51,901 bases of DNA from Gammaproteobacteria bacterium (GCA_024638445.1 JAHEKH010000009.1:1-51901); one strand, 5' to 3'; shown: positions 1-51,901, counted from the stretch's first letter. The notes: a model not told the origin generated them from the letters alone. Program-made: numbers and translations.

Positions 1-1
1 A

Positions 2-949
2 TCAGCCGGCGCCGGTGGCGCCGACGAGATCTTCGAGCCGGGATTCCAGCTGCCGCAGCCGCTCCTCCAGCTCGCTGCGACTCCTGGGTTGTCCTTCCGT
101 CTCGACCTTGTCTTCGACCACGGTGACGAGATCGCCGGAAAGCTCTTGCTTCATTTCGGTGATGACCTGCTCGATATGCTCGCCTTCAAAGTCACGAATA
201 TCTTCCAGATATCCAAACAAAAGCAGCCGGTCCATCACGATATTGACCTTGCGCGGGATTCCGCCGGTCGACTTGTAAATCGATTCATAGACTTCGGCTG
301 AAAAGGACGGATCACCGTTCCAGCCTACTGCCACGAGGCGAAACCCGATATAGCGCTTGGTTTCTTCCGGCGACATGGGCTCGAGGTGATACGAGGCGAC
401 GATGCGCTGGCGCAACTGCTCCATTCGCCGCGCCTGCAGGGTGACGCGCAGCTCGGTCTGGCCCACCAGGAAAATCTGCATCAGGGCCCGGCCCTGGCAT
501 TCCAGGTTCGACAGGATACGCAGCTCCTCCAGCGCCTCGGGGGTCAGCGTCTGGGCCTCGTCCACGATCAGCAGGACACCCGAAAGGCGATCGCGGGCGT
601 GACGCAATGACTTTTCCAGGTTGGTCATGATCGCAACCTTACTGCGACCTTCATAGGGCAGGTTCAGCGCTGACGCGACCGCCGAGAGGATGTTTTCTTC
701 GTTCAGGTTGGCCGCCGCAATCTTTGCCGTAGCTACCTCCTGGTCCGCCATCTCGGCCAGCAGTGTCTGGATCAGCATGGTCTTGCCCGTACCGATATGA
801 CCGGTGATCACCACGAAACCCTCCGACTGCTCCATGCCGAAGCGCAGGTAGCTCAGGGCGCGCTTGTGGCTGCGGCTCGGAAACAGGAAACGCAGGTCGG
901 GGGTTAGCTGAAAAGGTCTCGAGCTGAAGTTGTAGGTCTCGAGATACAC
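2..949 (-). CDS. XrtA/PEP-CTERM locus AAA+ ATPase (ExeA-like)
   Basis: Cytoplasmic P-loop ATPase of the ExeA/GspA type found in exosortase (XrtA) exopolysaccharide loci (TIGR03015-like). The N-terminal motif with FQLTPD and SHKRALSYL is typical of this subfamily. Walker A is GHIGTGKT (residues 50-57), and Walker B is LLIVDEAQ near residue 128. The 315-aa length is close to the family's. It starts with GTG immediately after the TGA of the preceding gene (no gap), so it is probably translationally coupled as the last gene of the operon visible here. Its role in polymer assembly or secretion is inferred from locus context; the biochemical function of the family is not established. The stop codon lies at the left edge, so the gene is complete. 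Confidence 0.9.
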   Translation of the reverse strand: MYLETYNFSSRPFQLTPDLRFLFPSRSHKRALSYLRFGMEQSEGFVVITGHIGTGKTMLIQTLLAEMADQEVATAKIAAANLNEENILSAVASALNLPYEGRSKVAIMTNLEKSLRHARDRLSGVLLIVDEAQTLTPEALEELRILSNLECQGRALMQIFLVGQTELRVTLQARRMEQLRQRIVASYHLEPMSPEETKRYIGFRLVAVGWNGDPSFSAEVYESIYKSTGGIPRKVNIVMDRLLLFGYLEDIRDFEGEHIEQVITEMKQELSGDLVTVVEDKVETEGQPRSRSELEERLRQLESRLEDLVGATGAG

Positions 950-2350
950 TCAGAACACCTTCCCGATGCCGATACTGACGGCACGCTCATCGTATTCGCT
1001 GCGAGCAACAGTACCGAAACGGCTGTTCGCCCACGCTCTGAAGTTGACGTAGAGTCCATCGCGGATTTCGCGCCTGAAGCGAACCTGGAACCTGACGTCC
1101 TCGGGATTGTTGCTGTTGGTCCTCAACTCGAATCGCTGCCAGCCCAGGTCGACACTGAACTCGTTGCGCGGCTTGGTGGTCCAGGTCCACGAAACCGCGG
1201 CGCCGCTGACGCCATCCGAGTCGCCGGCTGCCGTCGTCAGGTAGTCACGATTTTCGTCGTAGACGTTCAGCCGCAGCTTGCTGCGGGCCAGCTGCAGCGT
1301 GGCAACGCCGGACAGCCGCTTACGAACATAGACCTCGGCACCCGATGAGGGCAGCTCGACACCGGTGATGTTGGTGAGAAACTGGAACAAAGCCTCGTAA
1401 CCCTGCTGCTGGCGTCCGATCGTGGTGGTTTCCTCGAGGTAGGAAATATCGGTCGTCAGCTGACCTGCCTCGCGCAGGAGCTTGAACTGGTAGGAGTCGC
1501 CAAAGTGCTCCTCACCCGCCGAAATACTGAATGTGGTCAGCTTGTCGAGCTGGCCGCGCAGACCCACGTTCCAGTAGGCACCATCGATCTTGCGTGCGCC
1601 GATCAGCTGGTTGAACTCGTTATTCTCGTCGCCACCGCCGACAAATATCGCGGTCTTGCCGCCCGGCTTCCAGGCGATCTCGGCGCCTACCCGCTGCAGC
1701 TGGACTTCGGCGCCACTATCGTAGTCGATAGTCGCATCGGTGCCGGTCAGCTTCCAGGACCAGGCCGAGCGTGGCGGCCCTCCGGCAATGGTGGCGAAGT
1801 AGCCGTTAGATTCACTGTCGGACAACGAAACGTCATCATATTCGACCAGCCCGTAGTTGTAGCCAAACTGCACGGTAGTCGCGCTGCCAATCGTACGCTG
1901 GAAATACGGGTTCACCGAGAAATTTCCGACTTCGCTGCGATTGCCGGTCTGCGACACGGCGCTGATGCCGATACGGCCGTCCGGATTGATGATCTGCTGG
2001 TTGAGTGAACCGGCGAAATCGATAAACAGCGATTCGCCCAGCAGCGTCGCCCGACCCCGGGTTCGTGAATAATCCAGGACCTCGTCGAGTTCATCCTGGC
2101 GGGAGAAAAACAACCCCTGCAGCCGGTACTCGAAATCCACTTCGAACTGCTTGCCGATGCCGTTGATCCGTATCGCGGGCAACACCTCGGTCACAAACTC
2201 ATCGACCTCCTGCCCATCGGGCTGCAGGCTGAGATTGTCGGTATAAGATTCCGCGAGATCGATGGAAGGCTCGACCTCCCACTCGACTGCAGCCGCGGGC
2301 AGGCAGGCGACAGCCGCCACCAGCCCGGCAAGGATGCTATTCCGAACCAT
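950..2350 (-). CDS. PEP-CTERM system-associated outer-membrane-type protein (TIGR03016-like)
   Basis: A 466-aa exported protein. I chose the ATG at 2350 because it opens a classic signal peptide (MVRNSILAGLVAAVACLPAAA); an upstream ATG at 2404 would add 18 residues with no signal character. The mature part is rich in alternating aromatic and polar residues and ends in a terminal aromatic (GIGKVF), as in outer-membrane beta-barrels. It matches in size, position and style the uncharacterised TIGR03016 protein of XrtA loci, found between the tyrosine autokinase and the ATPase. The start overlaps the upstream kinase gene by 14 nt. A plausible role is a barrel through which exopolysaccharide or sorted protein passes, but this is inference; no catalytic motif is visible. 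Confidence 0.8.
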   Translation of the reverse strand: MVRNSILAGLVAAVACLPAAAVEWEVEPSIDLAESYTDNLSLQPDGQEVDEFVTEVLPAIRINGIGKQFEVDFEYRLQGLFFSRQDELDEVLDYSRTRGRATLLGESLFIDFAGSLNQQIINPDGRIGISAVSQTGNRSEVGNFSVNPYFQRTIGSATTVQFGYNYGLVEYDDVSLSDSESNGYFATIAGGPPRSAWSWKLTGTDATIDYDSGAEVQLQRVGAEIAWKPGGKTAIFVGGGDENNEFNQLIGARKIDGAYWNVGLRGQLDKLTTFSISAGEEHFGDSYQFKLLREAGQLTTDISYLEETTTIGRQQQGYEALFQFLTNITGVELPSSGAEVYVRKRLSGVATLQLARSKLRLNVYDENRDYLTTAAGDSDGVSGAAVSWTWTTKPRNEFSVDLGWQRFELRTNSNNPEDVRFQVRFRREIRDGLYVNFRAWANSRFGTVARSEYDERAVSIGIGKVF

Positions 2351-3194
2351 AGTAGCCGCCGTAATATCCCGAATGCCGATTGACGCGGCACTTGTTAAGC
2401 ACAACTTGCACCTCGCGCTCGCCGAACAACTCGAGCGCGCTCATAACGGCACGCTGCGGGGTCGCCCCGGCGTGGACCACCAGTACGATCTGGCCCATCA
2501 GGGCAGCCAGCGCCTGTGCCTCGCTGGTTTGCAGTACCGGTGGCGAATCGAAAAGGATGATCCGGTCGGAGTAACGGGTCGCGAGCTCTTCGGCGATGGC
2601 CTCCATGCGGTGGCTCGAAAGCAGCTCGGTCGCGTGCCGGTGACGCTGTCCTGCCGGAATGATCTTGAGTGACGGCATATCGGTTTGCAGCAGCACGTCG
2701 CCGATGTCCATCGAGTGATCCTGCAGCAGGTCGAGCAAACCCGGTCGGCTATGCACATCGAGGATTCGGCTGATGTGCGGCTTGGCCACGTCGGAATCGA
2801 CCAGCACCACCGTGCGGTCCCGTTCCAGAGCAATACACATTGCGAGATTCATGGCCGTGAAGGTCTTGCCTTCGGTTGCCAGCGCGCTGGCAATCAGCAC
2901 GAGATTCTTGCGATGTGCGCCCTCCTCGGCCTGCTCGAACGCCTGGCTGAGGATGGGGCGCTTGATGCGCCGAAACTCGTCGACAATCTTGTCTGCCGAC
3001 TCTCCAAAGGGTGTGACGCCCTCTTTAGAAAGTTTTTCGTGGTTCAGCTCGATGTCAACCGTGGCAGAGGTCTTGGGTGGCTCGGTGCGGCCACCGCGCC
3101 CGATGCGGGCATCGTTGACGACCCGCCGGTCCTTCACCGGCATGAGTTTGTCTGTCTTGCGATGCTTGTCGACCGCTTTTTCTACGATACTCAT
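2337..3194 (-). CDS. XrtA-locus tyrosine autokinase (CpsD/BY-kinase family)
   Basis: Cytoplasmic bacterial tyrosine kinase of the exopolysaccharide/PEP-CTERM type (TIGR03018-like), 285 aa. The Walker A region is ASALATEGKT (Lys110, Thr111), with Ala-Thr where the commoner Pro-Gly occurs. Walker A' is LVDSDVAKP (131-139), and Walker B is ILFDSPP. The C-terminus carries a tyrosine cluster (GYYGGYYG), the usual autophosphorylation tail. BY-kinases work with a Wzz-like membrane activator, which here is the gene directly upstream, joined by a 4-nt ATGA overlap. Cycles of tail phosphorylation are known to control polymer length and export in this family. Confidence 0.9.
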   Translation of the reverse strand: MSIVEKAVDKHRKTDKLMPVKDRRVVNDARIGRGGRTEPPKTSATVDIELNHEKLSKEGVTPFGESADKIVDEFRRIKRPILSQAFEQAEEGAHRKNLVLIASALATEGKTFTAMNLAMCIALERDRTVVLVDSDVAKPHISRILDVHSRPGLLDLLQDHSMDIGDVLLQTDMPSLKIIPAGQRHRHATELLSSHRMEAIAEELATRYSDRIILFDSPPVLQTSEAQALAALMGQIVLVVHAGATPQRAVMSALELFGEREVQVVLNKCRVNRHSGYYGGYYGSE

Positions 3195-4741
3195 GCGGTC
3201 ACCCTTGCCACGATACGCGAAGCGAGCTGCACTGCCGGGGCAGTAAAGACGATTGCTGCCACGAAGGCAGACATCAATAGAGCAAGGCCTGTCAGGAACA
3301 CACCCATTTGCAGGCGACTGGCCATTCTCTGTCCGGGGGTGAGGATAACGCTGATCGTCCCGAGGACGTTAGCGCCGGCGATCTTCGTCAGGCTGCTGCG
3401 GCCGACAAACACAGGATTCACCTGGTTCATCGCATAAGCGAACATGCCGCCACCGGCCAGGCCGAAGATGAGCGCCATCGACAGGAACAGGGGACGGTTC
3501 GGACCGATAGGCTCGAGCGGAATGGTCGGTGGGTCGATAACCCGGAACTTCACGTCTTCACTGCTTTGCTCGGCATCCTCGGTCAGCCGCGCGGACTCGA
3601 ATCGATCCAGCAACGCCTCGTAGCGCGCCTTGGTAACTTCATAGTCGCGGTTGAGCTTGGAAAGCTCCGCCTCGACAACCGGGATGGTATCGACAGATTT
3701 CTGCAGTTCGGCAACAACCAGCCTCTGCTGTTCGATCCGCGCCCGGATTTCTGCTATCAGCACCTCGGTATTATTGAGCTCGATCTTCATGCTCTGGTAT
3801 ACCGGGTTGAGATCCATCGGATCACTGGCGGTCGATGCGCTGCCGTCGGCAATGGACTCGTCGCGTTGTTCCCGCATGCGCTCCAGTGAATCCTTGAGCG
3901 CAATGATGTCGGGGTGCCGGTCTGTGTACTGCAGGCTCAGGTCGCGCAGCTGGTTTTCGGCGGCCAGTATCTTGGCGTCGTACTCGGCGGTCAGGCTCTC
4001 GGTACGCAGTACCGGCTCCTCGGTTTCCAGCTGACGCAGCAATTCCAGCCGCTTGCGCTGTGCGAGGCTGAGCTGTGACTGCAGTTGCGCCAGCCCGCTG
4101 GTTGCCGACTGCAGCCTCGAGTAATAGTCGCCGGTCGAGTCGGGCATGACACCCACGTTGCGTTTCTTGAATTCGGCGAGTTTTTCCTCCGCCTCTACCA
4201 GGCGGGCTTCGTGCTCGGTGATCTGCTCGTTGAGGAATCGCATAGCCACTTCAGAATCGGAGCGGTTCGTCGACAGCGTGTCACCCACGAAATTCGACAG
4301 CAGCGTCTGCACGACAGCGTGCGCGGTACGCGGATCGCGATCCTGGAACGAGATGGTATAGAGCTGGTCTCGCGCGGCCCGTATCTCGATGCTCGCCTGC
4401 AGCTTTTCGATCAACTTTTCCATTTCGCGTGGCGTGCCCGCGCGCAGGTCGAGGTCAGTTTCCCGCGCCACCTCCTCGAGGTGCGGGCGGCTGAGCAACG
4501 CGCGGGTCATCATGTTGATCTCGTTCATCACGTTGGTTTCGGTCGCCAGGCCACGCAGCAACGGGCGCAGCACCGAGTCAGTGTCCACAAACACCCGGGT
4601 GCTCGCTTCGTAGACGTTCGGCAGCGAATACACCGCGCCCCAGCCGACCATGGATATCGCCCACGCGACAATCATCGCCCGCCAGCGATAGCGCCACATG
4701 CCCCGGGCATGACTTAATACTTGTGTGATGAGGTCGTGCAT
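3191..4741 (-). CDS. XrtA-system polysaccharide chain-length determinant (Wzz family)
   Basis: Inner-membrane polysaccharide co-polymerase, 516 aa (TIGR03007-like). It has a TM segment near residues 18-37, a long periplasmic region with Wzz sequence (YEASTRVFVDTDSVLRPLL) and extended coiled coil, then TM segments near 423-443 and 478-500. The extra C-terminal TM is consistent with the XrtA-type proteins. It probably sets exopolysaccharide length and activates the tyrosine autokinase encoded next in the operon (4-nt overlap). The ATG at 4741 lies 105 bp after the upstream export gene; no clear terminator is seen there, so co-transcription is likely. Confidence 0.9.
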   Translation of the reverse strand: MHDLITQVLSHARGMWRYRWRAMIVAWAISMVGWGAVYSLPNVYEASTRVFVDTDSVLRPLLRGLATETNVMNEINMMTRALLSRPHLEEVARETDLDLRAGTPREMEKLIEKLQASIEIRAARDQLYTISFQDRDPRTAHAVVQTLLSNFVGDTLSTNRSDSEVAMRFLNEQITEHEARLVEAEEKLAEFKKRNVGVMPDSTGDYYSRLQSATSGLAQLQSQLSLAQRKRLELLRQLETEEPVLRTESLTAEYDAKILAAENQLRDLSLQYTDRHPDIIALKDSLERMREQRDESIADGSASTASDPMDLNPVYQSMKIELNNTEVLIAEIRARIEQQRLVVAELQKSVDTIPVVEAELSKLNRDYEVTKARYEALLDRFESARLTEDAEQSSEDVKFRVIDPPTIPLEPIGPNRPLFLSMALIFGLAGGGMFAYAMNQVNPVFVGRSSLTKIAGANVLGTISVILTPGQRMASRLQMGVFLTGLALLMSAFVAAIVFTAPAVQLASRIVARVTA

Positions 4742-4846
4742 TGCTAAGTCTTTGAATTATACACTTCCGGACCCCATCTTCGCCCTTCCGGACACGTCCG
4801 CATCGTGACTCGTGTCACAGTTTGACGAAACCGTGGGACGAAGCGC

Positions 4847-5500
4847 TCAAAACCGGGCTTCGGGGATGATCAGGACGTCGCCAGGCCTCATCTGTACGTT
4901 GGCGCGCAGGTCGCCCTTGTCGAGCAGGATATCCGGCCGGACATTGATTTCGATCATCTCGGCGCCCTGCCGGCGAATGATTTTTGCCCGCCGCCCGGCG
5001 GCCAGGTCGGTCAGCCCGCCAACCTCGATCAAAACATCGAGCAGCGTCAGATTCTGCCGGTAAGGCAAAGACCGCGGCTGCATCGCCTGGCCAACGACTC
5101 TCACCTGTTCGGTCAGGTCCCCGACAAAGCCGGTAACAATGACCGTGACGACCGGCGACTTGATGTATTCGGCCAGCACAGACTCGATGTCGCGGGCCAG
5201 CTCGGTGGGGGTTTTTCCTGCCGCCTGCATGTCTTCGACCAGCGGGGTAGAGATCTTACCGTCGGGGCGAACCGGCACAGCGGAAGAAACATCGGGATGA
5301 CGCCAGACGAATATATCCAGCTGGTCGCCAGGGCCGATCTGGTATTCCAGCCCGGGCTGCTCCGGCGCGCCCTCCGGGGCCGGTGCACTGGCCGGCACCT
5401 CGCGGGCGCCACCATTGACCGGTGCCAGCGGGGTCGGGGCACAGCCCGCCTGCACCACGAGAATCGACAGGATTAAACAGGTTTTAAGCAGCTTATTCAT
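4847..5500 (-). CDS. XrtA-system polysaccharide export lipoprotein (OPX/Wza-like)
   Basis: Outer-membrane polysaccharide export lipoprotein, 217 aa (TIGR03027-like). The signal peptide ends in a lipobox VQAGC (Cys20). It is followed by a Pro/Ala-rich linker, a Poly_export domain starting at YQIGPGDQLDIFVWRHP, and an SLBB-type segment (VVGQAMQPRSLPYRQNLTLLDVL). Proteins of this family form the periplasmic/outer-membrane conduit that joins the Wzz-like co-polymerase. It is the first gene of the minus-strand export operon and is divergent from the TPR lipoprotein at 5671 across 170 bp. I found no GG-N10-GC (sigma-54) element on its strand in that gap. Confidence 0.92.
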   Translation of the reverse strand: MNKLLKTCLILSILVVQAGCAPTPLAPVNGGAREVPASAPAPEGAPEQPGLEYQIGPGDQLDIFVWRHPDVSSAVPVRPDGKISTPLVEDMQAAGKTPTELARDIESVLAEYIKSPVVTVIVTGFVGDLTEQVRVVGQAMQPRSLPYRQNLTLLDVLIEVGGLTDLAAGRRAKIIRRQGAEMIEINVRPDILLDKGDLRANVQMRPGDVLIIPEARF

Positions 5501-5604
5501 TGGGTAACCGCGGGTACCTCACATAAAACGGCCCAGACTCTAGCATATCGATTAGGGGCAGTCGCGGCCCTACGTCACTGTCTTCGCTGAATATTCCGTC
5601 AAAT

Positions 5605-5633
5605 TGGCCCGATAGGGGCGACCTGTCTATAGT
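5605..5633 (+). promoter_or_regulatory. Candidate promoter of the 721-aa PrsT-like gene (sigma-54 or sigma-70 reading)
   Basis: TTGGCCCG with GG at 5606-5607 and GC at 5618-5619 has the exact GG-N10-GC spacing of a -24/-12 promoter, but the -12 box lacks the usual TT. The same stretch also reads as a sigma-70 promoter: TTGGCC (5604-5609), an 18-bp spacer, then TATAGT (5628-5633). Both readings place the transcription start 30-40 nt before the ATG at 5671. The sequence alone does not decide between them. Confidence 0.35.
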
Positions 5634-5670
5634 ACTGTTCACTCTTTAACAGACCGACTATAAGAGCCTG

Positions 5671-7836
5671 ATGTTCCGTTACTCTTTTTTCCCGTTCGCA
5701 ATCACCCTGCTGGCCCTGCTCGGCGCAGCCGGATGCACGCCGCCGATCGACGCTGAAACCCGTCTCCAGGTCGCCCTCGACAACGAGCGTCGCGGCGAGC
5801 CGATTGCGGCAATACTCGAACTGAAAAACATACTCCAGACCCAGCCCGATCACCTGCAGGCGCTGGCCACCGTAGGGCGGCTGTCAGTGGAAGTTGGCCA
5901 GTCGAGTGAAGCCATCGAGTTCCTGACCCGGGCCCGGGACCTGGGCAGTCGCGACCCGGCTGTGCTCGAAAACCTCGCACACGCCCTCCTCGCGCAGGGC
6001 GAATTCGAGCGACTGCTCGATACCGTCAGCATCGACGCGCTGCCGGCTGCCCGGCAGGGTAACGGTCACCTGCTCCGTGGCGAGGCGCTGGTTGGACTCG
6101 GCAGGCTCGCCGATGCGCAGGACAGCTACCGACGCGCCAGCGAGCACGCGGCAACTGCGGCGGCCGGACTGGGTGGCCTGGCCCGTATTGCGATGATCCG
6201 GGGCGACCAGCATGAAGCCGAAGCGCTGATCGATGAAGCGCTCGAGCGCGACCCGTTCTCGGTTTCGACCTTCCGCGCACTCGGAGCACTGCGCCACAGC
6301 CAGGGTCGCTACGAGGAAGCCGAGCAGGCATTCACCAGCGCCGTCGAGGCGACCGCGGTGCGGCCTGCCGCCAACGAACTCCTGCTGGCCCGTGTCGGCC
6401 TGGCCGAATCGCAGTGGCGCCAGGGCCATAAGGGCAACGCTCTCGGCAACGTCAAGGACCTGCTCGATGCCTACCCCTGGCACCCGTTGCCACGTTACCT
6501 GCGTGCACTCCTGGCATTTGACGCCGGCGAATTCCGGCTTGCGGCGGACTATTTACGGGAAGTCAGGCTGTCGGTTCCCGGTCACCATGCGTCCGCGCAG
6601 CTGCTCGCGGCCTGCGAGTTCGAACTCGGCAACTACAGCAGCACGGAACTGCTGCTGCGCGAGTATCTCGGGGCACAACCGAACGACATTCCGATGCGCC
6701 GGCTGCTGGCGCGAACGCATCTGCGGATGGGTAACCCCACCGGCGCCCTCGCCGCCCTGCTGCCGGTCGTAGAACTCGCACCCGACGATGCCGAGTTCCT
6801 CGCGCTGCTGGGCAAAGCCAGCCTGCACAGTGGCGATGCCCGGGCCGCTGCCGACTATCTCGAGCGCGCCATCGACCGCGATCCGGAAGACGATGAAATC
6901 GAAACCAGTTATATCGTCGCGCTGATAGGCTCGGGACAGATCGACCAGGCCGAACGCCGCCTTGCCGCTCTGCCCGACACCGAGGAAATGCGGCGGGCAC
7001 GCTCGCTGCTCGGCCTGGTGCTGTTGATGCGCAAGGCAGAAAGTGAGCGTGCGATGCTCTATGCCAAACAACTCCGGCAGGCAGCACCCACCAACCTGCA
7101 TGCCATGCTGGCGCTGGCCGAGCTGGCCGAATCGCGTGGCGATCCGGTGCGCGCCATCGAGTGGCTGGAGATGGCGCGCAGCCGCAACCCCACGTCGATC
7201 GAACCGAGGCTGCTCCTGGTTCGCTACTACGCCGAGCGAGACAATCACGAGAAAGCGCATGAAATCGCGCTCGAGGCAGTACAGATTCGGCCACACCAGG
7301 GTGACGCACTGATCGCGCTGGCCCGCCAGAAGCTCGAGTTGGGTCAGACGGCGCTGGCACAGGCCACCCTCGAGGAAGCGTTGCGGGCTGCACCGGAATC
7401 CGGCGAGGCGTATCTCGTGCTTGCAAAGGCCGCCATCGTGGCGGACGACATCGATACCGCCAAAGAGCACCTCGGCCATGCCGTCGAACTCGAAAGCGGA
7501 CTCATGCCGAGAGCCGTCGGCCTGGTACTGGACCTGGCGAGAGATCATCGTGAGCAGGCGCTGGAACTGGCCGGGCACCTGCAGACCGTGGGCGAGAACC
7601 TGCCGCATGGTTATACGGCGGCCGGCGACCTGCACATGGCCGAGCGCCGTTTCGGCGAAGCGCTGGCAGCCTACGAGTCGGCGCTGCCGCACTCCAGCGA
7701 CACGATCACCCTGCTGAAAACCTTTATCGCAGCGCGCGAGTCCGGGTCCAGCGAACCGACCCGCTTACTGCAGCAATGGCTGGCAGCTCACCCGGGCGAC
7801 GAGAGCGTTCGGAAAATGCTCGAGAACTCGCTCTGA
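5671..7836 (+). CDS. PrsT-like TPR lipoprotein (short paralogue)
   Basis: A 721-aa TPR lipoprotein. The signal peptide ends in LGAAGC (lipobox Cys22), and almost all of the mature protein is tetratricopeptide repeats. It resembles the PEP-CTERM-system TPR lipoprotein PrsT (TIGR02917), which is normally about 900 aa, so this copy is about 200 residues short. The opening of the mature part (RGEPIAAILELKNILQTQP) closely parallels that of the longer copy at 7877-10663 (REAVIELKNVLRSDP), so the two are paralogues. An AAGAG Shine-Dalgarno lies 4 nt before the ATG. A scaffold role in assembly or sorting is inferred; the family has no defined biochemistry. Confidence 0.85.
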   Translation: MFRYSFFPFAITLLALLGAAGCTPPIDAETRLQVALDNERRGEPIAAILELKNILQTQPDHLQALATVGRLSVEVGQSSEAIEFLTRARDLGSRDPAVLENLAHALLAQGEFERLLDTVSIDALPAARQGNGHLLRGEALVGLGRLADAQDSYRRASEHAATAAAGLGGLARIAMIRGDQHEAEALIDEALERDPFSVSTFRALGALRHSQGRYEEAEQAFTSAVEATAVRPAANELLLARVGLAESQWRQGHKGNALGNVKDLLDAYPWHPLPRYLRALLAFDAGEFRLAADYLREVRLSVPGHHASAQLLAACEFELGNYSSTELLLREYLGAQPNDIPMRRLLARTHLRMGNPTGALAALLPVVELAPDDAEFLALLGKASLHSGDARAAADYLERAIDRDPEDDEIETSYIVALIGSGQIDQAERRLAALPDTEEMRRARSLLGLVLLMRKAESERAMLYAKQLRQAAPTNLHAMLALAELAESRGDPVRAIEWLEMARSRNPTSIEPRLLLVRYYAERDNHEKAHEIALEAVQIRPHQGDALIALARQKLELGQTALAQATLEEALRAAPESGEAYLVLAKAAIVADDIDTAKEHLGHAVELESGLMPRAVGLVLDLARDHREQALELAGHLQTVGENLPHGYTAAGDLHMAERRFGEALAAYESALPHSSDTITLLKTFIAARESGSSEPTRLLQQWLAAHPGDESVRKMLENSL

Positions 7837-7841
7837 CAGAC

Positions 7842-7863
7842 AGCCGCACACTCATGTGCGGCT
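7842..7863. terminator. Hairpin between convergent PrsT-like genes
   Basis: A perfect 9-bp inverted repeat (AGCCGCACA / TGTGCGGCT) with a 4-nt loop (CTCA) sits in the 40-bp gap between two convergent genes. There is no T-run on either side, so it may act as a weak bidirectional terminator or as a 3'-end stabiliser for both mRNAs. Confidence 0.55.
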
Positions 7864-7876
7864 ATGCGACAAAGCG

Positions 7877-10663
7877 CTAGAGACTTTCCCGTAAAGCCCG
7901 CGCCTCGTCGCGGCTGCTGAATCCGCTGCCGTCCGCCAGGATCGCATCCAGCAGGTCCCGTGCCTCGGCTGACGAGCCACTGCGATGCAGGGCAACTGCG
8001 AGGTGGTAGCGAATCTCCGGGTCGTCCGGCGCCTGACGCGCGGCCGTGCGCAGCACGCGCATTGCCTCATCGACCTTGCCCTGCTTCAACAGCAACCAGC
8101 CGTAAGTGTCTGTGACCTGGCCGAGGTCCGGCATCATTTCGGTCGCCGTCTTGGCATAGGCCACGCCCTTGCGCAGGTTTTCGGCGCCGCCTTTTTCAGA
8201 GTAGATCCAGGCGAGATTGTTCAGGGCGACAATGCTGTCGGCATCGCTATCGAGCACGCGCTCGTACTCGGTAATTGCCTGGTCTTCGAGACCGTTGTCC
8301 TGGTAAGCCTGCGCCAGCGCGAGTCGGACACGGGCATTGTCGTCTTCGCGAGCCAGCCATTCCTCGAGCACCTTGTGTGAGTCCGCGCGCCCGGCCCGCT
8401 TGCGGGCCTCGAAACGCTTGATCGTCACGATGTCGTTGCTGAATTTCTCGCCCGCACTGTCGTAGGCTGCAATGGCGTCATTGTAGTGACCGCGCATGAT
8501 GTGAATGTCGCCTTCCAGCGCATTCGGTTCGGCGCGTGAGGGGTACTCCTCCTTCAGCCCGTCGGTGATCTCGAGCGCTGCGGCGTAGTTACCCAGCAGC
8601 GCTTCCATACGCGCCAGGGCAACCCGCGCGCCAAGGTGCGAAGGATCGATTTCCAGGGTTTTTTTCAACGATCGTCTTGCGGCATCGTTCATTCCCAGCT
8701 TGAGCTGCGCCCGCGACAGATTGAAGTTGACATCCACGTTGTTCGGGCCCTGCTGCAGCGCCCGTTCGAAGGTTCCCAGCGCCTCGCTGTGGCGGTTGGA
8801 GTCATATTGCACGCTGCCGAGCAGGTTCAGCGTCACCGCGCTGGCCGGCGCACGGGCAACGGCCTCGTTCGCCCGCTCGAGAGCGAGGTCTTCCTGGCCC
8901 TTGCGCAGGTAGTAACGCGCCAGCAACATGACCGGTTCCGCAGCGTCAGGGTTCTTTTCGCGCGCGGTTTCCAGAAGCTCAACGGCGCGGGCCGGGTCTC
9001 CACCCTGCTCGGCCAGGTGCGAAAGCGACATCAGTGCCAGCATGTTGGCGGGATCTTTCTCCAGCATCGCTTCGTAACGTCGGCGCGCCGCATCGGGCTG
9101 ACCCTCGGCGACATCCAGCCTGGCCAGGCTGATCAGGATACTGGGGTCGTCTGGCGCAAGTTCCAGTGCCCGCTCGAAACTGGCGCGCGCGGCTTCGCTT
9201 TCCCGTACGGCCATGTAAAAGCCGCCGAGAATCCGGTGACTGGCGGAATCATCGGGTTTTTTCTCCACCAGGCTTGTTGCATAGTCGCGTGCGCTGTCGA
9301 TATTTCCGTCCCGCAGCCGCGCCAGGACGATCAGGAAGTCTCGCTGCTTCCCGTGCATTTCGGCCGGCAGACCGTCCAGCAGCTCGATAGCCTTGTCTAT
9401 TTCGCCGACGGCGATATAGCTGGATGCAGCCTGTATCTGCACCGCGGGATCACCGCTGCCGGCTTCGGCGCCACGCTGCAGGTAGGCCAGGCCTTCTTCC
9501 GTGCGGCCACTGCGTACACCGGCCGAACCGGCCATCGTCAGGAGCTGCGGATCGGTAGCACCCGCCTCGATCAGCGGTTCGAGCGCGTTGAAAGCTTCCT
9601 CCGGGCTGCCGAGACTCATCTTGGCCTGGGCCAGCAGCCGGCGTACCTGGGCGTCATTGGGATTGGCATTGACCAGTGACTGAAGGTGTACTTCGGCAAG
9701 CGCGAAGTTCTCCTTCGACATCGCCGCGGCGGCGAGCAACAGCCGGGCCGGCTGGTAGTCGGGGAACGCAGAGATCACGCGCTGCGATTTGTCGATAGCG
9801 TTGTCGAGCTCACCGGATTCGAAATCCGCACGGGCCGCCTGGAACAGGCCGTAAGGGTGCTCGGGCGCGAGATCGAGCATTTGCGCCGCCACGTCCTGGG
9901 CTTCACCGGACTTACGCTGTACCAGCAGGGCATCGACGAGGCCGGCAAGGTACGTCATCCGCTCACGCATCAGCGCAGGTTTCTGAGCGCTGGCAATCGC
10001 CTTGCGAAAGCTGGCTTCGGAATCTGAATATTCGCCGTTGTTCAGGTGAAGCCGCCCGAGCACCGCATGCGCGGCGTGGGCGTCCGGGTTGGAGGCGATC
10101 ACCCGTTCCAGCGCACGGCTGGCCTCCTGCACATCGTCACTCTCGAGATGGATTCTCGCCATGCCCACGAGGGCGTCGGCATGATCATTCTGTTCGGCCA
10201 ACGCGGCCTCGAAGCGCGTCTGCGCCTGCCCGAGCTCGGACTTGCGCAGGTGGGCATTGCCCAGGATCGCATTCAGACTCGCCCGTTCACCGGGTGTATC
10301 GAGTTGATCCGGAGCAAACTCCATTACATCGTCAAATCGGCCAACGCCCAGCAACGCCCGTGCCAGCGGCACGACGTAATCGCGCGCTTCGGCTCCCAGC
10401 TCGCGGGCACGCTGCAGTTCCTTGGCCGCTGAGGCGGGATCGCCGGCCGCGAGGGACACGCGGCCCAGTAAAACCCTGGCTTCGATGTTGGACGGGTCCG
10501 AGCGGAGGACGTTCTTCAGCTCGATGACGGCTTCGCGATAATCCTCACGCTCCAGCGCCTGCTCCGCCTGCGCCACCCGGGTGGCGTTGTCCGCCGCGAA
10601 GTCACAACCTGAGACCACGGCAAGCGCCGCGACCACCAAAAACAATTTCTTAATTAACTTCAT
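7877..10663 (-). CDS. prsT: PEP-CTERM system TPR lipoprotein PrsT
   Basis: A 928-aa TPR lipoprotein matching PrsT (TIGR02917) in length, repeat content and position beside prsR/prsK. I chose the ATG at 10663 over the one at 10705 because it has a strong purine-rich ribosome site (GGGGGAAAG) just upstream and gives a compact lipoprotein signal, MKLIKKLFLVVAALAVVSGC (Cys20). About twenty TPR-like units fill the rest. It lies 55 bp downstream of prsR on the same strand, so the three prs genes are probably one transcription unit. It is likely anchored to a membrane on the periplasmic side. Its role in exopolysaccharide and PEP-CTERM protein handling is known only by association. Confidence 0.9.
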   Translation of the reverse strand: MKLIKKLFLVVAALAVVSGCDFAADNATRVAQAEQALEREDYREAVIELKNVLRSDPSNIEARVLLGRVSLAAGDPASAAKELQRARELGAEARDYVVPLARALLGVGRFDDVMEFAPDQLDTPGERASLNAILGNAHLRKSELGQAQTRFEAALAEQNDHADALVGMARIHLESDDVQEASRALERVIASNPDAHAAHAVLGRLHLNNGEYSDSEASFRKAIASAQKPALMRERMTYLAGLVDALLVQRKSGEAQDVAAQMLDLAPEHPYGLFQAARADFESGELDNAIDKSQRVISAFPDYQPARLLLAAAAMSKENFALAEVHLQSLVNANPNDAQVRRLLAQAKMSLGSPEEAFNALEPLIEAGATDPQLLTMAGSAGVRSGRTEEGLAYLQRGAEAGSGDPAVQIQAASSYIAVGEIDKAIELLDGLPAEMHGKQRDFLIVLARLRDGNIDSARDYATSLVEKKPDDSASHRILGGFYMAVRESEAARASFERALELAPDDPSILISLARLDVAEGQPDAARRRYEAMLEKDPANMLALMSLSHLAEQGGDPARAVELLETAREKNPDAAEPVMLLARYYLRKGQEDLALERANEAVARAPASAVTLNLLGSVQYDSNRHSEALGTFERALQQGPNNVDVNFNLSRAQLKLGMNDAARRSLKKTLEIDPSHLGARVALARMEALLGNYAAALEITDGLKEEYPSRAEPNALEGDIHIMRGHYNDAIAAYDSAGEKFSNDIVTIKRFEARKRAGRADSHKVLEEWLAREDDNARVRLALAQAYQDNGLEDQAITEYERVLDSDADSIVALNNLAWIYSEKGGAENLRKGVAYAKTATEMMPDLGQVTDTYGWLLLKQGKVDEAMRVLRTAARQAPDDPEIRYHLAVALHRSGSSAEARDLLDAILADGSGFSSRDEARALRESL

Positions 10664-10718
10664 GCCTGGCTTTCCCCCGAGGAGCGGTCGTTGATGTTTG
10701 AACATGATTCAACGCTAG

Positions 10719-12080
10719 TCAAACCGTCTCGCTCATCTCATGCTTTTGCATTAAATCGTAAAAAGTCGGACGGCTTATTCCAAGCATCTCGGCAGCCTTG
10801 GAAATATTGCCGTCGGTAATACTCAGTACCTGCTTCAGGGCCTTTCGCTCGGCTTCGAGCCTGACCGCGCGCAGGTTGATCGGGTACGAGCCGGTACCCA
10901 CCGGTTCGAGAGCCAGGTCCTCTGCAGTAACGGTTTTACCCTCGGCCATAATCACTGCGGACTTGACCTTGTTCTCCAACTCGCGAACGTTCCCGGGCCA
11001 GTCGTAGCTTTCGATTGCCTGCAGGGCATCATGGGTGAAGTTACGCAACGGTCGTCCCTGCTGCCTGGCAAACTCCTGCAGGAACGCTCGCGCGAGCACA
11101 ACGGCATCGCCGGGCCTCTCACGCAATGGCGGAATAGCAGCGGTAACTTCGCTGATGCGGTAATAGAGGTCTTCGCGGAAACGGTTCCCGGCAATGGCTT
11201 CCTTGAGATCCTGGTTCGTTGCACACACGACCCGAACATCGACCGGCAGCTCCTTACGCCCGCCGACACGCTCAACGACGCGCTCCTGCAGGAAGCGCAA
11301 CAGCTTGGCCTGCAGCGCGAGAGGCATATCGCCCAACTCGTCAAGAAAGAGGGTGCCGCCACTGGCGTACTCGATCTTGCCCGGCGTCGTCTTCGTGGCG
11401 CCGGTAAAAGCGCCTTTCTCGTAGCCGAACAATTCGCTTTCCAGCAGGTTCTCGGGAATTGCCGCGCAGTTGATCGCAACAAATGCCTCGGACTTGCGTG
11501 GACTCAGGTTATGCAGCGCACGCGCCAGCAGCTCCTTGCCCGTGCCGCTCTCACCCAGCAGCAATGTCGTTGCGGTGGTCGGCGCGACTTTCTCGATAAG
11601 CCGGCAAACCTGCAGCATCTTGTCGCTGGTAGCGATGAAACCTTCCAGCGGCGAAGCCGTCTTGCGCGCGAGCAGCTGGCGATTTTCTTCCTCGAGCTCC
11701 CACATGTTGAAGGCGCGCTGGACGATCAGCTGCAGCACTTCGGTATCCAGCGGTTTTTGGTAAAAGTCGTAGGCACCGTGACCGACCGCACGCACGGCGT
11801 TATCGGTGTCGGCATTGCCGGTTACCACGATGACCTTGATGTCGGGAGCGATCGCCAGCATCTGCTGCAGCGTAGCCATTCCTTCGCTGACACCCTCGGC
11901 ATCGGGTGGAAGACCGAGGTCCTGCAGAACGACCTTGGGCTCGCACCGCCTTAATTCAGTGATGGCCGACTTTCGGTCCTCGGCAATGACGACTTCGTAA
12001 CCTTCGAAACACCACTTTAGCTGGCTCTGCAGCCCGGGATCGTCTTCGACCACCAGTAGCGTTTTCTTTTCCTCGCTCAC
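10719..12080 (-). CDS. prsR: PEP-CTERM-box response regulator PrsR (sigma-54 activator)
   Basis: NtrC-type response regulator, 453 aa (TIGR02915-like). The receiver domain (1-120) has VEDD and the phosphoacceptor Asp54 in QDLGLPP. The central AAA+ domain carries Walker A GESGTGKE and the sigma-54-contacting motif GAFTGA. A C-terminal Fis-type helix-turn-helix contains NISKAAEMLGISRPTFYDL. It should activate RpoN promoters; a good candidate target is the -24/-12 element ahead of the PEP-CTERM gene at 18065. The start is GTG, overlapping the prsK stop by 1 nt and preceded by AGGAG, so kinase and regulator are coupled. Confidence 0.95.
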   Translation of the reverse strand: MSEEKKTLLVVEDDPGLQSQLKWCFEGYEVVIAEDRKSAITELRRCEPKVVLQDLGLPPDAEGVSEGMATLQQMLAIAPDIKVIVVTGNADTDNAVRAVGHGAYDFYQKPLDTEVLQLIVQRAFNMWELEEENRQLLARKTASPLEGFIATSDKMLQVCRLIEKVAPTTATTLLLGESGTGKELLARALHNLSPRKSEAFVAINCAAIPENLLESELFGYEKGAFTGATKTTPGKIEYASGGTLFLDELGDMPLALQAKLLRFLQERVVERVGGRKELPVDVRVVCATNQDLKEAIAGNRFREDLYYRISEVTAAIPPLRERPGDAVVLARAFLQEFARQQGRPLRNFTHDALQAIESYDWPGNVRELENKVKSAVIMAEGKTVTAEDLALEPVGTGSYPINLRAVRLEAERKALKQVLSITDGNISKAAEMLGISRPTFYDLMQKHEMSETV

Positions 12081-14149
12081 TAGACTGCTCCTGTTTGCTG
12101 TACTACGCCGTCGTCGGCAACTGCCAGGGGAAGCACCAGTCGAAACCGTGTGCCGTCGCCGGCACCGCTCTCGACCTCGACATCTCCGCCGGCTGATCGC
12201 ACGAATTCACGCGCCTGGTAGGCGCCGATGCCCATTCCCTTGCTGCCTTTCGTCGATTCGAAAGGCCGGAACAGGCGTTCACGAATGAAATGATCATCCA
12301 TGCCCGGTCCATTATCCACGACTTCCACGATCGCGCTATCGTCGCGCTGGTAGAGCCGTATCGTCACCTTGCCGCCGGGGCCGGCGGCATCCTGTGCATT
12401 GCGGACCACGTGACCCAGGACCGTCGCCAGGCCATCGCGGCTGGCTCGCACCTGCAGTTCGCCCGACTCGACTGCAACATTGACACCGGGCTGCCGTGGC
12501 GAACACTGGGCTGCAACATCCTCGCACAACGCCGCCAGGTCCAGCCGCCGCGCCACTTCGGGGGCCTCACCCTGGCGAAGTTGCTCGAGCAACCGGCTCA
12601 TCCGGCGAACCGAGTTGTCGACGGTGGAAATTGCATCCTCGATAAATTCGGGATTGTGCTTGTGACGCGCAGCATTCTTCACGACCAGGCTCTGCTGGGC
12701 AATCAGGTTTTTCAGGTCGTGCATGATGAAAGCGGTGAACCGGTTGAACGCCTGGAACTGGCTGGCCTCGGCCAGCATCCCGGCCGCGCGCTCCATTTCG
12801 AGATATCCGGCCACCTGCCTGCCGAGCGTTTTCAGCAGGTCGAGGTCTTCCCAGGTCAGTGCCTGCGGCGCCCTTGATCGCGCCAGCACGATAAATCCCG
12901 ACAGACCCTCATCCTTGACCAGCGGAACTACCAGCCAGGCGGCGGGTAGTTCCTCGAGCCAGCGCGGTATTTTCAGCGATCCGTACATCCCGGGATTGCG
13001 CCGATGCTCGGCGAGGTCGACAACCCAGCTGCGTTCGGAAAGGAACACCAGGAGGGGGCTGTCGGCAGAAACGGCGGCTATCTCCGGAACGGCCAGGTTC
13101 CACTTCGACACCAGCGTGTAGCTGTTCTCGTTCGCACGCATCCAGAGTGCACCGCCAGGGCTTTCAACCGGGTTTGCGACGCTCATGATTGCCCGGTCTT
13201 TCAGCGGCAGTTCGTCATCCGCCGAAGACAACAGCCGGGTAAGGCGCAGCCACTCCTCGCGGTAATCGTATTTGTAACGGAAAAAATGCTTGTTCAGGAA
13301 AACCCGGATTCGGGCCCTGACCTGACCGGAGAACAACAGCACCAACAGGCCCAGCATGCCGGCAAAGACGAAAATCGCCTGCGCCACGGTCCCCCACTCG
13401 CCACCCCAGATTCGCACGTAGTAGCCGCCGGCAGCCATGGCCAGCAGGTAGAGTCCGGCGCCCAGCAGGCTGGTCGTGTAAAACGCCATCTGCCGCGACA
13501 CGTACAAGCCCGCGGACCATTGCGCGCTGCGCGAGGCGGATACGGCGATGAGTGGCGCCACGAGCAGGTGAATGTAGCCACGGGAGTTCCACAATCCCTG
13601 GTCGATGCCACGAAACATCAGGCCCTTCGCATACATCACGAGGTCAAAAACGAACAGACCCGCCAGCGCGAGGCACAGAAACTTGACCGACCAGCGCTGG
13701 GACGCCAGCGTGTTCCGATAGACCTGCTCCGTGATCACCAGCCCGGTGAGGGCCATAATGAAAAAGCCGTACAGGAATATCGACTGCACCCATTCGCGGG
13801 CGTCGAACAGCACGGCCACTGAACCAGCCCCGAGCAATACCACCCAGAGGCCGTGAACGAACAGGCGCATGCGCGCCGGGAACTCGGACTCGCCGCGGCC
13901 GAGAATCAGGCTGACGAGAAATATCAGCCAGAAGGTCGACTTGAATAACTCGGCAAGAAAAACCAGCACCGGTGACAGGGTTGGCGTGCCGGCGTGAACC
14001 GCGAGCAGCATGCACCAGGCGACCGTTGCGCCGACCGCCACCAGCAACAGCGCACCGAGGCGCCCCCGCCAGATCGTCAGCAATGCAATGCCCAGTGCGG
14101 TAAAAGCAACCGCGCCCGACAGGTAACCAATCAGTCCTACTGATGCCAT
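12080..14149 (-). CDS. prsK: PEP-CTERM system histidine kinase PrsK
   Basis: Membrane sensor histidine kinase, 689 aa (TIGR02916-like). The N-terminal third is a polytopic sensor with about 8 TM helices. A GAF-like region follows (around 300-450). The dimerisation box has phosphoacceptor His in FIMHDLKNLIAQQ, and the HATPase domain has VVRNAQDAA, DNGPGMD and GMGIGAYQAREF. It is the cognate kinase of PrsR, to which it is fused by a 1-nt stop/start overlap. The signal is unknown; an envelope or exopolysaccharide cue is inferred. It lies 10 bp after the sugar transferase stop codon, so the initiating glycosyl-phosphate transferase and its regulators are probably co-transcribed. Confidence 0.95.
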   Translation of the reverse strand: MASVGLIGYLSGAVAFTALGIALLTIWRGRLGALLLVAVGATVAWCMLLAVHAGTPTLSPVLVFLAELFKSTFWLIFLVSLILGRGESEFPARMRLFVHGLWVVLLGAGSVAVLFDAREWVQSIFLYGFFIMALTGLVITEQVYRNTLASQRWSVKFLCLALAGLFVFDLVMYAKGLMFRGIDQGLWNSRGYIHLLVAPLIAVSASRSAQWSAGLYVSRQMAFYTTSLLGAGLYLLAMAAGGYYVRIWGGEWGTVAQAIFVFAGMLGLLVLLFSGQVRARIRVFLNKHFFRYKYDYREEWLRLTRLLSSADDELPLKDRAIMSVANPVESPGGALWMRANENSYTLVSKWNLAVPEIAAVSADSPLLVFLSERSWVVDLAEHRRNPGMYGSLKIPRWLEELPAAWLVVPLVKDEGLSGFIVLARSRAPQALTWEDLDLLKTLGRQVAGYLEMERAAGMLAEASQFQAFNRFTAFIMHDLKNLIAQQSLVVKNAARHKHNPEFIEDAISTVDNSVRRMSRLLEQLRQGEAPEVARRLDLAALCEDVAAQCSPRQPGVNVAVESGELQVRASRDGLATVLGHVVRNAQDAAGPGGKVTIRLYQRDDSAIVEVVDNGPGMDDHFIRERLFRPFESTKGSKGMGIGAYQAREFVRSAGGDVEVESGAGDGTRFRLVLPLAVADDGVVQQTGAV

Positions 14150-14159
14150 GCGCCGCTCG

Positions 14160-15542
14160 TCACCGTGCCCCGGTCCGCCACAACACCACCTCCGCGGTCT
14201 GCAACAGGATCAACAGGTCCAGCAGGAGGGTGTGGTTCTTGACGTAGTAGAGGTCGTACTGAAGTTTTTCGAGCGCGTCCTGCTGGGAGGCGCCGTATTC
14301 GTACTTGAGCTGCGCCCAGCCGGTAATGCCGGGTTTCACGCAATGACGTTCCCGGTAATAAGGTATTCGCTGACTCAGCTGATCCACGAAATCCGGCCGC
14401 TCGGGCCGCGGCCCGACAAAACTCATGTCACCGCGCAGCACATTGATGATCTGCGGCAACTCGTCAAGACGGAACTTGCGGATGATACGGCCGATGCGGG
14501 TGACGCGATCGTCATTGCGGGCGGCCCACTGCGGTCCGTCTTTCTCCGCATCGATCCGCATGCTGCGAAACTTGAGCACCTCGAAAATCTGCCCCTGGAA
14601 TCCGACCCGCGCCTGGCGGTAGAAAACCGGCAGACCATCGTCAATCACGATTGCCAGCGCGACCAGGAGCATGACCGGCCAGGTAATCAGCAGCAAAACG
14701 ACGCTGGCGACAATATCGAATATGCGTTCTGAAACCGCCTGTATACGGCTACGCCCAAAACCTTCCGAGAAAATCATCCAGCTCGGGTACAGCAGGTCCA
14801 GCTTGACCTTGCCGGTTTCACGCTCGAAATACGTCAGCGCATCGCTCACGCTGATACCGCTCAGCTTGCAGTCCAGTAACTCCTGTACCGGCAGGCCCTT
14901 GCGCCGATCGTCGATTGCCACGACGATTTCATCGACGTCATTGGCCACCGCGTAGTCGACCAGCCTGCCCCGGTACTCGACCACGTCCGAGGGATCGACC
15001 CGGGTCTCGATGTCACCGGTCGAACGAATGAAACCGAGCAGGTTTGACTGCCGCTGGTCGGTGCTGCCGGTCAGGTTCACCAGGTTGGCCGCTTTTTCTC
15101 CTGCCCCGTAGACCAGCACGCGGGGCTTGAAAAAATTCTCGCCGACCAGCGTGTAAAACCCGAGCCGGACAATACAGAGGGACACGAAGCCGACGATGAA
15201 GGTAATCCCGAGAGCACCGCGCCCGAGATACAGCCCCGGAATGATGTAAAACAGCAGCGCCATCAGCACCCCGGCCAGCACGAAGCTTGCCGCGAGCCTG
15301 ATGAACATACTGAGTTTTTCCGGGTAGGCGCGAGCCTGGTAAAGCCCCATTGCGATCATGCAGATCATCACGACTGCCGCGAATGCCAGCGGCCGGCCGT
15401 AGATGGCCCCGACGATCTCCAGGTTGCCGGAAAAACGCACCCAGCCGCCGATATAGACCGCTGCAATCAGCAGCAGCCCCTCGACGACACCCAGTATCAG
15501 CACGGGCAGCTGGATGTAGTGCTTGAATATCCTGACTGGCAC
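14160..15542 (-). CDS. XrtA-system initiating sugar transferase (undecaprenyl-phosphate hexose-1-P transferase family)
   Basis: Membrane polyprenol-phosphate sugar-1-phosphate transferase, 460 aa (TIGR03013/EpsB-like). The N-terminal half has about four TM helices and a Rossmann-like cytosolic domain (VLVYGAGEKAANLVNL). The C-terminal bacterial sugar transferase domain contains KFRSMRIDAEKDG, KFRLDELPQIINVLRGDMSF and VGPRPERPDF. This enzyme type loads the first sugar on undecaprenyl phosphate to begin repeat-unit synthesis. The start is GTG; the opening IFKHYIQLPVLILGVVEGLLL-like TM pattern fits the family start. It heads the sugar transferase-prsK-prsR-prsT unit. Confidence 0.92.
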   Translation of the reverse strand: MPVRIFKHYIQLPVLILGVVEGLLLIAAVYIGGWVRFSGNLEIVGAIYGRPLAFAAVVMICMIAMGLYQARAYPEKLSMFIRLAASFVLAGVLMALLFYIIPGLYLGRGALGITFIVGFVSLCIVRLGFYTLVGENFFKPRVLVYGAGEKAANLVNLTGSTDQRQSNLLGFIRSTGDIETRVDPSDVVEYRGRLVDYAVANDVDEIVVAIDDRRKGLPVQELLDCKLSGISVSDALTYFERETGKVKLDLLYPSWMIFSEGFGRSRIQAVSERIFDIVASVVLLLITWPVMLLVALAIVIDDGLPVFYRQARVGFQGQIFEVLKFRSMRIDAEKDGPQWAARNDDRVTRIGRIIRKFRLDELPQIINVLRGDMSFVGPRPERPDFVDQLSQRIPYYRERHCVKPGITGWAQLKYEYGASQQDALEKLQYDLYYVKNHTLLLDLLILLQTAEVVLWRTGAR

Positions 15543-15586
15543 TCAATCTCCGTTGCGGTTTGCCGGTAAACGCACGCGGGCGATCA

Positions 15587-15608
15587 GGCCGGGCATGGTA
15601 ACCCGGCC
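15587..15608 (-). other. Inverted repeat ahead of the sugar transferase gene
   Basis: GGCCGGG and CCCGGCC form a perfect 7-bp stem around an 8-nt loop in the 125-bp gap upstream of the GTG at 15542. There is no T-tract, so it is not a typical terminator. It could be a leader hairpin or an operator. No recognisable promoter hexamers or GG-N10-GC element were found in this gap. Confidence 0.25.
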
Positions 15609-15667
15609 GGTGCGACCACAGCTGTCTTAGTTTAGGTGAATATGGGTGGCGGATTATGTGAAATTGG

Positions 15668-16576
15668 TCACAGTGGGGGCTCCGCGCCATCCAGCGGACC
15701 GATCCGCAAAACCTGTTCCCCGGCCCCCTCTGCGACGACCACCAGGTGCTCGCCGCTGAACGCGACCGCCTCGAACTGCGCCAGCCTCGGGAGCGGAAGC
15801 TGCCTTGGAGTGCGGGCCAGGCTCTCGGACCAGCGTTCGCTGCCCTCACGTGTGTAGAGATAGACGTTGCGATAGGTGAGCAGTGCCAGCGTCCGTCCAT
15901 CGGGCGACAGGTCCGCCGCGGTTGGCTGGTGACGCCACGGACCCAGCAGCGGCGATTCCAGCATCTCGGCCATGCTCGGCCGCGGGAGGCCCACCGCGCT
16001 GGCAATCCGGCGGGCCTCGAGCGGCCGTCTCGGCATGGCGATCAGCGTCAGCGGCAACTCATAGACCGCCGCCGGCGTTTCCCGCTTCGTGATCAGCAGG
16101 ATACGGTCGCCTTCGACATCCACGGCAATTGCCTCGCAGTCGTGAGAACCGTCCTCGTACCTGAACGGCAGGCGGGAGACCAGGGCTACGTCACCGCTGA
16201 AGCGGCCGTCTTCCCCCGGCCGGGGCTCGGCGACGATATAGAGCCAACTCACCTTGCGCGCGGTATTGTTGTCGCCGGTGTCGGCAACCAGCAGGTAGTG
16301 CTCACCGTCGAGGCTGAAAGCAGCGAGATCTTCCCAGTCGATGTTTCGGGCCTGCTGCAACCTGACGAAACCAAGATCCGAACCCGTCGTGCTCATCGCC
16401 CGCAGGAACGGCCCGTTGCCGCTGTCGTTGATCGCCCAGATTACGCCGGGTGTTGCGCCGGATACCGCAATCCCGCTGGTCTCACTCAGGTTACGGGACT
16501 CGATCTGTCCAAGGACTTCGATTTCGGCACCCGGTGCGAACGCCGGCAGGATCAGCAGCAGCCAGGCAAGTCTCAT
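15668..16576 (-). CDS. Secreted beta-propeller-like protein of unknown function
   Basis: A 302-aa protein with an N-terminal signal peptide (MRLAWLLLILPAFAPGAE). The mature part has repeated hydrophobic strands with motifs such as GVIWAINDSGNGP, NIDWEDLAAF and LLVADTGDNNTAR. This pattern is seen in exported propeller-fold proteins of the NHL/SMP-30-like class, often with metal-binding Asp and Asn residues. I do not recognise a specific family or substrate. It overlaps the stop of the FieF-like exporter by 4 nt (ATGA), so the two are translationally coupled. A periplasmic role linked to metal handling is possible but is only inferred from this pairing. Confidence 0.7.
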   Translation of the reverse strand: MRLAWLLLILPAFAPGAEIEVLGQIESRNLSETSGIAVSGATPGVIWAINDSGNGPFLRAMSTTGSDLGFVRLQQARNIDWEDLAAFSLDGEHYLLVADTGDNNTARKVSWLYIVAEPRPGEDGRFSGDVALVSRLPFRYEDGSHDCEAIAVDVEGDRILLITKRETPAAVYELPLTLIAMPRRPLEARRIASAVGLPRPSMAEMLESPLLGPWRHQPTAADLSPDGRTLALLTYRNVYLYTREGSERWSESLARTPRQLPLPRLAQFEAVAFSGEHLVVVAEGAGEQVLRIGPLDGAEPPL

Positions 16577-17472
16577 GACGGGTGATCGGCGCTGACCGGG
16601 TCGTGGTGAATCAACACGTCGGCGTTGGGAAACTCGCGGAGAATTTCCGCCTCGACGACATCACCAATCCCGTGTGCCTCGATCAGGGGAATATGGTCGT
16701 CGAATTCGAGATGCATTTGCACAAAGTAATCGCGACCCGATTGCCTGGTGCGCATCTCGTGCACACCGAGTACCCGCGTATGCGCCTCGGCGATACTTCG
16801 CATTCGTTCCTGCACGCCGGAGGGTAACTGCCGGTCCATCAGCATGTAGACCGCATCCCGGCCTATACGCCAGGCGCTGACCGAGACGAAAACCGCGATG
16901 GCGATCCCGAGTATCGCATCGAGCTGGCCGAATCCGATGGTACTGAGGAGCAACGTGGCTATCACGCTCAGGTTGACCAGCAAGTCGGTCGTATAGTGCA
17001 ACGAATCGGCGCGAATTGCCGTCGAGCCTGTTTTCTTCACGACGTATCGCTGCAGCAGCAACAGCCCCAGCGTTACCACGGTGGCGAATGCGATCACCGC
17101 GATGCCTACATCGATCCGTTCGAGGGGTACCGGGTGAGCAAGCCGCTCGAGCGCGTGGAGCACCAGGAAGACGGCCGAACCGCTGATAAAGGTTGCCTGC
17201 CCAAGCGCAGCCAGGGACTCGGCCTTGCCGTGACCGAACTGGTGATACTGATCGGCCGGCATGAGCGAATAACGCACGGCAACGAGATTAATGATCGACG
17301 CCAGCGCGTCCATCATCGAATCGACCAGCGAAGCCATGACGCTGACCGCGCCGCTCAGGGCCCAGGCCGCCAGCTTGGCAACAATGAGCAACAGCGCAGT
17401 CGCAACCGATGCGTTGGTTGCCAGTCGCAACAGGCGGGCTGCCTGCTCGGGCGGAAGGACTGTCGGATTCAT
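16573..17472 (-). CDS. fieF: Cation diffusion facilitator, FieF-like Zn/Fe exporter
   Basis: Inner-membrane divalent metal/proton antiporter, 299 aa, the same length as FieF/YiiP, with strong similarity along its whole length. Metal site A has Asp51 and Asp55 (LVDSMMD) and the partner SLHYTTD on the fifth helix. The signature PADQYHQFGHGKAESLAAL-like segment follows TM2. The cytosolic C-terminal domain keeps the His/Asp metal sites (QMHLEFDD, HHDPVSADH). Six TM helices are expected. It pumps Zn2+ or Fe2+ out of the cytoplasm. It is separated from the upstream PEP-CTERM gene by a strong terminator and so must have its own promoter, which I could not pinpoint. Confidence 0.92.
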   Translation of the reverse strand: MNPTVLPPEQAARLLRLATNASVATALLLIVAKLAAWALSGAVSVMASLVDSMMDALASIINLVAVRYSLMPADQYHQFGHGKAESLAALGQATFISGSAVFLVLHALERLAHPVPLERIDVGIAVIAFATVVTLGLLLLQRYVVKKTGSTAIRADSLHYTTDLLVNLSVIATLLLSTIGFGQLDAILGIAIAVFVSVSAWRIGRDAVYMLMDRQLPSGVQERMRSIAEAHTRVLGVHEMRTRQSGRDYFVQMHLEFDDHIPLIEAHGIGDVVEAEILREFPNADVLIHHDPVSADHPS

Positions 17473-17514
17473 CGCATCATCCTAATATCATCCGCATCGG
17501 CGTGACAGCAGGAC

Positions 17515-17545
17515 AAAAAAAACCCCGCAAACAGCGGGGTTTTTT
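17515..17545 (-). terminator. Rho-independent terminator after the PEP-CTERM gene
   Basis: CCCCGC / GCGGGG stem (17523-17528 and 17534-17539) with a 5-nt loop, flanked by an A-run (17515-17522) and a T-run (17540-17545). On the minus strand the stem is followed by a run of T residues, ending the PEP-CTERM transcript before fieF. The A-run on the other side lets it work in both directions. Confidence 0.9.
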
Positions 17546-17561
17546 CCAGGCTGCAGCCGGA

Positions 17562-18065
17562 CTAGCGCCGTCGCCGCAGCAGGCCGGCCACGATCAGCCC
17601 GAGTCCGGTCAGGAACAACAGGCCGGGTTCGCTGACCACGATCACATTATTGCTGTTGCCGGCGGCAGGCGCGGGCGCCGTTGCAACCGGAACCCTGTCA
17701 AATCCGCCCTGATGCAGCATCGGGGTCGACACGGTGGGCATTGACATGGCCTGGGTGAGGACGACGGGACGAACCCGCGTTTCGACCGTTACGATCATAG
17801 CGGTGAGGTTACCCTCGTCGCCAAGTTCGACGGCCTGGGTGCCGAAATAAGCGCCATCGAAGATCAGTCCATCCTGGCTCCAGATCTTCAGCCGGGTCGA
17901 GTCGACAGCAGCACTTTCCGGCGCCTGGGCGAAGCTCACCAGGCGTCGCAACTCGGTGCCGTTGTCGGTTGCCGCGACCAGTTTGAATGACGTTCCCAGC
18001 GGTGCTGCCACGGCACCACCGCTGACGGCAGCCAGCAACAACAAAGCAAGCATCTTGTTTTTCAT
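17562..18065 (-). CDS. PEP-CTERM sorting-domain protein
   Basis: A 167-aa exported protein with both sorting signals of the exosortase system. The N-terminal signal peptide is MKNKMLALLLLAAVSGGAVAA. The C-terminal tripartite signal is an S-E-P-G motif (a variant of VPEPG), a hydrophobic helix (LLFLTGLGLIVAGLL) and an RRRR cluster. XrtA-type exosortases are believed to process such tails before surface release or attachment. The body (about 120 residues) has no catalytic motif; a Pro/Ala/Asn linker precedes the tail. The ATG at 18065 is chosen because it opens the signal peptide; an upstream ATG at 18179 would cover the promoter. A -24/-12 promoter lies 43 bp upstream and a strong terminator follows, so the gene is monocistronic. 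Confidence 0.9.
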   Translation of the reverse strand: MKNKMLALLLLAAVSGGAVAAPLGTSFKLVAATDNGTELRRLVSFAQAPESAAVDSTRLKIWSQDGLIFDGAYFGTQAVELGDEGNLTAMIVTVETRVRPVVLTQAMSMPTVSTPMLHQGGFDRVPVATAPAPAAGNSNNVIVVSEPGLLFLTGLGLIVAGLLRRRR

Positions 18066-18107
18066 ATTGTGAACCGCATGTGTAATAGCCTTCGTTGGGG
18101 CTAGAGG

Positions 18108-18123
18108 AGCAATTCCCATACCA
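18108..18123 (-). promoter_or_regulatory. Sigma-54 (-24/-12) promoter of the PEP-CTERM gene
   Basis: On the minus strand the sequence TGGTATGGGAATTGCT matches the RpoN consensus TGGCAC-N5-TTGCW at every invariant base: GG and GC spaced by N10, with a complete TTGCT. The predicted start is near 18097, about 30 nt before the ATG. A palindrome CAATATTG (18152-18159) lies about 30 bp further upstream and might belong to an activator site. PrsR, encoded in this window, is the natural activator. Confidence 0.75.
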
Positions 18124-18213
18124 GAAAAAGCTAACTGGCTGACGATACTGGCAATATTGAAATCGCGGCTGTCAAGCAATGTAACGCCTGTAAAGGGCGT
18201 CGACAGGCAATAG

Positions 18214-19389
18214 TTACAGACCTTGAACGCCTGTACGCCGGGCTGCTTTCAGCACGTCGATCAGCTCTCGCGCAATTGCCCCGATCTCTTCGGGGATCAT
18301 CGTGTGGCTCAATGAAAGACAGAAGCCGTCGCGACCGATGGCGGCAGCGTTGGCTCGCCGGGTGTCTGGCGCAAAGCTTTCCAATGCCCGCTCGCGATAG
18401 AGTTCCGGGCATACTCCGGTCCCACAGGCAACGCCTCGCCGTCCCAGCTCATCGACCACTACGTCGCGTATCGCGGGTTCCTGCAGACGCAAGGGGAACC
18501 GGTACCATGCCGGCTCCACGCCGGGTTTTGACCCGGGCAAGACCAGGCCAGGCACTCCGGACAAACGTTCGAGCAGCAGGTCCGCATGGGCCCGGCGGCG
18601 CGCCAGCCATCCGTCCAGCTTTTGCAGCTGCACGCGACCGATGGCGGACTGCATTTCCGTCAGCCGCCAGTTGGTGCCGGGCGATTCGTGGACCCATCGA
18701 TAACGATTCGCCGCGCGGGCACCGCCGTCTTCACGCTTGCCGTGATCGCGGTAAGCGCTCGCGATCCTGGCGGCGTCGGGGCTGCGCAACAGCAGCATAC
18801 CGCCCTCGCCCCCGGTACTGAGGATTTTGTCCTGGCAAAAGGAAAAAGCCGCGGCATCGCCAAAACTGCCGGCACGGCGTCCGTCCAGCAGCGCGCCGTG
18901 TGCCTGCGCACAGTCCTCGATGACCCATAGATCATGCGCCTTCGCCAGCTGGACGATATCCCGCATCGGGCAGGTTCGGCCGTACAGGTGCACGGCAATG
19001 ATGGCGCGACTGCGAGGCCCGATACACCCAGCCACAGTCGCCGCATCGAGCGTCTGCCCCTCGGCCGAGACATCGGCAAATACCGGGTTGGCGCCACATG
19101 ACAGCACACAGCTGGCGGTCGCAACGAAACTCGTCGACGGAACGATGACCTCGTCACCTGGGCCGACACCCAGCGCGAGCAGAGCGAGTTCCAGTGCCAC
19201 CGTACCGTTGGCGAGCGCAACGCCATAAGGCATGCCCACGTAGCGAGCAAACTCCGCCTCGAAGGCACGACCCTCGGTGCCGGTACGGTAGTTGGTCAGG
19301 CCGCTGCGCAGAACGCGGGTAACCGCTGCAATCTCGTCATCATCGTGCTGCGGCCAGCCGCCTGAAGCTGTTTTTGGGTCATCAGTCAT
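18214..19389 (-). CDS. DegT/DnrJ/EryC1/StrS-family PLP aminotransferase
   Basis: Sugar aminotransferase-family enzyme, 391 aa. It has the fold-type I PLP layout: NGTVALELALLALGVGPGDEVIVP-type N-terminal segment, cofactor Asp159 (VIEDCAQAHGA) and the PLP lysine Lys188 in FCQDKILSTGGEGG. Such enzymes transfer an amino group to a nucleotide-linked keto-sugar, giving amino sugars for surface polysaccharides. Its start overlaps the stop of the Wzi-like gene by 8 nt. The pair lies near the exopolysaccharide locus but is separated from it by fieF and the PEP-CTERM gene. The precise sugar substrate cannot be told from sequence. Confidence 0.88.
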   Translation of the reverse strand: MTDDPKTASGGWPQHDDDEIAAVTRVLRSGLTNYRTGTEGRAFEAEFARYVGMPYGVALANGTVALELALLALGVGPGDEVIVPSTSFVATASCVLSCGANPVFADVSAEGQTLDAATVAGCIGPRSRAIIAVHLYGRTCPMRDIVQLAKAHDLWVIEDCAQAHGALLDGRRAGSFGDAAAFSFCQDKILSTGGEGGMLLLRSPDAARIASAYRDHGKREDGGARAANRYRWVHESPGTNWRLTEMQSAIGRVQLQKLDGWLARRRAHADLLLERLSGVPGLVLPGSKPGVEPAWYRFPLRLQEPAIRDVVVDELGRRGVACGTGVCPELYRERALESFAPDTRRANAAAIGRDGFCLSLSHTMIPEEIGAIARELIDVLKAARRTGVQGL

Positions 19390-20869
19390 GGGCGGCCGGC
19401 CAGGATTGCTGCCAGGCCAGGTAAACCTGTGACTCCAGTTGCGTCGGTGCGCTGGCCGGGTTGCTGTAAATCAGGGCAAGGCCCAGGCGAAGCAGGCCAC
19501 CAGCCAGCGGACGCCGGTTATCGAGCCATAGCTCCCAGCGGTCCTCGCCCTGCCCGGAAACGGTGTGTGCGCCCCTGCCCTCGCGACCGTCAGTATTGAC
19601 GTCAATGCGCCGCAATGCACCGCTCCAGGCGCGGTCGCCGTCGACCCAGCTCCCGCCAAGCGCAACCATCAGGCTGTCGTTGTCCATCGCATGGCCGATT
19701 GAACGGCCGCGATAGCGGTAGCCGTCCTGGTAAATAAAATGCTCGTAGGCGATGTTGAACCGCGGGGTGTTCTTGTAGAACTCCACGGTCGTGTCGGCGA
19801 CCTCGGCGTGCAGCCGCAGACTGCCGCCATTAAAGCCGCGCCAGTATTCTGCCCCGGCCAGCCCAACCAGGCGGGACGGCAGACTGCCCGCCTCGTCCTC
19901 GCCGATCATCTGCAGGTAAACGGCAACCGGCATACTGTCCAGCGGCGGCAGCCATCGCAGGTCGATACCACCGAGCTGGTTTCCCGGCTCGTTGTCGATA
20001 GATATGCCGTCGTCGTCACGATTGTCACGTCCTGCCAGCAGCTTCAGCAGACTCCCAATGTCCTCCGGCCTGCCCTCTCCGCCCCACTGCGCACTGCGCG
20101 AGAACGCAATCTCGAGGCGGGGATGTGGACGCAGACCGAACCTCAGTCCGAGCAGGCGGGCACCGGCAACGCTGCGACCGCTCTCCATCCTGCCGGCGAA
20201 AATTTTCCAGTCCGTTGCGCCCATCCAGCTCAGCCACGGCGACTCGAACCGGATCGGCCTTATCGTGTCCAGGGCTATGCCGGGCACGGGACGTGCATTG
20301 GTCGACAGCACCAGGCTGGACTCGCGGCCGGGCCCCCACCAGCGGGGTACCTGGCCGGCGGAAAGCAGCCATGAGCCCGCTCGCCAGCCAACGTAGGAAC
20401 CGTCCAGCCGCGCCCGGCGACGGTCGACGCGGGTGCGTTCCTGCAGCGTCAGGCTCAGGCGCAAAGACAGCCTGTCGTGCCTGCCGCTCACCGTGCCGGT
20501 TACACCCGTACCGCGCGGCTGGTAACCAAAGCGGCGCAACGCAACCGTCTCGTCGGTCACCGCCGTTTCCAGCGTGACCCGGTTGCTGCTGTCCAGCCGG
20601 CTGGACAGCCTGTGCCAGGCGCCGCGAATCTCGGCGCGATAGCCCGGCGGCACGGCCACCCGGTCCATTTCCTCGCGTAACGCGACCGCCGACAACGGCC
20701 AGCCACCGACCGGCATGCTCAGCAGCCCGGCGTCTGACAGCAGGAGGATGTCGTCCCGCAGCCCGGTATCGTCCGGGTACAGCAAAATCTCGCCGTCTGC
20801 CCCGGCATTGCCGGCGATGAGCAGCAGCACGGCCAATACGGCTCGCGGCCGCCGGACGGGTTTATTCAT
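19382..20869 (-). CDS. Wzi-like capsule assembly outer-membrane protein
   Basis: A 495-aa outer-membrane protein with signal peptide (cleavage near NAGA-DG) and the Caps_assemb_Wzi family pattern. An N-terminal segment LYPDDTGLRDDILLLSDAGLL is followed by a barrel with the hallmark SAGQVPRWWGPGRESSLVLS-like stretch and many amphipathic strands. Wzi proteins bind capsule or exopolysaccharide at the cell surface. It is translationally coupled to the aminotransferase downstream. The divergent 130-bp gap to the coiled-coil gene holds only a weak -10-like hexamer (CATAAT, 20968-20973) pointing the other way. Confidence 0.82.
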   Translation of the reverse strand: MNKPVRRPRAVLAVLLLIAGNAGADGEILLYPDDTGLRDDILLLSDAGLLSMPVGGWPLSAVALREEMDRVAVPPGYRAEIRGAWHRLSSRLDSSNRVTLETAVTDETVALRRFGYQPRGTGVTGTVSGRHDRLSLRLSLTLQERTRVDRRRARLDGSYVGWRAGSWLLSAGQVPRWWGPGRESSLVLSTNARPVPGIALDTIRPIRFESPWLSWMGATDWKIFAGRMESGRSVAGARLLGLRFGLRPHPRLEIAFSRSAQWGGEGRPEDIGSLLKLLAGRDNRDDDGISIDNEPGNQLGGIDLRWLPPLDSMPVAVYLQMIGEDEAGSLPSRLVGLAGAEYWRGFNGGSLRLHAEVADTTVEFYKNTPRFNIAYEHFIYQDGYRYRGRSIGHAMDNDSLMVALGGSWVDGDRAWSGALRRIDVNTDGREGRGAHTVSGQGEDRWELWLDNRRPLAGGLLRLGLALIYSNPASAPTQLESQVYLAWQQSWPAAHD

Positions 20870-20999
20870 GAGCGGCGATCATCGGGGATACCCGTCGGGG
20901 CGTCAAATAGCCAACGTTTATTGGGCGGTATGTGCGCGAGATCATATTTTAGGGACGCTTTCTTTGCCATAATCTGCCTGACTTGGCCCGGAGCAGCGA

Positions 21000-23693
21000 A
21001 TGAAACGACTCCTCGCGGTGTTGGCCGGCGTCGCCGCGCTGGTGTTGCTGGGTGCGCTCCTGTTGCGCGATCTTTCCGTCGTGCCGGATCGTCCGGCACC
21101 TGAAATGATCGAGTCACAGGGTAGCCCGGAACTGTCGCTGAAACTGTCAACGACGCTCGCCCAGGTGCCGGTCACGGCCCCGCAGCCGCCAGCCACCCGG
21201 CTGGACCAGGTCGTGAGGGGCACCCGCCAGCTATTCGAGCCGCTGTCCCGCACCGAAGCGGGCAATCATCGGTACCTGTTTTACCTCGCTGCCGCAAGCC
21301 TGGTTGGCCTGATGCTGGGCGCAGCCTTCCGGCGCCGCATGCAGCCGGCTGTGGAAGAACACGTCCAGGATATAAAACACGCACTGGCCGAACGCGACGA
21401 CGCCATTCGCGATCTCGAACGGGAAATGGAACGCCGCGCCGCATCCGCGGCGGAGCACCTGAACCAGCCGCTGCACGAGGAACTGGCGCAACGCGACGAT
21501 CGCATCAGCAACCTGAATGACGACCTCTCCGCCCGCGACGCCCGGCTGGCTACCCAGGCGGCCGAACTCGAGGAAAAGACATTGCGGCTGCGGGCACTGG
21601 AGGACGAGTTTTCCAGCCTGGGCGAACGGGACGGTCCGCTCGAGCGCGAACTGGAACAGCGAAGTCACGAGTTGGAGCAACTCGAGCAAGAGGTGGCCAC
21701 CCGCCGGGGCGAGGTAGTTGCCCTGCAGGAAGAATTGTCCGCTGCCGTCAGCCGCAACAACCGGCTGGAAAAACAGCGCGATGAGCTGCGCGCAGAACGT
21801 GACGAGCTGAAAGCGTCAGCGGATGAAATCGAAGCCGAGCTGGGCAACACGTCTGCCAGCCTGGCGGAGAACCAGGCGGACCTGGCCACCTGGAAGGATT
21901 CGGTCAGCGCGCTGGAAAAGGAAATTGAGTACCGGACCGAGAGTATCGAACAGCTCGAGAACGACCTCGACGGCGCGAACGAGACTATCGACCGACTGCG
22001 CAAGGAGCGCAACACGCTCGATGAGCAAATCGATGCGCTGCAGGCCAGGCTCGACCAGCGCACCAGCGAGCTCGAAAAAACAATCAGCGAAAAGGACCGC
22101 AGGATTCGCGAGCTGGATGCCGGTCTGGAGGAAAAAACCCGGCAGCTTGTTGCACTGGCAGAAGAGAAGACCGGTCAGGACACGCTGATTGGGGAACTGC
22201 GGCGGGAAATCGACGCAGATCACCAGCAGATCCTGGCCCTGGAGACGGAGATCGACGGATTTGCGGTCGATCGCGAAAGGCTGAAGGCGTGGGAATCGAC
22301 GCTCGACACCTATCGTGGCGACCTGAACAGTCGCGACCAGATTATCGCTACGCTGAGAGAAGACACGGCACGGCTGGCCGACACCGAGCAGCAGGTCCTG
22401 GACCAGCAGGAAACAATTGCCGAGCTCGAGGGCGAGATTGACCGACAGTCGACGCTGGCCAGCACCCTGAAACGCGGTGTCGACTCACTGCGCCACTACA
22501 AGGATGACTGCGAGACGCGGGAACGTGAAGTCGAGGAGCTGCAGCTCGAGCTCGGGCAGGCGCGCGACGAAATCGAGGAATGGCGAAACCGCATCCCGCC
22601 GCTCGAGGACGCCCTGCAGCAGCGCGATCGCGACATCGACCGTTTAGCCGCCGAAGCCGATCGACGCACCGTCGAGATGAATGCGCTCGAACAGGAGCTG
22701 GCGGACTGGCGCGTCAAGATGACCGCCATGGAAGCCGAGCTGCGCGAACGTGATGCCGGGCTGGAGGACCTGCGCGCGGAGGCCGACCGGAACCGCGAAC
22801 ATTTGTCGGAGCTGGACCAGGTTCGTTCCGAGCTGGAAGAGACCCGCACCGGCCTGGAAGCCGCCGAAGCGGATGCTGCCGCAGCCGCAAACGATCGCGA
22901 TCGGCTGGCGACAGAGCTGGGCGAGCTGCGTGAAGTCGAGCAGAAGCTGGCGGCCTGGGATTCCACGATTTCGACGCTACAGAGCGATTTACGCGAGCGC
23001 GAACGCACGCTGGACTCAATGCTGGATGATTTCGGCGCGCTGGTTGGCTCGCAGGTGTCGGTGCCCGGCTGGAGTGCGGCCCTGGACGGCCTCCGCCTGA
23101 AAGGAGAACAGGATGTACGTGAGCTGCAATCGCTGCGGGCGGAAATCGAGCGGCTGCAGGAGACAGCTGCAGACCGTGATGCACTGAAAAGCGAGGCCGA
23201 GGCCCGCAGCTCAGAACTTGCCGAACTGCAGGAATCGCTGGCGCGGCTGGAACGGGATGCAGCCGACGCCGAATCCCTGCGTCACCAGCTACACGAACGC
23301 AACGCCGATCTCGAGGCCGTCCGTGACGACCTGCACCGTAACCAGGATGCGCTCAACCGGGCCGACAACGCCGAACTGGCGCTTGCACGGCTGGAGGAAA
23401 AAGCGGCTGAACTCGAGACGGCACTGCGGGACCGCGACTCCCGCATCGAGGAACTGCAGTTCGAGGCTGCCGACTGGATTGACAAGCACTCAACCTTGAA
23501 TTCACGGTACGAATCGCAGACTGAATCTCTCGCTGGCCTGCAGCAGGAACTGGTGAGCCTGGCCGAACGCTACGAGGCACAACGGGAGACGATCCAGAAA
23601 ATGCGTGAGGAAAAAATCAGTTCCGACAGCGAAACGGAGCTGCCCACATTGACTGCGGTAGTCCAGCCCGGCCAGGAGAGCTCAGGCAGCTGA
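21000..23693 (+). CDS. Large coiled-coil membrane protein with Trp-anchored repeats
   Basis: An 897-aa protein I do not recognise as a named family. It has a TM helix at 4-23, a ~70-residue Pro-rich loop, a second TM near 92-110, then about 780 residues of nearly unbroken coiled coil, presumably cytoplasmic. Within the coil, a motif of the form [L/I]-x-x-W-x3-[hydrophobic]-x2-L/M-...-R-[D/E] recurs around Trp298, Trp431, Trp528, Trp570, Trp653 and Trp826. Charge-rich RDxxI steps follow most copies. GGAG lies upstream of the ATG. It is monocistronic, with 3 bp to the convergent cNMP-fold gene. A structural or scaffold role is likely; function unknown. Confidence 0.8.
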   Translation: MKRLLAVLAGVAALVLLGALLLRDLSVVPDRPAPEMIESQGSPELSLKLSTTLAQVPVTAPQPPATRLDQVVRGTRQLFEPLSRTEAGNHRYLFYLAAASLVGLMLGAAFRRRMQPAVEEHVQDIKHALAERDDAIRDLEREMERRAASAAEHLNQPLHEELAQRDDRISNLNDDLSARDARLATQAAELEEKTLRLRALEDEFSSLGERDGPLERELEQRSHELEQLEQEVATRRGEVVALQEELSAAVSRNNRLEKQRDELRAERDELKASADEIEAELGNTSASLAENQADLATWKDSVSALEKEIEYRTESIEQLENDLDGANETIDRLRKERNTLDEQIDALQARLDQRTSELEKTISEKDRRIRELDAGLEEKTRQLVALAEEKTGQDTLIGELRREIDADHQQILALETEIDGFAVDRERLKAWESTLDTYRGDLNSRDQIIATLREDTARLADTEQQVLDQQETIAELEGEIDRQSTLASTLKRGVDSLRHYKDDCETREREVEELQLELGQARDEIEEWRNRIPPLEDALQQRDRDIDRLAAEADRRTVEMNALEQELADWRVKMTAMEAELRERDAGLEDLRAEADRNREHLSELDQVRSELEETRTGLEAAEADAAAAANDRDRLATELGELREVEQKLAAWDSTISTLQSDLRERERTLDSMLDDFGALVGSQVSVPGWSAALDGLRLKGEQDVRELQSLRAEIERLQETAADRDALKSEAEARSSELAELQESLARLERDAADAESLRHQLHERNADLEAVRDDLHRNQDALNRADNAELALARLEEKAAELETALRDRDSRIEELQFEAADWIDKHSTLNSRYESQTESLAGLQQELVSLAERYEAQRETIQKMREEKISSDSETELPTLTAVVQPGQESSGS

Positions 23694-23696
23694 GAA

Positions 23697-24191
23697 TCAG
23701 CTGGCGGTCGTACTGAGCGCCGCTATCCGGCGTGACTGCAGCTGGAAAAGATTGCGGTAGACCGCAAAACCGGCGGCGGCGTCAGAGTCCGCAATGCGCT
23801 CGAAATTTTTCCGGGAGAGCACCAGCACCTGTGAGGGCTCGGTCGCCACAATCGACGCCGGGTCCGGGAGCATGTCATCGGCAAGCGCTGACTCGCCAAA
23901 GCTGTCCCCGGTGACAAAGCACTCCAGGCTCAGCATGGCGTTGTCGCCGTAGCGGGTGAGCTGGTGACTGGGCAGCAGCACGACAAAGCGGCCGGAAATT
24001 ACGACGTGCAGCCCGGTCGATACCTCGCCTTCTACCGCAGCCTCCTCGAGCGCCGCATAGCTGCGAATCTCGACCTTTTTCGCCAGCCTTTTCAGCGTCC
24101 CCGTGGAGAGGCCGGAGAAAATTCTGCAGGCCGCCAGCCTGTTCTCGATGGATTCGGTAACGGGTTGTGGCCCCAGGGCGATGGCAGACAT
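23697..24191 (-). CDS. Stand-alone cyclic-nucleotide-binding-fold protein
   Basis: A 164-aa protein made of a single cNMP-binding (CRP-like) beta-roll (about 25-140) with no DNA-binding helix-turn-helix. The phosphate-binding cassette is present as GDSFGESAL, but the usual Arg that contacts the cyclic phosphate is replaced: the sequence is DPASIVAT, where R-[ST]-A is expected. It may therefore bind another ligand or none. CGGAG precedes the ATG. The gene is followed convergently, 3 bp away, by the coiled-coil protein. A regulatory subunit role is an inference from fold only. Confidence 0.78.
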   Translation of the reverse strand: MSAIALGPQPVTESIENRLAACRIFSGLSTGTLKRLAKKVEIRSYAALEEAAVEGEVSTGLHVVISGRFVVLLPSHQLTRYGDNAMLSLECFVTGDSFGESALADDMLPDPASIVATEPSQVLVLSRKNFERIADSDAAAGFAVYRNLFQLQSRRIAALSTTAS

Positions 24192-24278
24192 AACGACTCC
24201 GGTTCGGTGCTATGACTCATTGGAGCAGTGCCCGGCCGGAGACGACAGGCCCATCGGAAAAGAAATGCAAACTCGAGG

Positions 24279-24944
24279 TTAAAAAGTGTCAACCAAGACG
24301 TCGAGCTGGTGTTCGCCGTAGCCGTTCAGCAGCGCCGCGACCCGGTCTGCATCGCGAACCTGGATGCTGTCTACCAGCTGGTGCAGCAGGTTGCACAGGC
24401 GTTCTATCTCGTGCGGTCCGGAGTCCAGCACCCGGTAAAAACAGCGGCTGAACACCGGGCGGAGATCGTGCATCATCCGGGTCAGGTAGACATTGTCCGC
24501 AAGCTTGCAGGCAACGTCCGCAATCACGTGACTGAGATTGATTAACGCGAGAATATCGCTATCGGCCACGGGGGCCTCCAGCGTTTCGCGGATCGACAGA
24601 ATGGGAGCAAGGTCAGCGGGGTCCTGCCACCCCACCGCCGCCGAGCGGGCAAGCGTCACGTAAAGCGGCATTAATACAGCGAAGAGATCACGAACCCTTT
24701 TCTCGCTCAGGGATGTTACGACAGCCCCGCGACGCGGACGGAGCTCGACCAGGTGACGGCGCTCGAGGATCTGCATCGCCTCACGGACCGAGCCCCGGCT
24801 TACACCGAATGCCGACGTCACCCGGGCCTCCTGGACCCGCTCGCCCGGTGCCAGCTCACCGCGAACGATCAATTCGGTCAGGTGGTCGGCGACCTGCGCG
24901 GGGACACCCGGCAGCAGCGAGAGAGAGGAGGTTTCAGCGAGCAT
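24279..24944 (-). CDS. GntR-family transcriptional regulator (FadR/FCD subfamily)
   Basis: A 221-aa regulator. The winged helix-turn-helix (15-80) contains LAPGERVQEARVTSAFGVSR and GSVREAMQILERRHLVEL, typical of GntR. The C-terminal all-helical FCD ligand domain (about 95-215) has the Asp/His-type metal and ligand positions (INLSHVIADVA, MMHDLRPVF). It is divergent from alkB across 114 bp that contain a TNGTNNNACNA-like site and a sigma-70 promoter facing alkB. It probably represses or activates alkB and its own gene in response to a carboxylic acid or an alkane-oxidation product. That ligand is inferred from the neighbour and is not visible in the sequence. Confidence 0.88.
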   Translation of the reverse strand: MLAETSSLSLLPGVPAQVADHLTELIVRGELAPGERVQEARVTSAFGVSRGSVREAMQILERRHLVELRPRRGAVVTSLSEKRVRDLFAVLMPLYVTLARSAAVGWQDPADLAPILSIRETLEAPVADSDILALINLSHVIADVACKLADNVYLTRMMHDLRPVFSRCFYRVLDSGPHEIERLCNLLHQLVDSIQVRDADRVAALLNGYGEHQLDVLVDTF

Positions 24945-24951
24945 GCCTAGA

Positions 24952-24962
24952 TTGTCCTACAG
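24952..24962. promoter_or_regulatory. Candidate GntR/FCD operator
   Basis: TTGTCCTACAG matches the FCD-type consensus TNGTNNNACNA at all but the last base and contains the perfect inverted repeat TGT-CCT-ACA. A wider inverted repeat, ATTGTC...GACAAT (24951-24970), extends into the alkB -35 box. The site lies 7 bp upstream of the gntR start codon, so binding would affect both genes. Confidence 0.5.
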
Positions 24963-24963
24963 T

Positions 24964-24992
24964 TTGACAATCCTGGCAAGAGACTGCATAGT
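24964..24992 (+). promoter_or_regulatory. Sigma-70 promoter of alkB
   Basis: A perfect -35 box TTGACA (24964-24969), a 17-bp spacer and a -10 box CATAGT (24987-24992, 4 of 6 matches). The predicted start is near 24999, giving a leader of about 60 nt before the TTG start codon. The -35 box lies inside the wider ATTGTC/GACAAT inverted repeat, which suggests repression by the divergent GntR protein. Confidence 0.65.
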
Positions 24993-25058
24993 GTGATCCG
25001 CGTCCCCCGGCCCGGACATCGTGGGTGATTACACTGAGAAGCTCGGCGGAGAACTGTC

Positions 25059-26159
25059 TTGTCCAATACACGCGCCCTGCAGCTGAAGAAGTACGGCTAC
25101 CTCGTCTTCCTCATGACACCGGCCCTGCCCCTGCTGGCCGTCTGGCTCGGATACCGAACCGGCGCGCATAACCTGTTTGCCTGGCTGACGGTTGCCGAGG
25201 TGTACGTGCTGATTCCCATCGCCGATGCCCTCATCGGCCAGGATCGCTCAAACCCCGGTGATGACGACATCGACCGGCTGCTCAACGACCGTTGGTACAA
25301 GTTCCTTCTCCTGGCCTGCGTACCGATGATGATCTTCCTGCTCGGGTACGGCGGCTATGTCTATGCGACCTGGGATCTGAATCTCGCCGGCCAGGCAGGG
25401 TGGATCGTATCGATCGGAATCGTCAGCGGAGTCCTGGCCATCAACGCTGCGCATGAACTGGTTCACAAGGCTTCGCGATTCCAGCAATTCTGCGGTGGCC
25501 TGCTGATGTCGATGGTCTGTTACCCCGGCTTCAAGATCGAACACGTGCGTGGACATCACGTCCACGTGTCTACGCCGCGCGACGCCTCGTCGTCGCGGTA
25601 CAACCAGTCGCTGTACCATTTCCTGCCACGGGCCTACTACCACAATTTCCGCAATGCGTGGCGGCTCGAAGCCGACCGCCTGCAATACCGGGGGTATTCG
25701 GCATTCAGCTGGCGTAACGAGCTGGTCTGGTGGTACCTGCTCTCACTGGCTATCGCCGGCGGCTTCTATTTCACGCTCGGAATTCCCGGACTGGCATATT
25801 TCCTGCTGCAGAGTTTTACGGCCGTGACCTTCCTGGAAATCGTCAACTATCTCGAGCACTACGGTCTCGAGCGGCGGCGGCTGGAGAACGGCCGCTATGA
25901 ACGGACGACCCACCTGCATTCCTGGAATTCCAACTTTCTGCTCACCAACCTGCTGCTGTTCCAGCTGCAGAGGCACTCGGATCATCACGAAAACCCGCGT
26001 CGCGAATACCAGCTGTTGCGCCACTATGAGGATAGCCCGCAGCTGCCGGCCGGTTATGCCACGATGATGCTGCTGACGCTGGTGCCACCGTTGTGGCGCC
26101 GGGTCATGAACCCGCGGGTCGAGGCTTTTTACCGTCAGCGCGAGGCTGTAGCCGCGTAA
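25059..26159 (+). CDS. alkB: Alkane 1-monooxygenase (AlkB family)
   Basis: Integral-membrane non-haem di-iron hydroxylase, 366 aa. All AlkB histidine boxes are present: HELVH (132-136), EHVRGHH (161-167), the AlkB hallmark NYLEHYGL (263-270) and LQRHSDHH (303-310). About six TM helices surround them. The enzyme hydroxylates the terminal carbon of medium-chain alkanes using rubredoxin as electron donor; no rubredoxin gene is nearby. The start is TTG, chosen because GGAG lies 7 nt before it. The 3' end overlaps the convergent dehydrogenase gene by 56 bp. Related XylM-type enzymes share these boxes, so the substrate range is not certain. Confidence 0.93.
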   Translation: MSNTRALQLKKYGYLVFLMTPALPLLAVWLGYRTGAHNLFAWLTVAEVYVLIPIADALIGQDRSNPGDDDIDRLLNDRWYKFLLLACVPMMIFLLGYGGYVYATWDLNLAGQAGWIVSIGIVSGVLAINAAHELVHKASRFQQFCGGLLMSMVCYPGFKIEHVRGHHVHVSTPRDASSSRYNQSLYHFLPRAYYHNFRNAWRLEADRLQYRGYSAFSWRNELVWWYLLSLAIAGGFYFTLGIPGLAYFLLQSFTAVTFLEIVNYLEHYGLERRRLENGRYERTTHLHSWNSNFLLTNLLLFQLQRHSDHHENPRREYQLLRHYEDSPQLPAGYATMMLLTLVPPLWRRVMNPRVEAFYRQREAVAA

Positions 26160-27009
26160 TCAGCGAACTGGTATCCCAGCGCCCGCCGCCGCTGGCCTGG
26201 ATTTCCGCATAATAGCCGTCGACAATCTCAGTAACCGGCAACGGTGCACCATAGCGCCGTGCTTCCTCCAGCGCGATGCGCAGGTCTTTGCGCATCCAGT
26301 CCACGGCGAAACCAAAGTCGAACTCACCGGCCGCCATGGTGGCGCTGCGATTCACCATTTGCCAGGACTGGGCCGCACCGCGGGAAATCACGTCAACCAC
26401 CGCGTCGGTATCCATCCCCGCCATGCGAGCCAGGTTCAGCCCCTCTGACAATGCCTGCACGAGCCCGGCGATACAGACCTGGTTGACCATCTTTGCCATT
26501 TGCCCCGAACCCGCAGGACCGAGCAGGCGGGCGTAACCGGCATAACAGTCCACCAGGGGTTTGACCTTCGCAAAGACCTCTTCCTCGCCCCCGGCCATGA
26601 CCGACAGCGTGCCCTGCTCTGCCCCGGCCTGACCGCCCGAGACCGGTGCATCGATAAAGCCGGCGCCGGCATCAGCGGTTTCCTTCGCCAACGCGCGTGC
26701 CAGGCTGGCCGATACCGTCGTGTGATCGACCAGGACCGATCCCCTTTCCAACCCGGTGAGTACACCCTGGCCGGCGCAGACCACCTCGCGAAGGTCGTCG
26801 TCGTTGCCGACACAACAAAACACTGCCTCCGCCCCACGGGCAGCGGCTCCCGGCGAGTCGGCCAGCTGGCCGCCATATTGGGATACCCAGCGATCCGCCT
26901 TTTCCCGGGTCCGGTTGAAAACCGTAACCGCATGACCCGCGGCCGCCAGGTGACCGGCCATGGGATAACCCATTACGCCAAGCCCGACAAAGGCGACCCG
27001 CCGGCTCAC
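26104..27009 (-). CDS. 3-Hydroxyisobutyrate dehydrogenase-family NAD(P) oxidoreductase
   Basis: Beta-hydroxyacid dehydrogenase, 301 aa. The Rossmann motif is GLGVMG (9-14). The substrate-binding segment is [16 protein letters not shown] (120-134), and the catalytic Lys173 sits in [11 protein letters not shown]. Family members oxidise 3-hydroxyisobutyrate, 2-hydroxy-3-oxopropionate (tartronate semialdehyde reductase) or related short acids; the sequence does not settle which. It is the last gene of the ABC importer operon, overlapping the ATPase gene by 4 nt (ATGA), so it may act on the imported compound or a breakdown product. The 3' end runs 56 bp into alkB on the other strand. Confidence 0.88.
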
Positions 27010-28016
27010 GAATCATCCGCCCGCACGCCATCTGCCTCGTCATAAAGATGACAGGTGACCTCGTGCGGCGAATCGGCCGTACCGACGTTGACCGTTGGCG
27101 GCAGCTGGACACGACAGATATCCATGGCCTGCGGACAACGCGGGTGAAACGGACAGCCGGGTGGCGGTGCAATTGGCGAGGGTACGTCGCCCGGCAGCAC
27201 GATTCGTTCGCGCCGGGTTTTCGGATCCGGCACCGGGATTGCTGACATCAGTGCCTGCGTGTAGGGGTGACGCGGCTCACCATAGATATCACCGGCAGTT
27301 GCCGTCTCGACAATGCGGCCCAGGTACATCACGCCAACGTGGTCGGAAATGTGCTGAACCACGGCGAGGTCGTGCGAAATAAACAGGAACGCGATGCCGT
27401 GGTCGCGCTGCAGTTCGGCCAGCAGGTTCAGCACCTGCGACTGCACCGACACGTCCAGCGCCGAGACCGGCTCATCGGCAACAATGAAGTCCGGTTTCAG
27501 GGCCAGCGCGCGGGCAATACCGACGCGTTGTCGCTGCCCGCCGGAGAATTCATGCGGATAGCGGTCCAGCACCTGCCGGCGCAAACCCACCACTTCGAGC
27601 AGCCGCTGGACTTCGGCATTGCGGCCGTCGTTATCGCCGATAGCGTGGGTATCGAGCGCTTCGCGTATGGTCTGCCTCACGGTGCGCCGCGGACTGAGCG
27701 ATGCGTAGGGATCCTGGAAAATGATCTGCATCCGTCGTCGCCAGGCCACCAGCTCCTGACGCCCCAGGGCGGTGATATCGGTTCCCGCCAGCCGCACCTG
27801 ACCGGCAGTCGGTTCGTGAAGGCGCAGCACGGCGCGGCCCAGCGTCGACTTGCCGCAACCGGACTCACCCACCAGCCCGAATGTCTTGCCGGCCGGCACA
27901 TCGAAACTCACGCCGTCGACGGCCTTGAGCTGGGCAACGACCCGTCGCAGCATTCCACCTCGTACCGGGAAGTACTTGGACAGGTCGCGGACCTCGAGCA
28001 GCGGCCGTTCAGTCAT
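27006..28016 (-). CDS. Peptide-type ABC importer ATP-binding protein (OppF/DppF-like)
   Basis: ABC ATPase, 336 aa. It shows Walker [13 protein letters not shown], signature [15 protein letters not shown], Walker [14 protein letters not shown], and the C-terminal oligopeptide-type extension with a Cys-rich segment ([17 protein letters not shown]), which in related ATPases binds an iron-sulfur cluster. It pairs with the OppD-like ATPase encoded upstream (8-nt overlap) to drive uptake through the two permeases. Membrane-associated on the cytoplasmic side. Confidence 0.93.
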
Positions 28017-28992
28017 CCCGCGCTCCCGGGTAGAAACACGCGACCCGTGTCAGCTCGCGATCGATCAGCGGCGGCTGATGCGCGCGGCATTCGTCGGCCG
28101 CTCGTGGACAGCGGTCGGCAAAGCGGCAGCCCGGCGGCAGGTGCAGCAGGTCGGGCACCGTGCCCTCGATGACTGGCAGCGTTTCCAGGCGTTGCCGGCG
28201 TATGCGGGGAATCGAGCGCAGCAGGCCCTGGGTATAGGGATGCTGCGGCCGCTCGTAGAGTCGTTCCGTGGGCGCATCTTCAATCAGCTGGCCGCAGTAC
28301 ATGACCAGCGCGCGCCGACAGCTCTCGGCGATGACACCAAGATCGTGTGTAATCAGCATCACCGCCATCCCGTAGTCTTCCTGCAGGCTGACGATCTGCT
28401 CCATCACCTGCGCCTGGGTGGTCACGTCCAGCGCCGTGGTGGGTTCGTCCGCAATCAACAGCTTCGGTCCGCAGGACAGGGCCATCGCGATCATTACGCG
28501 CTGGCGCATCCCGCCGGAGAGCTGGTGCGGATACTCGTTCAACCGCTTGTCGGGGATCGGGATACCGACTTTCTCCAGCATTTCGATCGCACGTCGGCGG
28601 GCGGAGGCACGATCCATGGGCTGGTGACGGCGAATGACATCCACCATCTGGTTGCCGATGGTGAACACCGGGTTCAGCGCGGTCATCGGTTCCTGGAAGA
28701 TCATCGAAATGTCGCGGCCGCGTATATTGCGCATCTGCCGCTCCGGCAGCGCCAGCAGGTCCTGCCCGTTGAGCCGGATAGAGCCGGAAACGATGCGTCC
28801 GGGCGGCATCGGGATCAGCTGCATGACGGCCAGCGCCGTCACGGTCTTGCCGCAACCGGATTCGCCGACGATGCCGAGGGTCTCGCCGTGTTCCACATCG
28901 AAACTGACGTCGTCGACCGCGCGCACCACCCCGCGCTCGGTGCTGAATTCAATGCTCAGATTCCGGACCGACAGCAGCGCCTCGCTGGTCAT
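28009..28992 (-). CDS. Peptide-type ABC importer ATP-binding protein (OppD/DppD-like)
   Basis: ABC ATPase, 327 aa. Walker A is [11 protein letters not shown], the signature is [15 protein letters not shown] and Walker B is [13 protein letters not shown]. The C-terminal Opp-type region has [17 protein letters not shown]. The start at 28992 ([16 protein letters not shown]) was chosen because it overlaps the permease stop by 4 nt (ATGA) and matches family N-termini. The open frame continues to 29487 only because it shadows the permease gene. It forms the second nucleotide-binding subunit of the importer. Confidence 0.93.
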
Positions 28993-29882
28993 GCCACCGA
29001 CCTCGGATCGAGCGCATCCTGCAGTGCATCGGAAAACAGGTTGAAGGCCATCACCAAGCCAAACAGGAACACCGAGGCCCAGATAAAGTTGTTGAACTGG
29101 CCGGCGAGCACTTCCTGCGTCGACTCCGCGATCATCAGACCCCAGCTCACGCCATCTTTCACGCCGAGACCGAGGAAACTCAGGATAACTTCCGACTTGA
29201 TAGCAGCGACAAAAACGATGGTCGCCTGCACCAGCAGGATGTGAAAGGTATTGGGAATGATGTGACGGAATATTATTTTGAATTCCGGCACACCCAGCGC
29301 CCGCGCCGCCTCGACAAACTCGAAACCCCGCAGCTTGATCACTTCGCCACGCACCAGCCGCCCGGTGGTGGTCCAGAACGTCGCGATCATGGCGACATGC
29401 ATGGAATAGGCATAGCCCTTCAGGGCAAAAGCCAGTGCGGCAACGAACAGGTAAAAAGGAATGGAATCGAGAACGCCCTTGAGCCACAGCACCAGTTCAT
29501 CGATCCACGTGCCGTTGAAATAGCCAGCCAGGGCTCCGAGGACCGCACCGAGCAGGGTCGACAGCACCGCGACGACGAGCCCGACCTCGAAGGCAACCTT
29601 GGTGCTGTAGACAGCGCGCTCGAAAATATCCTGGCCGATCACGTTCGTACCAAACCAGTATTCGCCCGATGGCGCGGCCCACATGGGCCCGGTCACGTCG
29701 CTCCAGCCCTGACCCCAGAGTCCGAACCAGACACCGAGCGCCGCGACCAGGTAAACCAGGACGATTGCGAGACCCGTCATGCCGAAACGGTCGCGCGACA
29801 GCTTGTAGACCGCCTTCGACCACAATGAGCCGCGGCTACGGCCGGTATCGCCGGGAACCGCCGTGGCGGACGGTGCGCTCAT
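28989..29882 (-). CDS. Peptide-type ABC importer permease (OppC/DppC-like)
   Basis: Inner-membrane permease, 297 aa, with the N-terminal OppC segment and about six TM helices. The binding-protein-dependent transport signature with the EAA motif is seen as FVEAARALGVPEFKIIFRHI followed by IIPNTF-type residues. The C-terminal end (NLFSDALQDALDPRS) is typical of OppC/DppC. Four-nucleotide overlaps join it to both the other permease and the ATPase gene. Confidence 0.93.
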   Translation of the reverse strand: MSAPSATAVPGDTGRSRGSLWSKAVYKLSRDRFGMTGLAIVLVYLVAALGVWFGLWGQGWSDVTGPMWAAPSGEYWFGTNVIGQDIFERAVYSTKVAFEVGLVVAVLSTLLGAVLGALAGYFNGTWIDELVLWLKGVLDSIPFYLFVAALAFALKGYAYSMHVAMIATFWTTTGRLVRGEVIKLRGFEFVEAARALGVPEFKIIFRHIIPNTFHILLVQATIVFVAAIKSEVILSFLGLGVKDGVSWGLMIAESTQEVLAGQFNNFIWASVFLFGLVMAFNLFSDALQDALDPRSVA

Positions 29883-30832
29883 TTGAGCGAAACCCTGGGG
29901 TCGACGACTTTGTAAAGAATATCGGTCAGCAGCAGCGTCAGCACGAAGAGCACTGCGGTCAGGCCGACGACTGCCTTGAGCACCGGCTGGTCACCGGTCG
30001 TAATTGCGTCATAGGTCACTTTGCCGACACCGGGTATGCCGAAGTAGCTCTCGATCAGCAGGCTGCCGCTGATAACCACCAGCGGAATCGAGAACATGAT
30101 CCGGGTGATGATCGGGATCAGGCTGTTCTTGAGTATGTTCTTGTACAGAAGTTTCCATGGCGGTGTGCCGAAGGCACGCGCCGTGCGGACATGGTCGCGC
30201 GTCATCTCCTCTACGATCACTGCGCGGTAAAACCGCGTGTTGTACCCCAGCGCCACGAACACCGTCGCCAGGGTCGGCACGGTCACGTAACGGACGTAGT
30301 CAGACAACGAATAGACGTCCCAGCCGCGAACCGGAAACATGTTCAGGCCATAGCTGGACGAAAAGAGCAGCTGGAACGCGATAATGGCGATCAGAAAGCT
30401 GATACTCATGCCGACCACGGCGCCACCCATGATCAGCTTGTCGATCCAGCCGCCACGATGATACGCAGCCACCAGGGCCAGCAGCACACCCAGCAGGTTG
30501 CCAAGCACGAAACCCGGTGCAGTCAGCGCCAACGAAATCGGGATGGTGCGGCCGAGCAAGCCGTTAACCCGTTCCCCGGTGGAATCCGAATGGCCGAAAT
30601 CCAGGGTCGTCAGCTCCCGCAGGTAGTCTCCGTAACGTACCAGGAAGGGGCGATCATAGCCGAGCTGGTGGCGCACCTGCTCGATCTGTTCCTGCGTCGG
30701 GTTTTTGCCCAGCAGCTCGTAGGTCTTGTCGGGACCGAAATACACCATCAGAACGAAGCTGATGAAGGTCACTCCCAGTATCAGCGGGATACCGCTGACC
30801 AGTTTCCGTATGGCGTACTGCAGCAGCTCCAC
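29879..30832 (-). CDS. Peptide-type ABC importer permease (OppB/DppB-like)
   Basis: Inner-membrane permease, 317 aa. The OppB-type N-terminus (a TM at 10-30, then a periplasmic segment with EQIEQVRHQLGYDRPFLVRY) is followed by five more TM helices. The EAA loop is HVRTARAFGTPPWKLLYKNI, and the C-terminus VDPRVSLK is typical of the family. It starts 3 bp after the binding-protein stop and overlaps the OppC-like gene by 4 nt. Confidence 0.93.
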   Translation of the reverse strand: MELLQYAIRKLVSGIPLILGVTFISFVLMVYFGPDKTYELLGKNPTQEQIEQVRHQLGYDRPFLVRYGDYLRELTTLDFGHSDSTGERVNGLLGRTIPISLALTAPGFVLGNLLGVLLALVAAYHRGGWIDKLIMGGAVVGMSISFLIAIIAFQLLFSSSYGLNMFPVRGWDVYSLSDYVRYVTVPTLATVFVALGYNTRFYRAVIVEEMTRDHVRTARAFGTPPWKLLYKNILKNSLIPIITRIMFSIPLVVISGSLLIESYFGIPGVGKVTYDAITTGDQPVLKAVVGLTAVLFVLTLLLTDILYKVVDPRVSLK

Positions 30833-30835
30833 GCG

Positions 30836-32641
30836 TCAGCTGCCTGACTGTTCCCTGAGGTCGACGTATTTCAGCCAGAAGCCGCCGACTATATTGCGGT
30901 CCGGGTAGGCAATGACGTCGTCATGCCACATCAACAGGTTCGTACGCGACAGCCCCATCATCGATACGCAGCTGTCGACGAGTATCTGGTTCATCTTGCG
31001 GTAAATGGTGGTGCGCTCCAGGCCCGGCTGCATGACCGCTGACTGCTCGTACAACCGGTCATACTCCGCGTTGGCAAAATTGGCGTCATTCGAGCCCGGC
31101 GAGCCGTTGGGGCCGTAATAAAGCTGCAGCACATTTTCCGCATCGGGGTAGTCTAACCCCCAGGACTTGGTGATAAACGGCAGCTGGCTCAGCTTCCATG
31201 CCTTGCTGATGTCACCGAAGGTGGCGTACTGCTTGAGGATGATCTTCTCGGCCGGGTAGCCGATCTCGGTCATGAATCCACGAAACTGCTCGAACAGCTG
31301 GCGCTGCTTGACCGAGGCGGCAACGCCGTAGGTCAGCTCCGGCAGGTTCTCGGGCGTCCAGCCGGCATCCGCCAGCAGCTTTCTTGCGGCCTCGAGATCG
31401 CGGGTCACCGATTCGCGGGACATGTCGGGATCGTACTCCGGTACGGCCGGCGGAATGATTCCGGGAAAGATCTTGGCAATGCCGTTATAAAAACGCTCGC
31501 TGCGCTGCTCCCAGTCGAATGCCTTCACCATCGCGCAACGCAGGGCGTGATTGCGCGCTTCCCGTTCGGGATCGTCGCTGTAGCCGAACTCCTCGAAGTC
31601 CATGTTAAAGGTATTGAAAATGACTTCCGGTGCCACGAGGTCCAGCATGTTGTAACGATCCACCAGCTCCGGGCGCATCGTCGGCGGGGTCTTGCTGGAC
31701 AACACAGCATCGAATTGCTCGGTGGGGATCTTGGCAAACTGGATCTCATTGCCCTTGGAGAATGAGTTCCAACGGGCAGCGTCTTCGGTCACGAAATTGA
31801 TATCGACCCGGTCCACGAACGGCGGCGTGCGACCCTCGATAGCCTCCAGGCCCAGTCCGTCATGCAGCGACGCGTCGTAACCCAGCGCCGCAAGATCGAC
31901 GGGCTCGCCGCGGTAACGCGGATTCTTGACCAGCACGGCGCGGGCGGTGTCGAAGCGTTCGAGCCGGAAAGGCCCGGACCCGACCGGCCGGATAGAAAAT
32001 TCCTTGCCGTAGTGCTCGACCGCCTCGCGCGGAACGACGGCGGAAAAGCCCATCGTGAGCGTATGCACGAGCTGCGGGAACGGTTTGTTCAGGACGATCT
32101 GGATCGTATGCGGGTCGATTGCCTTCAGCCCCGGTATCTCGACCGCATAATTACTGCCCGCCTCTTTCCATTCATCCAGCCCCCTGATCCGGCCCTGCCA
32201 GACCCATGCGCCCTGCGAAATGAAGTTCGGATCAAAGTGACGCTTCATCGAGTAAACAAAATCGTCGGCGGTGACTTCGCGGCCGGCGCCGTCGGGAAAG
32301 GCCTCGTCGTCGACAAAGTGCACGCCTGGCCGGATTGAAATCGTGTAGGTCAGCCCGTCTTCAGACACCTGCGGCATGCTGGTCGCGAGATTGGTCGTCA
32401 GTTCGTAAGGGCGCGCGAGATACCTGTAGCTATACAAGGTGTCGTAAACGTTGAGTATGACGAAATTGGAATAAACCGTTGCACCCTGCAAAGGATCGAT
32501 GCTGACCGGCGCCTGGTCCATCGAGTGGCGATAAACCTTCTGGCCCGCTGCGGCGGGATCGCGGCTGCCCCCGCCATTGCCGCAGCCGGCGATCAGCAGT
32601 GCCAATCCGGCAAGAAGAAAGAGTCGGTTCATCGCAGTCAT
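30836..32641 (-). CDS. ABC importer solute-binding lipoprotein (SBP family 5)
   Basis: Extracytoplasmic binding lipoprotein, 601 aa, of the peptide/nickel/opine SBP_bac_5 family. The signal peptide ends in LLIAGC (Cys20). Typical segments are YEPL-like LYSYRYLARPYELTTNLA, SEDGLTYTISIRPGVHFVDD and FPIRPVGSGPFRLERF-type sequence. The ATG at 32641 was preferred over the frame opening at 32701 because AGAGG lies 8-9 nt upstream and a strong promoter at 32672-32701 would otherwise fall inside the gene. It delivers substrate, probably peptides, to the permeases encoded next. It is slightly longer than the usual 500-550 aa. Substrate not determinable. Confidence 0.92.
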   Translation of the reverse strand: MTAMNRLFLLAGLALLIAGCGNGGGSRDPAAAGQKVYRHSMDQAPVSIDPLQGATVYSNFVILNVYDTLYSYRYLARPYELTTNLATSMPQVSEDGLTYTISIRPGVHFVDDEAFPDGAGREVTADDFVYSMKRHFDPNFISQGAWVWQGRIRGLDEWKEAGSNYAVEIPGLKAIDPHTIQIVLNKPFPQLVHTLTMGFSAVVPREAVEHYGKEFSIRPVGSGPFRLERFDTARAVLVKNPRYRGEPVDLAALGYDASLHDGLGLEAIEGRTPPFVDRVDINFVTEDAARWNSFSKGNEIQFAKIPTEQFDAVLSSKTPPTMRPELVDRYNMLDLVAPEVIFNTFNMDFEEFGYSDDPEREARNHALRCAMVKAFDWEQRSERFYNGIAKIFPGIIPPAVPEYDPDMSRESVTRDLEAARKLLADAGWTPENLPELTYGVAASVKQRQLFEQFRGFMTEIGYPAEKIILKQYATFGDISKAWKLSQLPFITKSWGLDYPDAENVLQLYYGPNGSPGSNDANFANAEYDRLYEQSAVMQPGLERTTIYRKMNQILVDSCVSMMGLSRTNLLMWHDDVIAYPDRNIVGGFWLKYVDLREQSGS

Positions 32642-32671
32642 GGTCAAAGCCTCTCGCGGAGCCAGCGCTGG

Positions 32672-32701
32672 ATTACAGCGGTCTGTCCCGACTGTTGTCA
32701 A
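32672..32701 (-). promoter_or_regulatory. Sigma-70 promoter of the ABC importer operon
   Basis: On the minus strand: TTGACA (32696-32701, perfect), an 18-bp spacer and TGTAAT (32672-32677, 5 of 6). The predicted start is near 32665, 24 nt before the ATG of the binding protein. It sits in the 70-bp gap after the phosphatase gene, so the importer operon can be transcribed separately from the kinase/phosphatase pair. Confidence 0.72.
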
Positions 32702-32711
32702 ATTACGGGTG

Positions 32712-33527
32712 TCAGCGCCGGCGCCGATAGAGAATTAATGTCGTGTCGTCCGGTTTGCTGGGATCGTCACGCTCGGGTTTCAGCATCCGATGCTGCACTG
32801 CGTTCATTACCTTGTCCGCCGCTTTCATTAACGGTCCGACACGAACGGCATCGATCAGTTCATCGAGGTGCAGGTTGTCCAGGACACCGTCAGTTGCCAG
32901 GACGAGCGTATCGCGGCGCGCCAGTGTAACGTGATGACCAATTTCGATCCGCATGTCTTCCGAACCGATGACATTCGAAACGAGATGGCGATCCTCGTGG
33001 TGCATTGCCTCGCCTTCGTCAATGACGCCCGCCTCGACCGCGTAACCGACAGGCGAATGCGCCACGGTCTGCATCTTGAGCCTGCCCCTCTGGCCGACGA
33101 CCAGCACCGCGGAATCGCCGATGTGGATTGGCCTCAGGCTGTGATCGTGCAGTTCGACGACCGCAAGCGTCGTCGCGGAACCGTTGCCGCTGGCAAGAAC
33201 CGCCTGGTTCGCCTGCTCGATTGCATTGACTATTGCCGCACGGGTTCGGTTTTCATCCTCCGGGTCGCCATCAATAGCAGCCAGAGCCTGAACGGCGGCG
33301 AGGGAGGCGGTGTGGGCCATGCGCGATCCACCAACGCCGTCGGCGACCGCCATGATGGCGCTGCGCTTACCGACCGGGACGACAACAGCAGCGTCCTCGT
33401 TGCTGCCGTCCTTGTCGGGTGCCCGGAACGAACTGACTACAGCCTCGCCGCCCGCCACCCTGACGTGTAGCAGCGCGTAATCAAGGGACTCACTGATGAC
33501 GACGGGTGTTGTTATTGGCCGGCTCAT
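32712..33527 (-). CDS. PP2C-family protein serine/threonine phosphatase
   Basis: Soluble metal-dependent phosphatase, 271 aa. PP2C motifs in order: NEDAAVV (43-49), MAVADGVGG (59-67), the GSATT segment, HIGDSAVLVV, LATDGVLDN and the final metal Asp in PDDTTL. All Asp residues for the bimetal centre are present. It starts 1 nt after the kinase stop, so kinase and phosphatase form a coupled on/off pair, as PpkA/PppA do in type VI secretion. Likely substrates are the kinase itself and threonine-phosphorylated partners of the FHA proteins encoded at 38.6-43.4 kb; this is inference from context. Confidence 0.93.
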   Translation of the reverse strand: MSRPITTPVVISESLDYALLHVRVAGGEAVVSSFRAPDKDGSNEDAAVVVPVGKRSAIMAVADGVGGSRMAHTASLAAVQALAAIDGDPEDENRTRAAIVNAIEQANQAVLASGNGSATTLAVVELHDHSLRPIHIGDSAVLVVGQRGRLKMQTVAHSPVGYAVEAGVIDEGEAMHHEDRHLVSNVIGSEDMRIEIGHHVTLARRDTLVLATDGVLDNLHLDELIDAVRVGPLMKAADKVMNAVQHRMLKPERDDPSKPDDTTLILYRRRR

Positions 33528-33528
33528 G

Positions 33529-34839
33529 TCAGGTACCCAGGTGATCCGAGCACCACGGGCACCAGCCCCAGAATTCCGGCAGTACGTCGTTACCGCAGCT
33601 GCCGCAGGCGCTGCCGCCGTCGATCTTCCAGCGTTTTTTCACCTTCGTCCGGCACCAGGGGCAGTAGCGCATATGAGGCATCAGCTCCTTGCGTTCGCAC
33701 CGGGCGTTGCCGCAACGCGCAGAGTAGCGGCGATCGCCGTATTCCCGCTCTGCAGCGTCGTCATATTTCGGGCCGTAACACCAGGGGCAATAGTGCCAGT
33801 CCAGCTTCATGCCGCGATCGCAGCGGGCACATTGCGCGGGCATCGGTGTCTCGCCCTCGTAGAACTTCCCATCGGTTCCGCACCAGGGACACGCCTGCAT
33901 GGTCTCGCTGACCGGCCCATGGCACTTGCGGCAGTTAAAACGGGTTTCGAGGGACTTGCCGTGGGAACGGCGGAACTGCCGCCAGCGCACCTCGTGCCAG
34001 GTTGGCCCGTTGGATTCCTTCCGGCTACGCCGGCCCGCCTTGCGGCGCATCCAGGCCCGCGTACGCGGAAGAATCCGCTCGAATTCGGCCAGCATCGCGC
34101 CCCCGTTTGCGAAACGCTTTGCAGGCGTGATTTCGATCGACTTCCTGATCATGTCAACGAACTCTGCGGGAACGCGTTGCCGAAGCTTGTCGTAACCGGG
34201 CCCCGGCCAGGTAAACGGCCATTCCGGCAGTTTCCCGGACAGCATCCGGTAAATCAGCAGGCCGAGGGAAAATACGTCGGAACGATAGCCGGGGCGACCC
34301 ATTGCCTGTTCCGGCGCCACGAAACCCAGGGTGCCCGAACCGGATGCCTTTACCGTGCGCAGGGCAATCTTGGAAATCCCGAAATCGGCGAGCCGCAGGT
34401 GACCGTCTTCGAACAAGATGAAATTCTCGGGCTTGATGTCGCAATGGATAACGCGCAGCGCGTGCGCGAAAGCAACGGCTTCGAGCATCTGGCCGATGTA
34501 GTCGAGCACCGTCTCGGTGGCGAGCCGGCGACTGATACGGTCGGCAAGCGTGCAAATACCCAGCGGGCTGACGATGACAAAATGCCCGTCGATGAATCCC
34601 GCATCCTTGATCGGCAAAATGTTCGGATGATCCAGGCGCGCCGCCAGACGCACCTCTTTCCTGAACTCTTCCGGAAACTTCTCCGTCGCACGGCCACGGT
34701 GCGGCATCTTGAGCGCGACCTTGACGCCAAGAATAGTATCCGTCGCCGCATACACCGCGGCGAAATCGGTGTCGGCGAGACGTTTTTCGATGCGGAACTT
34801 GCCGAGCCTCTGTCGGCGCCGCAGGACAGGCGCTTTCAT
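33529..34839 (-). CDS. Soluble Ser/Thr protein kinase with four C-terminal zinc ribbons
   Basis: A 436-aa Hanks-type kinase. The ATG at 34839 (MKAPVLRRRQ) fits the domain start; the longer open frame to 35130 shadows the divergent glycosyltransferase. Catalytic residues present: Lys44 (VALK), Glu62, Asp134 and Asn139 in HCDIKPEN (HCD instead of HRD), Asp152 in DFG and VAPEQ. The glycine-rich loop is degenerate (RLADTDFAAVY, no glycines). There is no TM helix. Residues ~295-436 hold four zinc-ribbon units, each C-x2/3-C ... CPWC (CRKC, CARC, CGNARC and CGSC, each with its CPWC). These probably serve in protein-protein binding or sensing. Coupled to the PP2C gene by a 1-nt gap. Confidence 0.92.
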   Translation of the reverse strand: MKAPVLRRRQRLGKFRIEKRLADTDFAAVYAATDTILGVKVALKMPHRGRATEKFPEEFRKEVRLAARLDHPNILPIKDAGFIDGHFVIVSPLGICTLADRISRRLATETVLDYIGQMLEAVAFAHALRVIHCDIKPENFILFEDGHLRLADFGISKIALRTVKASGSGTLGFVAPEQAMGRPGYRSDVFSLGLLIYRMLSGKLPEWPFTWPGPGYDKLRQRVPAEFVDMIRKSIEITPAKRFANGGAMLAEFERILPRTRAWMRRKAGRRSRKESNGPTWHEVRWRQFRRSHGKSLETRFNCRKCHGPVSETMQACPWCGTDGKFYEGETPMPAQCARCDRGMKLDWHYCPWCYGPKYDDAAEREYGDRRYSARCGNARCERKELMPHMRYCPWCRTKVKKRWKIDGGSACGSCGNDVLPEFWGWCPWCSDHLGT

Positions 34840-34893
34840 CGCCGTGAGTGTACGCGAACCGGTCGCTGGCCGCCGCACCCACGGTGTGCGACG

Positions 34894-36081
34894 ATGCCGC
34901 CGGTGATCCGGATTCTGACCTACAGCACCCTGTTCCCCAATGCCGCACAGCCGGGGCACGGGCCTTTCGTCGAGAACCGCCTGCGCCAGCTGGTCGGCAC
35001 GGGCGAGGTGGCCGCCACGGTCGTCGCTCCCGTTCCCTGGTTTCCCTTCAGCCATCCGGTTTTCGGCAGCTATGCCGCGTTTGCAGCGGCTCCACGTCAC
35101 GAGATCCGCCATGGAATCGAGGTCGTGCATCCCCGTTACCCGGTCATTCCGCGGTTCGGCATGAACCTCGCCCCCACCCTCCTCGAACGTTACTCACGCC
35201 GCGCCGTAGGCCGTGCGCTGGAGGCCGATCCGGCCATCCGGCTCATCGATGCGCATTACTTCTACCCGGATGGCGTGGCGGCGGTGCGCCTGGGACAACG
35301 TTTCGGACTGCCCGTGTTCATCACGGCGCGCGGCACCGATATCAACCTGATCCCGCAATTCGAGCGTCCACGACGAATGATCCTCGAGGCGGCTTCCCGG
35401 GCCGCGGGCATCATTACCGTCTGCCAGGCGCTGAAGGACGGGCTGACCGAAATGGGGGTCGATCCCGGCCGGATTACCGTCTTGCGTAACGGCGTCGACT
35501 TCACGATGTTCGGGCCGCGACCGGTCGACACCGCGCGGGAACAGACCGGTATTGCGGGCACGACGCTGTTATCGGTCGGGCTGCTGATCGAGCGTAAGGG
35601 TCATCACCTGGTTATCGATGCGTTGCCGACGCTGCCCGACGTCAACCTGGTCATCATCGGTGACGGGCCGATGCGAGACGAGCTGGAAGCACAGGCCGGC
35701 CGGCTCGGCGTGCGGGAGCGAGTGAAATTCGTCGGCCGGGTGCCACAGGCCGAGCTGCCGGCCTGGTACAACGCCGCCGATGCCCTGGTCCTCGCATCGA
35801 GTCGTGAGGGCATGGCCAATGTGCTCCTCGAATCGCTCGCCTGCGGTACCCCGGTCGTTGCCACACCCTTGTGGGGAACTCCGGAGGTGATCGCGACCCC
35901 GGCCGCGGGACGGCTGTCGGCCGATCGTTCCGCCGAGGCACTGGCTGCGGCCATCCGCGAGCTGCTCGCCAATCCGCCTGCCCGGGCTGACACCCTCGCC
36001 TACTCAAAAAACTTCAGCTGGGACGCCACCAGCCGCGGCCAGATCGAGCTGTTCAGCCAGGTACCCGCAAGAACTTCGTAG
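34894..36081 (+). CDS. Glycosyltransferase family 4 protein
   Basis: A 395-aa GT-B glycosyltransferase. The start at 34894 (MPPVIRILTYSTLF) opens the N-terminal Rossmann domain (PNAAQPGHGPFVENRL); the frame open further upstream covers the kinase gene. The C-terminal GT4 domain has LLIERKGHHLVIDAL, VIIGDGPMRDELE, FVGRVPQAELPAWY and the nucleotide-sugar-binding SSREGMANVLLESLACGTPV. It transfers a sugar to a surface glycan or lipid-linked acceptor. It is divergent from the kinase across 54 bp. Donor and acceptor are unknown; a role in the exopolysaccharide of the first region is possible. Confidence 0.92.
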   Translation: MPPVIRILTYSTLFPNAAQPGHGPFVENRLRQLVGTGEVAATVVAPVPWFPFSHPVFGSYAAFAAAPRHEIRHGIEVVHPRYPVIPRFGMNLAPTLLERYSRRAVGRALEADPAIRLIDAHYFYPDGVAAVRLGQRFGLPVFITARGTDINLIPQFERPRRMILEAASRAAGIITVCQALKDGLTEMGVDPGRITVLRNGVDFTMFGPRPVDTAREQTGIAGTTLLSVGLLIERKGHHLVIDALPTLPDVNLVIIGDGPMRDELEAQAGRLGVRERVKFVGRVPQAELPAWYNAADALVLASSREGMANVLLESLACGTPVVATPLWGTPEVIATPAAGRLSADRSAEALAAAIRELLANPPARADTLAYSKNFSWDATSRGQIELFSQVPARTS

Positions 36082-36265
36082 ACACGCCCCCCGGCCGCGA
36101 TCCCGGCTGCGGAGCTTCCCTGCCTGGCCGGCCCTCGCTACCGCGACTCCTGCCCGCGTCGGAGCAGCGTCAGCTCTCTCGCGCAATCCCGCAACAACAC
36201 CCCAGGGATCACGGGCAGCAAGCCGCTCCAACAGGGAATCCCCCCCCAGCCTTGCGACCACCCCA

Positions 36266-36342
36266 GCGAGAGAGCTGTCGGTGCCTTTCTTTGATGACGT
36301 CAGATCCTCGGCAGCAAAGAAAGGTGCCGGCAGCTCTCTCGC
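36266..36342 (+). ncRNA. 28-bp hairpin, repeat unit 1
   Basis: Left arm 36266-36293, 21-nt loop 36294-36314, right arm 36315-36342. All 28 positions pair if read as plus-strand RNA, with three G-U wobbles; on the opposite strand those would be A-C mismatches. The loop carries the palindrome TGACGTCA (36295-36302). Whether it is transcribed is unknown. Confidence 0.55.
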
Positions 36343-36423
36343 GCAACCTCGCAAAAAAGCCCGAGGGATCACGGGCAGCAAGCCGCTCCAACAGGGAATC
36401 CCCCCAGCCTTGCGACCACCCCA

Positions 36424-36500
36424 GCGAGAGAGCTGCCGGTGCTTTCCTTTGGTGACGTCAGATCCTCGGCATCAAAGGAAAGTGCCGGCAGCTCTCTCGC
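36424..36500 (+). ncRNA. 28-bp hairpin, repeat unit 2
   Basis: Left arm 36424-36451, 21-nt loop 36452-36472, right arm 36473-36500. All 28 positions pair in plus-strand RNA with two G-U wobbles. Relative to unit 1, stem positions 20 and 23 have both partners changed (C-G to U-A and U-A to C-G), so pairing is kept. The loop again has TGACGTCA (36453-36460). Confidence 0.55.
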
Positions 36501-36550
36501 GCAATCCCGGAACCAGTCCCCGGAATCGCGACTCCAGCTGCTTACACCAC

Positions 36551-37543
36551 CTAGTTGCTGCGCGGCAGGCCAATGAAGGTCCCGCCATGCTCGTTGCACA
36601 GCAGCCGCATCAGCGTTGCAAACCGAATCCCGGTTTCGTGCAACCGCGGATCCTGCTCCAGCATGACGGGAAAACCCACCGCGTGTATCCGCACCAGCCG
36701 GTTACCATCCGGGCCGATCCGGTTAATCTTGTTGACTGCATCGAGCACCGGCTGGATGGCGCCACCGGCAAACTCGTCGCCAAAAACGTAGATGCTTATT
36801 TTTTTGTCAGGCGAATAGAACGTCGAAATGGCCCGGGTGATGCCCTCCACCGGGCTCGAGTTACTGAACACCCGCCAGCCCCGCAACGTGCTGATGATCG
36901 CATCCCGCCGGGCGCGTGAATCCGGGATCCAGCGGCCCCGGTATCGCGGAAACATGTATTGCCCGTTGTCATTCATGACCTGGATACCCTTCACTTCCGG
37001 GTAAACGGCCAGCGTCTCCGACACTTTCTGCTGCACCAGCGGCCAGGCGTAGGAAAACATGCTGACCGACGTATCGATGACGAAGATGATGTACTCGCTG
37101 TCGGCCGGTATTCCACCGACAATGCTGCTGGGCGCCGAATCGTAGATTCGCAGTTCATCGATCTCGCGTGTCAGCTCACGCAGCGTGTATTCGAGTCGTT
37201 CCTCGAGAATGTTGGCAACCGACGAGTCTTTGTCGGAAACGTCGAACTCACCGCTCAGCACTTTCAGCCGGCTGGTCAGCCGTGCGAGTTCGCCCTTGCG
37301 CCGGGATACCCGGTCACGCCGGTCCTCGCGCTCGGCGTCCACGGCGACAACCTGGCTGCGCAGGGACTCGACCCGCTCGCGCAGCTCAGTTACTTCGGTG
37401 CGCAGGGCCTCCGTGGTTTTTTCGAGGACGATCGGCTGCGTCACCTTGGTGATGACCAGCAGCAACAGGATTGCGCCAAAGCCACAGGCGATCGCGTCGA
37501 GAAACGACAGGCTGAAAGGCTGAATTTCACGCCGTTTCGCCAT
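36551..37543 (-). CDS. Membrane-anchored VWA protein with TolR/ExbD-like N-terminal helix (A)
   Basis: A 330-aa protein. A short basic cytosolic N-terminus is followed by one TM helix (about 13-33) opening with SFLDAIACGFGA, where Asp16 lies at the position of the proton-path Asp of TolR/ExbD (FLDVLLVLL). A periplasmic coiled coil (40-130) leads to a von Willebrand A domain (151-330) with the metal site DTSVS (Asp157, Ser159, Ser161). Last gene of the operon, starting 2 nt after the paralogue at 37546. A role as a stator-driven periplasmic binding or mechanical element with the TolQ-like protein is inferred. Confidence 0.85.
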   Translation of the reverse strand: MAKRREIQPFSLSFLDAIACGFGAILLLLVITKVTQPIVLEKTTEALRTEVTELRERVESLRSQVVAVDAEREDRRDRVSRRKGELARLTSRLKVLSGEFDVSDKDSSVANILEERLEYTLRELTREIDELRIYDSAPSSIVGGIPADSEYIIFVIDTSVSMFSYAWPLVQQKVSETLAVYPEVKGIQVMNDNGQYMFPRYRGRWIPDSRARRDAIISTLRGWRVFSNSSPVEGITRAISTFYSPDKKISIYVFGDEFAGGAIQPVLDAVNKINRIGPDGNRLVRIHAVGFPVMLEQDPRLHETGIRFATLMRLLCNEHGGTFIGLPRSN

Positions 37544-37545
37544 GC

Positions 37546-38643
37546 TCAGGGCCAGTCCTTCGAAGGACTCATGAACGAACCACCGGTTGCCATCGCCAGC
37601 CGCCAGAAGCTGACCGCACCCTGCGGGTCACCCTCGATCGGCATGAGAATCGTGTTGATCGGTATGCCGATGGGCAGCTGTTCGAGCGACCGGTTGAACA
37701 GCCGCAACCGGTTTCGCGGCGAGACCGTGCGCCGCCGCGGTGGTGACTCACCAACCGTCGGCAGCCCATCGGTAATCAACACGACGTTGTCTGGCATAGG
37801 GTCGAGACTGCGAATTGCATTGAAGGACTGGTACAGGCTGGTTCCCTTTGCCGGGTCGATCGACTGCAGCGCCTTGATCATCTTCGTGATGGCCGCCTTG
37901 TCGGTCGCCGCATACCACTCGTTCTCGGTGCCCGCCAGCAGCGGCCGGGCGCTGTCGTTGAAGACGTACACCTGGAAATCGACCGTCTCCGGGAGCCGCG
38001 ACAGGATCCATTCGACGCTGCGCACCGAGCGCTGCCACTTGGCCGAATCGACTTTGCGTTCGAAGGGCATATTGCGTCGGCGAATGATGTTGACGACCGT
38101 GGTGTCGAGCATGCTCGCCGACATGTCCAGCATGATCAGCAGCCGCCGCCCGCCCAGCCGCAGACCGGTCAGGTACTGGCGGTCTCCCTGGCCAAGGAAA
38201 TCCCGCGCATCGGCCTCGGTGAGCTTGCGTTCCTCCGCCGCCCCCTCAAGCCGGTTGTGTTCGTCCTCGAGCGACTTGATATCGGCCATGAGCGCGGCAA
38301 TGTTTTCCCGCTGCGACATGGTCGTTTCATCCTGGTTGGCCATCTCGTCGCGGGCCCGGGCGATTTCCTCCGTAATCTGCCTCACCTGGGCCTGTAGCTG
38401 CACCAGGTCACGGTCGGCTTCCTCGATTTCCGATTTCGCGCGGCTGATGTGAACGTCGCTTTCCTCGATCTCCTGGGTCAGGGACTCGATCTCGATCAAC
38501 AGGTCCTCGTTGATCCGGTCGGACCGTTCCAGGGTCGAGTGATGGATCAGCATGAAGACCAGCACCGTCGCGCCGAAGCCACACGACATGATGTCGAGGA
38601 ACGACAGGCTGAATACCGTGAATCTTCTTTGCTTACGCGCCAT
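37546..38643 (-). CDS. Membrane-anchored VWA protein with TolR/ExbD-like N-terminal helix (B)
   Basis: A 365-aa paralogue of the next gene. The N-terminus MARKQRR and TM helix (12-34) contain SFLDIMSCGFGA with Asp17 at the TolR/ExbD Asp position. A long periplasmic coiled coil follows (40-140), then a VWA domain with metal site DMSAS (Asp173, Ser175, Ser177), the later Thr in KGTSLY and Asp in LITDGLPT. The start overlaps the FHA gene by 11 nt. Having two different VWA subunits suggests a heteromeric complex with the TolQ-like channel. No peptidoglycan-binding (OmpA-like) domain is present. Confidence 0.86.
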   Translation of the reverse strand: MARKQRRFTVFSLSFLDIMSCGFGATVLVFMLIHHSTLERSDRINEDLLIEIESLTQEIEESDVHISRAKSEIEEADRDLVQLQAQVRQITEEIARARDEMANQDETTMSQRENIAALMADIKSLEDEHNRLEGAAEERKLTEADARDFLGQGDRQYLTGLRLGGRRLLIMLDMSASMLDTTVVNIIRRRNMPFERKVDSAKWQRSVRSVEWILSRLPETVDFQVYVFNDSARPLLAGTENEWYAATDKAAITKMIKALQSIDPAKGTSLYQSFNAIRSLDPMPDNVVLITDGLPTVGESPPRRRTVSPRNRLRLFNRSLEQLPIGIPINTILMPIEGDPQGAVSFWRLAMATGGSFMSPSKDWP

Positions 38644-40006
38644 TGCCCTGGGATACGGTGATCAGCTGGAGTAGCTGGTCCGGACCACCCAGCCGCAGCA
38701 CATCGCCGTAGTGCACCGGGCATTCGCCGTCTACACGGCGGTCGTTGACAAACGTGCCGTGCTGGCTCCGATCCTGCACGAACACGCCGCCATCGCGCCG
38801 CACGATGAGCGCGTGATCGCCGGAGACACCGGCCAGGTCACCGATCAGCACAACCGACGGCTGGCCGTCGGCAGGCTGTGCGCCAAGATGAACCTGGTCT
38901 GCAATACGGATGGCGCGGCCGCGATACAGCACGTGTGTGGGCAACGCCGCGTCGTCGGGTGGGTTATCGCCGGGTAAGGGCAGCGACACCGGGTCGCGCC
39001 GCCAGCTCACGCTGGTGACAAAGGCAATCGAGTCGCCGCCGCTGGTGGCAATTTCTTCCGCGCGCCGCAGTGCCCCGGTGCCGGCCTGGCCGGCCACGAG
39101 CTCGATAAATTCACAGCCCGGCATGCCTGCGGACAGGGCGTCGCGCAGACCGGGGAACGCACCCAGCCGGTCAGACAACATCAGCGTGACCGGCTCACCC
39201 GGTCGGCTGGCCGCCGCAATGCTGCGCGTCAACCGCCGGTACAGCGGTTCGGCAGCCTCCGCCAGCGTCTGCCTTCCGATGTCCGCCCGGAAGTCGCGAT
39301 CGCCACGCTGCAGGACCAGCGCCACCTTGCCGTCTCCGGCGGGCTGGGAAAGCCAGCCGGGCAATGCGTCGTAGAGTTCCTGTTCGGACTCCGCGGAGTG
39401 CATCGGGTCGTAGCGGGTATTGCGAACGAACACGTCACCGACAGCGGCGGCCCAGGCGTCGTGGAAATGGCCCAGACCGGCATCGTCGACCGCAGCAGCA
39501 GCGGCGCGGCGCAGCCGCCCGCCCTGCGTCAGCGTGGTCAGTACCGCGCGCTTCTGCATCAGCTCGAGGTGCATCAGGTGCCGGCCGGGCGCCGCCTGTT
39601 CCGCAGCGACGACCGCCTGGTCGACGATCCCGCTGACCGGTATCGCACACTCACGTGCGATACCCAGCAACAGGCTGAGCTGCTCCCGGTCATAGCTGCC
39701 GGGCACGACGAGGATGACCTGGCTCACGCCATCGGCCACCGCCGACCACGTGTCCTTGAGGTGGTGATAGGCGAGATCGGCGCGGGTTGCCGCACCGCGC
39801 ACGGATGCCGGCAGTGCCTCCAGGCTCAGGTTGCCCCAGATGTCGTCAAAAACGCGTCCGGGCGCCAGCCGCGCCTGAGCGCGGGCAGCGTTCCCGGTCA
39901 CCACGTCACCGTTGACGACCGCGAATCCCGGGCTCTCCGCCTTCAGACCGTCTTCGCCCAGCACACGCAGGCTGACATCGTTGATCTCGAATGCGAGTGT
40001 TGTCAT
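38633..40006 (-). CDS. Hsp70/actin-fold protein fused to an FHA domain
   Basis: A 457-aa cytosolic protein. The start at 40006 (MTTLAFEIND) overlaps the TolQ-like stop by 1 nt. The first ~340 residues follow an Hsp70-like layout: an opening beta-hairpin, GFAVVNGDVVTGNAARAQ (28-45), VILVVPGSYDREQLSLLLG (97-115) and the IVDQAVVAA segment. The phosphate-binding glycines are poorly kept, so ATPase activity is doubtful. The C-terminus is a clear FHA domain (about 365-450) with SGDHALI and DRSQHGTFVND (412-422), which binds phosphothreonine. It likely links the kinase/phosphatase pair to the membrane complex encoded on either side. Confidence 0.82.
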   Translation of the reverse strand: MTTLAFEINDVSLRVLGEDGLKAESPGFAVVNGDVVTGNAARAQARLAPGRVFDDIWGNLSLEALPASVRGAATRADLAYHHLKDTWSAVADGVSQVILVVPGSYDREQLSLLLGIARECAIPVSGIVDQAVVAAEQAAPGRHLMHLELMQKRAVLTTLTQGGRLRRAAAAAVDDAGLGHFHDAWAAAVGDVFVRNTRYDPMHSAESEQELYDALPGWLSQPAGDGKVALVLQRGDRDFRADIGRQTLAEAAEPLYRRLTRSIAAASRPGEPVTLMLSDRLGAFPGLRDALSAGMPGCEFIELVAGQAGTGALRRAEEIATSGGDSIAFVTSVSWRRDPVSLPLPGDNPPDDAALPTHVLYRGRAIRIADQVHLGAQPADGQPSVVLIGDLAGVSGDHALIVRRDGGVFVQDRSQHGTFVNDRRVDGECPVHYGDVLRLGGPDQLLQLITVSQGNGA

Positions 40007-40824
40007 CAGCGCACCTGCAGATGCTGGACCAGCCGGTCGTCGCAATAGTTTTGCGCTTCCATGACCAGCCGCTCCTGCAGCAGCTGGAGCTGGTGCATCA
40101 GGAACATCAACACGATGCTCAACAGCAGTGCCACGAAAGTGGAGTTGAACGCCACGCCTAGACTCTCGGTCACACCGGAAATATTGCCCTCGACGGCCTG
40201 GTGCGCCTGGCTCAGCGCTTCACCGATGCCGCGCACCGTGCCGATAAAGCCGATCGACGGTATCGCCCAGGCAATGTACCGGACCATTGAAAGCTCGGAA
40301 TCCAGCCGCTCCGACTCGGCCTCGCACACCGTGCGAATTGACGTCGACACGTCCTGGATATTTCGGGTAGAGCGAAAACGGTGCAGACCGGTCAGCAGCG
40401 CGCGAGGCAACAGCGTGTCTCGTTCGGCCGCCGGCAGCGCCTGTACCGGCCTCGAGAACTGTCGCGTGTCCTCGGGCAGGATAGACATCCCCTCGTTGAC
40501 CGGCACCAGGTCACGCAGGAGCATCTTGCGCTCCCGCACCGCGCCGGCCGCCTTGTAGCCCATGATGGCCATGGCCCAGAGCATCAGGATGAAGCAGGTT
40601 TCCTGTTCGAAGTCACGAATGAGCACATAGATCGAGCGCTCCGGGACGAAATCCCGGTCGATTTCCATCTGCGCGCGCTGTTCGGCCATGACCTCGGCTG
40701 CCTTCGGCCTCACGACTGACACGTACATGCCGTGCACGACAATGACGGAAATTACCAGGGCGAATACCTGGAACAGGAATTCGAATGGAATGCTGTTCCG
40801 CCGGATGGCTGCAACTTCCTGCAT
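40006..40824 (-). CDS. TolQ/ExbB/MotA-family proton-channel protein
   Basis: A 272-aa inner-membrane protein with TM helices near 15-35, 75-94, 182-200 and 227-245. The conserved MotA/TolQ/ExbB region is seen as IPSIGFIGTVRGIGEAL (188-204) and TESLGVAFNSTFVAL (219-233). The ATG at 40824 lies 1 nt after the stop of the 49-aa gene; the frame to 40917 shadows that gene. TolQ-type proteins form the pentamer around TolR-type helices and use proton flow for work in the periplasm. The only candidate partners in the window are the two VWA proteins with the matching Asp. Confidence 0.9.
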   Translation of the reverse strand: MQEVAAIRRNSIPFEFLFQVFALVISVIVVHGMYVSVVRPKAAEVMAEQRAQMEIDRDFVPERSIYVLIRDFEQETCFILMLWAMAIMGYKAAGAVRERKMLLRDLVPVNEGMSILPEDTRQFSRPVQALPAAERDTLLPRALLTGLHRFRSTRNIQDVSTSIRTVCEAESERLDSELSMVRYIAWAIPSIGFIGTVRGIGEALSQAHQAVEGNISGVTESLGVAFNSTFVALLLSIVLMFLMHQLQLLQERLVMEAQNYCDDRLVQHLQVR

Positions 40825-40825
40825 G

Positions 40826-40975
40826 TCAGATATCCGTCGGGAATGCGACGGCGGTATCGGCTTCGACGACTTCACTCGGCGAAAAGTTGTCGTCTTCGGC
40901 GTCCTCGTCCTGGGCAAAGGCCACCAGCCCCACGGTCAGCACCGCGGCTAGGAACAGGTAGGCAACGGTTCGCAT
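40826..40975 (-). CDS. 49-aa exported acidic peptide
   Basis: A small gene with a strong ribosome site (GAGGAG, 7 nt before the ATG at 40975). It encodes a signal peptide (MRTVAYLFLAAVLTVGLVAFA) and a ~28-residue mature acidic tail (QDEDAEDDNFSPSEVVEADT...). It lies between the SUMF1-type gene (69 bp) and the TolQ-like gene (1 nt). No family is recognised. It may be a small periplasmic subunit of the complex. Confidence 0.75.
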   Translation of the reverse strand: MRTVAYLFLAAVLTVGLVAFAQDEDAEDDNFSPSEVVEADTAVAFPTDI

Positions 40976-40990
40976 CTCGTTCTCCTCACC

Positions 40991-41007
40991 GGCCGGACAA
41001 CCCGGCC
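40991..41007 (-). other. Hairpin just upstream of the 49-aa gene
   Basis: GGCCGG / CCGGCC stem with a 5-nt loop, ending a few bases before the GAGGAG ribosome site. It may serve as an RNA-processing or translation-balancing element within the operon. No T-run follows. Confidence 0.3.
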
Positions 41008-41044
41008 TCTCAAAGTTGGACTGCAACGGGCAGCAGACATTCCC

Positions 41045-43435
41045 CTAGCGGGCATAGCGCGCCACGCGGAAGCCGAGATCCGGACGTCCCTGGGCGCCAC
41101 TGTCGCGGAATGCGCTGCGCAGCTCGCTGATATTACCCTTCATCCAGCTCGCCCCGCGGATCACGTGGCGATCGCCAAACTCGGGGCCCAGTGGATCGAC
41201 CAGCGACAGGAACGGGTCGATCGGGTTGAGTTCGTAATAGTCGTGGGTCCACTCGGACACGTTTCCGCCCAGGTCTTTCAGACCCAGCCGGTTGGCCGCA
41301 AAACTGCCCACCGGAGCCGTGACGGGAAAACCGTCGTCGTAGTTATCCAGGTGCTGGGCCACGATGCTGGCCGATGCATTGTCGGCGAAATTGCCCGCGC
41401 CGGCCGGTGGCGGCAGGGAGTCGCCCCACGGGTAGCGCAGCGGCTGCGGACCGCCGGCAAATCGTGCCACCCAGGCCCACTCGGCTTCACTGGGCAGGCG
41501 ATAGCCGGTGTTCATCGGCCGGACCGCGACCAGCCTGCCATCACGATCGATATAGGCCTTTGGCAGACCGTCACGGTCGCTCATCCAGTTGCAGAAACGG
41601 GCTGCCAGCTGCCAGCTGACCCGGACCACCGGCTGGTCGTCGCCGTCCAGACTGATTCCGCCGACGAAACCTGAGCTGTGCTCGCCCATGAATTCTCTGA
41701 ATGCCGCGTTGGTAACTTCAGTTTCGCCGATGTAGAACTCGCGGGTCAGCTCGACATCGCGTCGCACCTCGTTGCTGCGCCGGCCCTGCTCGCGCCGGAC
41801 CGAACCCATGCGCAACGAGCCGCCCTGGATCAGTCTGAGTTTGCCGGCCGGCGTATCAATCTTTGCGGGCAACTCGGCTGCCGCCGCCTCCGCCACGGTT
41901 TTCAGCACAACGGTCAGGCTTTGCTCGAGGCCTCGCCGCGGCGTAACGGTCTCGGTGTGCGTGGCATAACCGTTCTTGCGCAACTCAATCCGGTGCGGCG
42001 CGGCGGTCAGCTCCAGAACCTGGCCCGCGGTGCCGCGTCTCACGCCATCGACATAGAGCTCGGCGTCCGCCGGGCTGGCGACGACGCGCACCGAGCCGAT
42101 GATTGGCTGCAGCCGGACGTTGAGTGACTGGGTCTCCTCCGGAGCAACCGTGACGCGACGGCTGGCCGTTTCGTAGCCCGGCTTCGCCAGCGCGAGCCGG
42201 TGTTCCTGGTTGGGTTCGAGCTCGAGTTCGAGCGGCGTTCGTCCGCGGAACTTGCCGTTGACCGAGACGTTCACCGCCCCGGGGGTGGTGGCAACACTCA
42301 GGCGTCCGTCCGCCACCGGCAGGACGAAGGGTTCGAGCACCTGGGCTTCACCGGCGACCACGTTGATCAGCCGGCTCTCGGTATCGTAACCGGCCAGCGA
42401 CAGGCTCACCTCGCGATCCCCTGCCTCGATCTCCGCGGTTATCGGCGTCGTGCCAACAGCGACGCCGTCTACGGCGACCGTTGCTCCGGCTGGTTCACTG
42501 GCCAGGTCCACCGGCGCCCAGTTCGGTTGCAGCGTGATGTTCAGGCTCTGGCTTTCCAGCAACCCGGCGATCTCGATTTCCTGTTCGTGCTGCAGGTGGT
42601 TGCGCGCCCGCACGAGCAGCCGGTGCAGCCCGGCGGAAACCTCTGCGTCGCTTAACGGCGTCGTGCCGATCAGTTCGCCGTCGATCAGCACCTCGGCGCC
42701 CGACAGTTCGCCGCTGCTCACCGAAAGCAGCCCGGGAAGTTTTTCCATCTGCAGGGCAAACTGCTGGTTGGCCGACAGGCCAACCTCGATCGTCTCGTCC
42801 AGCGGCCGGTAGCCCTCGAGTTCGGCAACGACACGGTATTCGCCCGGTCGCAGCAGGTAACGCCCGCCGACCCGAGGCTTGAACAAGGTCCCTTCGATGG
42901 CCATTTCAGCCGGCTGCGGTTCGATAATGACATTGACCGAGTTGGCGGTGAACAGGAACCAGGCGGCTGCCGCGAGCACGGCAAACACGGCAACCAGTGC
43001 AGCCACCACCGGCCGGGAACCGCTGCGCGCGGCGACCCCGGCCCCCCGCTCGGGGTGAAAGGCAACAGGCTGAACCGTCTCCCAGCTCTCGTCATCGCCT
43101 TTTGCTGGCGGAAGTTCGGGCGCACTGTTCGAGCGGGCGTGCAGCTCCAGCCGTTCACCGCGCCGGTGCACCACCAGCCGGCCGGCATCGAACGTCAGCG
43201 TGTCGCCGGCGCTGAGCCAGCGGGAGCCGGACACCGCCTTGCCGTTTACGTGGAGACCCGAGTCACCGGGGGTCACAAAAGCCCTGCCCTCGTGAATCCC
43301 GATACGAGCGACCGTGATGCCATCGACGCCATCGAGACGAATCGCGGCCGTATCGCCGCCGATGTCCAGTGGAAAATCCTCGACCCGGAAGTGACGTTCG
43401 CCACGATCGTCGCGGCTGTAGGCGGCGTCTATCAA
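41045..43435 (-). CDS. FHA-like / TM / PEGA repeats / SUMF1-domain protein
   Basis: A 796-aa single-pass membrane protein. Residues ~15-100 form an FHA-like cytosolic domain (ARIGIHEGRAFVTPGDSG, LHVNGKAV). A TM helix spans 143-163. The periplasmic part has about five PEGA repeats (165-525; e.g. AEVLIDGELIGTTPLSDAEV-like units) and a C-terminal SUMF1/FGE-sulfatase-fold domain (540-796) with GETEVTNAAFREF, YRLPSEAEWAWVA, LGGNVSEWT and RGASWMKG. The catalytic Cys pair of formylglycine-generating enzymes is missing, so the domain is probably for binding. It overlaps the TPR gene start by 4 nt. It could carry a phospho-signal between cytoplasm and periplasm. Confidence 0.9.
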   Translation of the reverse strand: MIDAAYSRDDRGERHFRVEDFPLDIGGDTAAIRLDGVDGITVARIGIHEGRAFVTPGDSGLHVNGKAVSGSRWLSAGDTLTFDAGRLVVHRRGERLELHARSNSAPELPPAKGDDESWETVQPVAFHPERGAGVAARSGSRPVVAALVAVFAVLAAAAWFLFTANSVNVIIEPQPAEMAIEGTLFKPRVGGRYLLRPGEYRVVAELEGYRPLDETIEVGLSANQQFALQMEKLPGLLSVSSGELSGAEVLIDGELIGTTPLSDAEVSAGLHRLLVRARNHLQHEQEIEIAGLLESQSLNITLQPNWAPVDLASEPAGATVAVDGVAVGTTPITAEIEAGDREVSLSLAGYDTESRLINVVAGEAQVLEPFVLPVADGRLSVATTPGAVNVSVNGKFRGRTPLELELEPNQEHRLALAKPGYETASRRVTVAPEETQSLNVRLQPIIGSVRVVASPADAELYVDGVRRGTAGQVLELTAAPHRIELRKNGYATHTETVTPRRGLEQSLTVVLKTVAEAAAAELPAKIDTPAGKLRLIQGGSLRMGSVRREQGRRSNEVRRDVELTREFYIGETEVTNAAFREFMGEHSSGFVGGISLDGDDQPVVRVSWQLAARFCNWMSDRDGLPKAYIDRDGRLVAVRPMNTGYRLPSEAEWAWVARFAGGPQPLRYPWGDSLPPPAGAGNFADNASASIVAQHLDNYDDGFPVTAPVGSFAANRLGLKDLGGNVSEWTHDYYELNPIDPFLSLVDPLGPEFGDRHVIRGASWMKGNISELRSAFRDSGAQGRPDLGFRVARYAR

Positions 43436-44898
43436 ATCTGTTCCTCGCAGCGAATTTCCAGCGGTTCGGGCTCCTTGCCGGCTTCGACTACGAGCTCGGC
43501 ACGAACATCACGGTAGCCGCTGCGGCTGCCGATGACGGTGTACCGCCCCGGCTTGAGCTTCATCTCATGACTGTCAAACGATCCGAGCCGGCCCACCTTG
43601 AAAACGACGATCTCGGTCTGGTTGTCAGAGCGCAGCTGCACCCGGACCGGCAGGCTGGCCAGGGCGACCGCCCGTGCAATCTCGCTCGAAAGACTACGCA
43701 GGCCCGGTGCGTCGGCACCAACCCGCTCGACCTGTTCGAGCAGCTCTGTGGCCTGGTTCCGCACGTCGCGGCGATAAAACTCGTCCTGTTCCAGCAACGC
43801 CTCCGCCCGGGACGTCAGCGACGCCAGCCGCCGTGACCGGTCGCGGCCCTGCTGGGCGAGTACCAGGGCCGGGTCCAGCTGCAGCAGCTCGCCGTAATAA
43901 CCAATCGCGCTTTCCCAGTCCTCGCTGGCTTCGGCTTCGGCGGCAAGCGCTCGCAAACGCTTTGTGCGGGCGGCCCGGACCGCTACATCGACCTGGACCC
44001 GGGCATCGCGCACTTCCGGCGATGCCGGCCGCAGGGCCGCCGCCTGTCCGAGCGCCGTGCGCGCCGCGCCGTATTCCGCGGCTGCGAGGGCACGATATGC
44101 CGACGACATGGCGGACTCGAACCGGTCGTTTGCCAACAGCGATTCCAGGCGGACAACAGATGCCTGCACTTCGGCATCCTCCGGATCGATCCGGGCAGCT
44201 TCACGCAGGGCCTCCAGCGCGCCGGCGATATCGCCCTGTGCCTCCAGGTTGCGGGCCTCCCGGCCAAGCTCCAGCAAATCGCCGAGATACGACGTCTGGC
44301 GCAGGGCCGCGCGCACCTCGGTGTCGTCAGGATTGATGGCCAGGACGACGCTAAAATGTTCCGCCGCTTCGTCCGCATTGCCGGCATTGAAGGCCTGCCA
44401 GCCGACAACGCGCCGGTCGGCGGCAATACCCGGCGCCTGCTCCAGCAGCTGTTCGAGCAGCGTATTGGCCTCATCGAGTGAACGCAACGACGCGATGTGG
44501 TCGAGCTCGCTGGCCTGGCGTTCTCCCTCTCGCAGCATCTCCAGCGCTCGCGCGGCCCGCACCTCCGCCCAGTCCGACACATTCATGGCCTCCAGCTTCA
44601 GCCAGCGCTGGTAAACCTCCCTGCGCCGGTTTTCTGCCGCCGTGGCCTGCGACGCCATGCGCTCACGGGCTTCGGCCACGCTGTCCCTCGCGCTGCCGTT
44701 GCCGTTATCCGACAGCAAGGCCGGCAGGAACAGCACCGCCGCCATCGCCGCCACGGACAGCAGGCTGACCGCCAACACCCAGCGCGCCAGGTGCCGATGA
44801 CCCGGGCCCTCGACGGCAACCGTTTGCGGACGCGTGCCGGACGCCCGGCGCGATACAGGAGTAATCGTCTCGAATTGTTCGTTGTCGCCGGGGTTCAT
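43432..44898 (-). CDS. Single-pass TPR protein with C-terminal PEGA-like domain
   Basis: A 488-aa membrane protein. A 38-residue cytosolic N-terminus contains Thr/Ser sites (ETITPVSRRAS), then a TM helix (39-62). The periplasmic part has coiled-coil/TPR repeats (80-400) and a small beta-domain (about 410-480) with LKPGRYTVIGSRSGYRDV, as in PEGA-type surface domains. The Thr-rich N-terminus is a plausible phosphorylation target for the kinase, readable by FHA domains; this is inferred. It overlaps the SUMF1-type gene by 4 nt and follows the lipoprotein at 45004 after 105 bp with no obvious terminator. Confidence 0.82.
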   Translation of the reverse strand: MNPGDNEQFETITPVSRRASGTRPQTVAVEGPGHRHLARWVLAVSLLSVAAMAAVLFLPALLSDNGNGSARDSVAEARERMASQATAAENRRREVYQRWLKLEAMNVSDWAEVRAARALEMLREGERQASELDHIASLRSLDEANTLLEQLLEQAPGIAADRRVVGWQAFNAGNADEAAEHFSVVLAINPDDTEVRAALRQTSYLGDLLELGREARNLEAQGDIAGALEALREAARIDPEDAEVQASVVRLESLLANDRFESAMSSAYRALAAAEYGAARTALGQAAALRPASPEVRDARVQVDVAVRAARTKRLRALAAEAEASEDWESAIGYYGELLQLDPALVLAQQGRDRSRRLASLTSRAEALLEQDEFYRRDVRNQATELLEQVERVGADAPGLRSLSSEIARAVALASLPVRVQLRSDNQTEIVVFKVGRLGSFDSHEMKLKPGRYTVIGSRSGYRDVRAELVVEAGKEPEPLEIRCEEQI

Positions 44899-45003
44899 GC
44901 TTGTCTTTCAGCGCCGGTTCACAAAACGGTTCGCGGCCCGGCGATTACAGGGCGCCGGGTAACTTTGAAATTAAAAAGCAGATGGCCGCCGCTACGCCGC
45001 CAG

Positions 45004-46218
45004 TCATGGGTTACCGGACGTCTCCGTCGAGCCGATTTCAGGCAACCCGGTCTCGGTTTCGTAAATGTCCCGCAGGATCTGGCGCCACTGCTGAAACTGT
45101 GATTCGACCGAACCGGTCAGGGTAATCGTCTTGCCCTCGACCTCGAGCACCGCGGGTTTGACCTCCGCCTCGAAGGAATCGCCGAGCTCGCGCATGGTCT
45201 GCGCATGCACCTGCGCTTCAGGCCGCAACGGCAACGTACTCAATACCGAAGACAGGCCTACCAGCGCACCGGCGCGCCCCGAATAACTCGCATACGGGTT
45301 ATCGGTGGAGGCGTCGACGGCCAGCCCGCCGACGATCAGCGCCGCACCGGCAATCGTGCGCCGTCGAATCTCACGCTCGAGCCGGCGCAGCTCGACCACT
45401 TCGTCGTAATTGAATCGCCGCCACTGGCTGTAGGCGCGTTCGATCTGGTCATGAAAAGCGCCGTAGTGCTGGTCGAGGGTGTCGATAAACAGGTAATCGC
45501 GCTCCCGTATCCGCTGCACGCGGTTGAGCATGGGATCGTCCAGCGCCGGTAATCGGTTAACCACGATTCGCCCGTCGCGCTCCTCCAGGTAGTCGCCAAA
45601 TGCACGCGGCGCAACATCGGCGGCAAAACGCAGTTGGGAAATCTCGCGGATTCGCGCGAGATCTTTTCTCGGCAACTCCTCGCGCGCCGCCAGCAGGTCA
45701 TTCGCAACCTGGTTGTAGAGATCCTGGAAGGGATCGATCCGGCCGGTATTGACGTCGTCGCGATAGTTCAGCTTGCCGGCAAGGTCTTCGTATTCACGAC
45801 CGTCGAGCCATACCCGGCCCGTCGCATCACGAGCCCAGACCTGCAGCATCAGCAGCTCACCGTCCGACTGGATGATCCTGCCGTCGATGATGAGGTCGAC
45901 GGTTTCCGTACCCCGCGGCAGCACCCGGACGGCACCCCACTGGCCGGTGTCCTGCAGCGTGTCACGTAGTTCGTAGGGCAGGTAGCGTGCCTCGGCCTGG
46001 CGCACGCCGGCCACCAGCCGCTGCTCGTTCTGGTCCCTGATGTCCTCGGGTATGTTGGGATCGAAAATATTGATACCGACGTCGAGCAGCATTGCGTCGG
46101 GCACATCGGCCGTCGCCGCCCGTGCCGGCGTCGCGTTGATGGTTATGACTTCCTGGTGCACGCAGCCGGTCACGACCAGCGGCAACAGCGCCAGGACTAG
46201 CGAACTGAGGGTCTTCAA
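45004..46218 (-). CDS. Lipoprotein of unknown family (TTG start)
   Basis: A 404-aa lipoprotein. I place the start at a TTG (46216-46218) that overlaps the stop of the upstream gene by 4 nt (TTGA), with GGAGG 10 nt upstream. It gives an exact lipoprotein signal peptide, KTLSSLVLALLPLVVTGC (Cys19). The upstream ATG at 46275 would put 19 charged residues before it. The mature part has a mixed alpha/beta domain (60-160) with LLDVGINIFDPNIPED and VDLIIDGRIIQSDGELLML, a helical region rich in Arg/Glu, and a Gly/Ala hydrophobic stretch (TIAGAALIVGGLAVD). No known family recognised. Probably an envelope component of the system encoded downstream. Confidence 0.78.
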   Translation of the reverse strand: MKTLSSLVLALLPLVVTGCVHQEVITINATPARAATADVPDAMLLDVGINIFDPNIPEDIRDQNEQRLVAGVRQAEARYLPYELRDTLQDTGQWGAVRVLPRGTETVDLIIDGRIIQSDGELLMLQVWARDATGRVWLDGREYEDLAGKLNYRDDVNTGRIDPFQDLYNQVANDLLAAREELPRKDLARIREISQLRFAADVAPRAFGDYLEERDGRIVVNRLPALDDPMLNRVQRIRERDYLFIDTLDQHYGAFHDQIERAYSQWRRFNYDEVVELRRLEREIRRRTIAGAALIVGGLAVDASTDNPYASYSGRAGALVGLSSVLSTLPLRPEAQVHAQTMRELGDSFEAEVKPAVLEVEGKTITLTGSVESQFQQWRQILRDIYETETGLPEIGSTETSGNP

Positions 46219-47972
46219 TTGGCTTCGGCCTCCCCGGACTCCAGGCTCTCTTTGTAATTTCTGTATTCGTCCCATAACGCGGCTTTCAGTTCCGGATCTT
46301 CCTCGGCCATCGCCGCTTCACGCAGCTGGCGGGCGATGATGTCATCGTCCTGGACCCGGGCCACTGTCTCGATGTCGTAATCCTGCTCGTGTTCCGAGGC
46401 CACTTCGGGGTTGGACGCCTGCGGATTGCCCGGCACATTCCAATCGACATCCCGGTGCTGGGCACCGTCCATCGATGCCTGCCGGCTGGTGGCATTCCTC
46501 GCGTTTCTTTGCGATGACTCACCGGCCCGAGGATCGGTGGATGAACCTGCATCGGCCGCCGTGCTGAGCTCGCTGTCTTCGCCGCCCATGCCACGCACGA
46601 TGCTGCTGCCCTCGGCATGCATGCGGTCGTCGAACACCGCCAGCGACTGGTCCAGCTGATCCTCCAGGCTGGCTACCCGGTCGCCCGGGTCTTCGCCTTC
46701 GCCACGCTCCTCGTCGGCATGACGGGCATCGTCTTTTCCGCCCAGTACGCCCATCAGCGACCCGGCAGCTTCCAGCAGGTCACCGGTGGCTTCCAGTGCA
46801 TCGGCCGCATTGCGCATGTCGCGCTGGATCACGGCAACGACCTTGGCAATACTTTCCTGCGCCAGCTCCTGCGACTCATCGCTCTCGCCGGCGTCCGTAT
46901 CGGATGCATAAGCATCCGATGCGGCCATTACCGCGATTGCCGATGCAATGACTGCCTCGGCTGCCGCCTCCATCGCGGCCTGTGCTGCGGCCAGCTGCAC
47001 GGCTTCGGCATCACGGTCGCCGGTACCGGGACGTGCGGCCTCGGCGGCAGTGATCAGTGCGCGACGGGCACGGCTGAGCGCCGCACGCGCGGTTGCCACC
47101 GCATCTTCGGCAATTTGCAGTGAGCCTTCACGAGGCTGGTTGATCGGCTGACCCGGGGCGCCCGACTGTTCGCCGTAATCGGCAAAAGGATCGAAGCTGT
47201 CGTTGCCCTCGGTCTGCCCACCCTTGACCTGTTGCTGCTCCTGTTCGCCGGCGGTCGCATCGTCGCCGCCACCGGCGGCTGCCGTCTGGGCTCCTTCACC
47301 ATCGGAACGCTGCGAGCGCTGGCCGCCACCTGCTTTGTCGGTGGCTGATTTTTCACCCGCGCCGGGCGTCACCCAGGGATCGAAGGAATCCTGTTCTCCG
47401 CCGCCGGCAGCATCGGACGGCGTTTCGCGGGCACGGGCGATTGCCGCCTCGGCCTCGCTGACCGCGTCGGCAGCCGCATCGACGGCTGCATTGGCACCTT
47501 CCAGCGCTTCGGCAACACCAACCTCGGGGTCCTCGCTGGCGACGCCCTTGTCGCTGCCGATATCGCTCTCCACGGCGTCGGGATCGTTGGTGCCGGCACC
47601 GGATTTCTCGACGCTGGCAACCCGGATGTCTGCGGCACCATCTTCGCCACCGGACTGCCCCGGCAGCCGGCCACCGTCTTTTTCACCCGTGGTCGAGCCC
47701 TGGGTGGATTCCTGGGTGACGACGTCGCCGCTTCGCGGCGCTGTCGCGGTTGAATCGCGCGCGGTCTTGCCACGAGTCCGTGAATCGCCCTGTGTCCCGG
47801 GCTGCGGCATGGAATCCTGGGACGGCGGCATCGGCTTGCTGACGGTGCCCTCCCCGCTTCCCTCTCCCTCGCCGGAGCCCGAACGGGTCGGATTGCTGCT
47901 GAAACAGCCGGCAACGATGAGCGGCACGAGCAGGGCTGCAATCGCTGATTTGAGCTGGACTGGCTTATTCAT
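46215..47972 (-). CDS. Large disordered, Ala/Glu/Asp-rich lipoprotein
   Basis: A 585-aa lipoprotein with lipobox IVAGC (Cys23). The mature protein is low-complexity. First comes a Ser/Gly/Pro/Asp-rich disordered stretch (25-280), with the motif DSFDPW/DSFDPF repeated twice. Next are Ala-rich helices with internal similarity (around 150-185 and 290-350). The tail is acidic and disordered but ends in a short helical segment (EEDPELKAALWDEYRNYKES). No enzymatic motif. First gene of the nine-gene operon. It could be a long flexible tether between membranes; this is inference from composition. Confidence 0.78.
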   Translation of the reverse strand: MNKPVQLKSAIAALLVPLIVAGCFSSNPTRSGSGEGEGSGEGTVSKPMPPSQDSMPQPGTQGDSRTRGKTARDSTATAPRSGDVVTQESTQGSTTGEKDGGRLPGQSGGEDGAADIRVASVEKSGAGTNDPDAVESDIGSDKGVASEDPEVGVAEALEGANAAVDAAADAVSEAEAAIARARETPSDAAGGGEQDSFDPWVTPGAGEKSATDKAGGGQRSQRSDGEGAQTAAAGGGDDATAGEQEQQQVKGGQTEGNDSFDPFADYGEQSGAPGQPINQPREGSLQIAEDAVATARAALSRARRALITAAEAARPGTGDRDAEAVQLAAAQAAMEAAAEAVIASAIAVMAASDAYASDTDAGESDESQELAQESIAKVVAVIQRDMRNAADALEATGDLLEAAGSLMGVLGGKDDARHADEERGEGEDPGDRVASLEDQLDQSLAVFDDRMHAEGSSIVRGMGGEDSELSTAADAGSSTDPRAGESSQRNARNATSRQASMDGAQHRDVDWNVPGNPQASNPEVASEHEQDYDIETVARVQDDDIIARQLREAAMAEEDPELKAALWDEYRNYKESLESGEAEAN

Positions 47973-48258
47973 GAGGTGCCACCACGTAGTTGATCCGGGT
48001 CCGCCGGGCAGAAGACGGGCATTCGCTTAGACGACCTTGTTCAGCGAGGGTTCATCGTGCCGGAGACCTTTTTTCCGGCAATATCGACAGCTTACAACAA
48101 TCATGCGGCCCGGTCCGCTGCGGGCTCTCTCCAGGATACTGATTCGGCTGGATAATCCCGACTTTTCCGGAACTCTTGCTGCGACCGGTGTTCCCACACA
48201 CAATAACGGTCCGAAATCTCGTGCCGGGGAAACACGTGCCATCGGTCATAATGCAGCC
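47973..48258. other. Divergent intergenic region between lipoprotein genes
   Basis: This 286-bp gap separates the start of the minus-strand operon from the plus-strand lipoprotein pair and must hold both promoters. I found no convincing -35/-10 pair or GG-N10-GC element. A CATAAT hexamer at 48247-48252 is too close to the ATG at 48259 to act as an ordinary -10 box unless the mRNA is nearly leaderless. Confidence 0.5.
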
Positions 48259-48957
48259 ATGATTTATCCAGCCCGCCTGGCGCCGCTTGCCGCGGTTTGC
48301 CTGCTCGCTACCGGCTGTGCCACCACGGTGCCGCCGCTGACCTCCGAGTTTCCTACGCCGCTCATCGAAAACCTGCCGCTGACCGTGGGCGTTTTTTATG
48401 ACGAGGACCTGCAGAACTTCACCTACAACGAACGCGTCTCGGACGGCACGAACTGGACCATCGAGCTGGGTGAAAGCAACGTCCGGCTGTTCAACCGGTT
48501 GTTCCGCGCCATGTTCCACCAGGTCGTTCCGATAGACGACATCGACAATGCGCCGCCGGCCGTCGACGCGGTGCTGCGGCCGGTGCTGGAGGAATATGCG
48601 TTCCTGACTCCGAACGAACTGGGCTCGCGGTTTTACGCGGTGTCTATTCGTTACCGTCTATTCCTCTACGACAATTCCGGCGAGGAACTGGCCGACTGGT
48701 CGATCAATGCTTACGGCCAGAGCCGGTCCGGTATCATCAACGCCGGGAAGATGAAAACCGGCCCCCTGCAGGAGGCAACCAACCTGGCGATGCGCGATGC
48801 GGCCGCCGGCACTATCATGACGCTGCCGGCGCAGGACCAGTTCATCGCTTTGCTGGACCCGGACACTGCGGATCCGGACGGTACTGATACCGCCGGAACA
48901 GAGAATGGAGACAACCCGATTACCGACGCTGACATCGAGGCCAATGAAAGCGAATAG
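48259..48957 (+). CDS. Lipoprotein of unknown function
   Basis: A 232-aa lipoprotein. The ATG at 48259 opens MIYPARLAPLAAVCLLATGC (Cys20); the frame is open from 48037 but without signal character. The mature domain (30-190) has alternating strands and helices (LPLTVGVFYDEDLQNF, VDAVLRPVLEEYAFLTP, FYAVSIRYRLFLYDN), a layout seen in outer-membrane lipoproteins that act in complex assembly. The C-terminal ~35 residues are Asp/Gly/Thr-rich and disordered. It overlaps the next lipoprotein gene by 14 nt. Divergent from the nine-gene operon, so likely functionally linked; no family named. Confidence 0.8.
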   Translation: MIYPARLAPLAAVCLLATGCATTVPPLTSEFPTPLIENLPLTVGVFYDEDLQNFTYNERVSDGTNWTIELGESNVRLFNRLFRAMFHQVVPIDDIDNAPPAVDAVLRPVLEEYAFLTPNELGSRFYAVSIRYRLFLYDNSGEELADWSINAYGQSRSGIINAGKMKTGPLQEATNLAMRDAAAGTIMTLPAQDQFIALLDPDTADPDGTDTAGTENGDNPITDADIEANESE

Positions 48958-49615
48958 GCTCACCCTCCTGACCACTATCGGCCTGGCGCTCAGCCAGGCC
49001 GGCTGCGTCACCTCGAGAATCGAGGAAGCACGCCATACGGCCACCGGTATCGGCAAGTCCGAACGGGTGGTGATACTGGCCCAGCGACAAAATGTCGACT
49101 ACCAGACCGAAGACGGCTTTGTCACCTGCCTCGGGACGGAGCTGAGCAACGGCAGCAATGGACTGCAGATGCACCCCGAGCGGGAATTCATGGATCAGCT
49201 CTTTCCCTGGTTCGAGCCGGCACACGCGCCGACGCATTCCGAATCGCTGCGAACGCTGCTGGAGCGACCGGGTGTTGCCGACCGGCTGGCGCAGACCGGT
49301 GTCCGTTACCTGATCTGGATTGACGGCACCACCCAGATCGTCGATGGCGGCGGCAACCTGTCATGCACCGTAGGCGCCGGTGGTGCCGGGTGTTTCGGCT
49401 TCCAGTGGTGGGAAAACGACTCGTCGTACGAGGCTGCCGTGTGGGACCTGCAGACGGTAGAGCATGTCGGTACGATCAGCGCCGACGCAGTGGGTACGTC
49501 CTATCTTCCCGCGGTCATCGTGCCGATACCGATCATCGCACGCACCAAGAATGCCGCCTGTAACGGGCTCGCGCGTCAGATCAGGGAATTCCTGGTCGCA
49601 GACCCCAGCGACTGA
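48944..49615 (+). CDS. Lipoprotein of unknown function
   Basis: A 223-aa lipoprotein. The start at 48944 overlaps the previous gene by 14 nt and gives a signal ending in LSQAGC (Cys21). The mature domain contains VVILAQRQNVDYQTEDGFVTC, VRYLIWIDGTTQIVDGGG, a Gly-rich CTVGAGGAGCFGF segment and a C-terminal Cys (NAACNGLARQI), so there may be disulfides. The general alpha/beta layout resembles the neighbouring lipoprotein, but the sequences are not close. No family recognised. It ends directly against the convergent TPR/TonB-C gene with no bases between. Confidence 0.78.
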   Translation: MKANRLTLLTTIGLALSQAGCVTSRIEEARHTATGIGKSERVVILAQRQNVDYQTEDGFVTCLGTELSNGSNGLQMHPEREFMDQLFPWFEPAHAPTHSESLRTLLERPGVADRLAQTGVRYLIWIDGTTQIVDGGGNLSCTVGAGGAGCFGFQWWENDSSYEAAVWDLQTVEHVGTISADAVGTSYLPAVIVPIPIIARTKNAACNGLARQIREFLVADPSD

Positions 49616-51049
49616 TTAATCGTTCGCCGCCTGCTCCGGGGCATCGCCCTCCGGCTTTGCGGTGGCGGCGTCGGTCCGGGCGTAGTCCGGAATCCGGTAG
49701 GTCCAGCGGTAGCGCACGGGCGAACGAGCAGGCTCGCCGTCGATAAACATGGGACGGAATCTCGCGTGACGCATCGCCACCCTGACGTCGTTCTGGATTC
49801 GCCAGTGCGCCGTCGCATCGGCGATCGAGAGATTGGTGACGTTTCCATCCCTGGTCACCGCAAACTCCACGTCGACGAAAATTTCGTTTTGCCCGGCCAT
49901 TAGCGAAGGATCGGGTAGCGGCGGGTTGTAACGCAGTCGCTTTGGCTTACCGAAAATGATGTCGGCGTTCTCCGGGCTGGCGCCGTCGGCCGTCAGCAGG
50001 TTCCAGGCCTGACGATAGACCTTCATCGCCTCGCCGCGCTGCGCGGTAACCATCAGCCAGTCGCCGAGATCCGCCATCGACCGGGCGCGGTCGATGACAT
50101 CCACGCCTTCGTGCTGGTTATGAATCTCGACCGCCCGGCGCAACGCGTTGCGCCCTTCGTTCTTGTACAGGTTTTGACGCCTGAAGGTGTCGGAGAAATC
50201 CCGCAGGACTTCGACCAGCCGCAAATCGTCCGGACCGTAGTCCTTCTCGATGAGGGCTATCGAGCGCCGATGCAGCCGTCGTGCAACGCTGAATTCGCCG
50301 ATTCGTTCATACCACTTGGCCAGCTTGGTAATCGCCGGCACCAGCTCGGCCGAGTCTGCCCCGTACTCACGCTCATTAACCCTGAACGCAAACCGGTTTT
50401 CGCGATTGGCATCGCCGATCTTGCCGAGGTAGTAATAGTTGTCCGCCAGGGCATCGGCTATCTCGATCTGCTCCATGTTGAGAATGCCGAAGTTCCGGTG
50501 GGTGATATGGCGCGCCCGTCGCAAGGCTGTCACCGCATCGTCGCGCCGTCCGGTTGTACTGTAGATGCCGGCAAGCACACTGAGTGGCTCTACGAGCAGT
50601 GGCGAAAAAACGTAGTCTTTACGCTCGATCAGCGCGATGACCTGCGTCAGCGTCACCTCCGCAGCATTGCGTTTACCGGTTTCCAGCTGCAGATCGGCCA
50701 CCGTCATGAGCGTATCGGCCAGCCCCAGCGTGGCGCCCTCGCGATCTTCGATGAGACCGGCGAGCTCCCGGGCCGCAGCCAACGCTTCGTCCATGCGCCC
50801 GACCCGCTGGTGGCTGTCGATCGCACGCTCGAGCCGGTCTATTTCACCCGCGACGTCGTCGAGTGGCTGCGAATCGGCAACGGGCTCATCGTTGACCGGC
50901 TGAACCCCGAACAGGTCGCCACCGGGTTCGACAACGACTTCGTCCGTTGTAGCTTCAGGCTCGATTTCCTGGGCGAACGCGATACCGAATGCACCGACCG
51001 CGATTGCCGGCACCAGGCCCGAACGCAAAAACCCGGCCGCGGCCGTCAC
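49616..51049 (-). CDS. Periplasmic TPR protein with TonB-type C-terminal domain
   Basis: A 477-aa exported protein. The signal peptide is GLVPAIAVGAFGIAFAQ. The mature part has an acidic linker, TPR repeats (about 75-360; e.g. DEALAAARELAGLIEDREGATLG-type units) and a C-terminal TonB_C-like domain (about 385-460) with VEFAVTRDGNVTNLSI and AMRHARFRPMFIDGEP. Unlike TonB, it has no retained N-terminal membrane anchor if the signal peptide is cleaved. GTG start, overlapping the upstream M48-like stop by 4 nt. The TonB_C fold may bind outer-membrane partners; energy coupling to the TolQ-like protein is speculative. Confidence 0.82.
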   Translation of the reverse strand: MTAAAGFLRSGLVPAIAVGAFGIAFAQEIEPEATTDEVVVEPGGDLFGVQPVNDEPVADSQPLDDVAGEIDRLERAIDSHQRVGRMDEALAAARELAGLIEDREGATLGLADTLMTVADLQLETGKRNAAEVTLTQVIALIERKDYVFSPLLVEPLSVLAGIYSTTGRRDDAVTALRRARHITHRNFGILNMEQIEIADALADNYYYLGKIGDANRENRFAFRVNEREYGADSAELVPAITKLAKWYERIGEFSVARRLHRRSIALIEKDYGPDDLRLVEVLRDFSDTFRRQNLYKNEGRNALRRAVEIHNQHEGVDVIDRARSMADLGDWLMVTAQRGEAMKVYRQAWNLLTADGASPENADIIFGKPKRLRYNPPLPDPSLMAGQNEIFVDVEFAVTRDGNVTNLSIADATAHWRIQNDVRVAMRHARFRPMFIDGEPARSPVRYRWTYRIPDYARTDAATAKPEGDAPEQAAND

Positions 51050-51901
51050 TGCACCGTCTTGACGAGCTGGCCGGGCTGAATTTCACCGTCGGGATACAGG
51101 CCGTTGATTAACCGCAGCTCCTGCTCCGCATAACGGCCCAGTGGCGAAATCTCGGCCAGCGACGCGATGGTTGTCGATTCGTCAGCGTAAATGACCTTGA
51201 GATTCTGCCGCGAGACCCGGCGGCGCTCGAGACCATCGAGCACCCGCATGCTGTTCATCGTTCCGACATAGCGCCAGTCACCCGGGATGTTGATGCTGTC
51301 CCGCTGCGAAGCACCGGCAAACACGAACGCATAGCCCTCGTCGATGATGACGCCATAACGGACCGGACGCGGCCCGAACGGCGAATTGGCCTTTGGCGCT
51401 ATCGCGGTGTAGCCGGGCAAGCCGTTGGGCTGCAGCGAACGTCCCTCGCGCATGTCGTCGAGATGGAGCTTGCTGCGCATCACTTCCTGGGGCGTCATGG
51501 CGCGATCGAGCTTGCGCCGGGTAACGACCAGGACGGCATCGCCTTCGGGAGACTTGGCCTGCAGCCGGGTGGGTTGCTGATCGACTTTCCAGCCACGCGG
51601 GAAAGTCAGCGCAATACCCATGCCGGAGTGGTAGACCTCGCCGGTGCCGCCAAATCCCTCGACCTTGCTCTTGCCGAAGGTCACGCCGTCCATCAGGTTC
51701 ATGTAGGTTGCCGGGTCGGTCTCGTAGGTGCCGGCGGTTTCGACGTCACCTGCGGCCGCGATGACTTCTTTCAGCCGGGTGTCGTTGTCGGGATGCGACG
51801 AAAACAGCCCGTGATAAACGCGCGGCTTGCGGTTTTCGACGTCGGCACGTTCGACCTCGAAAGATTCCTGGGCCTTTAGGTGGCGCACGACGTCGATCAT
51901 C
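51046..51901 (-). CDS. C-terminal part of an M48-like metalloprotease-family protein (5' truncated by window)
   Basis: The frame is open to the right edge of the window, so the true start and probably the HExxH catalytic part lie outside. The visible 284 residues begin with the family's post-catalytic region: HLKAQESFEVERA and a GLFSSHPDNDTRLKEV motif, typical of periplasmic M48 proteases. A second domain follows (about 75-215; FPRGWKVDQQPTRLQAKSPE). The C-terminal LysM/SH3-like tail is ISPLGRYAEQELRLINGLYP with QPGQLVKTV. Such proteins are envelope quality-control proteases. Coupled by a 4-nt overlap to the TPR/TonB-C gene downstream. Confidence 0.78.
   Translation of the reverse strand, partial: MIDVVRHLKAQESFEVERADVENRKPRVYHGLFSSHPDNDTRLKEVIAAAGDVETAGTYETDPATYMNLMDGVTFGKSKVEGFGGTGEVYHSGMGIALTFPRGWKVDQQPTRLQAKSPEGDAVLVVTRRKLDRAMTPQEVMRSKLHLDDMREGRSLQPNGLPGYTAIAPKANSPFGPRPVRYGVIIDEGYAFVFAGASQRDSINIPGDWRYVGTMNSMRVLDGLERRRVSRQNLKVIYADESTTIASLAEISPLGRYAEQELRLINGLYPDGEIQPGQLVKTVQ

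Follow-up and report, generated by a model that had tools for sequence, protein, structure and literature searches.

A gene cluster in the window, that is, the whole 51,901-nucleotide stretch of DNA analysed here (JAHEKH010000009.1:1-51901, assembly GCA_024638445.1, Gammaproteobacteria bacterium), is probably one that encodes a PMF-driven motor. This motor reading is well supported, and with moderate confidence the cluster as a whole can be explained as a trans-envelope motor in which a pair of VWA proteins would form the axle, together with co-encoded partners (Table 1). The gene content, the linkage, the invariant residues and the VWA fold are direct observations on the cluster.

Table 1. 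Genes of the cluster and its surroundings, in order of position in the window
Feature	Coordinates	Strand	Characteristics
PP2C phosphatase	32712..33527	minus	paired with the Ser/Thr kinase
Ser/Thr protein kinase	33529..35130	minus	C-terminal zinc ribbons; real start probably near 34839
VWA2	36551..37543	minus	N-in TM helix, Asp16, periplasmic coiled coil, VWA domain
VWA1	37546..38643	minus	N-in TM helix, Asp17, periplasmic coiled coil, VWA domain
FHA protein, cytoplasmic	38633..40006	minus	between TolQ and VWA1; N-terminal domain of unknown fold, C-terminal FHA
TolQ/MotA-family four-TM protein	40006..40824	minus	PF01618; invariant T196 and T229, 33 residues apart
Secreted peptide, 49 aa	40826..40975	minus	strong Shine-Dalgarno; signal peptide by inspection; tail FPTDI-COOH
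FGE/PEGA protein	41045..43435	minus	N-terminus FHA-like; single TM at about 145-165; PEGA repeats; FGE-fold domain at the C-terminus
TPR/PEGA protein	43432..44898	minus	TM-anchored, periplasmic TPR, PEGA-like C-terminus
orf45, OM-type lipoprotein	45004..46275	minus	invariant lipobox Cys38; alpha/beta domain and long helices
orf46, putative lipoprotein	46215..47972	minus	low complexity; lipobox IVAGC; poor conservation; most loci have it at this position
LP1, putative lipoprotein	48259..48957	plus	divergent here; directly 3' of VWA2 in many relatives (66/82)
LP2, putative lipoprotein	48905..49615	plus	adjoins LP1 (55/78 loci)
Secreted TPR protein	49616..51049	minus	TonB_C-like C-terminus (PF03544, E 9e-5, just below cut-off); 33/43 loci
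M48 (BepA-like) metalloprotease lipoprotein, C-terminal part	51046..51900	minus	51/75 loci

The TolQ-like protein matches PF01618 above the cut-off (E=9.5e-16, 58.1 bits; gathering score 22.9) and has four hydrophobic helices; its start at 40824 is supported by the length of its homologues (265-275 aa). Both threonines are invariant among homologues and, in the HMMER alignment, pair up with the pore threonines of E. coli TolQ, where the spacing is the same. A preliminary description had placed this four-TM gene beside two VWA paralogues, and the coordinates that it gave are correct. The N-terminal pattern SFLDxxxCGFGA that it reported is present in both VWA proteins, and the Asp within it, which it had likened to the proton-path Asp of TolR/ExbD, is invariant in VWA1 (D17, 130/130 sequences) and in VWA2 (D16, 126/126), distant sequences included. 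The seeming loss of Asp17 from eight distant VWA1 proteins is an artefact of start-codon choice, and a non-standard start restores it. The MIDAS D-x-S-x-S is likewise invariant among homologues of both proteins; the residues concerned are D173-x-S175-x-S177, T268 and D292 in VWA1, and D157-x-S159-x-S161 and D256 in VWA2. Since the match of VWA1 to Pfam VWA_2 (E=1e-4) is under the Pfam cut-off and VWA2 has no match to Pfam VWA profiles, the structure of VWA2 was predicted. In the AlphaFold2 model, residues 14-34 form a TM helix and residues 40-135 a coiled coil; for the alpha/beta domain that follows (150-330, pLDDT about 93), Foldseek returned VWA folds (inter-alpha-inhibitor, 4fx5, Rpn10). 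The coiled coil and the VWA domain with an intact DxSxS, also part of the earlier account, are thus borne out by model and fold search for VWA2 and by the invariant MIDAS for both proteins. The periplasmic part of these proteins is a VWA fold in place of the TolR/ExbD periplasmic domain.

Linkage was counted with VWA1 as anchor, in loci with enough flank only; some of these overlap, and the counts are therefore not all independent. The TolQ gene lies beside VWA1 in 85/85 loci and VWA2 in 158/158; no homologue was found without the TolQ-like gene. On this point and on conservation of the Asp, two of the three that the preliminary description had named as able to overturn it, its proposal held. 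The same strict association is seen for the FHA-TM-PEGA-FGE (82/82), TPR-PEGA (78/78) and orf45 (76/76) genes. The FGE/PEGA, TPR/PEGA and lipoprotein genes, which are linked as tightly as the VWA genes, had been missed by the preliminary description. The FHA protein is present in 79/88 loci and is for this reason counted as accessory; LP1, LP2, the M48 protease and the TPR-TonB_C protein are also less constant partners of VWA1 (Table 1). A scan of GTDB genomes yielded 80 gammaproteobacterial loci (Halieaceae, Microbulbifer, Cellvibrionaceae, Colwellia, Thalassomonas and MAGs). Further loci came from another genome search, among them those of one family that belongs to a different class of the phylum. 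VWA1 occurs in 154/196 genomes of the order and in 15/398 genomes drawn evenly across the phylum, which indicates that the task of the cluster is not a general one. The loci of the other class keep only orf46-orf45-TPR/PEGA-FGE/PEGA-peptide-TolQ-VWA1-VWA2, a set that defines the core of the cluster. Plasmid-borne copies were looked for and none was found.

The full Asp motif and MIDAS retained by both VWA proteins mean that each could act alone. VWA1 and VWA2 might then each be homodimeric, and a single TolQ-like ring could serve two alternative motors, as may be the case for AglRQ/AglRS, where the homo- or heterodimeric state of AglQ/AglS is not settled (PMC9389320). However, no locus with a single VWA gene was seen, VWA2 being adjacent in every one of the 158 loci, and two separate motors are a somewhat unlikely arrangement.

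The gene for the secreted peptide had previously been missed. The preliminary description omitted both this gene, just upstream of TolQ, and the FHA gene. The peptide gene sits between the FGE/PEGA gene and the TolQ gene, and its product has the tail ...VVEADTAVAFPTDI-stop. Every one of the 101 loci has a homologue in this position, between the FGE-fold and TolQ genes; their seeming absence from seven loci is an artefact of region limits or of FPxNI endings. At 99 of the 101 loci the peptide ends in [FY]PxDI, and at the other two (L208 and L209) in [FY]PxNI. A looser PxD[ILV]-stop pattern is found at 14 of 43,984 other ORF ends of the same loci. All four Pro, all three Ile and both Asp codons are employed in the tail, which indicates that selection acts at the protein level. 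The linker varies among loci from none to about 100 residues, and the mature peptide in the distant class is predicted to have about 17 residues.

From integrins it is known that the classical ligand of a MIDAS domain offers an acidic residue, LDV being the nearest analogue; FGE folds take up peptides in a groove. The peptide tail is proposed as a candidate ligand of the VWA MIDAS or of the PorK-like domain. The two FPxNI loci keep an intact MIDAS, which weakens the penultimate Asp as metal binder; the C-terminal carboxylate of the peptide could be an alternative candidate. A peptide-coupled 5:2 proton motor, with [FY]-P-x-D-I as in-operon ligand for the VWA MIDAS or the PorK-like FGE-fold domain, is put forward tentatively. 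In such a trans-envelope machine, which could stand apart from Ton, Tol, Mot, Gld and Zorya, the ligand could act as a brake, a cargo tag or a tether. A recognition element at the extreme C-terminus, in a cluster that often includes an M48 protease, would also suit a substrate of a periplasmic protease, or a C-terminal degron or PDZ-type signal read by one, and the peptide would then not be a motor ligand. This is unlikely, given that the peptide is present in every locus counted, as against 51/75 for M48, and that its gene always keeps its place between the FGE-fold and TolQ genes. As part of the motor reading, the near-invariant pentapeptide offers a concrete handle on VWA binding and makes the function of the VWA motor a ligand question.

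Several of the partner proteins give further indications. Among PDB entries, the FGE-fold domain is by sequence nearest to PorK/GldK of the T9SS (E about 1e-18). No cysteine occurs at the columns aligned with the FGE active site among 54 homologues; both active-site cysteines being missing, FGE catalysis by this protein is rejected. The confident model of orf45 has as its best PDB matches the TolB N-terminal domain (D1), which are not significant (E 0.05), and this weak fold resemblance is retained only as a hint. An Hsp70-like N-terminal half of the FHA protein, considered on account of a VPGxY pattern, was dropped when the PDB profile search matched the FHA domain only. The M48 gene is incomplete because the contig stops at 51901. 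Outside this locus, only the closest relatives (L039-L041) have the kinase gene beside the cluster, and the kinase and PP2C were rejected as core parts.

The presence of two FHA proteins in the cluster, and of a neighbouring kinase/PP2C pair in this lineage, might suggest a complex that signals or serves as a scaffold, gated by PMF or phosphorylation, and does not generate force. Its VWA domains would sense the envelope and report via FHA and kinase/PP2C, and the secreted peptide, with its invariant tail, resembles a ligand. Nevertheless, the kinase and PP2C are confined to the closest relatives, the middle FHA protein is absent from 9/88 loci, and the invariant part of the cluster is the TolQ/Asp machinery. 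A signalling complex is improbable.

The motor core belongs to an architecture already in print. Section 8 of PMC12204202 (Mol Biol Evol, June 2025; Fig. 4c-d) predicts TPH-vWA / TolQ-like motors, in which TMH-tethered vWA proteins, mostly heterologous pairs, show close linkage with tolQ homologues while tolR/exbD is missing. That section describes a Thr ring and a TolR-like transpore helix with a conserved Asp, gives an AF3 5:2 model, and calls the vWA pairs only putative force transducers. In the cluster, tolQ similarly lies beside a heterologous vWA pair, no tolR/exbD is present, and the helix Asp and the Thr ring are found. From this architecture, and from matches in the related Colwellia and Thalassomonas, the cluster appears to belong to the same family. 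Shared features are the TolQ-like protein with its heterologous TM-vWA pair, the TolR-like putative pore helix with its Asp, the Thr ring and occurrence in Proteobacteria; the likeness to the Idiomarina query of that paper is seen at the level of architecture. The assertion in the preliminary description that no named system had this make-up is consequently outdated, and the claim of novelty for the motor core fails. The main text of PMC12204202 mentions no PEGA, FGE or kinase genes, nor FHA or lipoprotein genes, and no mention of such a secreted peptide was seen in the text of its section 8. The other 5:2-motor papers searched do not mention von Willebrand domains, and literature searches found no description of the FGE/PEGA/FHA/VWA combination. 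The fixed set of partner genes, including the tiny secreted peptide, thus seems not to have been described before. The added value lies in this obligate operon and in the peptide: the survey gives as obligate parts TolQ, VWA1, VWA2, FGE/PEGA, TPR/PEGA, orf45 and the secreted peptide. Culturable named relatives that carry the cluster (Microbulbifer, Halieaceae, Colwellia) make knock-outs feasible.

The preliminary description had also aligned the helix Asp of the VWA proteins with that of TolR/ExbD. A profile of ExbD/TolR N-termini, built from the source genome and relatives, was compared by hhalign with the N-terminal 50 residues of each VWA protein. The probabilities of 2.5% (VWA1) and 0.3% (VWA2) did not exceed what TM segments of neighbouring proteins, taken as controls, gave (0.4-2.8%); the N-termini of VWA1 and VWA2 matched each other at 99.6%. 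Homology of the VWA helix to ExbD/TolR was accordingly dropped as not demonstrated, and the resemblance of the Asp is positional or functional. No ExbD/TolR gene (PF02472) lies on the contig of the cluster. The seven ExbD-family genes elsewhere in the genome, all on other contigs, might supply the pore helix, with the VWA proteins as side-attached transducers like TolA/TonB, as PMC12204202 reports for a different vWA family, but this is very improbable, since the VWA helices carry the invariant Asp and no SHLS/His motif, the VWA genes are linked to TolQ only, in every locus, and the published AF3 model places the vWA helices inside the pore. In favour of membership of the motor class are the invariant Asp and Thr, the strict linkage, the lack of ExbD/TolR on the contig and the published 5:2 model. 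Of the proposal of a new class member with two VWA axles, the part that stands is the one carried by the invariant residues and the linkage; helix homology to TolR/ExbD and novelty do not. Adhesion as the output of the motor, which had also been suggested, is a possibility only.

From these features we infer how the motor would be assembled, how it would rotate, what it would bind and which biological task it would serve. Five TolQ-like subunits would make up an inner-membrane ring, and its pore would hold a VWA1 helix together with a VWA2 helix, or else a dimer of one of the two. Protonation and deprotonation of Asp16/Asp17 against the Thr196/Thr229 ring, as in ExbBD, TolQR and MotAB, would turn the helices, and the torque or pull would be transmitted via the periplasmic coiled coils to the two VWA domains. 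These may grip partners via a Mg2+-type MIDAS. The best candidates for such partners are co-encoded: the PorK-like FGE/PEGA and the TPR/PEGA proteins, both anchored in the inner membrane, the OM-type orf45, and the secreted peptide. The [FY]-P-x-D-I at the C-terminus of this peptide may serve as acidic MIDAS ligand or be seated in the groove of the FGE fold. The FHA domains on the cytoplasmic side, with the kinase/PP2C in this lineage, may switch or anchor the motor through threonine phosphorylation. The task would most likely be upkeep of the outer membrane or envelope, or export, by analogy with Tol-Pal or GldLM-GldK.

The cluster can be compared with several known systems. Zorya (ZorA-ZorB) is a defence motor of the MotA/TolQ family, to which the cluster shows a weak ZorA match only. 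PADLOC detected neither ZorB nor any Zorya effector or partner among the ten cluster proteins scanned, and anti-phage defence was rejected, the remaining matches being coiled-coil noise and generic kinase matches. Tol-Pal and Ton share with the cluster the Thr/Asp proton-path residues and the trans-envelope layout, and there are hints of them in the weak TolB-D1-like fold match of orf45 and in the TonB_C-like TPR protein that is often present; they differ in that the cluster is without TolR/ExbD, TolA/TonB and Pal. The GldLM-GldK/PorK machinery of type IX secretion and gliding likewise combines a 5:2-type motor with an FGE-fold periplasmic protein. However, it has GldM domains and GldL where the cluster has VWA domains and the TolQ family, and PorK/GldK is a lipoprotein whereas the FGE protein of the cluster is TM-anchored, with PEGA and FHA-like domains. 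A type IX secretion system was rejected, the cluster having the PorK-like FGE domain only and motor proteins of the TolQ family with VWA. AglR-AglQ-AglS of Myxococcus gliding, like the cluster, consists of one TolQ-like protein and two Asp-bearing single-pass partners; AglQ/S carry TolR-type peptidoglycan-binding domains, whereas the pair in the cluster carries VWA.

A counterpart of the short secreted-peptide gene is present at all 101 related loci, and at two of these the peptide carries an [FY]PxNI tail. These two loci, L208 and L209, come from two genomes of the same order, in which the peptide ends in FPVNI and FPTNI in place of FPxDI. The MIDAS is intact in both VWA proteins at both loci.

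In the distant class, the second class of the phylum to bear the cluster (loci L203, L204 and L152-L163), serine often takes the place of the helix motif cysteine, giving SFLDIISSAFAA in VWA2 and AFLDIMASGLGA in VWA1. The VWA1 start codon at these loci seems to be other than ATG, GTG or TTG. Clusters L054 and L079 are rearranged, with the FHA gene located before the TolQ gene and a gap of about 1.8 kb.

Features of the window in and around the motor cluster
Feature	Position	Strand	Remarks
Oligopeptide/dipeptide ABC transporter operon	26104-32701	-	SBP_bac_5, BPD_transp_1, ABC_tran with oligo_HPY
Ser/Thr kinase (zinc ribbons at its C-terminus); PP2C phosphatase	32712-35130	-	
Direct repeats	36168-36512		Between VWA2 and kinase gene
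Secreted-peptide gene, 49 aa	40826-40975	-	Unannotated; near-invariant C-terminal [FY]PxDI
Two putative lipoproteins	48259-49615	+	Members of conserved neighbourhood
TPR/TonB_C-like protein and M48 protease	49616-51900	-	Same conserved neighbourhood as the putative lipoproteins

The layout of the putative lipoprotein, TPR/TonB_C-like and M48 genes in the window is unlike that in most relatives. The direct repeat copies (113 nt and 78 nt) are approximately 91% identical, with a spacing of about 158-160 nt. The Ser/Thr kinase and PP2C phosphatase genes adjoin the motor cluster in the nearest relatives only.
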